A stretch of DNA of 64,000 bases, from the NCBI GenBank assembly GCA_029891345.1, contig CM057009.1, forward strand, positions 210,546,709 to 210,610,708, given 5' to 3'. The translations under genes were made by a program, and so were the position numbers. Origin of the DNA: Dryococelus australis (taxonomy: Eukaryota; Arthropoda; Insecta; Phasmatodea; Phasmatidae). Below, piece by piece: positions 1-64,000 of this stretch. Position 1 is the stretch's first letter, and the number at the start of each line of letters is the position of its first letter. The notes below the pieces were generated by a model that was given only the letters and a program-made list of their open reading frames with translations, was not told the DNA's origin and did no database searches.

Positions 1-401
1 AGAATTTGGTGCAAATTGGTTTATTGGTCCTCGAAATATAGCATAAGAACTAAATTTTATTATTTGGTGCTATCTTACAAAATTGCCTAAAAAGGTTGTG
101 TATATGATACTACTAATAGATTCTGTCAGCTTAAAAAGTTTGGATGAATTGTTTAATAGATATAAAAAAATTATCAAAATATTTATATGGCTGCAATTTT
201 GAAAATCAATGTCTGACCCAACAAAATCATCAATGTTTACATGGACTCCATTAATGTTGTGCAAAATTAGGTGGAAATTAGTTGCATTGTTGCAGAAATG
301 TGGCAAAATGTTCAATTTCCTCACCTGGCACTATTTTGAAAAACATGAGTTGCTATTCATAAACAAGATATTCATTTAAAAACATTTTGGAAAAAAATAT
401 T
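1..401. other. AT-rich intronic/intergenic stretch, no gene seen
   Basis: No open frame with recognisable protein similarity, no RNA gene and no repeat boundary was found here. It is AT-rich sequence like the rest of the intronic background. The short minus-strand open frame at 70-324 has no recognisable motif and is treated as chance. Confidence 0.6.
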
Positions 402-1093
402 ACTACATGCTTGCTGCTCTGCATCGCTGCCCTTGTTCCATCTCGCTCAAGCAAACAAATTAGTATGTCAAAGGCAACCGATAACCCAAGGTGTGCACTG
501 AGATTTACAAAGTCAAGCCACTACCGCTGCGATAAGCCTACTGGGACTCATGCATTTCCGTCCTTGAGCAGATTGAAATTCTGGGGTATCACTTCAAGAA
601 AGTTCTGGTCATTGCCCTAGCCCTTGTTGCAAAACTTGGGGTACGGGGAACTTTCTAGATCAAGCCAGCAAGACTACATTAGCCGCAGCAGGCTTCCAAG
701 CTGACTGTCTAGAGTTTGGAAGATTGTACGGCCTTACGAGCCAGATGTGCCAAGAAAGTAACGAGACGAACCAGCAAAATGACTAGTGGCGATGAAAGTG
801 ACCAGTGAAAACAAGGTATGCGGACTGCAAGCATCGGTACAGTGAAGTGTGAGACTGAGGGTGTGACTACAGAACTGGATGCATGAGTAACGACATTTGG
901 AATTATGACAATAGACAGATTGAATATGTTTAATTAATAAGTGGTAATTAAGTGACTGTAACTGATATAAAAAAAATGATAAAGACTTTAAATTAGAATT
1001 GAGATAGACATTAAATATTGTGCTCACTAAGAATAACAAGAGTAATAGTGGAGATAGATAGTATAATGTTGTAAATAAGAACTGTGTGAATAT
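402..1093 (+). repeat. LTR-like dispersed repeat, copy A
   Basis: By eye this aligns with 3285-3957 on the same strand and with about 6720-7252 on the opposite strand. Shared landmarks include a stretch beginning gattgaa with ttctgg downstream, tttggaggattgt, ctgcaagcatcg, and a 3' block gaataacaag.gtaatagtggaga. Copy C is followed, on its own strand, by a retroelement leader and primer-binding site, so the repeat is probably part of an LTR. This copy has no internal coding region beside it and looks like a solo or truncated LTR. After the shared 3' block it runs into TA-rich sequence and a GC-richer tail (about 1163-1205) that the other copies lack. Confidence 0.6.
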
Positions 1094-1301
1094 TTATAGC
1101 ATTATATATTTATAGCATTATATATATATAAATGCAAAAAAAAATAAAATATTTTTCCTTTACTTTTGTTAAGACCTCCATCCTCGTGAACTCAGATACA
1201 TTCCCGGGATCTTGTAACAACATAAATATATTAACATCTGAAAAATAATCACAATAGTTGTAATGTGTACAAAGCAAAAGTTAAACAATTAACAAAGTGT
1301 G

Positions 1302-3284
<1,983 letters not shown>

Positions 3285-3957
3285 CACGTGCTTGCATCTC
3301 TGCATTGATTCCCTTGCCTTGTCCCGCTCGAGCAAGAAAATGAGTGTCTTAAGGCCAGGCTAATAACCTGAAAAGTATGCAGAGATGCGCAAAGGTGAGC
3401 CTGCACTGCAATTTACAAAGCCACCATGTGTGCTAGATAAGCCTATCTGGTCTTGTGTTCTCATGACCTTCAGCGGATTGAATTTCTGAGGTTATCATTG
3501 AAATAATGTTCTGGTCATTGACCTAGCCTCTCTCAGTAAGACTTGAGGTGTGTGGAACCTTCCAGATCAGACCTGCTAGATTACCTAAGCCATGACAAGC
3601 CTCCACAGTTTGAAGGATTGTGCAACATTAAGCACCAGGTGTGCGAAGACAGGACAGGGGAGTGATAAGCCAGCAGATCAACATAAGTTTGCAGACTGCG
3701 AGCATCGGTATAGTGGAGAGTGAGACTGATGGGCAGAACGGTATGTGTGAGTGTAAGATATTTGGAATTATGGTGACAGGCAGAATGAACATGTGTAAAT
3801 AATGAATGTAAATTAAGTTACAATAAGCAATATAGAGAAACTTACAAGGACTTTAGTTAAAATTGAAATAGACATTAAATATTGCACACACTGAGAATAA
3901 CAAGCGTAATAGTGGAGATACTTTGATGTTATAAATAATAACTGTGTGATTAAATTC
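3285..3957 (+). repeat. LTR-like dispersed repeat, copy B
   Basis: This is the second copy of the family at 402-1093, in the same orientation. It ends in the shared block (gaataacaagcgtaatagtgg, then aactgtgtga). It lies next to the low-coordinate end of a minus-strand gag pseudogene but in the opposite orientation to copy C, so it is not the matching 3' LTR of that element. It is more likely an independent insertion or a rearranged piece. Confidence 0.6.
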
Positions 3958-3984
3958 AAAATCAAATTAAGTTCTTTTAGCCGT

Positions 3985-4680
3985 CCACATCACAAAACAC
4001 TCAACAAGCCATTTGGGAGGGAGTGGGGGGTTAAGCTCTGTAGCACATATTCCTGGAAGTGAAGTCCCTCAAGGTCGTATGCATCTCCTTCAATGTCTTC
4101 TTGATGTCATCAATGTTGTCTTTGTTCAGTGTCACTGCTTGTATCAGACATCAGGGTGCAGAACCCTGTCTTACTGACTCCACCTCTAATGTTTAGACCA
4201 GTGCATCCTACATGGTAAGGGTTGCAGCCAGACATAACACTTTCTGTACCTGTGTGTCGGCGATGGCATCAATGAAAAAGCAAATTGCAATGATGCCACA
4301 TACCTCTTCGGGGCACCCTTCCAGAGATAATGACAGTAGTAAAATGTCTTGCCATAGTTCCTGCAGTGGCTCCTTTGGTCACTGGGTGCCATTTTTCAGT
4401 TGGGCATGGTGAGCATGTCACAGGTATTCGTCACCAAAATATAACTTCAAGGCCGACACCAGTGTGTGATACTCCAGTCTATGTTGCTCTGGTAAAGCTT
4501 GTAGTTTGCCCAGTATAGAAACTCTCAGAATAGCGGTAATTTAGTAAGCCCGCTGTTCGCCTGAGCAGCCATTCAGTGTGGCGACTATTTGAAACTGGTG
4601 TTGGTACTCCCACCAAGGAGTCTGACCATTGTAAGGGGTGGGCTTAATTGCAACCTGCTCCACCACTCCTGGCTGTGTGA
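3985..4680 (-). pseudogene. Ty3/gypsy-type gag core (capsid) remnant
   Basis: Read on the minus strand, the frame entering at about 4675 gives a typical retrotransposon Gag core. It has a short lead ending near PYNG, then TPWWEYQHQF, a segment AILRVSILGKLQALPEQ, then KLYFGDEYL, and further on EPLQELWQD, CPEEVCGII and FFIDAIADTQVQKVL. These fit the known spacing of the Gag helical core, in which the capsid protein packages element RNA. At least four in-frame stops interrupt it (around 4555, 4430, 4395 and 4205), so it is dead. No zinc knuckle or pol follows at lower coordinates; the frame runs out before repeat copy B. The N-terminal half lies beyond the SINE at 4945-5493. Confidence 0.7.
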
Positions 4681-4697
4681 AACACATACTGCAGGAG

Positions 4698-4944
4698 CCG
4701 CCATGTCCGAGCAGTTAGCCTGCTCACATCCCAACCAAGGCGAACTGGGTTCAATCCCCAACTGGGTCACTCCCAGATTTTCGCATGTAGGAATCTGCTG
4801 GTGGTCAACAGATTTTCTCTGGGATCTCCCATTTTCCCCGCCCTGTCATTCTGGCACTGCTCCACATTCATCTTAATCACCCTCATCTGCACTCAAAACC
4901 TCTCTGTTAAGAGCTGCCGAAATCTCTTCACTCACTCACCAATG
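4698..4944 (+). mobile_element. tRNA-derived SINE inserted in gag pseudogene
   Basis: The 5' part resembles a tRNA gene. It has a pol III box A (tgtccgagcagttagc, 4704-4719) and a box B (gggttcaatccc, 4747-4758) at tRNA-like spacing. The tRNA-unrelated tail runs to about 4944. Flanks ctgcaggag (4689-4697) and ctgcagag (4945-4952) look like a slightly decayed target duplication. The insertion separates the N-terminal and core halves of the minus-strand gag remnant. The tail is not obviously A-rich, so the 3' boundary is approximate. Confidence 0.7.
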
Positions 4945-5493
4945 CTGCAGAGCTGCTGGCTATGCTCCGAGGTTGCTGTACTGTTTACGATTTGCACTAA
5001 TTCCCCACTTCTCTGAGTTGCCAGTTTGGTGATAGTGGAACTCCGCTATTGAAGAAATTCCTGAAATTGTTGTATAATGTACTGATTTTCAAATTAATTT
5101 AATTCTCTACACTGTAGATCATTTTGTTTACACTGTACACTATTTTATTTATGGTATCAATCCTTTCACTCAGATGTCAATTTTCGTGTTCACACACTCA
5201 ATTCTCATATTCACTAACTCACTAATGCCTTCTATTTTCCTGTCTACGATATATATTTTCTTGTCTATATTCTAATTTATTGTGTCTATATTCCTATCAA
5301 ATAAACCCCTTTCATTAGTTATCTGACTACTTACAATCACAGTTACATTATTTACAGTTTCATTTGCACTTCTCTTTCTTACTACTAATTTTGTTATTGA
5401 GACTATATTAACACTTGTGTTCACTTGCCAACATAATCCCTCAATTAATGCTCCCAGTGCTTCAAGGTCTGCCAACATTTTTCTCGTTACCAT
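4945..5493 (-). pseudogene. gag N-terminal (coiled-coil) part of the split gypsy element
   Basis: An open minus-strand frame starting with Met at 5493 runs to 5272. It begins MVTRKMLADLEALG and is rich in regularly spaced hydrophobic, Asn and Val residues, as in the N-terminal coiled-coil of many arthropod gypsy Gag proteins. It continues with stops towards the SINE. A tRNA-Leu-type primer-binding site lies 127 bp upstream, which is a normal leader distance and supports this Met as the Gag start. Function is inferred from position only, because the domain has no catalytic motif. Confidence 0.5.
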
Positions 5494-5619
5494 TCACTGT
5501 GATTCTTGCACAAAACCATTTTTATATTTTGGTCTACAACTATTATTACTTATTCATTAATTTTAATATCACTAATTACAAGCCTATTGCTTAGCTTCAT
5601 TTACAATAAAATGTCTCCA

Positions 5620-5636
5620 TCCCACTTCTGACACCA
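5620..5636 (-). promoter_or_regulatory. Primer-binding site, tRNA-Leu type
   Basis: The minus strand reads TGGTGTCAGAAGTGGGA. This fits the complement of a tRNA-Leu 3' end (...CACTTCTGACACCA) and is a common gypsy primer-binding site. It marks the start of the internal region of the minus-strand element whose gag remnant lies at 3985-5493, so its 5' LTR should lie just above 5637. Confidence 0.65.
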
Positions 5637-7252
5637 GAGGGGCATATCTTAGGTATTGATTAGATGGAGATCTTAGCAAAAATAAAATTACTAAATTTGA
5701 TGACAATGAAACTTCCCCTAATCGGAAAAAAAAAAAAAACTGACATTCTTCAAATAATTGGTAGAGAAACCATTGACTCTTGTGGGGGTAATCTTCCTAA
5801 TAATGGACATTCTAAATAGCAGAACTGGACTCTTCATTTCAGCTTAATAATGGACAATAACTACAAGAAAATCATGCGAAAACTGCGTGAACGATTGATA
5901 AAACAGTGAGTTACGTGCAGGCTGAGCAGGTTGTACACTCCTCACCGGCAACCATGACGCTGTACTGTATACCCTCCTCGAGCACATACCCTGGCAGGCA
6001 GCTAATCTCCTATCCCCTCTCCTCCCCATTCTACATCGAGCTTTCTGCCACTTCCAGTCATTTCCAGTGATTAATGGGAACGACAGCCAGTGTTTATGGT
6101 TCAGAGTACAGTCAACTGCAAAATTTGAGAAATCATGTGTCCTCAGTAGCTAGTAGAATGTAAAACTATGTGTGTAAAAGTATTGTCTTTCAGTGGTTGA
6201 ATTGTAATAGTTCTCTAGGGAAAAAATTTTCAGTTCCTGTTTATTTTACTTTCATAGCAGTAAAGACATGCGGATGAGATAAAGATAGATATTCTGTTTA
6301 ACTTGTCTGAAATCTCTAAACACATATCCCAAAAATTCCACTAAGATAAGGCAGCAGGAAATGGCTGTTGCGGAGATTGGTTGAGGAAGGGAAGAAGTTG
6401 TGGCAAAAAACTGGCTTTGACGAGGTTTGACAGGTGAAAGGTGACTTAACATATTCATCCTATATGTGCACGCTTACGTCACAGTTTTCACAGGCTTTTC
6501 AACGACAATTAGCCTATGTTTAACATTACCATTCAGCAGCATTCGTAGTTGCAGCAGAGAATATTTGGACCATATATTTGGAGCAATTCTGCACTTATTC
6601 AAAACATAAAAATTTAATTTCACAGGTCATAGATTTCCTAATAATGGACACTTCTCAAAATTTTAAGTTTTTTGATTCACCACAGGTGCCCGTTATTGGA
6701 AAGTTTCACTGTAGTAATTCATTCACACTGCTATTATTTACAGCAGGTATCTACCTATCTCCACTATTACACTTGTTATTCACAGTGAGCACAATATCTA
6801 ATATCTATCACAACTGTAATTAAAGTCTTTATCAATGTCTGCATATTGATTACAGTCAATTCACACTCATTATTTACACATATTCACTCTGTCTATTGTC
6901 ATCTTTACAAATGTCTTATGTATCTAGTTCAGTAGTCCTGCCTGCCAGTCTCACTCTCCAATGAATCAATGCTTGCAGTCAGCAGACTTCAATCTCACTG
7001 GTCACTGTTGGCGCCACTTGCTACTCTGCTGGCTCGTCGCTTCACTGTCTTTGCACACCTGGTGCTTCAGGTTGCACAATCCTCCAAACTCTAAATTGTC
7101 AACTCTGAGGCCTATTGTTGCTTATGTAGTCTCTCTAACCGATATCGAATGTTCCCGGCACTCCGAATCTCACAAAAATAGGCAAGGGCAATGATCAGAA
7201 CATTATTTCCAAGATAACCCCAAAAATTCAATCTGCCCAAAGTTGGGAGCAT
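5637..7252 (-). repeat. Putative 5' LTR region including LTR-like repeat copy C
   Basis: This stretch lies upstream of the primer-binding site. Its distal part (about 6720-7252) matches copies A (402-1093) and B (3285-3957) in reverse complement. It therefore reads in the direction of the gag remnant and is plausibly its 5' LTR. Both LTR termini are unresolved, because no clean TG...CA pair or target duplication was found. A short phrase, taataatggaca, recurs at about 5799, 5846 and 6640. No gene was seen. Confidence 0.45.
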
Positions 7253-10200
7253 GCAAGTCAGTATAGCATGGTTCGTACTCCCTCAGGGCAGATAAAATAT
7301 GGACTTTTTGAGGACTTCTAAGGACATTCAAAGTTTTTTCTAAGGACTGTGCTGGTTTTCCCGTACGGCCTGTATGGAACACTTTACAGCACGGTTGACA
7401 TCTTGCTTTGTGCTTGCCTGTATCGCAAGAAAGTCATTTTTTGTACAACTGTTTCTCGACCGACAGTATATTAAAGAGACACTTTTCTGGTATGTTGGAA
7501 GACAAATATCACATGGTAAAATCACACATAGACGTACATTCCTATTACAGACAGAGCTACAGTTATAATTTTCATGAATAAAGACTATCACCCTGCAGTT
7601 ACTTGCTGCTAGCTATCTCTGCTCTGTGGTATTTAGAACCACTCCGAAATCCTTGTACATAATTTAAAAAACTGGTACTTTCTACAAGAAATCTGGCACA
7701 TCATGCCAGATTCACGGAAGAAGACACAAGCAATTATTTTCTGTATCTATTTTGGATCACAATAATTTCACTGGGTTTTTAACACCGCCTTTTGCTGGAA
7801 AATTGCATGCAAAATAATAGTCAAATTAAGAAACTAATATTATTAAAACTTCAACAGAACACAAAAGGTTGCACAAACCAAAACGAAACTAAGGATGCAC
7901 AAAAAAGCCATGTGCAAAAACTGAGAACTGTGCAAGATAATGACTTAAGCCTATGTGCCACAAGGGGGAGGTTCCTGGGAAGATTCCATGCAAACTTGCA
8001 TGGCCGGTTCTGTGGATGGTTGTATGGCAGATATGGCCATCTGCTGGTCATTTCATGGGCATTTTCGTAATTGGTTAGGTGCAATTTCTGATGGAAGGTT
8101 TCTTACACTGTTGAAATTTTTGCTATTCAGAGTATATGGTGGAATTTGATATTGACAAGAAATGTAATTGTATTTATTTTGTTTAGAAAAACTGCACTAA
8201 AACCATTAAACAAGAATAAATAGTAAATGAAAAAACCGCAAAAATATTTACTGGTTCTACCACTGCATGAGAATTACACTTAACATTTGTTTTTAACACA
8301 AAAGTTTTAGTTATCACAACATAATGATTAGATTGTGTATAAGTTGAAGCAAAATCATTAAAAATATGCTTGTCACTTGTGTGGCAGCACGTATCGTTGT
8401 ATATGTTATTCCATAGAACCCTCCATACCGCCTTGCTTGCAGGCTCGGATAGCAGGTCTCGTGGAAGCTTCCAACAGAGGTTATATGGAAAATTTTATCG
8501 GGGCATAGAAGCTTTACTTAAGCAGTGTCCGAAATGGCTACGACACCATTATTTATGTTACAAAATCGACCATGTGATCAATTTTAGGCTCTAAATATTT
8601 GGGGATTTAGGGTTGAAATTTACTGAGGTGAAGTAGCACACGAAATCCCCAAATAGGTCTGTAAAATCGTCTGCTGGTGTGTATTTACATTTTATTTCCT
8701 GCGTTGTGGTGGAAACTCCAGCATTTAATGGTCTAGAAATGCTGCACAATACATGCACGTGAAAAAAATAAAATCAGGGATCTATATATTATTTCGTATG
8801 TAAGTAATAAGTTCTTTTAAAATAAAGTTTGTATGTTGTTTTAAAATTGCAAAACAAAAAAAGCTTAGTTATTTGAAACGGAATCTTAATTGTATGGAGT
8901 GAAAAAACACAGAGAAGATTAATATAGGCCAGAAAGAAATATGATCAGTAACAAGACAACAAGGTAATGTGAAACTGCTCAGGAGTGGGTTATTTATTCA
9001 TAGGGTGAGAAACAAAATAATGTCGAAATTCCACAAGCCTGTAGTTTCCAACTTTGTCGCATGTAGTGCTGTTACATGCCCTTCAAAACTATCCATCCTA
9101 AATTCCTAGACCCTAATTCCCAAATTGACCATTTCCGACACAACTATAGTAGGCCTACAGCTGACAATGCCATAATGTTGGTACCACTCTTCATACACAA
9201 GTACCAAAAAAATTTTGGTATGTGGTGTGACATCTTGAAATCTAGGCTCAATATTTGTACCAAGAAATTGGTATGTCTAACGTATACTCCTAACTACATG
9301 AGTCTAACATTGCTGTGGTCCTGCTTACAGATGACAGTGATGTAATAGTCAATAGCATAATAAACTACCTGTTTACAAAAAAAAAGCTACAAAAAAAAAT
9401 TTTATTTGCAGAGGTGCCAAATATTTGTGAAAGCTATCATTAGTATTTTGTTTAAAAATCCATAGTTTTCTTCAATTTTCGGTAGTGACGATACTCAATA
9501 TTATGTTCTCAACAAAATTGTATACAAACATATATAACTTTAAAAAAGGAAATGTAAACTGAAAAATGTTTAGGTCATTCACTAGAGCTGCAGTTTTTAT
9601 CCTTTAAATTTTGAATTATTTTTTAATTGGTACAAATGGCTTCAATAACAGCTGTATTTGATTTGCTACAGACTCCAGTTAGCAGTAGGTCTAGGGAAAT
9701 TCAATGTCTAATTTAATTACTACCTTTTTTGACAACTGTCTCGGACTGTAGAAAATTAAGTATATATTTCATACTGAGATAGCCTACATTTGAAACAATT
9801 TGACGGTAATTGACACATACAAAAAACGGAAGTATCAAATTCTTTAAACAGGACTACCTTGAATGAATTCAATTGTGTTTGGCAATATACAATCCCAATA
9901 TGAAGACACGTAATTTTCATCCTCGTCAATTTCATAGTTATTTGCCGCTGATAATGATAACTTCCTATTTACGGAGGATTGTATGACATTCACAGTGGTT
10001 CGTAAATGCAAGATTCTTGCAGGCTGTTTGTACTTATAACAAATATATTCTGTGTATCATATCCTAAAAATGTACCTCACACATTATATGTTATAAGTCA
10101 CATTTAAGTCTTTGTTGTGAATTTTGGCGACCTATCAGGATTCACAATTCCACTTTAAATCAATTAGTTAGCAAATGTCATTTTAACATCTCAACTTTTG

Positions 10201-10423
10201 CTAGACGTCTTATTCAATATTCTCAAATCTTGATTGTCAAAAACTGATTCAGCTGCAACTACCACAATTGATTTCTCCAAACAAAGACGTTTTCACTAGC
10301 GCACATAGTTAAATAATACGTTGATTTATGAGAAATGATGCTAATATTTTAAATTTTTCACACTGCCAAGAATCTGATAATTTGTTGTACTACTACTATC
10401 ATTATAGTGATTATTTAAAGGCC
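7253..10423. other. Gene-free stretch, possibly interior of a non-autonomous hAT-like element
   Basis: No protein-like open frame was seen. The block catggttcgtac (7267-7278) near the left side is roughly inverted relative to gtacaaaccctg ending at 10541. TATAGC occurs at both outer edges (7262-7267 and 10542-10547). The idea that these bound one 3.3-kb element is weak, because the subterminal GGAC arrays are in the same, not inverted, orientation. Confidence 0.3.
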
Positions 10424-10541
10424 TCGTAAAAATAAGGACTTTTAAGGATCACGCAAGAAAATAAGGACTTTTAAGGACTTTTAAAAACTAATATAGCAAT
10501 TAAGGACTTTTTAAGGAGTTCTAAGGACCGTACAAACCCTG
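10424..10541. repeat. Array of aaggac units ending in hAT-like terminus
   Basis: Seven copies or near-copies of aaggac(ttt) occur between 10433 and 10528. They are followed by cgtacaaaccctg, whose complement begins CAGGGTTTGTACGGTCC. That resembles the CAGGGTTCGTACGG-type ends seen in many hAT elements. A similar set of aaggac units occurs at 7300-7350. This is subterminal-repeat architecture without a visible transposase. Confidence 0.5.
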
Positions 10542-10986
10542 TATAGCCTTATTGAAGAGGCATGCATTTGCAAATTCCACTAGCTCCTTATGTTACCATA
10601 CACCTGGCCTTCATACACACCATTGCTCATGCAAGTGGGATGAGGCAAGGGAAGTAATGCAAAACAGCAAGCATGTAACAATATAAATGCACAAGCTGCG
10701 CCTTGTTTTTTCCACCATATGCTGGTCTGCCACAACAATACATTACAAAATCAATATTTTGTGTGTCTGATTTTAAGGACAAATGTCAATTTTAGAGAAA
10801 ATGCAAATAAAATATTAAAGGCACTGATTTAAATAAAACAATAATAGATTTTTAAAATGACTCAAAAATATTAATGCATGGCTCGAGTAATACAGTGAAA
10901 CAAAACTGTACACAAAATTACTAAAGTCAGTAAAATTTATGCCAAGATAATACAGTTTAGATTTTAAAGAGTTAAAATGAACTCAC

Positions 10987-11212
10987 CCCTGTCCAAAAGT
11001 TGCTTAACAACATCAGTACAACCTTGAGCTGCAGCAACACTAAGTACTGTCCGTCCTTCAGGATCAATGCTATCAACGTAACAGCCCCAGAAAAGTAACA
11101 ATTCCAAACTGCTGGGTGTCCCATAGATGAAGCAGCCCACAATGGTGTGCGTCCACTGCGGTCAGCATGATCCACATCTGCTTCATACTCTAGCAGTAAT
11201 TCACATACATCC
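10987..11212 (-). CDS. ANKRD50: ANKRD50-like ankyrin-repeat gene, exon 3 of those in window (1-bp frameshift)
   Basis: The acceptor TTTTATAG precedes 11212 and the donor GTGAGT begins at 10986. The first base completes the Arg codon left by the 35438 exon, and the frame then reads DVCELLLEY...[22 protein letters not shown], an ankyrin repeat. Just after HPAV the frame breaks. Dropping one base of phase resumes the expected next repeat ([33 protein letters not shown]) up to the donor. Sequence around 11106/11107 on the plus strand looks as if one C is missing. Ankyrin repeats are protein-binding scaffolds; vertebrate ANKRD50 acts in endosome-to-membrane recycling. The break is either an assembly error or a recent null allele. 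All else in the exon, including splice sites, is intact, so I favour error. Confidence 0.85.
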
Positions 11213-14065
11213 CTATAAAACATTGAAAACACCTGGTAATTTTCCAGACATTATAATAAACACAAATATATGGCAACTACATACTATATCCAGCTTCCTT
11301 TATAATTTTATATGCGCTTGGTTGCTATACAGGTTCTACAAATATTTTTCATTTGAGGAGTCAGCTTCCGGGAAACTTTAGTAGGTAATTCTATCACAGG
11401 AAAAAATAAGGTTCTCTATAATACAGAACAGTATAAGGTACCCAATTACTTTACATATCATTCCGGCATTACTTGATTTCACTGCTTATTAAATATATAT
11501 ATTTACAAGCAAACAAAATTGACTGTTCTTAACAAACCATATACTAGAAAACACATAAAAAATATATAAAATGTCATTCATGATGATACAATGTTGCACT
11601 CATAAGAACAGTTAGATAAAGGTATTATTTAAAGAAAGAAAGTTGTGAAATCTTTACACAATTTATGTAGAATTCATCACCACACACACACACACACATT
11701 GTATAAAACAATCTATCTTTTAAAACCACTTGGAAGCCAAAATTATAAAAAAGTTGATTGTTTCAGAAATGCTAGAATGTTTGACTGATTATTAGGAATT
11801 AATTCCCTGTGTAATAACATGAAAAGATGACACTTCTATGAATATACAAATGTCTCCTAAGGCTGATATAACATAATTCCTTTGTATTACAGGTGATAGG
11901 TTTAAAATGTAATTTTCATGAATCACTTTTAAAAAGTACACAACATTTCTTAATCATATTTTAACTGTCTAAATAACAACTTAGCTAACCATCAACTTGG
12001 TAACTTTGAGAAAACCATTTTATTTAAACACTCAATCACCACACTTGTAATTCTGAATGAAAAAAATACTGTATAAAAATGTATTTATCAATAATGACCA
12101 CCAAATGAAATGTAAACAACAATACATGCACCATATTGTTTTATCATAGACTGTTTTATGAGAGAATAACCGGCACTCAAGACCTCAGTGTCAAGTGCCG
12201 ACCAAAACCTCTCAACCAGCTTATGAGAGAATATCCGATGTAGGCCTAAACTGCAAAATAAATTAACTTTGCATATAGAGTCAAGAAGCATTACATCAGG
12301 AATTTGTGTTATATAATAACTTTTCTAAATTCACCCAAATTGAAAACATAGCTAAAAAAAAGCTAGAAATGTAAGCCTAGTATCTTTATACAATATTTTA
12401 AACTACATTTCATGTGAAGCAAAACATAGTAAAGGAAATCCAGGGAATATTACACATCAAAAGTAAAAACTAAAATATTGTAATACTAAATCAAATATCA
12501 TACAATATGTACAAATATCATACAATATGTACTTATATGTAAATACTTATAAATATGAAATTATTTCAGTTTACATATTAGTAGAAAAAAAATGGGGAGT
12601 CCTAAACATGGGATGTGTATACGAATTGTGGAGCAGGTGAATGATTGGTCAGCCAGTAGCCATCTTCGTTCAAAATTTCTAATTTTTTCCTATAAATTTC
12701 CCATTTTTCTCTGGAAATGTAGCATTTTCCCACAAAACTAAAGTGAACATTTTTTGTTTAAGTTTTCGAATAAGCAAATTGGATTTGATGCTCTTTGAAA
12801 AAGTCAGCACATTAGCCAGGCAGATTCAAGGCTTAAGCCAATTTCACCAGTAGCCATGTTTGTTGGGATTAATCTTTGAAATTTCCCTTTTTCTCACCAA
12901 ATCATATTTTTCCACTTAAAATTTCTTCAAAAAATATGCCAAAACCCCTAAACTCTCAAAACTGTCAAATCCCACAAAAAAAAAAAACATTATAATGAGG
13001 TTTCTGAAGATTAGCAGATCTCTTAGCCATCCAGGATTTTTGCGACCTTGACATAGACCTTGCCCACATGTAACCATAAACTCAAAATATTGATAAAATT
13101 AGAAACATTTGGGGAAAATCATACAAACCAGGAAAAATTGTATCACTGACTTCGACAGCCAACTTGAATTTACATGAATTTAATCCCAGGTAACACTAAA
13201 CTCAAAAAATTGATAAAACTCACAAAAATTGGTTTTAAAATTGAATAAAAATCAGGGGAAATTTTCATTATTGAACATGGCTGTAATCTTGGATTGCCAT
13301 GACTTTGAAACTGTCCCAAAGTGACCTATGCCAGAAAATCAACAAAACAATCCAAAAATCACAAAAAAAAAAAAAACTTTATAAATCAAAATTAATTTTA
13401 ATAATAAAATAAAAGATTTAAAAAATAACACAAAATTCTGAAAATTATGGAAAACATTAAATAATTCTTTTAAGACTTATGTATGGCAGGTCTGGGCTTA
13501 AATTCTCATAAAGAAGGCAGAGAACACATCCTGCTGACATGATGAACAGCACACACCTGATCCTCTTTCAACCTCCACCCCTTTCACTAACACTAGACTA
13601 CGGTAGTAATTTTAAGAGGACTTCAAATTGTCAACTCATAATTGGCTGTAAGTCATAGACATCTTGGCTTGTACAGATAATTTATGTGGTCAAAGTCACA
13701 CAATGTCAGAGTTCTGCATCTAATGGAAGAGGTGACAAATCACTCTCTCTGTAGTAATTTTTAAATTGTTCAAGTTATTTTATGTTCAACTCTTCCATCA
13801 CAATTCACAGGGTATTATTGGCCACGCTTATAATTTCACATACATATTTTTCTACCTAAGTAAAAAACCAGCAAGGTATTAAGGAACACAAATCAAGATA
13901 AAGCGTTCATTTAATAGCGAACCTGTGGCCAGTGTTCCGGCTTCGTATTTTGTCGTACCAATGCTGACTCCAGCTGGACTGTCTCCATTGTCAGTGATGC
14001 CATTCGTAAACTGTTATGATTAGGCCCTTAAACCTTGGAATATACAAGGCCAGCTTGGGTGATAG
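11213..14065. other. Left part of 24-kb ANKRD50-like intron
   Basis: AT-rich intron with a (CA)n microsatellite at 11679-11698 and A/T homopolymers. The phrase ttatgagagaata recurs at about 12156 and 12221. No gene, RNA or transposon protein was recognised before the 6-bp target duplication at 14066. Confidence 0.7.
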
Positions 14066-14071
14066 TCCTAT
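14066..14071. repeat. Target-site duplication TCCTAT (left)
   Basis: TCCTAT directly precedes the left inverted-repeat terminus AGTAGT. The identical hexamer directly follows the right terminus ACTACT at 34162-34167. A perfect 6-bp match exactly at both ends of a 20-kb inverted-repeat structure is strong evidence of a single transposition event. Confidence 0.9.
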
Positions 14072-17000
14072 AGTAGTTTGAGTGGGCCACTACTATGATG
14101 CAAGTGCAACAGTGGCACAAGTGCCCATTTGATTAACCTGGGAGGGGGTAGTATTGGAGGGAGGGATACTAATTGGAGCTATCCCTTCCAAGGTTATTTC
14201 AGGCTTTCCCCTCCCCTCCAGGACTCCTCCACTGCTATACTGTGATTGACCAAAGTGTTACATAATTTCCCCCCTCCTCAACAACCCCCCCCCCCCTGAG
14301 ATGTGCTGTGATTGGCTGTTGGGTGAGGGCAAGTCTACCACTCCCTGCTGATGGGTTACCTCTCCTTTCCCCTCCCCCTGCGAGGTGTGCTGTGATTGAC
14401 TGTTGGTTGCAGTAGCAAAACCAGCACAAGGGACATTTGGGAGTATAGATGTTCACCCTCTGGCCGCCAAGCCACGACTGACGAGGTCGGCAGCTCTGAT
14501 GACCAAAGGGAGCGGAGGAGGCTGTCTAGAGGGATGTCATCAGATGAACTTCTGACAGGATGCGAGCTCTGGCGAACGATGCCCGGGGTGGAACTTGGTT
14601 CAATTTCCGTTGAGGGCAATTTACATGTGATTGCGCAATCAGTAATTATATAATAAGTACACATGAACACTGTTTGGCTGCCGAAACACAAATTAGGAGG
14701 TTGGAAGGGGTGTGTAGGGTTAAGATATAGGCTGCGGTAAGGGGTAAGGAAGGTGTATGAGGTTAGGGTATTGGCTGCGGTAAGTGGTAAGGGGAAAGGG
14801 GGGAGTGTAGGGATTAGTTCCTTGGTTCAAATCCCATTGAAGGTAATTACAATTTTTTTGCAAGGTGAGAGGATAGGGAAAGTCTAGGGTTGGAGCAGGA
14901 GGGCTGAGGAGTCAGTCTGTGGTTCGATAAATATTGGGGGTAATTAATTTTTATTGTATAATGAATAATTGTGTAATAAGTAATTACTAAGAACTCATAA
15001 TCAGTAATTAGCAATTACATAATAAGTACATGTAATAAGTACCAATACTAATTACATAGTAAGTGTACACAACAAGTACAGAGACTAATTACCAATTGAG
15101 TTACACTTCCGTTCGCTACCATTGCCCACTCGTGAATGACCTGAGATTGTATATACCATTCAATATATCTCCCAAACAGCCATGACGGCTTGGAGGAGTC
15201 AAGTGCCACCAACCCAACACATCACCTGCTGCCCCGCTCTGACCACTCACACTTTACAACTAGTGTTTTCACAAGTATTTTACAAATATTTTATTAAAAT
15301 GAAGTATTTTACATGCTTTTACATGTAATCCCCTGTGTTCACCATTTATTCCAAGCCAAAATATATATTGATAATAAAAGTATGTTATTGTTTTGACATT
15401 CTCATTTGTGTAAACCCGGTTTCTCACACATGTTCTGAATCCCCACGACACCCCCCCCCCCCCTCCAGGGGACATCCTCCGTGGGGAGATCAATATTAGC
15501 ACCTCTTTACCCATACAAGCCGATCTCCTCTACAGAGGCACGAGACAGTTCCGACCCCCATCACCGTAGTGGTGAAATGAGAAATTTGAAAACAGCTGCA
15601 ACGGGTGCCACCAATCAAGGATCCCTCCATATATCTCTGTCTCTCTCTGTCTCTCTTCCTACACATGAGAAGTGATTCCTCGCCGCTGTATGCAGCACCA
15701 GACGGAAAGCACTCTGTCTCTCGTTCTCTGTCCCTCCCTTTCTCTCCATCACCACAGTCCGAGAGCTTCTCTGAGGCACAGGAACGCATGCTGGCCGGGA
15801 ATGCATGCACACGTGAAGTGAATAATTCCTCTGGCCAACTACAGGGGAATGCCTAGCATTGAAAACATTACCCAAATATTTGTTTTAAGCATACTTATAC
15901 AAAGCTTTAATTTACGTTGTTCATTCTATGAGTCGCTATGTCAATATTTTTTTCCACTACATTTTTATATTTTCTCATATACTGTATAAGTGTAAAAAAC
16001 AAACGGCATATGCGATACGGATTACAGTAGGCAACACACAAAGGGCTAAACATCACATAAATAAAAATACATTTATTTTAAAAAGTCATACTATAATTTA
16101 GGAACCACTCAGCTTCGATTCGCATAACATAACTGATGTGAGTTAATGTTAATGATTGAAAGTGTAAGAGTGTGACGTAAAAATATGTTACTCAGTGTAA
16201 TACTCTATCAACTCGCACCACTATTCATTGTTAATATATTTTGAAAGTCAAACAATGAGTAACAAAGCCTGCACGATACAGGTCAAGGAAAGAAAATTTG
16301 AGGGTGGGTGTGATGTAAATGGCTGACAACTTCTCACACCCTTTTGAATGTTACAGTGATTAATTGATTTCTGTTTAAGCTAGCCTTTTGGTGAATAAAA
16401 AACATAATAAACATTTGCAAAACTTAAAAATTCTTTCAAAGATTTTAGGCTAGAGGTGTGCGATAGAATGAAGTTAAGTGACTATAGGCTTGCATCAGGA
16501 GTGACGAGGACTCGCTTCCTCACCCATCGAGAGTAAATATACATCATTAACTTTTTTTAACCGCATAACAAGTAATGAATAATTACCGTGAATATTTGCA
16601 TATTGTATAACAAGAGTGAGTTATATACATTCTACCCGACCCAATGCTCATTTATATAAACCCAAGATTTGCTAATATGTTGTATATAAACCAACCAGGC
16701 TGTAATTATCAAGCGAACTACATATTGAATGACAAACAATACATGTTTTCATTACCTATCTCAGTCTAACTTCATTTCCCTTGGGGCGAACCCTCCTATA
16801 GAGACATTTACTGCTGCCCAAGACACCGTGCTCACCGGTGACTCGAGAGGCGACATGGGATAGTTACTCTAACATTCTCCCTTCCTAGAGAAGTCTCTCC
16901 CAAACCTTTGACGCGAGAACAAGTCAACACACTCCCGAACGACACATATCTTTGGGAGACAGGATTGCTTGGGAGAGCTTCCACATTCACAAAGGTTATA

Positions 17001-18105
17001 AAATCAACTGTCTCTGCGTTTATGATTACACAAATAAAATTGCCTTACACATATTTAATTGATCAAAAAAAGTTTTTAAAACTTTTCAAAAAATTAATTG
17101 TTTCTAAATCATTACATAATAAAATTTCAATAAATTAAAACCAGAAATGAAACACAAGTTTAACTGAAAACACACTTTCACGTTATGCTTTGAAAATCAA
17201 AAGAGAATTTTCCTTCTATGTTAAAAAAAGTAAATAATTTGTTGCTACCGTAATGTTCTCATTACATATAACCAACAAATTTGCACTTCAGAAATCCCAT
17301 CAAGGCTAAATATAATCTTACTGTCCTAAACCTTGCTTCATACAAGACCAAGTTTTGTTTAAATATATAACTGTGTTGGTTTAGTTTGTGGTTTGAATCC
17401 TCTGCCAAAGTTAAAAATGTATTAACTGAGATATTCATTACTTCGACCCAAACGAAGGTAATTACATTTTACTACCAAATCTGTTATCTCTAACCTCTGC
17501 GAGGTAAATATGCATATAATAATTGGTATTTGTGTATAAAAACAGTATTAACCTTTGTTTAAACCTCAACATATCTTGAACAATAAATAATGTACTCTTT
17601 ATCATTGTTATATAATGTTGATCTTATGGAGGAATAGTTTAAAAACAAGAGATACGCGCTTGCATCTCTAGCAAACTGCCTTCCCAACAAACGAGAAAAG
17701 CCTAGCATTTACTCCAGATACACGAGCCCGTCAGCAGTGCAGCAACACATGCAAGAATGAGTAAGGGAAGGTGGTTAGACGGGAGAGCGGCGAGGCTAGT
17801 TTCCAGCCAACCAAAGGCACGCAAGGGATTATCATTGTTCCTCCATCACCCGTGCAAGACACATCACAGCCTTGCAAGTCCAGGAAAGCACATCCCCAGC
17901 AGCACATCAAACAGTAAATATAACTTTGGTTAGAGTTCCGTTTTGTCATACGAGTCCATAGAGACTACCTCAGAACCCTATCTCTCCTGGCATATACTTA
18001 CGTTAACATAAACATATCCACATATAAAGTATATAAAAAATAATTCTTAAAATTAGTCTCTTTCTAGGGACCTACATAATAAAATTAAAATAAACTAAAA
18101 CCCAG
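14072..18105 (+). repeat. Left terminal inverted repeat, outer arm
   Basis: This pairs with 34161-30000. From the outside inward it holds a G/C-rich subterminal block (14130-14420) with repeats of tgctgtgattg.ctgttgg and C/G homopolymers. Next is a tandem pair of about 45-bp units around ggctgcggtaagg (14712-14800), then a field of taattac/ataagtac short repeats (14940-15100). A CT-rich tract follows (15635-15760), then AT-rich sequence. No conserved open frame is shared with the other arm, so the open frames at 15269-15875 are not credited as genes. Several arm differences are CG versus CA, as expected from methyl-CpG decay. Confidence 0.85.
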
Positions 18106-20527
18106 CTTGCTCACGCTATAAATATTTAAATGAACTTGAAAAGTGGGTTTGATATAAGCAAACAAAATATTAATTGTGGAGGTTCCTCTTTCATAATACC
18201 TGTAACTTACTTGCTTTCTGCTTCCTGCGACTGTAGTGATGTATCTGATGCTTATGTTACTGTTTAATTAATTAAATGTATAGTTAATGTATATAGATGT
18301 GTGAATGAGCATGTTCCAGTAGACGTATTAATGTCTTATTTTATGTATATTTCTAGGTAGCTGATAATTTCAGATGCTTTATATTATAATTTTTACATCT
18401 TACATTAATTAATTTTTTTGTCTTTTTCTCATATTAAATTAGTTATAAGCTGTGGTTTTACGTCCTTCAGTAATCCTTAAAAATAAATTTCAGATTTAGA
18501 ACTTTTGCTAGTCAATGTTATCTTGTAGTTTAATTTTATAAATAATACAATTATATGTATATGGATATATGTTAGGTGTGTATATGGTTTTATGTATGCA
18601 TGTGTGTTAATCGTGCAAGTTCACAATTAAGCTTAATTTTATGTAAGTTGCTTTTACATATTTCATGTAAGACTCTTTCTAAGTTCATAGTAGACATTAA
18701 GTTTTGTGTCATTGTTTTATTTCTTTTTTCTTTTAAAAAAATAAGTGTTATGTTCTATTATGGAAAGTTTTTAAATGTAAGAGGTGATAAAACCTTAACT
18801 TCACCACAAAAAAAAAAGACTTTATATTATGATTATTTTATTATTATTATTAGTATTATTATTATTACCATTAGAATTAACTATACCTATTGCACCAAAT
18901 GAAATATTCACCTTACCCATTGTATAAATGTTCCCGCTATGCTTGAGTTAAGAATACCAATTGCCGAAATTTTTCTAGTGTGACAATATATTTTGTGTTA
19001 CGCAATTTGTAATACTTAGGGCGCGTGATGTCACCTGGCCAGTGTGGCAGTTGAGTCGTGACCCAGACGTGGAAAGAGCCATAAGCCAGCTGTGAGTCGG
19101 GGCTGATGCGCATTATGTGATGGTCACGCAGAAGCCGTGTTATGTGTGCTGGATGAGATGACCTGGTGGTAAAATGCAATCGGTTACGAGAGATGTTCTG
19201 TGACTAACCCGCCAAGTGTTATGTGAGCAAGCCTCGCATATAAAATGCACATGATTATGAGAGTGCGATTTCGCAAACAGGCAGTGGTGCAAGCCAATCC
19301 AGTATTTTAAGAACAATTGAGCAAAGTTACAGGTGGGACATAAAGTAGTATTCTTCACTGAGTAACTGAATTTTACCTTGAACTTGGACACGTCATGGGT
19401 CGCTACTAAAGTGATTATTACGAGGTTGTGCATACCTCATCTGAATATTATTACACGTTTAGAACTGGCGAATATCGCCCAATTGCCAAGGACGTGTGGC
19501 TATAAATTTAATGCACGAACATATGTGTTTTGCAAAACTGTTCTGGCGTAAAGAAAACGGATACACTGTTTGACGTGCTCAAAGCATTAAAATTATGAGC
19601 ACGCCAATATACACATGTGTAAGTGTGCTCCAAGGTTGGCGACCAATCTTCAGTGGGCAACGGTCATGTACAGTGGCATGTAGCGAAGAAGGGGTGTCAA
19701 GGGCCAACAGCTATTCGCATTTGATGGTGGCGCGATGGTCCGAGGTTTTTTGTGAGTCCTTGTTGCCAGCATCCTGAGTATAAGGCTGCTTCAGGTTTCT
19801 CTGCTGCCCTTTCCTGCGAGCACGTGTAATGTATGCCTCTGCTCACGTATGTCATTGAAACACTTTTTAAGGAGACATTCCTCTGGTGCGAGATTCTACG
19901 AAATGTCATATGGAAGTTATTGCTTGGTGAGAAGAACTTCCGAACCCGTTAATGGTACATACGGCTGCGACTCTGACTTGTACCAATTTTGTGAGAACCT
20001 TATTTGGCCAGAGCTATTTTAATATTTTTACTTCTAGTTTGGTGTGTGAAAGATCAAAGTAATTTTATACCGAGCAAACTTTAATATGGTACACTTGAAA
20101 TTGTACTGGTATAACTTTTATGGTTTTGTTTTTCCATGGTGGAGTAGGACACATTTTAAAAGCAAGCCACAATTTTTAAGATTGTTTTATATTGGCTGCA
20201 ACAGTAGAAGTATCACGTGAGAACACAGTGTTTTCGTTATTAGCTCATTAAATTTTTGAGAACCGCAAACACTGGCCTTTGAGAACATTATTGCAAAATC
20301 ACCTTAAAGGACATCATATGAAATGTTTAGCTAATATTACTACATGAATGTATCTAAGGAGTAGTAGTAGTAGAAGAGTAAGGAAATATTGGGCCACGGT
20401 ATATGAGAATTTGGAGATGAGACTGTTTTTTGCCCCTCGAGGGTGCACAAGTGTATTGTGAGTTGTGAATTGAGTGAGGCAACTTTGACACCCTTGACAC
20501 TCCTATGGGGTAGAGGGTGTCTCACTA
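18106..20527. other. Left-arm segment with no partner in right arm
   Basis: About 2.4 kb lies between the outer and inner homologous parts of the left arm and does not align with the 1.4 kb at the equivalent place on the right (28557-29999). It includes an (ATT)n stretch near 18835-18870 and a GC-richer patch at 19020-19900. No recognisable protein or RNA gene was seen. One or both arms must have gained, lost or replaced sequence after the arms were last identical. Confidence 0.6.
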
Positions 20528-20709
20528 GGAAAAATATTTGTTGATATCATACTATTCCCTTAACATATACCAATTTTCATAACAATCCAATTTTCCATTA
20601 AGTCAGGTCTTCACAGATATATATAACATTTTGCATTGTGACATCACACAACTCATGAAAATATTTTGCTACATACAAAATTGCTTATTATCCTGTCTTC
20701 GTTTGAATT
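20528..20709 (+). repeat. Left inverted repeat, inner segment
   Basis: This pairs in reverse complement with 28334-28556. Shared strings include catactattcccttaac.tatacca, ttttgcattgtga, and gaaaatattttgctac. Homology stops abruptly at about 20709, defining the left edge of the unique core. The right partner carries an expanded GT microsatellite that is absent here. Confidence 0.75.
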
Positions 20710-22011
20710 ATTATCTACCACAGAAAATTCAGAAGTCGCCCCACCACTAAAAACAACTCACTCCATTTTCAAATTTCTTTCCCTTACAAGAACTTATAAT
20801 TCCGCAGAGCAGACCGTAAACACAAATTCAGTCAACATTAAATTTGTGTGTCCACACCAATATTTCTAAAAAATACTTTATATTTATACAAAGTAATTTT
20901 CACAATTTTTGAGCAGTCATAGTTTTGTGTTAGGATCCCTTAATTTTGGGACGCTCTCTATTTTTTGTTACGATGCATTAGGGAATTTCAGTAATTTTTG
21001 AAGGATTATGGGAATTTTTTAATATGTTGTTCTGGTTAGAAGTATTTATATTTTGTTGTTCAGATCGATCCTAGGCATGGTTAGGTTATTGTCATTTTGG
21101 GGTTAGGTTTACCCATTGTTTTATTTGTTCAGATGTGAATCCTTCTTTTTTGTTTTTTGGTTATAATTTTGGAAAGCCCTTTTGCTTCTGTTTTGGGGTT
21201 AGGGTCTAGTCTTTTTGCCTTTAAATAGTAGCACTGGTTTGTTTGAATTTTAACTGGTAATGCCTTCTTTTGATAAATTATTATTTTTTTCTATAAAGTC
21301 GTCATCATTGTTATCCCAAATTGTTTTGTGTCATCCTGCTGTGGTTAAGAACTCTTTTCATGCTGCATGTGTGCCAAAACTTCCCGGAGTGATTAGCCAA
21401 CATTGGCGTTTCGAGTCGAAAGCTGTGTGTTTGTATGTCATAGCAGGGCAGGAGAGGAGAAGTTATGCTGTCGGCAGCAAACAGAGCTGTGGAGTACTGG
21501 TTTATGTGGAGTTGAGAGAGAGTGCCTCACCTTACGATGTTTACGCCTAGAAGAGCGTTTTAGGGGTTTAGTTATTTTAGTTAAGGAGTATTTGAGAATT
21601 TCCCTTAATCTCCCTCCCCTAAGAGTCAAGGAGTTATCAGTAATTTTAATTATTGTAGTTAAACGAGTTGATAATGAATGAACCAAAAGATTGATAGATT
21701 TGATTGATAAGATTGATCAAAGGATTGATTGACTTTATACTCCCAAACCTACCCCATCTCCCCAATTTACCCCCTTTTCAATTTTCATTTTCCCTGCTTT
21801 CTTACTTTTCACCCCCCCCCCCCCCCCCCTTTTCCCTTAACCAATCCTTTTACACCTTCCCATTTTCCCACCTTTTCACAATATTTCTTACCAAACTTAA
21901 AACAAAGCATTCATTACACCAAAGAAAAAAACCATTATATTCTCCCATTCATATTTATTTCATCCATAAAAACAATATATAAGAATACAGAAATACAAAA
22001 ATAGGCAATAA
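20710..22011. other. Left part of element core: G/T-rich then pyrimidine tract
   Basis: From about 20900 to 21260 the plus strand is T/G-rich and C-poor. At 21668-21730 there is a GATT/GA low-complexity run, then a long pyrimidine-rich tract (about 21735-21900) containing roughly 20 consecutive C at 21812. Open frames through the tract (Pro/Phe-rich) are compositional artefacts. No gene was recognised. Confidence 0.6.
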
Positions 22012-23115
22012 TTATATACAGAACTCATGAAAAATAAAACAGTACTCCATTACATTTTGTTTACATTTAACTATATGTTTAACCATAACACACTTCCTGG
22101 TAAATAAACATCCACACAACATACATTGGTGTACAACACAATCAGGATTCTTTAAAAAATTTATAGTTATGTGATGATATATATTACTAAGTAAAGTGAA
22201 TAACTTCAATACTGAGACCGTCAAGTTATGCACCCCAAGACTTTCGCCACAAGTTAAAAAATGTTTTTCAAATTGTATATGAGTAGTAAACACAGACTGA
22301 CATTTATTACAAGAATATTTCTTTCTAACAATGTTTCCAAACAAATATTTTTTTGGTGCCTTCTCAATTAGTGAAGAAAAGAAGATTCCTTCTTGCAGTA
22401 TATACTCTGGTGACGAGGTTTTGCATCCTCTTCCAAAGTAGTTAGCGGAGACGTATTTGAATGAGTAGGTATACTTGCTACGGAAAATTTGCAACAATCA
22501 TATGTTTCCTTACTGCAATGACAATTTTGAACAAACGTAATCATATTCTACATCTGTATACTTTCAATTGAAGACTCTTGGAACATGATCTCATTTCATC
22601 TAACTGCACATAACTATATGCGGTAAATGATTGTCCACAGAAAAGACATATTCCCATTGAAAGATTACTTTTACATACTGCTCCATGCTTTACTAATGCA
22701 GAATTTCTCGCTAATGTATTCCTACAGGATCCACAGCAATAGCTATTTCTCTCAAAATTCCTTACACAGCTACTTCTTTCATGACAATGCATATTGAGAC
22801 TGTGCATGAAGTTTTTATAGCAATGTTGACACTGCAAACCAAGTGATGGTTTACCCATTTCAGGAGTAAAACTGCAGCATCTCAATCCATGCAGATGTAC
22901 TTCATTACTAGTATTAAACAAACATTGACATTTCAAACATTTATGTAGATTGCAAAGAGATTTACTGCGACATTGTCGTTCATTAGAATGTAACTTCCCT
23001 CATCGAGATACTAATTGTTGCAAATACAACACTTTTCTTCCAATTCCATTGTTTGGCATCAAGTTTCTTCTGAAGACAGTATATCTGACATATTCACCTC
23101 TAACATATCAAACAG
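22012..23115 (-). pseudogene. Decayed tandem C2HC zinc-finger gene inside the element core
   Basis: Two minus-strand frames (22936-22541 and 22497-22012) carry a regular array C-x2-C-x(about 12)-H-x(3-4)-C. Examples are LQCQHC...HERSSC, YCCGSC...KHGAVC, ICLFCG...EMRSC (His replaced), YSCNKC...KHFLTC and HQCMLC...KHIVKC. A further finger, CLKCQC...HGLRC, starts the first frame. Another begins at 22541 (YRCRI), where a stop replaces its second Cys. Frameshifts follow there and near 22975; sequence up to 23115 contains CCIC but is broken. About seven fingers are visible. The likely role of an intact version is nucleic-acid binding. It is not a standard Polinton gene and may be a captured gene or a novel element protein. 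Confidence 0.6.
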
Positions 23116-26100
23116 AACGAACTATCTACCTAAACACACCAACCTTTTATACTTCTCGTGAACCTAGTAACATATGAGGAACCAAACTGTATATATGAAA
23201 AATCATCACCTGTGAAATTAAACTATTCTTAAGATGAATCATGTAAGGAGAAAAAATACTATCTTTGCAAATCTCTTTAAAAAGTTATCAGTTACTAGAG
23301 GTCCAATCCGGCTTGCGATCTCCGGTGATAGTAGTGATCGGAGCTCAATTGGTCTTCAACCACCTAGGCGTAAACATCTCTCAAAGCTCACAACTTTCAT
23401 TGCTTGCTAACATTCCAGTTTGACTTTAGCACACCAACATTTTATAATTTTCGTGAAATTAGTAATATACTGCAACAAAATATCATGTATCTTACTGACA
23501 TAACACACATAGGCAAATGGTAAGCCAAATCCCACAACAAATCTATATATCGAATGACAATGGATCAGCATCTAACACATCAACGTTTGACTGCGGGAAC
23601 CTGTCTTCATATATTTCCCTACTAACCATCACATAGTACACTTGCCAAAGACTCTACTTGAAATAAAATTTAAAAAAAAAAACATCATAAACACATGAAA
23701 CCACTGTAAATATAATCTAAAAACAAAAAAAAAATAGTGTATCCATTAAGTAACAAATACCAAACGTTTTCCCACTACAGCGTATCTAACCAGCTCTGTA
23801 ACGCATGTGATCATATGCCCTGAAGGGGACATTAAACATTTTTGCCCTAAAGGGGTCTCAAATCCCTACCAAGGACACTTCACCCTACTACTTAACCAAC
23901 TACTCTACCGAAGTTCCCAGAACTGGAGAATTTTTAAAAAATTTACTTAAAAACTAAAAAATTTAAAAGAATTAAAAAAAAAAAAAAAGTTTTAAAGACT
24001 TAGACATTTTATGCAGAATCGAGTATGGGAGATGTTGCAGTAGTTCCAAATTTAAATTCATTATATAGACAAACTACAAAAATCTTAAAAAATTTAAAAT
24101 AACTTATATTTTTGTATTTATCAATGTTAAAACTATCTCACCTCCTACACTAGATTCACTTATAAATCTCACTAATTAAAAATCAACAGCCCAAATTCAT
24201 ACCATTAACAATAAAAACTTTTCAGTTTCCTTATATAAACGGATCCTTATTTTACTTAATCACATAATATATCATCTATAAATTACCATGAAAATTACAT
24301 ATGTTCTCATTTATCAGGAAGTGAGTGCATAGTATCATTGATGGAAATTTAAAAATATCACTTAAAACTATCATTCTGAACAAAGTAAGAACAACAAGGC
24401 TTTGCATCAAAATATACATTCGCATTACTAGCATAACTTTATCACATTCTGAAAATTATTTTAAAAAATATTAAAATTAAATATTAATTTCTTTTTCTAA
24501 ATCTCGTTAAGTCAATGTTCCATTTGCTAGAAACAGATTACTCAACCCTAACACTATATTATTAATTAGATATGTCAACCAACATTCCCTACCACCCAAT
24601 TATATTTATAGTTTGATCAACCAACTATATACCCCAAACCTCCATATATACCTCCAAAAATGTTTAAACTAACTCCTAATATATGATGGAATATCATACC
24701 CGCTGCTACAAAACATACCAAACAGATATTTCTACATATTCTTCCAACCAAATTATTTTAACCTGTAATACCCCAAATACCTGAACACTAAATACACTCC
24801 ACACCTTTAAACGTAGATATACTAAACACTTTACTTCATACCATCCAGGACCCCAAAGCACTAATTAAAACATTCATATGAAATATTCTGGCCTATTACC
24901 CTGAAAAAACATTACATAATATAATAGCAATCCCACGGACAAATAATACCATCACCCACACTCTATACCCTCAGAAGAGATCCAATCTTAATGAAATCTC
25001 ATGTTAATAGGTTATATCACCAATAAACCCAATCAAATGTTCCAGCAGAAACTATTATATCCATCATTACTCCAAAACTATATCACAACATACAGCTCAT
25101 TTACACAAACTATGGCATCCATTTGCAAAACCGTTAGCATAAAACATTACCAGCAAAACTAACATACCATATAGATAAATCATATCAACCACTGAATAAA
25201 AAAAATGTTTCAAACACTCATTTCGACAAATAATACTAACGTCATACCACGGGAATAACTTTCCAAAATATTTCAACCATGCAATCCAGACAAGATAACA
25301 ATATCTTTAAATGTATTTTAATATAAATTTCAAAATTATTGCTTTTAGTAAATTGCATACCAACTCAAACACATCGTAGAAGTACAGAAGATAGTACTCC
25401 TTTCAGACATTTACTCTATACTCACCATCAGTTATTATTAAAAGATTTTTAATAATAATACCATTACTTTTTTTTTTCAATCTAATATTAAAATAATTGA
25501 ATAAGTTATGCATATAGAAATATGCACAGCACTAGATTTCACACCAACAGAGATATACTTTATTTTCAAACTGAAATAATCTCAAGACACCCAATTGAGT
25601 GTAAAAGTGATTGATACTGAGGGAGAATAAATATCCCATTTCACAATAATTAATAGAGATTTTCCTTCCTCTATTCACAGATTACTCTATACTTGAAAAA
25701 AGTAATTTCAATAAAATTCCCATATTTCCTTTCTAATTACCATTTAAATTATACAACATTTCTAAACCAATAGCCATACTAAGCATCTATATACATATAT
25801 TTAACGTTCTTATGCCCTCACAGCTTACAAATATTTCTGTGTGTGAAGACATTGTGTACGACCATCAGAAAAAAAAAGTATATTCAATGACAAAATGAAT
25901 AACATCTTCAACACACATTTAACTAAGATCTATTTGTTTCTCCCGATCAGCTTAATGTAAAAAGAGGGATGAAATAAAAACAGACGTCTTTCATACACTA
26001 TAACTTTATTTCACACATGTACCAAATATACATAATAGTTATACACTCATACATATTCTTCATCCAACAAAAATAATTATGATTTAGTCTAATTTTATAC

Positions 26101-28333
26101 AACAAATCTTGTTGTGAGTAGTTCACCTACTCCTATTTGCATACACTACACTACAATCACAACATGGATACATCTAGTATGATATACTGAATTTACAGTT
26201 ACTAACTTTATGTCACCTGGCATTAGAGCTATTCGTGAAAGTCTTCTCTCAAAATTTTCAGATCTTCGATACTCTGGTATAACTTTTAAGATTCTGAAGG
26301 CTTTCACGTTGGGATTGACGATGTCAGCATATCCTCACCAAGAGTTTTCTTATTCATATTATAACAGCTTACACTATCACAACATGACTTTACTCCTGAC
26401 TAACTGCCTTCCATCACAACCATTGAACAACAGAATGCGTGCTTACATACTAGTAACACTACAGAACAATCAGTTTATATCATCCATCTTAAATGTCTCA
26501 GTATACGTTTGCTGAGTACGAATACATAAAACCAACATAATTGAAGGATTGTTATACGAAACCTAATAATCTCATTCAATATCTAACCTGCGAAGTCCTG
26601 CATCAGAACCACCCAAACTTCTACTACTTTAGCACTCTTCCAATATGCATTATACCAGCTCCTAGAATGTGGTATGTCCGCAACAGTAGCTGAAAAAATG
26701 TTCTGACCGCTAGAAGAGCACGTCATAATTTTCACTGCGCCCTCACGAGAGAATGAAGTTTTGGATGATTTGTAACGGCGATACCAGTTGCTTTTATAAA
26801 ACTTAAATGATTAGTTAACTCTCAAATCACTCAAAGTCAATTAGAGAAAGAGGGTTCTTACTTGAACGACAGACGAAATGTGAATTAAGCAAAGAGCTCA
26901 TGTGTATATACCCACGTTTTCTACCCAAAACAAGTCCTCAACTGCTTTATCTGGGAAAATAACAAACAATCTTAACGTTAACCTTTGTTACCAACTCCTC
27001 ACCACTGACTCATCACTGGAAAACTATAAAAAAATAACAGAAAAAAAATCTATTTTTAGAAAGATAAAAAAACCACAGAAAAAAATTAAAATTTTTAGAA
27101 AAGTTAAAAAAAAATCACAGAAAAACAAATTATAAGACGTTAGTGGCTGAAAAGACATGATACCTGTCATCAGCTTCGTCGAAACCAAAGCTAAGGTCAA
27201 CCTTAGCAGTTGAGTCAAATGTAAATGCAATGTATCATAGTAGTGTTTGAATTTTTCCTGAGTGCTGTATATAATTGTGGCTATTTTTGTAATTCCGTTT
27301 TCTTATATATTGTTTTTAATGGTGTAATAAATATGAATATAATAATATTATTGTTTATTTTATTTGGTGTGATGAATGCTTTGTTTGAAGTGTGGTAAGA
27401 TATATATAGGATTGTTTTTTTTTTTATATTTGGGTGGTTACACAAAGGTAATATTGACTGGGATGTGGTTACAGTCCGTCCTGCGGGATTACTAGTTTTT
27501 GTGAGGGAAAATAAATTTGAGAGTGGAGTGAGTTGTTGTTAGCAATGGGGTAGCTTCTGAATTTTTGAGGCATGATTCTTTATTAAAGCGACTGCTCCTG
27601 ACTGTTCCAGTCACATAAACACACCCAGGAACACATAATTTCCCATTAGGCATACTGATTGAATACAATTGAACCTAAACACACGAAACTCACAAAATAA
27701 AAACAATATCTCTTCCAACATGGTCTCCGATACAGTACGTTTTCTTGCATGTAATTCAGAATAGTAAGGAAGATGTTTATGGTCATAAGTTTCTGAGTTT
27801 AGCCTGAATTTTTTAGTATATTTATCTAAAGAACCTTTGGAAGGTAACTTGGATCCCTAAAACGCTCTATCGATCCATCATCTGTAGCAAAGCATCTTCC
27901 AGCAAGAAGAGAGATCCCGTCATGTACATCACAGCTCCATCTCTTTGATGGGATGCTTTATTGTCAATGACACGTGCACGGCTAGAGTTGTTAACTGACC
28001 CAGACGTGTATCTTTTTGTAGAAGGTAAGGTTAGGGGTGGCATTACCCAGGTTTCCAGAAAGTGTGCGGAGAAAACCCACTTTCCAACCACTGCACCATT
28101 TGTGTTGCCGGCTGGAGTAATAATTAGGCTCGGCATCTGCTCAGCTGCTGCAGCGGCACAACACTTTAGCCAGGGACTTATACATCTCCTGCTCTCCTGA
28201 AAGGTAAGGATATGAGGGAAAGGGGACAACAGCTTCAGCTGTAGGCGCAAGGTGCACGGCCGTCATCTTGGTTACCATTTTACCCTCAAAGTCTCTCCTT
28301 TTACCCCAAAAATCAGTCTTTTTCACCCAAAAA
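23116..28333. other. Right part of element core: strongly C-over-G skewed, no intact gene
   Basis: From about 22.0 to 26.9 kb the plus strand is A/C/T-rich and G-poor. Hand counts are 16 C and 2 G in 24601-24660, and 15 C and 2 G in 24721-24780. The skew reverses to G/T-rich at about 27130-27560. A phrase of about 45 bp (acaccaac.ttttat..tt.tcgtga) recurs at 23135 and 23425. Minus-strand frames give only short hydrophobic, Gly-rich fragments broken by stops, for example near 24600-24720. No polymerase, integrase or capsid motif was found. Confidence 0.6.
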
Positions 28334-28556
28334 TTCTCAAATAAAGACAGAATAATAAGTAATAGTATACGTAGCAAAATATTTTCACGAGTTATGAGAT
28401 TTCACAATGCAAAACGTGTGTGTGTGTGTGTGTATGTATATATATGTGTGTGTGTATGTATGTATATGTGAAGAGTTGAATTAAGGGAGAAATTTTCTGG
28501 TTAATAAATTTGGTATACGTTAAGGGAATAGTATGGTAACAACGAATATTTACCCT
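28334..28556 (-). repeat. Right inverted repeat, inner segment, with GT microsatellite
   Basis: This is the reverse-complement partner of 20528-20709. A (GT)n/(GTAT)n microsatellite at 28416-28470 has expanded inside it; the left arm has only a short tatatat at the same place. Confidence 0.75.
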
Positions 28557-29999
28557 AAAACAATTTTGGCAATTGGTTTTCATAACATAAGCTGATGTGG
28601 CCCTCGCTGTGATTCAAACGGTCGTGAGTGAAGTGTTGTGATCCCCCAAAAGCAGAGCCGAATACATGCGCGAGGAAATGTTACTTCCTCTTTACATCTC
28701 CATAAAGAATTGCTTTTTAATATTGAGCATCCGCGGTAATGTGTGATCATGTAAGAGTAAACTGGAACACCCATAATTCTTTATTTAATTTTTGCAGTGA
28801 TTTGTTATGATTAAATTTGTTTCTAAAGACGTAATTCATATCTACACTTTTTAATAAATATGCAGTCACAGACTCTTGCAGTTCCGGCAGCCATCTTGCC
28901 AAACTCGGCACTTAAAATTTAAACAGTTCACCTATTAAATTTATAATAATTTAATATCACTGTTTTGAAAGGGCTAAACTTAGGTGTAATGTATTCGTAT
29001 GAAATTTAATAGTGTTTTGTATGTTCGGCATGCCTATACCGGCATTTGCTGTAATTTATACTCTCTGAAAGATGCTTAGCAATAACAAACTAAGACTTTC
29101 CAGAGGAGTTCTAATTATTCAGAAACAATTAATTTGCCTAAGTGTTTTTATACCTTTTTTTATGTATACTGTTCAGTGTATGTATTTTAAAATAATTTCC
29201 CTCGAGATGCATGCAGGAAGAAGACCATTGCTAATGGCGTCTCTGCACCACCATCCTTAATCTGCAACAGTGGGTAATCGAGGGTAGACGTGTACCACGC
29301 CGTGCACCACAGGAGCTTCTTCAGTTGTGGTAAATCATGTTAGTGTTCAATAGTTTAATTTAAGATACCAGAACATTTTCATTTTGCTCCTCCTGTGTGC
29401 AAGTTCTCCTCTTCATAGACCCATGACCCAGGAGAGTTTTATACCGTAATTTCCACCATGCTGTTCTGCACCTTTGCACGCTTAGGCTCCTGGCAGGCCT
29501 CATGTGCCAGGCGCTCTTCAAACACGAGGACTTGTGTGTATTACCTATGTACCTTTTCGGTAATACAATTAGCTTCATTGAAACCAGAGTGTGTAATTAT
29601 TTATTTATTTAATTTTCACCACTGGAGCTGGCCCTCTCCAGTAATGGCTACCATGTAGTAAACTACCATATATAATAGTATTTAATGTGTTTAGCCACTG
29701 CTTTATCAATTTGTAATTAGACGTATACTGCAGGGGGATGGTGCCACAGGCTGTTGACCTGTAACGACCCTAAGAAATAAAGAACCTAGTGCTTTTCCGA
29801 GACGTAGAAAAGCTGGCACCCTGGGACCATCAACAACTTTATCCGCATACATTGCCATGCTAGAAGGTCAGTATAAGAATCTGGGATATCCCACCCCTTG
29901 CAAAGAGCAGAACATGTCAAAGCATAATGGGGAAAATTTATGTGATTGGTGAGGCAAATATTTTATTTAGAGCAAGGGTTTTTGTTTATTTTAAGTGTA
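28557..29999. other. Right-arm segment with no partner in left arm
   Basis: About 1.4 kb that does not align with the corresponding left-arm segment 18106-20527. It contains no recognisable coding frame, RNA gene or terminal repeat. It may be an insertion, or original arm sequence lost from the left side. Confidence 0.6.
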
Positions 30000-32900
30000 A
30001 TGGATTTTGGTTTATTTTGAATATTATGTAGGTGCTTAGAAATAAATGAATTATGAGAAAGATTATATATGCTTAATTTATATATGGGTAAGATTTTGTT
30101 AACATTGACGTAACTATATATGCGGAGAGATGGGGTTCTGGTGTAGCCTCTATGGACTAATGCGACAAAATGGAAGTCTAACGAACGTTAAATTTGCTGT
30201 TTGATGTGATGCTCGGGATCTGCTCTCCTCATCTTGCGAGGCTGCGATGTGTCTTGAACAGGTGACTGAGGAACAAAGATAATCCCCGGTGGCACACCCT
30301 CTGTTGGCTGGAAATGAGCCTTATCACTCTTCCCTCCGACCGCCCTCCCGTACTCATTTTTGCATGTGTCACTGCACTGCTGTCCGGCTTGTGCATCTGG
30401 AGCAAATGCTAAGCATTTCTTGCCAGTTGGGAAGGCAGTTTGTTAGAGATGCAAGCACGTATCTATTATTTTTAAACTATTGCTACATAAGGTAGATGGG
30501 TTTGTTAATATACTATACTAAATTACAATGATAAAGAGAACATTATTATAAAAAATGATTTACCCTCTTATTTAATCTTCAAGATGTTTTGAGGTTTAAA
30601 AAATGTTTAATACAGTTTCTTTTATACACAAATACTAATTGCTATATGCATATTTATATCACTGGGATTTGAGATACAGAATTTGGTAATAAAAATGTAA
30701 ATACCTTTGTTTGCGTCAAAGTAAGGAATATCTCAGTAAATACATTTTTAACTTTGGTGGGAGATTCGAAGTGCGAGCTCAACCAACACAGTTATATATT
30801 TAAACAAAACTTGGTCTCGTGTGAAGCAAAGTTTAGGACAGTAAGAATATACTTTACCTTGATGGGATTTCTGAAGTGCAAACTTGTTGGCTATAAGTAA
30901 GGAAAATATTAGGGTAACATTAAATTATTTCCTTTTTTTAACATAGATGGAAAACTATATTTTGGTTTTTGAAGGATAATGTGAAAGCATGTTTTGAGTG
31001 AAGCGAGTATTTCACTTTGCATTTTAATTTATTATAATTTTATTATGTAACAATTTTAAAAAATTTATTTTCAAAATAATTTTTTTTTTACTATTTTTTT
31101 GTTAGTTAAATACGTGAAGAGCAATTTTATTTGTGTAATTGCAAACATGGAGAGAGTTGATGGTGTAACCTTTGTGAATGCGTGAGCTCTCCTCAAGCAA
31201 TCCTGCCTCCTGAGGATGTGTGCCGTTTCGAAGCACGTTAACTTGTTCTTGCATCAAGGGTTGGTGAGAGACTGCTATAGGAAGAGAGTGATTGCGGGTA
31301 GCCATCCCCTGATGCCTCGCATGTCACCGGTGAGTGTGGTTTCTTGGGCAGCGGTAATCTTCCCTATAGGAGTGTTTGCCCTGAGGCAAATAAAGTAAGA
31401 CTGAGGCAGGTAAAGAAAAAGCATATTAGATTATTGTCTGATTTGCAGTTTGCTTAATAATTACAGTCTGTTTGGTTTATATTACAACATATTAACAAAT
31501 ACTAGGTTAGTTGAAATGAACATTGGGTCTGGTAGGATGTGTTATTACTCATGCTAGTTATACAATACGCAAATATTCAAATAATTATTCATTACTTGTT
31601 ATGCAATATAAAAATTTTTTTATATGTATTTACTCTCAATGGGCAATGAAGCGAGTCATCATCACTCCTGATGCAAGCCTACAGTCGCTTACATTGTTCT
31701 ATAGCATGCCCTTAGCCTAACGTACTTGAAATAATTTTAAAGTTTTGCAAATGTTGATTAGGTTTTTTTATTCATCGAAAGGCTGGCTTAAACAGATATA
31801 AATTAATAACGATAACCTTCAGAAGCATGCGATAAATTGTTAGCCATTCACAACACACCCTCCCTTGAATTTTCTTTCCTTGACCTGAATCGCGCAGGCT
31901 TGGTTACTCCCTGTTTATCTTTCAAAATACTTTAACAATGAATACTGGTGTGAGTTGATAGAGTATTAACACTGAGTAACATATTTTTACGTTGCACTGT
32001 TAAACTTTAAATTATTAACGTTAACTCACATCAGTTATGTTACGTAGATCAAAGCTGAGTGGCTCCTTAATTATAGTAGGATTTAAAAATAAATTTCCAT
32101 TTTATTTATAAGATGGTTAGCCCTCCAGGTGTTGCCTACAGTAATCCGTCTCACGTGCGCCGTTAGATTTTTTTTTACACTTATACAATATATAAGAAAA
32201 TATATTTTAAAAAGTGATGGAATAAATGTTAACATCACGACTCGTAGAATGAAAAACATAAGTTAAATCAAGTATTAGTATGCTTAAAATAAATATATGG
32301 AGGATGTCTTCAACGCTAGGCATTCTCCTGTAGGTAAATAGAGGAAATTTTTGCTTTGCGTCTGTGTGAATTCCAGTCTGATGTGCGTTTATATGCCCCA
32401 GGGAAGCTCTTGGACTGTGGTGATGGAAAGAGAAGAAGGGAGAGAGAAAGAGTGACAGAGTGCTTTCCATATGGTGTTGTATACAGTAGTGGGGAAACAT
32501 TTAACGTGATGGGGAGAGAGAGAGATAAAGAAAGAGATATAGGGAGAGTTCCTGGATTGGTTGGGCCCCTCACTGCAGTTTTGAATTACTCATTCCACCG
32601 CTATTGTGACAGGGGTCGTAACTGTCTCGTATCTTTGTGGAGGTCGGCTTGTGAGGGTGAAGATGGGCTAATGTCTATCTTCCCAGCTGTGGTCGCATGC
32701 AATCTGAAACGCGGGGTCTCTGAAAAAGTTCCCTGGGGTAGTGTCACGGGGATTCATACCAAGTGTGGGAAAAAGAGTTTTCACGAATAAGCATGTCAAA
32801 ACAATAACATACTTTTATTATCAATATATATTTTGGCTTGGAATAAATGGCGAACACAGGGAATTACATGCAAAAGCATGTAAAACACTTCATTTTAATA

Positions 32901-34161
32901 AAATAGTTGTAAAACACTTGTGAAAACACGAGTTGTAAAGTGTGAGTAGTCAGAGTGGGGCCAGAGGTGATGCGTAGGGTCGGTGGCACTTGACTCCTCC
33001 AAGCCATCATGGCTGGTCAGGGAATATATTGAACGGTATATACAACCTCAGGTCATTCGCAAGCGGGAAGTGGTAGCAAGCGGAAGCATAATTCATGTCT
33101 CAGTAATAGTCATCTGCAATTGGTAATTAGTCTCTGTACTTACTGTGTGTACTTACTGTATAATTAGTATAGGTACTTATTGCATGCACTTACTGTGTAA
33201 TTGCTAATTACTGATTATGAGTACTTAGTAATTACTTATTACACAATTATTCCTTACGTGATCAAAATATTTCATTCCCCCTGTGCCCCCCCCCCCCCCA
33301 TCAACACCCAATGGGTATCAATCCATGGACTGACTCCTCAACCATCCTGCTCCAACACTAGAATTTCACTAGCCTTTCGCCTTACAAAAAATTTTTATTA
33401 CCTTCAATGAGATTTGAACCAAGGATCTAATCCCTACACTCCCCCCTTACCCTTTCTTTACCATAGCCTATACCCTAAACCTACACACCCCATCCAACCT
33501 CCTCATTTGTTTCAGCAGCCGAAGAGTGAACATGTTTACTTGCTATGTAATTACTCATTGCACAATTATGCTTAATTGCCTTTAAAGGGAATCAAACTGA
33601 GTACCACCTCGGGCATTGGTTGCCAGAGCTCCTATCCTGTCGGCAGTTCATCCGATGGCATCTCGCCAGACAGCCTCCTCAGAGCACTGGTAGGCCCCTA
33701 ATTCTCCGGCGGGAGACAAATGAACATCATCCCTTCCTCTTCCCCTCACTTCGGTCATCAGAGCTCACTACCTCATCAGTTATAGTTTGGTGGCCAAAGG
33801 GTGAACATCTATACTCCCAAATGTCCCTTGTTCTGGTTTTACTACTGCAAACAACATCCAATCACAGCACACATCATAGAAAAAAGGGGGGGAGGGGATA
33901 GGAGAGGTAACCCATCAGCAGGAGGTTATCCCATCTTCACCCAACAGCCAATCACACAGCACACCTCATGTAGGAGGGGGAAGGAGTGTAAAACTTCAGT
34001 CAATCACAGTCCAGGAGAGGGGGGGGGGGGATGAGATGGGAAGCAGGAAGCCTGTAATAACCTTGCCAAATAGTATCCCTCCCTCTGAGACCCCCTTCAA
34101 GGTTAATCAAATGGGTATTTGTGCCGCACTTGCATCACAGTAGTGGCCTACTCACACTACT
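30000..34161 (-). repeat. Right terminal inverted repeat, outer arm
   Basis: Reverse-complement partner of 14072-18105. It ends ...AGTGGCCTACTCACACTACT at 34161. It retains cg at several sites where the left arm has ca, for example around 32945-32985 against 15180-15250. It includes the GA-rich counterpart (32430-32545) of the left CT tract and C/G homopolymers at 33287 and 34020. There are no shared open frames of note. Confidence 0.85.
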
Positions 34162-34167
34162 TCCTAT
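34162..34167. repeat. Target-site duplication TCCTAT (right)
   Basis: Identical to 14066-14071 and directly abuts the right terminus ACTACT. Confidence 0.9.
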
Positions 34168-35437
34168 TTTCTGTACTTTTCCTGGCCATCAATACACCAT
34201 TCTATCTATCTTTCAATAAATCTTTCAGTCAATATATAAAACAGACTTTCAATCAATCTATTAATCAATCTTTTAATCAGTCTATCATAAATCCATTGAC
34301 CTATCATTTGTCTCCCATCCATAAGTACAGAAAAAAACATCAATTCACAGACTGTCTCTAAATTTGAATGTGGTGACTGCAGTAATGCGTTGTGTGCTTT
34401 AGGGAAGCAAGAGCTAGATGGTAGAGCAAATAAAAGAATGGTTACTACAAAACACTTTACTATAACTTCTAAGTCTGGACTCATACAAAAGAGACAATAA
34501 CCAATATTTACTAATGCAATACAATACAAAGGGGATTTGACAAGCTTTACCTTAAGAGATCAAAATGACATAAAATTATAGAATAATTATATTACAAGTT
34601 ACTACTTTACAAGATACGCCTTTCTAGAGATTAATTACACTCAGACTCGACTACCCTTGCCACGTTAATTTATATACGAATGACGGGGACTAAAAGAGTG
34701 ATTGCCTCCCTACTGCTAGCGAGGTTATGCTCACCACGATATCGATGTGCAGAACGTTGACAGGCCAGAACTGCCCGGACCCATGACGTGCATATATTTG
34801 TACCGCCCGGCACCGACGTGGAGACACTTACTTCTTGCCACCACTGGCAGAGGGGGGGGGGGGGGTGGGAGTGAGTCCGGCACTTAAATATTCTCCCTGG
34901 AGTAGGTCAAGTGGGATTGTAGTTAAAACAGGGGCCTGCCGATGAATCTATACTCCATCCACGGTAACCTGAGCAAGTGCAGGCCCCTAGTGCTCGCTAC
35001 AATCTGCACACAAACTTGGCCAAAGCAGCACTTACAGTAGCACCAGGTAGTCTATAAGCCCACTGGCATTCTCAAAAAGATGTAATTAGGTCAATAAGGT
35101 AACACAACAGCATCCCCAGAACCACACCTGTGATAAAGGTGCAACAAGAAAGGGATCCCTTGACCACAGTTCCCAATGCCTCAGGAAGATAAACCCAGAA
35201 ACCCACATAGTGTTATCACTTGGTGTCTAACAGGACAAGCTAAATTATAATGATAAATAAATTCATTACTGGAATGTAACCGATAGATACAAAACTTAAG
35301 ACATTATCTCATATATATTATCAAAATATTTAATAAAACTTGTTTTGTATAAACTAAAATTTGATTTAACTGCTTTAAAAAATGTGTCACAGCAAAAAAT
35401 GCTATTTTATTACCCTACTATTAAAATTAAGCAGTAC
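34168..35437. other. Intron between the 20-kb element and ANK exon 2
   Basis: Low-complexity TCAAT/ATCA repeats occur at about 34195-34330. A GC-richer stretch (34670-35240) follows, with a G homopolymer at 34852. No gene was recognised. The GC-rich block may be an old transposon piece, but no motif supports a family. Confidence 0.6.
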
Positions 35438-35532
35438 CTGTGTCCTTCGAATGCAGCAACAAGCAAAGGTGTCATGCCATCTTTGTCTTGGTGATCCACT
35501 GCAGCATCTCGTTCCAGCAAGATATTTACAAC
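35438..35532 (-). CDS. ANKRD50: ANKRD50-like ankyrin-repeat gene, exon 2 of those in window
   Basis: The acceptor TTTTATAG ends at 35533 and the donor GTACTG starts at 35437. The 95-bp exon enters in phase 0 and leaves in phase 2. It encodes the second half of one ankyrin repeat and the start of the next: [12 protein letters not shown], then [18 protein letters not shown], with the last two bases AG of an Arg codon. The preceding exon ends EGYVK in phase 0 and the following exon supplies G to finish Arg, so both junctions are phase-consistent. The [14 protein letters not shown] segment is a strong match to the ANKRD50 array. No frameshift or stop. Confidence 0.9.
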
Positions 35533-36916
35533 CTATAAAAGTTATTAAATAAATATAATGTAGTATCATATAAATATCAACAAAATTAATGACGAAAAAC
35601 ATATTTGATAACTATACTTTTGATTGATACAGGTAAAATTTTGTGAAAATTCCCTTCCCTGATATTCCCAATTTCTATACTGGCAACAGGAAAGAATTTT
35701 GATTTTTAATGATAATATATACCTCACAATATTGAAAGCAATATAGTCACCATCTTATGACCCTACTGAAAATATAATTTAGGTCCTACCATGCAACATG
35801 GACATCCCACCCCTTTCACCCAAATTCTAACATATTCGAACACATTTCTATGGTACATATTACATCCTCCTCCTCCTCATAGTGTAGGCATTTAAAACTG
35901 ACATGCATTTAACATTACATTCTAAACAATACATTTTTCACCCAAGGGAAAAAACTAATTATTGCCTATCATATTGCATTTATAAATGCTCAATTTTCCA
36001 AATTACAAACATATATTTGTATATAATCTAGTAGAACAAAGAGATAAATATGAATGCTGTTGTTTTTTGTGTATCCATTCCTTCTACTAGTATTTCACAG
36101 ATGAGAACGTGATCAACGCAACACATACTTCAAAATTAGAGGTTTGTTATTTTCACAAAAGATTCTTCTTAATTTTTGCCAGCTTCATAAAATGTTCATG
36201 AACAAAATTTCACATAAGTTTGTGCAGTTTAACATTTACAACAATTTTCTATAGAGTGATGTAAGTTTCATAATCAATAAAAGAAAGTTAAATGAAAGCC
36301 TGATATTACATGGTTGTGAGAAGTTATACGTATTTGAAAACTGCATTGTAACATATCCTCTAAATCAGTGGCATACTTGAATGTGGCAATCCATTACAGA
36401 GAAACACTAAAATGAGTATTTGTAAAACATGATAGTAAACTTTAGTTGCATGGTTTCAGTCACCTTAAATTAAAAATGTTGGCATATTCTGGCGAATATG
36501 GAGTAAGTGTCTAAACTTTCATACATTCACAATAAATAGTACATTACCAAAAGTCTCACAAAAAAAGAAGCATGCATGGAAATGCCATGGACATCTGGCT
36601 ACATCATTTAAAATATGCTGCTGCTTCCCCATCTCTCCTTCTCCAAAACTTCTGACTGAATGATGAGAGAAGTTTATCAAGTGAAGTGGCAGAAGTCAGT
36701 TATAATAACAAATATTTTATTTCGCTGGATATTGCTGTTAATGGGCCACAAACACTTTTTTTTTCTGAGAACCTTTATTTTCAGCTACAATTGTACTGAT
36801 ATTAAATCTACAAAATACTATGGTTACAAAATTTGTTTAAAAAAAATGACCAAATGAAATTATGTTTTAAAAACCTCTTTGCACCTAGCTCCCCTATGAC
36901 ATCACAAATAGTATTA
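35533..36916. other. ANKRD50-like intron, no gene
   Basis: AT-rich intron between ANK exons 2 and 1 on the upstream side of exon 2. No repeat, RNA gene or protein-like frame was recognised before the TA target site at 36917. Confidence 0.65.
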
Positions 36917-36918
36917 TA

Positions 36919-38178
36919 CACAATGTCCATAAAGTCTTTCTCTAATTACAAACTTCATTTATATCAGCTATATATATAATAGAGACATGAAAACAGTACC
37001 AAAATGTTGGAAAACAACCCAAATTTTTTGTTACAACAGGACAATTCATCAGTAAGTCTCCATGTGAGCACCCTTGGTAGCACATAGTACATCTAGTCGT
37101 TCATTCGCTAGCAAGGCTTGGTGCTGGTAGGATGTATGCCGCAGGTGCTCTGCACTTTCTGCCCATACATTAGCCAACATCACAGGAGCGTCATGACCAA
37201 GCTATTGGGCCATCACAACTGATCCATCGTCCAGATGAAGTTGTGTCAAGATAGCCACCAACCTCCGAACCCTAATGAGGCGGTACACCATTTTGTTTTA
37301 AAATGACATCTGAATGATACTCAAGCAACTGAGAAACAGCAAGCAATCGCAACATGACCAGATACACTGGATATGTGATGGCACCCTCAGCAAAAAAGAA
37401 TGGTTTGATAATTTTGTCATACAAAAGCCGCACCAAACATCCACGTTTGGGCTACCTTTGGTACACTGTGACACCACACCAAGGGGCTATGGACTCCAAA
37501 TAGGAACATCACGCCGGTTCACTACACCGCTGACAAAAAAGATAGCCTCGTCAGAAAAAGTAACACGTTTAAGATAGCCATTATCGCCCTCAGTACGTGA
37601 TAACATTTTGACTACAAAGTCATACCGAAATATGGCACCACTGGGCAACAAAGCCTGAACAATTTGCACTTTGTATGCATGAAACAATAAAGATTTGTTT
37701 CAAATATTATGAAGATAAATTTTTGGCATCTGTAAATCATGTGAGGCCCTATGCACTGATTTCTTGGAACTTCACACAAAAGGCTGTCTCACTGCTTCAA
37801 TTCTTTAATTTGAGGTTGAAGGTCGGCCAGTTCTCAGTATGTCAGCAACAGATCCTGTGTTCTTGAAGTGGTCATACCACCACTTAATGCTCTTGACATA
37901 GGGTGGCATCTTTCAATACATTGTCTGAAAGTTCCTCTGCACTGTTATAGGTGACCAAGTCTTGTGGTACCAGGTGACACACTGAGCTTTTTCCCGATTT
38001 GATAACATATTCGGTTTTCTGAACAATGCAACTGCTACACTACAGTCACATTACTGAAACCTGCAACCAAAACCTTGGTTAGTTTGCAAAAATTTTGGCA
38101 TAAGTTACACATCTATATCTTACATATAGCAGATATAAATAAAGTTTGTAATCAGGGAAAGTATTTTCCAACATCCTG
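36919..38178 (-). mobile_element. Full-length but dead mariner-like (IS630-Tc1-mariner) element
   Basis: Imperfect terminal inverted repeats of about 55 bp run 36919-36975 (CACAATGTCC...) and 38124-38178 (complement CAGGATGTTG...). Both contain attacaaactt.atttatat. A TA dinucleotide flanks each end (36917-36918 and 38179-38180), the usual target duplication of this superfamily. At 1260 bp it is the expected size. The transposase lies on the minus strand. Confidence 0.85.
37049..38008 (-). pseudogene. DUF4817/DDE-type mariner-like transposase pseudogene
   Basis: Met at 38008 begins MLSNREKAQCVTWYHKT, then VQRNFQ, PPYVKSIKWWYDHF and TGSVADILRTGRPSTS. That is the N-terminal helix-turn-helix DNA-binding region known as DUF4817. 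It is followed by YKVQIVQAL, LSR..GDNGYLKRVTFSDEA (first catalytic Asp kept), VWCG, and a KQNGVPPH block where QDG is expected, so the second catalytic Asp appears to be Asn. After GPIAWS the segment before the third acidic residue is deleted. The C-terminal LDVLCATKGAHMETY is kept, ending at 37049. Multiple stops and frameshifts also disrupt it. This family is abundant in insect genomes. The enzyme would cut and paste the element; this copy cannot. Confidence 0.85.
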
Positions 38179-40883
38179 TATTTTAATATGAAATGGCATA
38201 TATTTTTTACTTTTTCATACCAAACATTTTCTTATTTTCATATCTTCATCGCACTTTATGCTATGAATATTTTTTGCATACAGTCTGAATTCAACAATTC
38301 AGCAGTATGTAGACACTAAAAAGTATATTTCCAGAATCTCTCCTTATATGAAATTTCAATAAGTCATGTTTTTTTTATAATTAACCTGATTTATAAACCA
38401 TACATGTTTATCTTTATCTTCTTTCAGAATAAACGCTTTCCATCCATGATAAATGGAAGCTGAATATTGTTCTCTATGCCCTAATATTTAGTCTGACCAA
38501 TGACCACCCCATGGGCAATATCAATGTCCAGTGCAATTATTTATCTTAATAAGAATAACCTACCATCTTGTGGTATAACAAACCATTAATAAAATTATTC
38601 CAAGAACACAAGAATATTATAATTACAAAGAGAATGTTAACACACAAAGAGATAGGAATTGTCAGGAGACGACTTGCTATGGATGTTGTTGAACTTTTAA
38701 TGACCATCACCATGTTATAATTGAAAAAACAATGACAGTGTTATTGCTTGCTTATGTATAAAATTAATTTAAATTGTACAGTTTTTAATAAATAAAACCA
38801 ACATACCAAGCTTTTAAGGGAAAATAACATCCATTAAAAATAATGTTTGTAAAGCATTTTTAACAGATACGTAAATTTTTACTTACAGGCCTTAGTGGGG
38901 CATAGTTTTGTGTTGTCAATGAAACTCTTTGGTTACATTACTTTCATGGTGGTACTACACACACATCTACTTCCATTCTTTGTTGACGTATGGGCCTATG
39001 CAGGAGGTTGTATTATGTATTTAACAAAACTCTTTTGTGGTAGCATTACTTTTAAGGTGGTACAACACATTTGGTAATGGGTCAATAATAAAAAAAATTG
39101 TGTGTGGATGTGTAAATAATTGTTCTTTATGGTAATGTTTAAAAATACAATACTTGTTACTATTGGCAACACTATACAATGCTTATACCAACAATAATTA
39201 CATATAATGTTGTTTTTTATTTCCTCTGACTTTGGGGCATTGTTAACATCACAATGTACATTATTATGGAAGACTAGATCTTGTCTAGCACAGCGTAGCC
39301 AGTTGACATAAATCTGTAGGTAGACATATAAGTAGCCCCACAAGGGTTTGGTTTTTTTTTTTTAGCAAGTTTCAAAACCTAGAAATTAATAATTAGGAAA
39401 TAAAACAGTTATTTAACAAATACGGAAAGCAGTATATATGCACTGAAATTTATAATTAGTGGATTGAACTAAAAAGCAATAAATAGTGGTATACTTATAA
39501 ACATTATTGTAATGATTAACTATTTAAATTTAGACATTAATATAAAAACAATTATAAATAATACATTATATTTAATATAATAACGTGCATGCACACAGTT
39601 ATAGGTATATTTAAGTATTAGTATCACAAATAGTTGTTATTTGATTTATACTAAGCCTGAATCAGATACCTTTTAATTGATGAGCTTAAATTTTAAGCCA
39701 TGTGACTCTATCAATGTCAATGCTTGTCCATTTGGTGAAAGAAACTAAATGCTGAGGATTGATAATACTAACCAGCCATATAAAAATAATAAAAATAAGG
39801 TGAATATTATGAAAACGAATAAAAGTTAGAGTAAAAACCAATAAATTATTGAAAAATAACTGAAATAGGCTAAATTAAACCATGTTGATTGAAAAGAAAA
39901 ATAAAGAGAGAAAAACAACAAATGATGTATTCCTTCTCCCTTAGCCAGTGTGTCCCGTTTCACCTGCGCAGCTGTGATGTAACACCTACTGGGGGGGGGG
40001 GGGGGGGGGAGGCGGCCCAAACGTGGCAGTTACAAATCCACAACTCCTGCCTCGGCACGGGTATTAGAAGTGCACCCTACCTACACAGTGACCAAGGCAC
40101 TGCAGAGTCAGGTGACCGTCCAACGTTAATATCCTCAAGAGGCAACTTTTGAGGGCATATTAATTTGGGCCAACCACTATCATCAAACAACCCCCCCCAA
40201 ACACAAACAATAAAGTTTCAAACAGGGAAATGAATGCAGTGAGGAGGCCACAACGGCTCCAGATTTCCAGAAATCCCCTTCGTGTTCCCCTTTACACATG
40301 TTACGTCCCGTGTGTGCCAGTGCGGATAGTGTGAGTACCGCCTGACATCAAGGCAATTTTTCTAAACACATCACCATCTTCAAATTCAGCCCAAACAGTT
40401 TTAGCAAACAGTTCTTATTGTTTTATAGCCATTCAGGAATGGCTACCCATACCCCTCTTATTGTGAAAGTGGACTGACCCAGCTAGAGTCACCTATTGCC
40501 ACTTTACTACTGTAAATATTTGAGAGTATAATTATTTTGTAAATTTTTGTTGCAGTGTAATTATATTTTTAATTTAATGAAAGAAGCAACAGACTGTATG
40601 AGACTGCTCCAGAACTTTTCAACAATAAGTTGCATAACTTGTTTACTGCCAACACATTTTTATATCCTTATGTAATTTGTCTGTCAAAGCTAATTAATAA
40701 GTGTTCATTTGTTTTGTAATGCAGGGTCATGATGTTTCAGTGTACTTGTTCTTTTTGTAAAATACATTTTGTATTTTCTTGTCTCTTTCCACACTTTTCG
40801 GCTGAGTCTTGGCAGACCTCCGCCATTTTATTCAATTGTTGCTGGGGGTGGTCACACCCCTTTAAGAGAGCTTTTACCTTGGT
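38179..40883. other. ANKRD50-like intron, no gene
   Basis: AT-rich intron. It contains a poly-T run at about 39351, a G homopolymer of 18 at about 39991-40008, and a GC-richer patch at 39940-40340. Small open frames here lack recognisable motifs. Nothing else could be supported. Confidence 0.6.
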
Positions 40884-41006
40884 ACCTCACAAATGCCTTT
40901 AAGAGGGCTTTTACCTTCGTACATATTGACAGCAAGGTATCGGAGGAATGGACAAACCTTGAATCAAACTTACATAGGGTTCTGCCGGTTTAGCGGCCAT
41001 TGCCTC
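40884..41006 (+). repeat. Direct repeat unit 1 (about 120 bp)
   Basis: Nearly identical to 42369-42497. The shared block runs from cctcacaaa through ctttaagagggcttttac, ttgacagcaaggtat.gg, gaatcaaacttacat and gccggtttagcggccattgcc. It is a short dispersed or tandemly spaced repeat 1.49 kb apart, possibly the two ends of one unidentified element. Confidence 0.75.
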
Positions 41007-42368
41007 TGGGCCTTCACAGTTTTCGCATCAATCACCATTTAGCTTTAATAGGCAATCTTTTATTATGGAACCATAATTTACCTTTCATTGCCCACAGGTG
41101 GCATCACCCCCATGTCCTGCCAGCTCAAAAGCGCCAGGATCGTTTTAAAGATGTAATTGTTCATTGGCTTTTAGCCTTTTTGTCTCGGTTTAGGTTGCCA
41201 ACACACCACAGCTGTTGGAAAAAAGTATGTGCCTCCCAGGAGGTTTACTGCAGGGAGTAAAAACAGTTTTGCAAATGGTGTTTTATTTCACTGCCGATAG
41301 CTTCACAGCCGCATGATTTTGGATCATCTGCACACTAAACCACTGCACCCCATAAGTGCATAAGTGGCGTGACTATTGGGCATGTAAGTTCTATCATAGT
41401 GTGGGATGGCCGTAAAAATCCCACCTGGAAATTAGCGGCATGTGAGGGAGCCTACAGCCATACTAGGCAGGCAGACGGGTATAAAATTTTAATAATACAA
41501 CATCATCGTCGGCACAGGGTGAGTCCAGGAGCAGCCACGTGGGCACATGGCCCACCCCAAGAGAAGAGCCTCTGCTCGACCGAGCTGGTGCCCATACTAT
41601 CATGATTAACATTAACAAACCTTCTAAATCTGCCACCACAAACTTCAGACACTGAGCGCACACCATCACGTCACAAGTACAAAATAAATGCAATAAAATT
41701 AGAGTGAATATGAAAAAAATGGAGGGAAAAAGATTCAAAGTACGGGGAATTAAAAAAAAACTGAATGGAAAAAGATGAAAAATAATGAACAACAAAACAA
41801 GGTAAAATTAACAAATTTTATGAAAACAAACTTAATACAGGTGCAAAACCACTAAAAAATACAAAATGTATTTCAATTATTTGGAAAAATAAAGTGAAAT
41901 TAAGTAAAAAATAAAGCAAATAAGTACAATTTTACGAATATGAATAAAAATAAATAAAATACAAAGAAAACAAATTTTAATCTCATTGGAAGGCCTTAGA
42001 TTACTGCTCAGTATAAATATAACAACAACTCTTTGTGATACTAATATTATAATATACATATAGTATGTGCACTACAGTAGTTATATTAAAATTAGCTTAT
42101 TATCTATACTTGTTTTTATGTGAGTGTCTAAATAGTTCTTCCTTATGAAAATGTTAGCAATTACAAACCTTGTTTTTAACTTTTAAGCCAACCAATTATC
42201 TATAAATTATTGTACATAAGTACTTTTTGTTGTTTTTTTAATTGAATAACAATTTTTTTAGATGTCTGTAAGACATTTGTTTTACACTTTGAAAAATCAA
42301 GGATAAAAAGTTTAGGTTAGATAAATTAAATATAAGCAACTTTAAATGTACCCAAACCTAACCTGGGG
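41007..42368. other. Sequence between the two direct repeats
   Basis: GC-richer from 41007 to about 41660, including the complement of a short low-motif open frame, then AT-rich. No retroelement protein was recognised, so an LTR interpretation of the flanking 120-bp repeats is not supported by coding content. Confidence 0.5.
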
Positions 42369-42497
42369 CCTCACAAAGATGGAGATCTTTAAGAGGGCTT
42401 TTACTTTGGTACATATTGACAGCAAGGTATTGGAGGAATGGACAAACCTTGAATCAAACTTACATAAGGTGCTGCCGGTTTAGCGGCCATTGCCACC
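42369..42497 (+). repeat. Direct repeat unit 2 (about 120 bp)
   Basis: Partner of 40884-41006, with a few substitutions and a small length difference after cctcacaaa. Sequences beyond both copies differ. Confidence 0.75.
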
Positions 42498-43160
42498 CAG
42501 AAGGCTGTCCATTACTGACTGCACCCTCTACTTGGTTTGGAGCACTATCAACTCTTACTGCCACACCTCTCAGTTGGTGTTGCATGTCAATGCTTATTGG
42601 GTCATGTTAAAAACTGGATGTGGGGTTTGAGTTCAAAATGTTTTTTAAAATGCCAAAATGTAAGCAAGGCTCAAGTTTCTTGGTAATTCAAAAAATTATT
42701 CAGCTCATTTGTGATTACCTTATCAATTGAATATTTATTTTGGATGTTTGTAAATCTACCTATGGTTTCCCACATAGATAAGTAGTTTTAGTTGAAAAAA
42801 TGTATGCATCATGCCGCCAGTTCCTAAAATCTCACGTAGACTTTAATTTAAAATACATGTAATTAAAACAGATGTTCTTTCCTGAACATCCTATATGTGG
42901 TTCAGGACATTAACAAAAACAAAGCTATAATGAATGGTAAATGTCAAGTAAAATTTGGAATCATCATTAAAAGCAAGGTATAGAAATACAGCCAAAATAA
43001 AACAGAATAACAATTTTGCTATTATAACCATTATTAACACCTTTTAAAATGATAAACTTTAAATATTGAAAAAACAACAATAATTTTATATACATAAATA
43101 AAAAAGTATTTTATCACGGATTACCAATTATAATTGATATCAATTTAAAAGCACATATAC

Positions 43161-43472
43161 CTTCACATAACCTTCATTCGAAGGTACACACAGTGCAGCA
43201 ACACTAAGAGCTGTTCTCCCATCAGCGTCCGCATGATTAATTTGAGCACCAAATTCTAACAAATGTTCAACTATCTCTGAATGGCCCATGTAGGCAGCTG
43301 CTATCAATGCTGTGCGGCCCTCGTCATCTGTACGATTCACATCTGCTCCATGTTGTAGTAATGCTAGGACTATCTCTTCATGTCCACCCCATGCTGCTGC
43401 ACGTAGAGCTGTACGTTGGTCAGAATCTGCACAGTCTACTGCAGCCCCCTGTTCCAGTAATGCTTGAACAAC
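43161..43472 (-). CDS. ANKRD50: ANKRD50-like ankyrin-repeat gene, exon 1 of those in window
   Basis: The acceptor TGTTTTAG precedes 43472 and the donor GTATAT begins at 43160. The 312-bp exon is 104 codons in phase 0 at both ends with no stop. It encodes ankyrin repeats in order: [35 protein letters not shown], then [59 protein letters not shown]. The AYMGH.EIVEHLL and [14 protein letters not shown] segments are distinctive of ANKRD50, and the break before VV at the exon end is where the family has a longer inter-helix loop. Earlier exons must lie above 64 kb or were not recognised. Assignment rests on recalled family sequence, not a search. Confidence 0.9.
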
Positions 43473-44685
43473 CTAAAACACAGCACTGATATTAGAACAG
43501 AAACAAGGCAAGCTGAATCAAAAAAGTAAACTTCCAAATTCTCATTTAAAAAAAGAATATATTATCAAGTTTTCTATGCTACTGTTTACTACTTTTTCAG
43601 ATTATAAAGTGAAGTATACAGTTTAAGTATTGCTGAAATGACTGCATACTAAAGACTTACAAAGGTAATTCTTCATAAATCTATAACAAGCACACTACAA
43701 CAAATTAAATATTGTAATTTTATACTTGATTCATAATCATTCTGAATCTCAAAAACTAACAGAATTTTTTTTATTACTTTGCTGTATATTTGATTCTGCA
43801 AACTTCTTGAATCTTCCATTCACCTCAATAATCTGTTAACTCATGCAGTTGTCATTCCTTTCCAAGATTTCCCTTACTTTACCCCTGTACAACCATTTCT
43901 TCCAACCTTTTCCTCCACAACTGTGCAATACCTTTGGTCAGGGAGTGTTAAGTTAATGTTTAAGTCACACTTTCTTAGTCTCACAAAGCTCTGCTTAGTA
44001 ATCATATGTTGTCATTTATTAATTTTTTTACCTTTACTGCAGGCTAGGCTGTAATACGGTGCAAATTCATCATGCTTGAAAACTGTAAATAATTTTCTGA
44101 ATTTTGTTTCCAAATTATACTGTATGGACTTCCTGAAAATCAAATTCTGTATTTTAAGTTCCTCATTCATACTCTTCATTATTTTCAAATATTCATGCCA
44201 CAGATGCTCTCTATGGCTGACTAAATTATGTGTGAAAATTAGATCTGTGATAAGTGATCAAGATGAATAGAATCCTGAGACTTTATGACTCATGCCTCAC
44301 GGGTATAACTTTTATTGTATGTTGAATAAGGGTTAAGCCAACAGGGCACTTTTTGAGTGTTGCACCACTTGCAGTTTGCTTATGTTGAAGAAATTCCTAG
44401 GACTGCAAAAATTATATGAATTTTCTGTCCTTTAGTTCTGAGACCTCTTCAACAAAGCCAGGCAAATTACTTTTAAATTTATTTGCCTGTATCACTGTAA
44501 TATGACTACAAAACCTCAAAAGAGAGCTGCTAATGCTGGCAGTCTAATCAAGCTTTCTTTATGGACTGGACTGCCATTTTAAATCCCCCTCTTCTTGTCA
44601 GTACCATGAAACACAAGCAATTCTTACTTTAAATGATGTAATGACTACAAATGTATACGGCAAAATTGGTTGTAGTGTAATTTGA
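43473..44685. other. Upstream intron of the ANKRD50-like gene, no feature
   Basis: AT-rich sequence with no recognisable gene or repeat boundary before the Tc1-like terminus at 44686. Confidence 0.6.
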
Positions 44686-45901
44686 ACTATCTGATAAAAA
44701 GTATCTCGACTCCCCTCTGTAAACATCAACTCACACATAGATGTCCCTATGACAGCTGGTGTTGCTATAGAGAGAGCCAGAGGGCTCAATGTTGGTCAGT
44801 GCTTTGTGATACCAGCAGAATAGGTGAAGTGAAGGAGCTCGGTGAATTCATACATGGTGTAGTTATTGGTTGCCATATTAGTAAGTAAACTGTTAGTGAC
44901 ATTTCTTCCCTTCTCAAGTTCTCTAATTCGAACATTAGGGATGTGATTATGAAGTGGAAATGAAAAGCACAATCACAACAAAACCATGGCCAGGTAGGCC
45001 ACATATGTTAACTGACAGGGATCTTCGAGCATTGAAGAAGGTGGTACGGGAATATAGCAGGTCACAGTGTGATATCATCACCAGTGAAATTCATAGCGTC
45101 ACTAATTGTGCAGCTAGCACCATGACTATGCGCTGGGAATTAAGACTGAGGTTCAGAGCTCAGGCTCCTACTTAAAAACAGCACATTTTGCCTGTGAACA
45201 CAAAGTTCCATGCTCGGTGGTGTAAAGCACGCCACCTCTGGAATGTGGATATTAGAAGCATGATTTAGAGTGATAAACCATGCCATACCAATTGGAAATC
45301 TGAAAGGAGGGTTTGGGTGTGACAAATGGTATATGCCGGCCAGTATAGTGCCCATAATGAAATTTGGTGGAGGTGGGGCGAGAGCATGGGGGTATTTTTC
45401 ATGGAAGAGACTTTGTTTTCTTGTAATATTATGGGGCACATTAAATGTAGAAGGCTATATGGACATTTTGACTGGCTGCATGTTGTCTACATTAGAAGAC
45501 CAGTCCGGAGATGAAAATAGTGAGTTTTAGCAATACTAACTGCCATAAAGCACAGTCAATTCATGAGTGGTCTATAGGCGTAGGGTTCTGTAAATGGACT
45601 ACCAAAACCTCAGAGCCCCAACCTTAATCCCACTGAACACCTCTGGAATGACTGGAACAGCAACTGCGTACCAGATCCCAAAAACCCAAAACCCTTGCTA
45701 CAGCACTGCAGAAAGAGCAGTCTGCCATTGCCCCAGAGACATTCTGACACCTTGTTGACAAGTTACCCTGCAGGGATAGAACTGTTATAAAGGCCAAACG
45801 TCAGCCCACTCTTTATTTATGTCTGCTACTGGGCAGTATATCCATGTGGCACTTATAGGACAGTTTCACAAGGGTGACCATATATTTTTGATAAGATAGT
45901 G
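44686..45901 (+). mobile_element. Tc1-like transposon, degenerate
   Basis: The left end actatctgataaaaagtatctcgac and the complement of the right end, cactatcttatcaaaaatatatgg, form imperfect inverted termini about 1.2 kb apart. A decayed Tc1-type transposase lies between them on the plus strand. The exact ends and a TA duplication are not cleanly resolved. Confidence 0.75.
44970..45800 (+). pseudogene. Tc1-like DDE transposase pseudogene
   Basis: Plus-strand fragments in shifting frames read as a Tc1 transposase. GRPHMLTDRDLRALKKVV is the GRP..LT..D linker after the paired-type helix-turn-helix. RHLWNVDIRSMI-stop-SDK covers the first catalytic Asp. PKPQSPNLNPTEHLW is the usual W/PAQSPDLNPIEHLW with the third acidic residue (Glu), the Asp of SPDLN being Asn here. 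A C-terminal segment with AGIELL then stop follows near 45790. There are several stops and at least two frameshifts. The protein would catalyse cut-and-paste transposition; this copy is inactive. Confidence 0.8.
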
Positions 45902-46794
45902 AATAATATGTTATGATTTTGCATTGTCCTTAGTAAGTAGTTTTAGATTTAAGATTCTGTTTTTGGAGTACTGATATTACTTTATAACAGAGTATCCAGC
46001 AAGACTGTAAATCAAATTTCATGTATGTTTACTGTATTTTCCTTGAAATTCCCATACAATAAAGAAAAAACAAGAGAAAACTATAAAGTAGTGCCAAAGT
46101 TGTGTGGCTTATATGTATATGATTTTGTTGTGCTTATAACTAGTGTCAAAATACAGTGACGCAATCTGGTGGAACAAACCTGACATTGACACAATCAAAT
46201 GATGGTTATATTAACAAGCAACAATTAGTCAGAAACTGCCATTTAAGTGCTTCCCATTTTTTTTTACAAACCTATTTAGTTCTTCTTCTTCTCCACTGTC
46301 ATCCAATGCAGACAAAAGCAACATCTACAAAGCATTAATTACCATCGGTCGGCGACAGCCAGTCAGCTTGACTCTGCTACAGCTCGTTGTGTTACTTAAC
46401 ACTGAGCTATTGTGAAACCAGCATAATTAGTCATTCACATAAACCTACTATTTTAAGCTCTATACGCATTACAGAGACATGCTCATAAGCAAAAACCACT
46501 AACAAAAATTGTTTAAATTACAAATGAAATCTCTCCTTGAAATAAAAGTATTTGAAAGAGCTTTTCAAACAAAATTATGCTGCCATAGTAAATTATTAAT
46601 GACCATATTTAAAATAAAAAATAAAACTGTAATAAAATAAGAGCAAGGCTACCTACCACTATAGTAAATGTAAATAATCACATATTTTATTTCCTCCCAT
46701 CCTAAAAAAAAGCATTTTGGTGAAAATTGTGGCAAAAATTAAATAATTTTCTCATTAAATTTAACACACATATAGTTGAAAGGCTCATGGAAAA
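45902..46794. other. Gene-free stretch
   Basis: AT-rich sequence with no recognised gene or repeat boundary. Confidence 0.55.
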
Positions 46795-47165
46795 GAGTGA
46801 AAATAATTTTCAACAACACAAAAATTGTTTACATTCTGCAGCATAAAAATTACCATCACTGGAAAGAAAATATTGCTAACATAGAAAATAAAAAACAGAA
46901 TATGGTTCTGACTAAAACACATTGGAATGTTACTGTTGCTACCCACAAACAAAAATATGACCTTAAGACCCAGTAGTACATGCTTTACATTCTATACTTA
47001 ATTCCATAATAAAACTTGTGAACGTAGCATGACTGTGTAAATAGAGACTCTTGGTTGTAGCACTGAGAATTTTGCAAATAATTTCATAAACAATGCAGCT
47101 TCTGTTCTCGTGCATGCACAATATGATGGAAGAGCTGCTATATCCCAAAATGTTACCTTTGATGC
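46795..47165 (+). repeat. Dispersed repeat family D, copy 2
   Basis: Partner of 2055-2405 in the same orientation (shared gactaaaacacat, ccttaagacccagta, gagaattt, tcccaaaatgtta). Class unknown. Confidence 0.55.
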
Positions 47166-48305
47166 GTATTTTATAACTAAACTATCTGCATATCCTCAAA
47201 TTCAGAAAGTAATCTATGAATTCACCAGTGGTGAATGCACTGGTGTTAACGAATTTCCAAACATTTAGTGGATAGTTTTTTTTAGCAGCATAAAAGATGC
47301 CACATGTGTGAGATGCTACTATTATGGCCACCCGAGCCCAGCGCAGCACATTGGAGCAGTCAGTGTATCAAGCAAGTCACATTCCACCCCTTTCAACTAA
47401 CCCCAGTGTGGCAGTTAACATGGAAAAGTAGACTATATCCAACAAACATATTTCCATTATGTGGCATAAAGTGAGAGTTGTGCATGTTTCCGTGTGAAGT
47501 GAATTTGATTTCCAGTGACCTAATCCGAAACACAATGTGCAAAGTGAGTGACCTATGTCCCAAAAACAAATGGCGCTGACTCAGAACTCAAGCATAACAA
47601 CATGTGAGAAGCACCAAAATACAGCTCCACGGACATTGAAATTGTTGTGTGCATAACAAGCCATACCACATGACACTGTCTCTGTTCTCATGTGATTACG
47701 CTCATGACTTTTGGTGAGGGGTGTTTACCTGATTGAGCCAAAGCAAACATGTTAACCAAGTAACGAGGACTGGGCTGATGCCACTTTACCAGTGATGCAC
47801 ATGCCAAGATGGGCCTGGTGATAGCCCTTGTCAGGATGGTGCTAACCAAGCCCAGTGCTGGAAGCGACACATTTTTGGTGCATACACGAACACTACCACA
47901 GTTCATACTACTGCTGGAATACACAATTGTGAATACAGATGATATAAACCTATTCCTCTCGCTGTGTGCAGTATGTCTCTGGAGTGATATGGTGTGCCAC
48001 ATGAAGAATGGGCTGAGCATGCAGGATCTCAGTTCCGTGACCCAGCAGGCAACTGGTGGTCACTGTGAAGGTAACTTGATTCAAACTTAGCTCTAGTTCA
48101 TTAACAGAAATCAAGAATTTCCTGGTGGCAGAAGCATGTACCAACTGGCATGCCCAGTTATACAGGGAAAAGCACTGTATTGGTGAGCCATTAAGAGATG
48201 TTCATAAAATGCAAACTATATCTGTTCCATCGCATCCTTACCAGATGTGATCCAATGCCTCCATAAACCATTCATGACCCTGGGTCCTGGTGAAAGTGTT
48301 TAAGG
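47166..48305 (-). other. Probable decayed continuation of a minus-strand gypsy element
   Basis: GC content rises here. Minus-strand frames give peptides such as NELELSLNQVTFTVTT, in the position of the protease-to-reverse-transcriptase linker of the element at 48.3-49.9 kb. No reverse transcriptase, RNase H or integrase motif was found, so pol is missing or too decayed to see. Confidence 0.35.
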
Positions 48306-48494
48306 CTATGTACACTGCATAGTAATTAGTAGAAAAGTTTGGCTTAAAATAGCTGTTTTAACGCCTACACCATGCAGATGGAGTAACATGCCATGCACTC
48401 CCAAATATAGCAGCAAGTGCTGTGTGCAACCAGCTGAAGCAGACCTGGTGTCTGCTAAGGTAATTAGAACATTTGAGACTATACGGTAAACCAC
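48306..48494 (-). pseudogene. Gypsy-type retropepsin remnant
   Basis: The minus-strand frame contains LITLADTRSASAGCTQHLLL, then YLGVHGMLLHLHGVGVKT and TAILSQTF. That resembles the aspartic-protease core: the catalytic DTG loop with a downstream Gly-rich flap region. The Gly of DTG is Arg here, which should inactivate it. It lies about 400 bp downstream of the zinc knuckle of the minus-strand Gag at 48830-49450, the normal gag-to-protease order. Confidence 0.55.
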
Positions 48495-48829
48495 CTAGGT
48501 GCAAACCGACAACAGCCAGTTAGAAAGAAAGCCTGGAGTATGCTTAGCTAGCTTACATGATGCACTTGTGTTTACGACCCAGGATTTGTGTGTACATTAC
48601 CGGCAGGTTCCCATTCGCCTGGAAGGCCACGAAAAAACTGCATTCACTATGCCAGGTGGGAGGTGATTTCAGTTTCAAGCAATCCTGTTCAGCTTAAAAT
48701 GTGCCCAGTCGACATTTCAACTTATGATGACAAAAGTGCTGGAAGGGTGAGTTCTGTTCAGGTTTCCTGGGCTGTGACCTGGGATGAGCAGCGTCTGGCT
48801 GCCCTACCCCCGCGGTCCGTTTCCCGGCA

Positions 48830-49450
48830 GTGGTTTAGGTTACTCCTCCCATGGAAAATCCGCCCAAATCGGACAGTCATTATTCCAGTGCGGCCCACCG
48901 CACCACCCACACAGGTGAGAGGCCTGCCTTGGTACGGTAGAATATTTATAGGTTGGTGCACTGGTCCGGGTGGTTCCAGTTGCACTTGGCTTCGGAATAG
49001 CAGTCATGACTCTAGTTGTCGCTGTTTCCGATGGTTTTTTTCACTGTTTTTTCCATTCTGATGTGTGGATAGCAGGTGCCAGAAAGGGGCTGTGTTCTAG
49101 TAAGGCTGAACCTGCAACTACTTCTAACACGTCTCGCAACAATAACTCCGGATGATAGGTTCGGATGAGGTTAATCTTATTGGTAGCGAAATCATACAGT
49201 GATTCATCTGTCTCCCTCAGGATTGTTTGGCTGTGTGCACGAAGGGATGTGAATGTTGTGGCAAACCGACACTTGAAATTTTGCTGGGATTCCTACCATG
49301 TCAGCCCGTAGCGAGCGATACCACGCCACCATGTTTTCGCATCCCTGAAGGTCTGTTCACCGATGCAGTGAAGCCAGTCCATCTGATCAACTCTATATCT
49401 CCTTAATCTTCTCTCACAATCTTACAGGAAAGCCCCCCAGGGTCTTCGCT
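48830..49450 (-). pseudogene. Gypsy-type gag remnant with zinc knuckle
   Basis: The minus strand at about 49410-49080 reads as Gag core: RYRVDQMDWLHCIGEQTF, KTWWRGIARYGLTW, a stop, then ESQQNFKCRF, LRETDESLYDF and LIRTYHPELLLRDVLE. WW...TW..F and the ESLYDF-type block are the usual Gag landmarks. A CCHC-like nucleic-acid-binding knuckle, CGWCGGPHWNNDCP, lies at 48911-48868; the Cys-His spacing is one residue short of CX2CX4HX4C. Stops and frameshifts show it is inactive. A candidate primer-binding site lies upstream at about 49905. The overlapping plus-strand open frame at 48588-49061 is a shadow. Confidence 0.7.
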
Positions 49451-49900
49451 GGCCGTACCTGCATATGACAGCAGCAACTGAAACCAGGCTGGTATTGACT
49501 GTTGTGGTTGGCAGCAATGATATTTATTAATAAAGTCCGGTGCGTTTGTTGACATTGGCGCATTGCAGGTTGCGGTTGGCACTTCTCACAGGAGCGGGGT
49601 GGACTGCACGGGCAAAGGCGGTAACATTAACAGTGGAGTGTTGAGTGGATAGTCCTCTATTACACTCTGTCGGATTTCGCGGTTGTTTTCTGTATCGTAC
49701 CACGGCTGCGCTGGGCGCAAAGTATCTGTATTTGGTTCCATTCTTGAGTGTGGTGACTGCACTCATTCCGGGATGGTCCATTCTAGCATGTATCTAGTGC
49801 AGCTGATGTTGTGAATATTTCTCCCTGATGTACGCTCCCTGGAGGTTATGCATTCCTCTAGTTAAAAAGTTTGCAGTTCGCACAGGCGAGCCCGGTGGTT

Positions 49901-49915
49901 CCGTTCCTGTCACAC
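49901..49915 (-). promoter_or_regulatory. Candidate primer-binding site
   Basis: The minus strand reads TCTGGTGTGACAGGAACGG, with TGG complementary to a tRNA CCA end. It is positioned between the gag remnant and GC-rich sequence that could be the 5' LTR. I did not identify the tRNA, and no second LTR copy was found. Confidence 0.35.
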
Positions 49916-52769
49916 CAGATGTAAAGTGCACACTACTGAAGTGTTTTTCTGAGTTGTGATCTTGGTGGTTCTATATCAGCAGGTGTCCGTAAACACATGC
50001 ACAGTGTAAGCGGGCATACCGGGTTGATAAACCCTTTTATCTGTTGTGGTTTTAAGCAGCACGTGCACACTTCCTCCATTATTCCCAGGCTGATGCGGGC
50101 TAGTGCGCTGTTGCAGATGTGTATTCCGTAGTAAGTCCCAACAAGAATGGATCTGGTGGTGAATTTGATCGTAAGCTCATAATGCACAACTAAGCAGGTT
50201 TTCCATTAGTGATGTGTAAGTCAAAATGTTCCAAGTCGTGAGTATGACGTGGTTGACGCAGAGAAGATATCTTGTTTATCTTCTGCCAGACCACATGGCC
50301 CATGACTTGCGGCTGTCATCCACGCGTGCCACATGGTAGAGGTGGTTCTGCCGGCACAACACAGCATTGATGTACAGGGTGGCAGGTAGTGTCCTCCCAG
50401 CTGCACTGGCTGATACAATATGGCCGCCCCATGTCACCAATCCTGGCACGTGATGACGTGATGGGCTGTTCCAAAGTGGCTGATGATGAAGTGGAAGACA
50501 ATGGCGTTTTTGGCAGTAATTTCCATTTTCACAGCTTTGTTTGGTTATCCTGTCATCCCACAACGTGTTGGTCAGCGATGATGGTTAAATTGCAGGAAAC
50601 TCTGCCATTAGCGGAAATAAATAGCCAGGGGCTCAAAAAAAAATGGTTTATGTAGCAGACATGGTCACAAGTAGTGTACATGACAATGGTATGAGAAACA
50701 GATTCACAAGGAATGGTACAAAGTGATAATGATTAATGCAACGATAATATTGCGGTACAGGAAAATTCTGGAACAATTGACAGAAGTTGTAGCCACTAAG
50801 TTGGGCAAGCCACTTTGATGGTCAGGAAAGTGCCATAAAAGGTTCACAGCAGAGTCTGACTGTGAAAACAGCCACTAAGTAGTTGCGGCACCACTTTGAT
50901 GGCGACGTGTTTTGGACCTTGGAAGAACTGGTGATATGGAAAGGAAAGTAGCTGTCTGATGGTTTACCAGGTAACTGCGTCAGCTCGCAGTGCGAGCACG
51001 AGGAGGATGATGATGATGATGATGATGCTGCTACTGGTCTCAGGGTTGCTACGCCGATGGCCATGTGACTGTTCCTCTAGCCTGCCGTCTCCAGCAATTT
51101 TACTGGTATTAATGAATGTGCCACCATAATTTCTGTATATCCAGAATGCCTAGGCTAGTGAGGGCTATAGGCCACCCTCAAACGCCAGATCACTCCCGAT
51201 GGGTTGTTTTGGCCACCAAACGCCTTGATTCAACTTACATGAGTTACCATAATATAATGACTCTCAAGATTATGTAGCCGAGATGCGGCTAATGCAATAC
51301 ATGATGCTGGTATCTCAGTCACATAATTTTATTGACATTTGATTCCTCAATAGGGCACTGAAATACATTTTCCGCCATTTAAGCCAGGCAGGCTCTTACA
51401 CAGTACAAAATGGCTATGTACCTAAATGCTATTAAATGAATGTTATGTGTCTGCCATATACAAGATGGAGCAAGATGTGGGGTGATGTGTACTCCGGGCT
51501 ATAAAACACACATAGTTATGGTAAATTACTTTAAAACCAAAAGAATTACATAATAATTAGTTTGAAAATATAATGTGCCTGAAGCACCGGAATGCGGTGG
51601 TCACCTTACGAGACCTGAAACACTACTTCTAAGTGCTTGACGCGGAGACAGTTCATTGGTCAAGACCCCAGCCGATGAATCACGTGACGCGATTAATTAC
51701 ATAAATGATAATAATGAATGAAACAAAATGAACAACAGCAATGCCGATAACATGAAGTCACATAAAAACCCTTATTATAAATGTAAACATGTCTGCAATA
51801 AAATATGAAAAGTAAAATTACAACTCAACCACTTCCGATTGCCGTGGCAATCTAACCTCACTTTTCACGTATATTTAAATGGTGCAAAAGCTCTAACGGG
51901 CTCTTCCCCTATGAAGTCTATTATTCCCTAGTGTATTAAAACAGTGGCAAATTACGCAAATCCTCAATATAACACTCAAAAACACTGATAAAACAGAATT
52001 AGCATAATTACAGGTTAGCCGGCCACGTGGTGAAGTGCAAGGCTGGGCACAGTCCATTCAAAACTCAATGTTGAGAATACTGCCAAACGTCAGTATCATA
52101 ATACTGGTCATACTGGATTGAATTAGTTATAATATTGTAAAACATTCTGTATGTGTGCAAACCTCACATAATAACTTATGGACACTATTTACATACATCT
52201 TTCCCTGCTGTGTTATGTGCGGCCATTCATGTCTCACTGAGATGGCACACCAAACACATTGACTTTAGAACACGTTAAAAATATAAACAACTCAAATATT
52301 ATTAACATTAATGATACATAACAAGACACTGCACTGCTAGACAATTTGTCCCTGGTACTTATGTGTTACAGGTCGGGGGAATATAGGGTAAATAAAACAA
52401 GCACTGTCATAAACACTGCCATGCTCAATATATATAACCCTACATTGACACAAAAACAATAACACTGGCGTGTGGTTGCATGAATTACCTCTGGATCACT
52501 TGTTGCACGTAAAGAATGCACTCGTGCACGGGATGGTTAATAATAACATTAATGAAATGGCATTGCAGGAACAAAAATAGAAAAACAAAATTTGAATAAA
52601 ACATTACACTCAACTCACACTGCCCTACTAATTTAAAAAGGCCTTTGAAAAACATATTATACACTTATATACACCATGCCCTGCACAAACACACGTACAT
52701 TTTGACACTGACTTGCATACTCTCGTGCCCTTTCGTGACATTTTTGTGAATTGTGACGTTCCTGTAGGC
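49916..52769. other. Gene-free stretch, possible LTR/untranslated retroelement sequence
   Basis: GC-richer up to about 51250, then AT-rich. It contains a GAT trinucleotide run at 51004-51028. Minus-strand frames near 50221-50563 are open but have no known motif. No LTR pair was recognised. Confidence 0.45.
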
Positions 52770-53055
52770 GCTACGTGGTAAATGGCCTGGGGCCAAGGCG
52801 CGGTCCACGTCAAAACTTATAGTTGGTTGCAGAAGGCAAATTTTTGGGGAAACAGAGCAAAATATCAAAATAACGAATGTGACTGTTTGGAGATAGTGTG
52901 GACTTTGCAAAACTACAGACCACATCTTGAGGGTAGACAGTTCACCCTTACGTGGTTAGACAGCATGCTGGGTAGGCTCTGTAAATCTGGACGATGAGTG
53001 CTCCTCTTATAGTCATTCAATTTTGTAGTAAAGTGTGCCCCCTTTCGTGACACTC
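52770..53055 (+). pseudogene. Gypsy pol RNase H fragment
   Basis: The plus-strand frame reads ECDCLEIVWTLQNYRPHLEG, then RQFTLTWLDSMLGRLC, then SFNFVVK in a continuing frame. This is the RNase H segment following reverse transcriptase in Ty3/gypsy Pol (E.ECLA.VWAL..FRPYLEG..F...TDH..L.WL...GRL..W...L..F.....). About 8-10 residues around the TDH motif are deleted, and stops follow. It is an isolated scrap with no neighbouring reverse transcriptase or integrase. Confidence 0.7.
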
Positions 53056-54781
53056 GCTTTTGCTATTTGTATTCCTTTTTTTAAGCAATATAAAAGTTGT
53101 TCGGCAAAACAAATGTCCAGTTCTGCAATTTAATTCTGCTTAGTTTTATTGTTGAACAAAATTTTTTTATTTTGATTTACTGTTAACCTTTGATAGTCAC
53201 TGTTACTGTGACTCAGAATGTAACTCTAGTAGTTCTTTAGTGATTCAGTTAAATTTACTGTTTCATTAATATGTATTAAAATGTTGTGTCAGTCAACATA
53301 AATTATCATTACTGTAATTAATTTATTGAGCAATTCACTTTACTTGTCAGAAATATGGTTAAAACTATTTTTAGCAAAATATTGTGCATGTCATTAATAG
53401 TTATTGTGTTAATAATTTTGCAGTGTCAAAAACTACAATTTCGTTAGTACTTTCATTCACGAAACATTTTCGTTATGTTTAAAATATTATTATTTGATTA
53501 CTATACTTTGTAAGTTTTTTCAACTAGAAAATATTTTTTAATACACATTATCACACCAGGTTGTGTATCAAGTATTGTTCTAACTGCCTGAATTGATATC
53601 TCGGCTATAACCACTTCCTTCTTGTTCACCTAAAAAATGGCATGACACTAATTATTTATCTTGGCCTCAAGAGAATCAACATAATTCCTCGTTAATCTCT
53701 TTGTTTTGCCACATTACGTAAGTTTGGTTTATAGCCCCTTTTGTGTGCCATATTTTGTTCATTGTATTTCTTGTGGTGGGGTTCCATTTTGTCTCGTAGT
53801 TTGTGTTCTTTGCGGTCGGTGTTTCGAGCCATTATGATGTAAGGCGTGGTGAACCCAAACCTATTTTTCCAACGTCACTCGTTACATGGATTTGTAGCAA
53901 CCCTACTTTGCCAGGAGCATCCAATTCTGCGGGCATGTTCCTGTTTCTTCATTCAGGCCATAATATGATTTTTATGCAAGGACAAATACTAACCTACTAA
54001 AATATGCGAAAAAAAAAAATGTCTCGTCCTTTGCTTACAAGTCTTCAAGAATTCACTTGACTACTAACTTCATCTTTCAACATTGATTCAGGTAGTTATG
54101 AACTTAAATTTAGTTTTTTGTTTAAAGTACAAAAAAAGGCACAGAACACGTAAAATTTTAATATTTCAAATTTTGAAAGGTTTCGCAAGTGGCAAATAGC
54201 CACGAGTTATGTGGTTTCCTTCATAATAAGTTGCCTGATCTCAGAATCCCAATAATTAAGATAAATACTTGACATTATGACACAAAAGAAAGTGAACTAT
54301 GATAGTAATACTTTAAGAAAGAGAACCTTATTTATAAACATATGTACACAAGTTGTTTTTGGTGTGTTTATCATGTTATTTTGAAGACAGGAAATAAATA
54401 AGTTGTGTCAATACGACATACGTTTTTTTTCATTTTACATTAAGCAATGTCAAAGTAATGATCCTCTTTGATTACCCCGCAAGTTTTTAATTTTTTAATG
54501 GTAATTTCTTTGGTTTAAGATATAGACATATAACCTATGTTTTACTAAAGAGCAGACAATAACAACTGGAGTGTTGTAAAAGTATTATTTAAATTTGCTG
54601 AGCTGGCCCAGTGTTCAGCCTACCTTAATAATACTAACCCTGGTAATCACCCACTCGTCACAACCGATCCACTGTGTTGTCGTTTAGCTGTGTGTATATT
54701 GGAGTCATTTGAAGTCATGTACTGTCTTAGGGGTTTTACCCTTTGGTGTTTGACCCCTGATGCCCTCATGTGCTACAGTTT
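53056..54781. other. AT-rich stretch; may contain the 5' LTR of the outer plus-strand gypsy element
   Basis: No gene was seen. The 5' LTR of the plus-strand element should end just before the primer-binding site at 54782. The sequence there ends ...gtgctaca, a plausible CA end. The LTR start could not be set without its 3' copy, which lies beyond the window. Confidence 0.4.
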
Positions 54782-54799
54782 TGGTAGCAAACCTGGTGG
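54782..54799 (+). promoter_or_regulatory. Candidate primer-binding site of outer gypsy element
   Basis: TGGTAGCAAACCTGGTGG directly follows ...ctacagtt. TGGTAGCA matches a tRNA 3' end of the form ...TGCTACCA. It lies about 280 bp upstream of the first Gag-like Met, a normal leader length. Confidence 0.45.
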
Positions 54800-55059
54800 T
54801 TTATACCAAGTAGGATTACTTGTGCATGCTTTCTGCATGTTGCCTTTTCCCTTTGGTTTGGCTTGGGGATTCTTTGTGCGACACCTAACATGGATGCCAC
54901 ACATTGTAGGTTTGTATGTTGTTGAGATTATCTTGTGTATTTTAGTGTAAGTTTTTGTGTATTTTGTTTGTGTATTATGTGTCCCTTTTGTGTCACTTTT
55001 TGATATGGCCGCTATTGTCCCTTAACTACTGTTAAAAGATGAATTCACTTATGAGTTGA

Positions 55060-56447
55060 ATGACACCCACCAATTCCGCGGTCATAGCATGTAGAAGTAC
55101 CCTTTGTGCGGCACTCAACATGGGCACTGCCGTTAACTTTGAGTATTTTGCTGATATAAGTGTAGATGATGAATATTGTGTTTGTGCCAACAAAATAATT
55201 TCCTTTCAGGAAATAGCAGAAAATATAGAGGACTCCAGTCCTGCTAAATACCCCCGGTTTAAAAGCCGTATTACGCACCTCATTAACAGAACAAACAATT
55301 TTCTTACCTTGTGTCTTGACCAGCTTTCAGAACCTCAAAACCAATCGTCAAAGAATGACATTACGTAGCCGCAACCCCTTTTTGAATGAGAGTGTAATTA
55401 AGAAACTAGCGAGTTACAAAAAACTTCCCACTATCTTGATGTTACCACTGTTAGTGCACAGCTGGCTTACCTTAGCTGCAGTAAAGCCACCACCATTTCA
55501 TCTCCCGCACCTGCCCTGAAAAGTTTGGTCAGTTTGTCCTCCATTTCCCAACCTCTTCTACAAGTCACTTTTTCATCTACCCCAGTATACATCCCCACCA
55601 CATCATCCCGTACTCTCGTCCACTCTGTTTTTCCCACCACTCCACTCATGACATCCTCAGTGACATCAACCACCCAACCCCTGGCTTCACATACCTTTGG
55701 CAAAATTACTCATGCCTTATAGTGTTTGTTACATGATTTCCCCATTACAGATGGTTTGCTGTACAGAAATTTTTAGAATTCTTGAAACTCATAATAAAAT
55801 TGCACCACAGTAACACAGCACCTGAACATCAACTTTTGGAAATTATCTACTCCTTCACACAAGGACCCCTCAGTGAAAGAACTCGGCAGGCTATTTCAAA
55901 TCATCTCACATTTTATCAGTATGATGCATACATTTTTCACTACTTCATTCCATCCAGACTACTCACCGAATTACAGTCATGTATGTTCAATACACTCCAA
56001 GAGAATAATGAAAGTTTATCAGTGTACGTTAGCAGCATAAGGGAAGCTGTGGTGATCTTGCAACTGAACTTGTCTGAGAGCAAGATTGTAAGCAACATTT
56101 TAGAAGGCTTGGAGCCTCAGGAGCAATCACGCTTGTGGTCTAACTCATTTTCTGAGCTAGACTATATTTGCATTTACTCGCAAAACATAAGAGAAAATTT
56201 CTCTGCCCAAGACAGGTACCGTAAGAAGTCTGGTCCGACTTTCGACAAGAAAAGTAAGCCACGTGGTCCTGATACTAGTGTTGTGAGAACAGGAAAAAAT
56301 AAAACGGAAAAGGGTGATAAAGCAGGTTCCCCAGCAACTTCTGGCAGTGACAAGCGAGCGTGTTTCTATTGCAAAGCAACTGGTCATTTCATTGCTAACT
56401 GCCCAAAGCTGTTACTAAAAAACAAGTCCCATAGGGACGAAAAGTGA
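55060..56447 (+). pseudogene. Outer gypsy element gag, frameshifted
   Basis: The first part (55060-55368) is an open frame starting MTPTNSAVI without catalytic motifs. A Ser/Thr/Pro-rich linker follows in other frames to about 55722. The capsid part (55782-56447) is intact: QLLEIIYSFTQGPLSERTRQ, then DAYIFHYFIPSRLL, LQENNESLSVYVSSIREA, VVILQLNLSESKIVSNILEG. A basic tail and a CCHC knuckle CFYCKATGHFIANC (CX2CX4HX4C) come near the end. Gag packages element RNA. At least two frameshifts separate the pieces. The family resembles arthropod gypsy Gags with a GPL.ER.RQAIS block. It is the plus-strand partner of the protease at 56.6 kb. Confidence 0.8.
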
Positions 56448-56599
56448 GTGTTCCTTCCTGCAATGTTGGCAACTATGAAAACTCACAGCTCAATGCTCAC
56501 ATGATCAGGTCTAATAACATAGGACACTGTTTCTGTCTTTTTGGTCCTTATGACAGTTGTTTCATTTAAACTCAGTATAACACTTTTCAAGTAAATTTA

Positions 56600-56879
56600 T
56601 CTAATGTTGATGTTGTCCAGAAATCAGTCACACCTTGTGTTGAAGTAAATTTCAGTACTTTATCAGTCCAGGCTCTTGTGGATTCTAGATCCACCGGTAC
56701 TATTATTTCAGGGGAAATTTTTTACAATTTGAAAGAGTTGAAGCTTGTGAAATCTGTTGAACCTTCAGAAATCAAGTGTCATTCTGCTTCTAGTGAGGCA
56801 TTACCTATTTTGTGTTCTTTATAGATTAAGCTAAAAATTGGACAATTTTTCTTGGGTACAATAATTGACGCTGCTGGGT
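56600..56879 (+). pseudogene. Outer gypsy element protease, truncated
   Basis: After a short break past gag, the plus strand reads CVEVNFSTLSVQALVDSRST, then GTIISGEIFYNL and later LKIGQFFLGTIID. This is a retropepsin N-terminal half with DSRST where D[ST]G.[ST] is expected, and a stop before IKLKIG. The frame ends at about 56879, where the inner element begins. The protease C-terminus and linker are not found on the far side at 63452, so the outer element also lost sequence here. Confidence 0.7.
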
Positions 56880-57249
56880 GAGACACGAGACGAACAATGA
56901 CACAAGTTAGTTACGGTAGGTGAGCGCCAGCAGTGCTTCCCACACACCGCACTTTGAGACTCAGGGTTCTCAGGGATGCTGTGGGTTCTGTGTGTCCATC
57001 TCACCAGAGCATCTTTACAAAGCACTGATCAATACTAAACATTTTATAACTGAAAATTTGGCGGGAGTCGGCTGTGCTGACGCTACAAATAAACACACAT
57101 GTTTTACACTGAGTAACATACCATTTATTGACTTCCAACTCAAACGTGTCTAGGTAATTCCATTGGGTTCTTCCCCCAGCTCGCAATTACTCTAGCACAC
57201 TCCTAGATGAATGATTTTATCTGGGGTGTTTGAAAACACAGCCCCCACA
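56880..57249 (-). repeat. Inner element 3' LTR
   Basis: Direct repeat of 63091-63447, sharing tttgagactcagggttctca, gcactgatcaatactaaaca, gtaacataccatttattgac and attccattgggttcttcccc. It carries about 45 bp at its outer end (56880-56924) not seen in the other copy. It lacks an aattaca...gaaactc insert that the right copy has near 63298-63342. Confidence 0.8.
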
Positions 57250-58727
57250 AGGAAAGAGGTCTACAGCTGTTAAGATGGACTGTAGATTTTTCCTGGAGAC
57301 AGGACACGGAGAATTACAAGATGAGCATTAAACACATGTGATTATTTTACGCAACTAACGCGGACTTGTTGGGACGTGTCTCTCAGCACATGGTGAGTGT
57401 GGTGACTGTCTTTACACATAACTGGCTAGGACGGAATAATGTCACCATACAAATTACACAAATAATGATGATATACTATGGGACATGACATGAATAGGCA
57501 CAATAAATATGCAGATGCGTGAAAGTATGTTTAGGTGGTGCAGATGCCGCTGGATACAATGCGTAGCAGATCACGTGGTGCAGGTGGAATTGCAGTAGTT
57601 TTGTGTGAAAACTGCAAATAATTACTTGATAAAGTGGTATCAGTGTGGGGAAAATTATTCCTTTCCTGATTACAGCATACAAAAGCTTGGAGCACGCCTG
57701 ATGGCGGAAAATATACATGTGCACACAACCGCGTGGTCATACATATAAAAGCATCTATAGTGAAAAATACACGGAACTATGAATAAAATAATACATATTA
57801 CTCTGAGATTAATTATAGTGCACATGATATTACAAAAATATACCCTAAAAGCGCATGGATAGCGCAGATACGGACTTGGCGATATCTGACTGCGTGGACA
57901 TGGGCGATGTGGCCATAACACAATTAAACATGAAAAATACCTTAAAATACATACATAGAAATATAGCGCTTAATATTGCATGCAGCAATTAAGCAGAAAT
58001 TACAATGAAAAGCCTTTAGTGTAGGCGGATGGCGCCTGATTTACAAGTTGCGCGGGCCGCGTGGCCTCTACGACATTTTCTCCTCCTTCTCTCAATTAAG
58101 TTCCAAAAAGCCACAAGGGCTATAAATTACTAAGTTAAGCGGAAGCATAATGCTGGGGAATGTCTGGCAAAACATATGCAAGGCAAAGGCTAACCGGTAT
58201 ACTAAAATTGCTGTGGAAATCTAACTCAGTGTAAAAATTTTGAAGTGCATACGTGACAGTGTCTTAGTTCGCCAGCTCTCCTCGACAGACTGCGTAGAGG
58301 CAGGGGCCCCATGGACCTACCATGGCTGCCTACGGGGTTCACACAAGCGAAAGTGCTATGCATGCAGAGTAAAACTTTTATTATCAAAAAGAAATGGCAC
58401 ATAAATAATTCAAGTACATAATCACTCTGAGTTTTTAAATTGTGAATTTTCTGTATTCGCTAATTGTTCTATATTGAGGTATTTTAGGCTGGTAAAATAA
58501 CGTCCTTATTCTTCGCGCAGCGCACATTTTGAATTTGAACCAAGCATAGTGCAACACTTTACGAACATACAATTTTAACATTTTAGAACACTTTGACCCT
58601 GAAATAAAATAGAAAGACATGTTTTACACTTCAAAACAAATATCCAGTTACGGGAAAGTCCAAGTTATGGCCTCTTTGTGCACGTGCTTACCCATATGTC
58701 ATGTGAGTAGTGAGCACTGTTATAGTC
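57250..58727. other. Non-coding 3' region of the inner element
   Basis: No convincing reading frame. On the minus strand this lies between the polyprotein tail and the 3' LTR, where a few hundred bases is usual, so 1.5 kb is long. It could hold a decayed third ORF or an unrelated insertion. The sequence just inside the LTR (aggaaagagg on the plus strand) is pyrimidine-rich on the coding strand, so no clear polypurine tract was seen. Confidence 0.5.
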
Positions 58728-59300
58728 TTAATGCTGCTGGCTGTTAGCTCGCATCAAACGACCCCTCCTCGAAGACCAAGATGGTGCGAGCAACTCAACT
58801 TTGCTCTGGCGGGCTCTGCCCGGCTGTGAACTGGGACCATCAACTGAGGGCACAGGATGCACAGGAAACCTTCTCACTCTGCTGCATTTACAGGGGGTGG
58901 GGTTGTTGGCTGGAACCATGTTGTTGGGACGGGGTAGTGACTCACCTCGCGTCTTGCGAGTGCCGCGATGTAGTTTGAAAATTTCTTGCCCTACTAGGCT
59001 ATCCCCTGCGGGTGCCGAAAACTCTCTGAGAGATGTTTTACTTATGCTTGTGGTGTTACTATTTACGTTTTCACTTCTGTTACAACCATTTTTATTTGTG
59101 CCCTGGGGAAACTCCTTAAAGCTGTGTTGCTCTGCTAAACTCTCCCCTCTGGTGCAGAGAAACCTAGAAAAGGTGTACAACTGGCACTGGTTATTTTGTA
59201 ATTTACGTGTACACTGTTGTTACCACTTTCTCCCACATCTACACTAGTAAACTCTTTAAAACTACTTTAGTTTACCAGACTGTTGCTTACCTCTACGGGA
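58728..59300 (-). pseudogene. Inner element C-terminal tail with degenerate tandem repeats
   Basis: The minus-strand frame 59180-58728 follows integrase. It contains two related units, GESLAEQHSFKEFPQGT and GDSLVGQEIFKLHRGT. A third related unit (NSLVN..SSFKEF) lies in another frame near 59290. Corresponding DNA units start near 59255, 59112 and 58972, about 140 bp apart. The rest is Pro/Ser/Arg-rich. It is probably the tail of Pol or a small extra ORF. No envelope features (signal peptide or membrane segment) were seen. Function unknown. Confidence 0.45.
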
Positions 59301-59439
59301 AAGCCCTGAAACGGTGATTCCCTACTACTCGTTTCGCTCTTTCCCCTCCCTGTTGGTGTGTAGTGTTTGGATGGTGCGAAGCCCCCAAATGACATGGTGT
59401 TTACACTTTCAGGATACGTGGTCACAAGACTGACATTGT

Positions 59440-60469
59440 TGTTGTTCAGACACGTGTTGCTTCTGTCATTCCACGTACTACCTGGTACGCAACGTCGCGC
59501 TCTCGCTGAGGTACTGGGCTTTCCAGCTTCTCCTTGCCCCTCAGCCCTTCAGGTGTGCGTGCTATATGCAGGTCATCGCAGTGATGTTTTGTGTCTTGTA
59601 ACGGACACAGTTCCATGAGAAATGTGGAATTCCCCATTTTTGCCATCACCCTTACTGGCCCAATCCACCTGGGTGCCAGTCCTGCAAGAATGATTTTTAA
59701 CTCCTGCCTGCAGATAACGGGTTTCCCTTCACATAAACTTACATGCTGAGTACTACTTCTGGTGGCGGCCTTCTACTTTCTGGTACCCATGTACAAAAAA
59801 TTTTTTTCTGGTTTTTTCCTCGCCTGCTCATGGATCTGTAGTTGGTGGGCGACAATTTCTTCAGGCAGTACTGGCGGATTTTCGCGGGGTTCTCCGGGCG
59901 CACACAGTTTGTGGCCCTGTACCATATTGGCGTGTGTTTTCCCGGCTGCAGCATTTACTCGGTTACTTATGCAAAACCTAACCTCTGAAATTAGTTCTGC
60001 CCATCTCATGTAGTCTGTTCCTAACCGGACGCGTAACTGGATTTTGATGTCTTGATTACGATGTACAGTTGGGATTGCCCTGGGGTGGTAGGCAGGGGTG
60101 GTACGGTGTTCGGTTCCCTATGCAGTACAATACTCTCTCCACTTTCTTCCCACAAACTGTGTACCATTATCTGTCAACAGAAATTCCGGGTAACCCATCT
60201 CTAAAAAAAATTTGCTCTGCATTACATGCACGATTCGCTGTGCATGGACAATACTGGCGGGGGAATACTTCGGTCCACATAGTAAATAAATCTGTGACCA
60301 CAATGAGGAAACTTTTGCTGCCTTTTGTGCGCGGGTATGGGTCCATAATATCAAGTGCAACAGTTTTTAATGGCTCCGTCGGCAGCCTGGGTTGTTGTGG
60401 CGCGTCGCCGTCTGTTCTCCGCAGCTTCCGGGTGTTGCCCATGACACAACTCTGCACGTGTTTACTCAT
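59440..60469 (-). pseudogene. Inner element integrase, frameshifted
   Basis: The minus strand from 60469 reads HVQSCVMGNTRKLRR, then PLKTVALDIMDPYPRTKGS (first catalytic Asp), KSFLIVVTDLFTMWTEVFP, and in another frame GYPEFLLTDNGTQFV (second Asp). At the position of the third acidic residue the frame reads AIPTVHRNQDIK, where NP.ER.N.D.K is usual, so the Glu appears lost. Then come GKTHANMVQGHKLCAPGE and a C-terminal AGLAPRWIGPVRV, MAKMGNSTFLMEL, typical of the gypsy integrase C-terminal domain. Integrase inserts the cDNA into the genome. The zinc-binding N-terminus is mostly deleted at the junction with reverse transcriptase. Confidence 0.8.
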
Positions 60470-61610
60470 TCAATGGTGCAGTAATTACAAAAAAATTCAG
60501 AACAAACTCTCTCAACCAACTCAACCAATTTATTAAGACGAAAAATTTCCTGACTTGTTTACGCAACTTGGGTGTGGGTTTTTCCTGTATCTGTTGTACA
60601 TGTTGAAGCTCTGGTTCGTGTCCATCCCCTGTTACATAGTGTCCCAAAAACTTCATTTTACTCATTCCCAACTTACACTTGTCGACCTTATATGTCAGCT
60701 TGTTGCGTTTGAGCCTCTCAGACACAAGGCTAAGGTGGTGCAGATGTTTTTCCCAGCTGTTTGACCATACAAGTATATTGTCAAAATATGCCATCGCAAA
60801 GTCTCCAATATATCCATTTAACACACTTACCATTAAGTTTTGAAAAGTGGCAGGAGCACACTTTAAGCCGGATGTCATTGCAACAAATCAGAATCTGCGC
60901 CCATCTGGTGTTGTAAAGGTAGTTATTTTATGGTCTTGGGGGCTGATACGTACTTGCCAATAGCCTGACTTAAGGTTGAGTGAAGTGAACACAGCAGCTG
61001 GCCCTAGTGTTGCCAAAGTGTCCTTGATATTGATTACTGGAAGTGGCATGTTTACAGTTACTTTATTCATAGGACAAAAGTTTACACAAAACCTCCGTTC
61101 ACTGTCCTTTTTAGGGGCTAGTGTAATGCCTGAGTTATAGAGACTTTGCATGGGTTCGATTACCTTGTTATTTAAAATTTGAAATATCTGCTGATTAATG
61201 ACTCGCCAGAAGAAAATATCTGGGTCTTGTGGCTTCGAGTACACCGGGTCCTTGTACGTCATGATGGTGACATGTTCTGTGACATCAGTATGCTGCAGCT
61301 TTCTGTCAGTGTGAAACACACCGGCGTACTGGTCCAGCAGATGTTGTAGCCTCTCCTGGTGTTGTTCGGGCATCTCGTGCGCAAATTCTGCAAGCGGTAC
61401 GGCAGCTGTTGTTGTCCCCGGCATTGCTCCCATGGCGTACAGCGTCCACCTCCCACATGTCCCCACCTGAAGATGGTCGAGATATGGTTCAATCACTGCT
61501 TGGTCGTCGATCAACCATGGTAACCCCAAAATCATCTCCTTACACAAATCCGGCACAATGTAAACATCACATTTCATACGGAGTTCTAGTATTCCTACGG
61601 TAACGTGCAT
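60462..61610 (-). pseudogene. Inner element reverse transcriptase with catalytic Asp replaced
   Basis: One reading frame with a single TGA at 60888-60890. N-terminal protease end and linker are followed by RT blocks: INQQIFQILNNKVIEPMQSL, NSGITLAPKKDSERRFCVNF, NKVTVNMPLPVI, AVFTSLNLKSGYWQVRISP, TTFTTPDGRRF-stop-FVAM, then GLKCAPATFQNLM, FAMAYFDNILVWSNSW, and KCKLGMSKMKFLGHYV. Motif A is SLNLKSGYW (LDLKSGYW expected) and motif C is YFDN (Y.DD expected). Both are GAC/GAT to AAC/AAT changes in CpG context, and the TGA is a likely CGA-to-TGA change. The frame then ends at PLNE, and RNase H is absent. The enzyme would copy element RNA to DNA; this copy cannot. Confidence 0.9.
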
Positions 61611-61628
61611 TACACTTTACGTCTCACC

Positions 61629-61904
61629 CTATTGGTTGATAGTAGCGAACTCCAGACGATGTAGTGGCACTCGAGTTGTTATGGCCTGTATCAATCCCTC
61701 ATGTACTAAATTGTGGCTTGCGGCAGTTTCTATCATAGCGATTACACTTCTACCTTCAAGTTTTACATTGACCCTTAACGCACGTATAGTACTGTCACTA
61801 ACATGGAACACTTTGGAACTATCATTAGGCGGATTCCTAAGATCTGGGGGTGAGATTGGTGCAGGTGCTGTTTCGCCAACCTCCCTACTCAGTTTCCTGA
61901 CCAA
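61629..61904 (-). pseudogene. Inner element protease with altered active site
   Basis: In the same frame as reverse transcriptase but separated by two stops. Reads TIRALRVNVKLEGRSVIAMI, then ETAASHNLVHEGLI. The expected active-site motif is DTGAS; here it is ETAAS, so both the catalytic Asp and the Gly are changed. The flap region continues into MHVTVGILELRMKCDVYIV and the LGLPWL motif in the next frame segment (61610-61500), a normal retropepsin C-terminal layout. Confidence 0.75.
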
Positions 61905-62009
61905 TTACCCAGATAGTAATTTTCACGGCTGTTGTTGTGAAAGTTTCTCTGTGGTTTTACCACACTGGCGTGAACAGTGACGGTGGTCGTGAAACATCTG
62001 GAATCATTG

Positions 62010-62605
62010 CGGGTGTTAATGTGCAGTAATTCTGCCTCAGGAATTGGCACTCTTGCCCCGCACACTCATCCCGCTCATATAGGTATGCCTCCCTCGAGAA
62101 CTGTTCCACGCTTGCACCGGTTGCTTATTGCAGGTACGGCCTAATATCTGGTGTCGACAATGCCACAACAATTTCTAACACTCCACGGATAGGTTGACCT
62201 GGGTTTAAGTGCTCGTAAAGGCCTAGCTTGCGCTGGATGAACTCTTCGATTCACTCATGTTCATGTTGCTGTTCGTGGTACAATTGCGCTTATGCATGGA
62301 TGGCGTCGCCATCGGTATCGAACCGGCCTAACAGTCTCTCACAAAACTCTTCCCAAGTTACTCTGTAATCTTGTACCAGGTTCCACCACGTGACAGCAGT
62401 TCCCCTTAGTCTGTTGGCTGTGACTTCCATCCAGTCCTTACGGTGCACACGGTGTCTATGCAACTTCTCTTCACATACCGCTAAGAACATGCCTGGGTCC
62501 TCTGAATATAGTCCCACAAAAGTTGGCAACAATACGTTTCTGTCTGGCCCAGTCAGGCTCTGCGGTGTGTACGTGACTACAACCAGTGGCAGCGTGGGCT
62601 TAACT
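62010..62605 (-). pseudogene. Inner element Gag capsid region
   Basis: The minus-strand frame from about 62605 reads EVKPTLPLVVVTYTPQS, then NVLLPTFVGLYSEDPGMFLA, HRVHRKDWMEVTANRLRGTA, VTWWNLVQDYRVTWEEFCER and LLGRFDTDGDA. It continues past stops with QLYHEQQHEHE, EEFIQRKLGLYEHLNPGQPI, RGVLEIVVALSTPDIRPYLQ. This is a clear Ty3/gypsy Gag core (PTF.G..EDP..FL, G.A..WW, TW..F...L..RF). Three in-frame stops occur. Upstream it joins the PHD-finger ORF by a one-step frameshift in a CCCCC run at about 62610. Confidence 0.8.
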
Positions 62606-63090
62606 TCCGGGGGTTGCCAGTGGTGCGATATCTACACAGTTCCTCTTACGGCACTCAGCACAGTTGATTATACCATCATGGAAGGTTACAAACTCTTCTG
62701 GTTCTATGCATTGCAAATGAAAGTCCCATTTGCATTGCTGGCACTGCGCCCACTTGTTTCCAGCCCTGTCACATACAGTGCACATGCACAGGCGTTGCTC
62801 TGACAGCACTGACGCGCTATCAGATGTGCATTGACATAGGGGTTGGTTCCACAAGTTCTCACCAAACATATTCACTTCACTTGCCCTTCCAGTATGCACG
62901 CAACGTTCTATCGGCATGTCCAGGTAGTTAGCGCTCGCATTCACGGGTGTCGCAGCTGCCCGATGGGGATATGTTGATGCCTTCTTGCGGATGATCAGAT
63001 GTGGTGTCTGCCATTTTAACGTGGTTGACGTCGATGACGTCACGTGGATGAACACAGTAGTCCCACTTAGGAACATCAATTGATGCCAGC
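62600..63090 (-). pseudogene. PHD-finger ORF at the Gag N-terminus of the inner element
   Basis: An open minus-strand frame (which runs on into the LTR to 63184) encodes a C4HC3 PHD finger at about 62787-62645. It runs CTVCDRAGNKWAQC, CQQCKWDFHLQC and GIINCAEC, giving spacings CX2C-X9-CX2C-X4-HX2C-X15-CX2C. Trp before the His and the W/F.H..C core fit the family. PHD fingers usually bind histone H3 tails. The ORF ends PLATPGS-stop exactly where one frame change in a C-run leads into the Gag capsid frame, so the ancestral protein was probably PHD-Gag. The true start is uncertain because the 5' LTR end, primer site and Gag start appear deleted near 63085. Confidence 0.7.
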
Positions 63091-63447
63091 GGTGCTTCCC
63101 AGAAACCACACTTTGAGACTCAGGGTTCTCAGGGATGCTGTGGGTTCTGTGTGTCCGTCTCACCCAAGCATCTTTACAAAGCACTGATCAATACTAAACA
63201 TTTTATCACTGAAATTTTGGCAGGAGTTGGCTGTGCTGAAACTACAAATAAATGCATATGTTTTATACTGAGTAACATACCATTTATTGACTTCCAATTA
63301 CAAGTTCGTGCCAGAAAAATGAATTAATGATTGAAACTCAGACATGTCTAGCTGATTCCATTGGGTTCTTCCCCCAGCTTGCAATTACTCTAGCATACTA
63401 ATAGATGAATGATTTTCTCAGGGGTGATTGAAAACACAGCCACCACA
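63091..63447 (-). repeat. Inner element 5' LTR
   Basis: Direct repeat of 56925-57249, with about 45 bp of insert near 63298-63342 relative to it. It lacks the last 45 bp seen in the other copy. On the minus strand it starts TGTGGTGGCTGTG, and homology ends at ...GCTGGC followed by unrelated internal sequence. Confidence 0.8.
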
Positions 63448-63451
63448 GTGA

Positions 63452-64000
63452 CACTTATTAGAATATGAAATAAAATTAGTAGACAAGGAGTATGTTACTA
63501 GCCACCCTTATAGGCTAGCCCGTCCCAAGATGGAGATTTTGAGAGAACCGGACCAGGAATTAATAAATAAGGGAGTAATTGAACCCTCCTCATTCCAATA
63601 TGCGAACCCACCTTTTTTGGTTCCAAAACCCGATAACAAACATAGAATGGTTATTGATTACCGCAAGATTAAAAAAAAAATTGAAATTGAGCCTGTCCCA
63701 CTTCCTAACCTACATTCAGTGTTTCATTGGCTTGGTAAAGATAATTTTTTCACTACTATTGATCTCAATGCAGCTTATTACCAAATTCTGCTATCTAAAA
63801 ATTCCAAACAAATAACATGTTTTTGTGTACCTTGGAATTTGTATCAGTTCACATGCGTACCTTTTGGATTGGCCACTGGTGCCCAAGTTCTTACGCATCT
63901 TTAGGATAAAATTTGCTAAGATATAACATTTAAGCACGTGTACAACTATTTGGATGACCTGGTGAATATACTCCGAGTCATTTGAACAGCATTTAGAGCA
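63452..64000 (+). pseudogene. Outer gypsy element reverse transcriptase, runs off window
   Basis: The plus-strand frame from 63452 reads HLLEYEIKLVDKEYV, then HPYRLARPKMEILREPDQEL, INKGVIEPSSFQYANPPFLV, PKPDNKHRMVIDYRKI, FFTTIDLNAAYYQI (motif A Asp kept), CVPFGLATGAQVLTHL. After stops in a short decayed segment it gives FKHVYNYLDDLV (motif C YLDD kept). Past 63965 a one-base shift is needed to continue YSESFEQHLE. Stops occur at about 63901 and 63916. The family matches the plus-strand gag/protease at 55-56.9 kb in strand and order, so this is probably the same element resuming after the nested insertion. Confidence 0.85.

Follow-up and report, generated by a model that had tools for sequence, protein, structure and literature searches.

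A 20-kb decayed element occupies positions 14072-34161 of the window (the whole 64,000-nucleotide stretch of DNA analysed here) and is flanked by an exact 6-bp duplication, TCCTAT. We regard it, with a probability of roughly three in four, as an old, giant-armed, non-autonomous insertion moved in trans by machinery of the Polinton/Maverick type. Our best reading is not an autonomous Polinton but a variant with unusually long arms and a zinc-finger gene. The 20.1-kb extent, the duplication and the AGTAGT...ACTACT termini given in the preliminary description are exact in coordinates and letters. The ends, arms and later insertions are as follows.

14066..14071, no strand: left copy of the target-site duplication TCCTAT (sequence and register test)
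14072..14077, plus strand: left terminus AGTAGT, (AGT)2; several further copies share this boundary
14072..22072, plus strand: left arm, a giant terminal inverted repeat (homologous blocks 14072-18104, 20526-20863 and 21881-22072)
18105..18874, no strand: later insertion in the left arm, absent from copy C3:187.86M
19002..20524, no strand: later insertion in the left arm, absent from the same copy
20884..21880, no strand: later insertion in the left arm, absent from the same copy
27213..34161, minus strand: right arm (homologous blocks 34161-30001, 28557-28337 and 27565-27213)
27571..28336, no strand: later insertion in the right arm, limits approximate (arm blocks and comparison with C3:187.86M)
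28587..29919, no strand: later insertion in the right arm, absent from C3:187.86M
34156..34161, plus strand: right terminus ACTACT, (ACT)2, read from the sequence
34162..34167, no strand: right copy of the target-site duplication TCCTAT (sequence and register test)

Self-alignment resolves the arms into outer inverted blocks (14072-14521/34161-33736 and 14515-18104/33680-30001) and inner ones (20526-20706/28557-28337, 20724-20863/27565-27426 and 21881-22072/27405-27213), each with E ≤ 1.1e-23. The arms had been described as about 4.1 kb long and roughly 90% identical; their inverted arrangement holds, but homology extends inward to 22072/27213, and identity over the outer ~4 kb is 80.8% (3929 aligned positions, 449 transitions, 304 transversions, K2P 0.225), with 87-89% reached in only three 200-column blocks. 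Comparison with copy C3:187.86M defines three later insertions in the left arm and about two in the right. As these interrupt the arms, arithmetic on the coordinates gives an ancestral arm of ~4.7 kb in an element of ~14.7 kb; the arm length is 8 kb when the insertions are counted. No coding signal was found in 24 windows of the arms, and the zinc-finger control was weak too (lowest p = 0.018, 7 windows), so this test has little power. A phage collection queried with the arm gave no match, and tRNA and Rfam scans returned nothing.

The element is one of many copies of an old family in this 3.4-Gb genome, probably that of an insect. Its terminal 15-mer occurs 131 + 141 times, compared with 23 + 19 for a reversed-pattern control, and miniature copies of 179-266 bp carry identical ends. 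Merging 44 + 96 arm matches yielded 62 listed places, among which eight pairs of arms lie in opposite orientation no more than 30 kb apart; one copy, C17:76.5M, has arms of 2.7 kb. The duplication register was tested on eight end pairs: four come from the eight arm pairs just mentioned, three are miniatures and one spans 31 kb, the miniatures and the 31-kb pair having been picked by eye among 100 of the 272 terminal-pattern places. The left boundary of C17:76.5M was also set by eye, and the ends of C3:149.19M, C3:250.40M, C3:187.86M and C17:208.58M lay outside the test, in part because of truncation at one end. At 6 bp, the two flanks of a copy match at a mean of 4.38/6 positions (n = 8) versus 1.43/6 in 56 cross-pairs; at 4, 5, 7 and 8 bases the same eight end pairs are near background. 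Three of the eight have exact 6-bp duplications, one matches at 5/6, three at 4/6 and one, the 31-kb C4:22.3M pair, at 0/6. Other genomic copies, which the preliminary description proposed to look for, do share these ends together with 6-bp duplications, and copies ending elsewhere or lacking the duplication are not the rule (1/8 end pairs without it). In a tree of arms, left and right are sisters in the window element (100/100) and in C3:187.86M (100/99), that is, in two of three testable elements; the arms of the third, C17a, did not resolve as sisters.

Between the arms lies a spacer with the following features.

22015..22497, minus strand: ORF remnant of 161 aa, 3′ part of the family zinc-finger gene, with finger-like Cys/His motifs by eye
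22073..27212, no strand: unique spacer between the arms, with a C-over-G bias on the plus strand (GC skew to −0.59 per 500 b)
22544..22999, minus strand: ORF remnant of 152 aa, zinc-finger gene, with matches across the genome
25219..26245, no strand: part of the spacer; in the C7-type subfamily it is found next to the zinc-finger gene, but on the opposite flank

Neither ORF remnant exceeds the cut-off for any Pfam family, and L043:3108-3458, a homologue of the 152-aa ORF, passes the zf-C2H2 cut-offs. That ORF has 7,969 first-look candidates in the genome, of which the best 150 were scored and all match (E ≤ 1.2e-25). Queried with a single ORF (L037) and with an alignment of eight fragments, a search of 5.8 billion proteins found no relative at E ≤ 0.001, at that tool's sensitivity. 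The dN/dS of the gene, 0.43-1.07, is weak evidence of constraint. Probably the element encodes, in this gene, a DNA-binding protein that serves replication or integration. Co-location was compared using the best 150 of the 7,969 zinc-finger candidates and 24 of 100 listed terminal-pattern places (272 exist). Among the matches listed, 10 zinc-finger/arm pairs lie within 30 kb of each other at five loci including the window (0.16 expected), and at three loci (the window, C3:149.19M and C17:51.77M) the gene sits between paired arms.

The absence of recognisable Polinton genes noted earlier is upheld in those frames of the window copy that were scanned, although that description passed over the zinc-finger ORFs in the spacer. 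A Pfam scan of ten stop-to-stop frames (10 of the 19 listed frames of at least 90 codons) gave nothing over curated cut-offs, so that no PolB, integrase, ATPase or capsid gene is recognised in these ten, and tblastn of six PolB pieces from a relative against the window returned a zinc-finger match only. A relative on C7 is palindromic, each of its arms carrying the zinc-finger gene, and it also holds two pieces of a protein-primed PolB (PF03175), which at 23.8 and 19.6 bits stay under the Pfam threshold of 25.8. We rejected the C7 palindrome as a terminal repeat: its outer limit falls in TA repeats, not in AGTAGT. PF03175 has 54 matches across the genome; after further pieces of the same gene were dropped, 47 were compared, and listed matches of the C7 PolB (150 of 151 used) coincide with 8 of these 47 places. 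One PolB piece has 18,208 first-look candidates, which are candidates and not counted genes; it found no relative in IMG/VR and, among solved structures, nothing beyond a weak similarity to XPA chains (E 0.003-0.024). At least 41 A32-type ATPase matches were found in the best 150 of 1,049 candidates scored, and two of the 41 have a listed PolB no more than 15 kb away (0.054 expected).

Among the matches listed, three zinc-finger/C7-type PolB pairs lie within 30 kb, two being C7 itself (0.40 expected); because PolBs are very common in this genome, one shared palindrome could be chance. No PolB stands between two window-type arms among the matches listed or the copies fetched, and in the two arm-PolB pairs listed the PolB lies outside the arm, at distances of 22 and 26 kb. 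Of the copies fetched, C2:167.77M alone has PolB pieces. We rejected the view that this copy couples an arm to Polinton genes: arm sequence continues beyond the Polinton-like stretch, at 11557-12102, so this stretch breaks up the arm and cannot link arm to genes. These pieces may be a separate nested insertion; no junction duplication is evident by eye. The suggestion of a Polinton relative, or of Polinton-type integration, is borne out in part, by the Maverick-like ends, the 6-bp register and the PolB of the C7 relative, but not by any PolB in two-armed copies listed or fetched.

That same lack of PolB in arm-bounded copies would suit a foldback-type DDE cut-and-paste transposon, rather than a Polinton, that makes 6-bp duplications and has long arms like those of Galileo or Foldback. 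DDE transposons with 6-bp duplications exist, for example in the IS3EU-like superfamily. Long-armed foldback-like DNA transposons are reported from Drosophila (Galileo, PMC3573991), and the miniatures sharing the ends of our element look like cut-and-paste MITEs. We nevertheless think this explanation unlikely: the (AGT)2//(ACT)2 ends match Mavericks, the zinc-finger gene is common to the element and the PolB-bearing C7 palindrome, and a transposase domain is absent from the ten scanned ORFs of this one decayed copy.

An origin from some other protein-primed PolB element is improbable; such an element, linear-plasmid-like or from a lineage of small DNA viruses yet to be classified, would have come by the same short terminal repeat through convergence. 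The PF03175 model matched by the PolB pieces is described as organellar and viral, but an A32-type ATPase adjoins two related PolBs, and duplications of 6 bp point to a step resembling that of an integrase (PMC12220804). Slimmer still are the chances that more than one event produced the structure, whether a smaller element landed twice, in opposing orientations, or host DNA underwent inverted duplication around a repeat. Arm identity of just 80.8% and the insertions that break the arms might be so explained, but the exact duplication sits precisely at both ends, opposite-orientation arm pairs recur in the genome, arms are sisters within two elements, and the zinc-finger gene lies between paired arms at three loci.

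For the preferred insertion by Polinton-type machinery, we infer a mechanism from these features. PolB with a terminal protein would start at the repeated AGT triplets by jumping back, an initiation mode known for adenovirus. The displaced strand would then pair its own arms, and we propose that through this self-annealing the arms are copied from one another in every replication round. Truncated ends could, by snap-back or template switching, give rise to longer arms at the expense of viral genes, and a retroviral-type integrase would then join the linear DNA to its target at cuts staggered by 6 bp. It is possible, and we offer it tentatively, that a Polinton-type lineage became self-templating palindromes in which mutually copied arms dominate, virus genes were shed and an orphan multi-finger protein was kept, licensing either replication or integration, in trans with this genome's apparently very abundant polymerases; this protein perhaps derives from the polymerase's own N-terminal fingers.

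If true, kilobase-armed non-autonomous Mavericks and their miniatures would show that Polinton replication-integration machinery can be parasitised as a cut-and-paste transposase is. The large pool of protein-primed polymerases suggested by the first-look candidates of one PolB piece would make arm growth testable across copies, and arm homogenisation of protein-primed replicons would likewise be testable by comparing many copies within one genome.

Galileo and Foldback elements resemble the window element in having inverted arms that are long relative to the element, but Galileo differs from it in its ends and duplication length. Galileo, a foldback-like DNA transposon of Drosophila, differs further in its transposase, placed in the P-element superfamily (PMC3573991). 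Teratorn differs in its piggyBac-like transposase, 18-bp terminal repeats and herpesvirus genes (PMC6431247). Endogenous mavirus-like elements and polinton-like viruses likewise integrate as linear elements and have TIRs and short duplications, but their hosts are protists and virus genes are present. According to excerpts of the same sources (PMC8547959, PMC12220804), TIRs span 0.2-2.3 kb in a complete mavirus-like set and hundreds to thousands of bases in a cryptophyte survey with a 100 bp-8 kb filter. Truncated endogenous virophages retain regenerated TIRs (PMC8547959), and rve-INT typically gives 6-bp duplications, whereas tyrosine recombinases do not (PMC12220804). Titles and abstract openings returned by literature searches on long-armed or non-autonomous Polintons mention no several-kb arms in animal Polintons. 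Vertebrate Mavericks have TIRs of 46-1447 bp (PMC8097293), so the ~4.7-kb arms of the window element are, as first described, longer than usual; an orphan zinc-finger gene in place of recognised PolB, ATPase and capsid genes also sets the window copy apart. Vertebrate Mavericks commonly end in (AGT)2//(ACT)2 with 6-bp duplications and measure 12.7-24.6 kb when intact (PMC8097293), and the window element resembles them in its 5′-AG ends and inverted terminal repeats, its 6-bp target-site duplication and family register, its size within that range and, in the gene-sharing C7 relative, the pieces of a protein-primed PolB.

The inverted-repeat element of the window (G000:C17:210546709-210610708 within a 3.415-Gb assembly of 646 contigs) begins with AGTAGT (14072) and ends with ACTACT (34161), each directly flanked on the outside by TCCTAT. 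The target-site match is exactly six bases, and the TCCTAT duplication and the termini named in the preliminary description are exact at both element ends. The outer ~4-kb stretches form an inverted repeat with 80.8% identity over 3,929 aligned positions (K2P 0.225), below the ~90% previously proposed, which only three 200-column blocks come near (87-89%). Arm homology reaches inward to 22072 on the left and 27213 on the right. The copy at C3:187.86M (L010+L011), aligned along the window left arm, is without 18105-18874, 19002-20524 and 20884-21880, and it is also without 28587-29919 of the right arm; these segments are therefore later insertions in the window arms. By coordinate arithmetic, the ancestral element is ~14.7 kb long, with arms of ~4.7 kb and a spacer of ~5.1 kb. 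Coding periodicity was sought in 24 windows of the arms, a test of little power, and none was found.

Two genome searches with arm DNA, in which 40 of 348 and 40 of 884 first-look candidates were scored, gave 44 and 96 matches respectively. Merged, these lists give 62 places and, among the matches listed, eight opposite-orientation pairs no more than 30 kb apart:

Arm pairs in opposite orientation (kb where noted)
window
C17:51.77M, 14.2 kb
C4:157.35M, 13.5 kb
C17:76.51M, 7.4 kb
C3:187.86M
C3:149.19M, ~19 kb
C3:250.40M
C17:208.58M

The AGTAG(T/A) start boundary is repeated in several copies on other chromosomes, not in every copy inspected. For a 15-letter end pattern the genome has 272 occurrences, compared with 42 for the reversed pattern, and among 100 listed places three end-pattern pairs are just 179, 248 and 266 bp long; these are miniature derivatives.

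Flank matches were measured for a set of eight end pairs complete on both sides: four from arm-bearing copies, three from miniatures, and one 31-kb pair. In the 6-bp register an element's own flanks agree at a mean of 4.38/6, against 1.43/6 in 56 cross-pairs (highest cross-pair, 4). Own and cross means are 0.50 and 0.96 in register 4, 1.50 and 1.30 in register 5, 2.25 and 1.79 in register 7, and 1.62 and 1.96 in register 8.

Target-site duplications by copy
window, TCCTAT, exact
C17:51.77M, ACCCTT, exact
C2:246.16M (266 bp), GTTGTT, exact
C4:157.35M, 5/6
C17:76.5M, 4/6 (left edge placed by eye at AATAGTG; a different placement gives no match)
C4:147.8M, 4/6
C1:356.6M, 4/6

The Maverick/Polinton-like insertion of the preliminary description has counterparts elsewhere, several copies sharing the end boundary and the 6-bp register of flank matches. 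The 31-kb inverted pair C4:22304082-22335401 has a duplication of 0/6, though its 25-base ends match, and is probably not one element; it is possibly a separate, larger family. Of the end pattern variants in the list of 100 places, AGTAGTGTGAGCGAG is the most frequent.

In a tree of ten outer-arm sequences, the two window arms are sisters (100/100), as are those of C3 (100/99), while the grouping of C17a_L and C17a_R is left unresolved. An element's own arms thus come out as each other's closest relatives in two of three testable elements, as expected if arms are copied from one another during movement. By its terminal branches (0.094 and 0.12), the window copy has accumulated about 0.1 change per site since then.

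The spacer holds two candidate reading frames:

22544-22999, minus strand, zinc-finger ORF, repeated Cys/His finger motifs by eye
22015-22497, minus strand, zinc-finger ORF, repeated Cys/His finger motifs by eye

Both fall below the Pfam zinc-finger cut-offs; the homologue in a palindromic locus on C7 exceeds them (zf-C2H2_4, 27.4 vs 27; zf-C2H2, 27.0 vs 25.2). The gene has 7,969 first-look candidates in the genome, all 150 scored matching at E ≤1.2e-25, and a search of 5.8 billion proteins returned no relative at E ≤0.001 within the tool's word-based sensitivity. At a dN/dS of 0.43-1.07 between the window ORF and 13 others, decay of the copies is mostly neutral and constraint weak at best. 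Of the 11 neighborhoods that match best after the window (L030-L040), five contain window-type arm sequence close to the gene (L030, L031, L032, L033, L038), five C7-type flank (L034-L037, L040), and L039 neither. Among the matches listed, zinc-finger and arm matches lie within 30 kb of each other in 10 pairs at five loci including the window, against 0.16 expected. Base composition differs strongly between the strands at window positions 23000-27000, with GC skew down to -0.59 per 500 bases; in the C7 relative, skew is opposite in sign between the two arms, as expected for inverted copies.

The C7 palindrome (C7:11.033-11.055M, L043-L045) has arms at 1716-5626/20030-16123 with 98.7% identity. 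They extend into blocks of 78-88% identity within 7643-10902/16120-12043, which on the right side directly adjoin them (16123/16120). Each arm has a copy of the zinc-finger gene, and the right arm and center encode pieces of a protein-primed polymerase, PolB (PF03175, E 2.6e-5 and 4.8e-4), both under the curated cut-off (23.8 and 19.6 vs 25.8 bits), with a YTDTDS motif noted by eye. Similarity to the zinc-finger protein was found for the N-terminal PolB piece, at 28% identity to L039 (tblastn E 1.8e-6). At C4:143.76M, PolB lies 11-16 kb from the zinc-finger gene. Given how many PolBs the genome has, the tie from one palindrome and this neighborhood is suggestive but not conclusive. The zinc-finger gene is also present in each arm of a palindrome at C13:13.32M (L041/L042; 2719-7316/13088-8667), to which the C7 PolB pieces gave no match.

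No PolB lies between two window-type arms among the matches listed, nor in the fetched copies save the interrupted arm at C2:167.77M. There (L024/L025, joined numbering), Polinton-like stretches at 1116-11556 and 13400-18190 interrupt a window-family arm; they hold the N-terminal side of a PolB, where Endonuclease_7 and PF03175 both score above cut-off, as well as a C-terminal PolB piece. A 73% direct repeat (1332-3160/16357-18190) is also present. Other ORFs there presumably resemble Maverick capsid-side proteins, a likeness that Pfam did not confirm.

Genome-wide, 91 of 6,289 candidates for PF03175 were scored; 54 matches resulted, every one above the cut-off, and none of 14 control genomes matched. 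For the C7 PolB piece there are 18,208 first-look candidates, of which 150 were scored, and its listed matches fall at 8 of the 47 PF03175 places. Named PolB relatives are all insect (Bacillus rossius, Diabrotica, Cephus) among 120 listed, most without a name. For the A32-type ATPase, scoring 150 out of 1,049 candidates gave 41 matches; the model also matches in 2 of the 14 control genomes. A listed PolB lies no more than 15 kb from two of the 41, compared with an expectation of 0.054. Two ATPase matches with equal scores and opposite orientation, 12.5 kb apart (G000:C3:318239041, plus; 318251542, minus), are perhaps another palindrome with a core virus gene in its arms.

Around the element, ORFs with ankyrin-type repeats lie at 10975-11250 and 43143-43472 (both minus, by eye); should both belong to a single gene, its ~32-kb intron would contain the element. 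Gypsy-like retrotransposon ORFs lie at 55737-56444 (plus) and 58731-62631 (minus), also by eye, and a (TA)77 run at 1304-1457.

We consider it likely, with a probability of roughly three in four, that the window element was moved by Polinton machinery. Maverick-type ends and 6-bp duplications occur in several copies, the arms are long and are sisters in two elements, and the zinc-finger gene is common to the window family and the C7 PolB palindrome. Replication would be protein-primed with machinery supplied in trans, the AGT repeat serving for jumping-back initiation; the arms may be homogenized and lengthened through self-annealing, an integrase would make the 6-bp stagger, and the zinc-finger protein may have a DNA-binding role. 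For virophage-like elements, PMC8547959 describes TIRs (terminal inverted repeats) that are kept after truncation and taken as regenerated, which makes arm growth plausible.

A PolB inside the element and arms of usual length were both looked for and neither was found, so the window copy is not classed as an autonomous Polinton. In PMC8097293, whose references include adenovirus jumping-back work, vertebrate Maverick TIRs span 46-1447 bp (mean 402), (AGT)2//(ACT)2 is the most frequent end, and intact elements carry 6-bp duplications. The window family's arm length lies outside that vertebrate range, whereas its ends and duplications agree with the vertebrate set.
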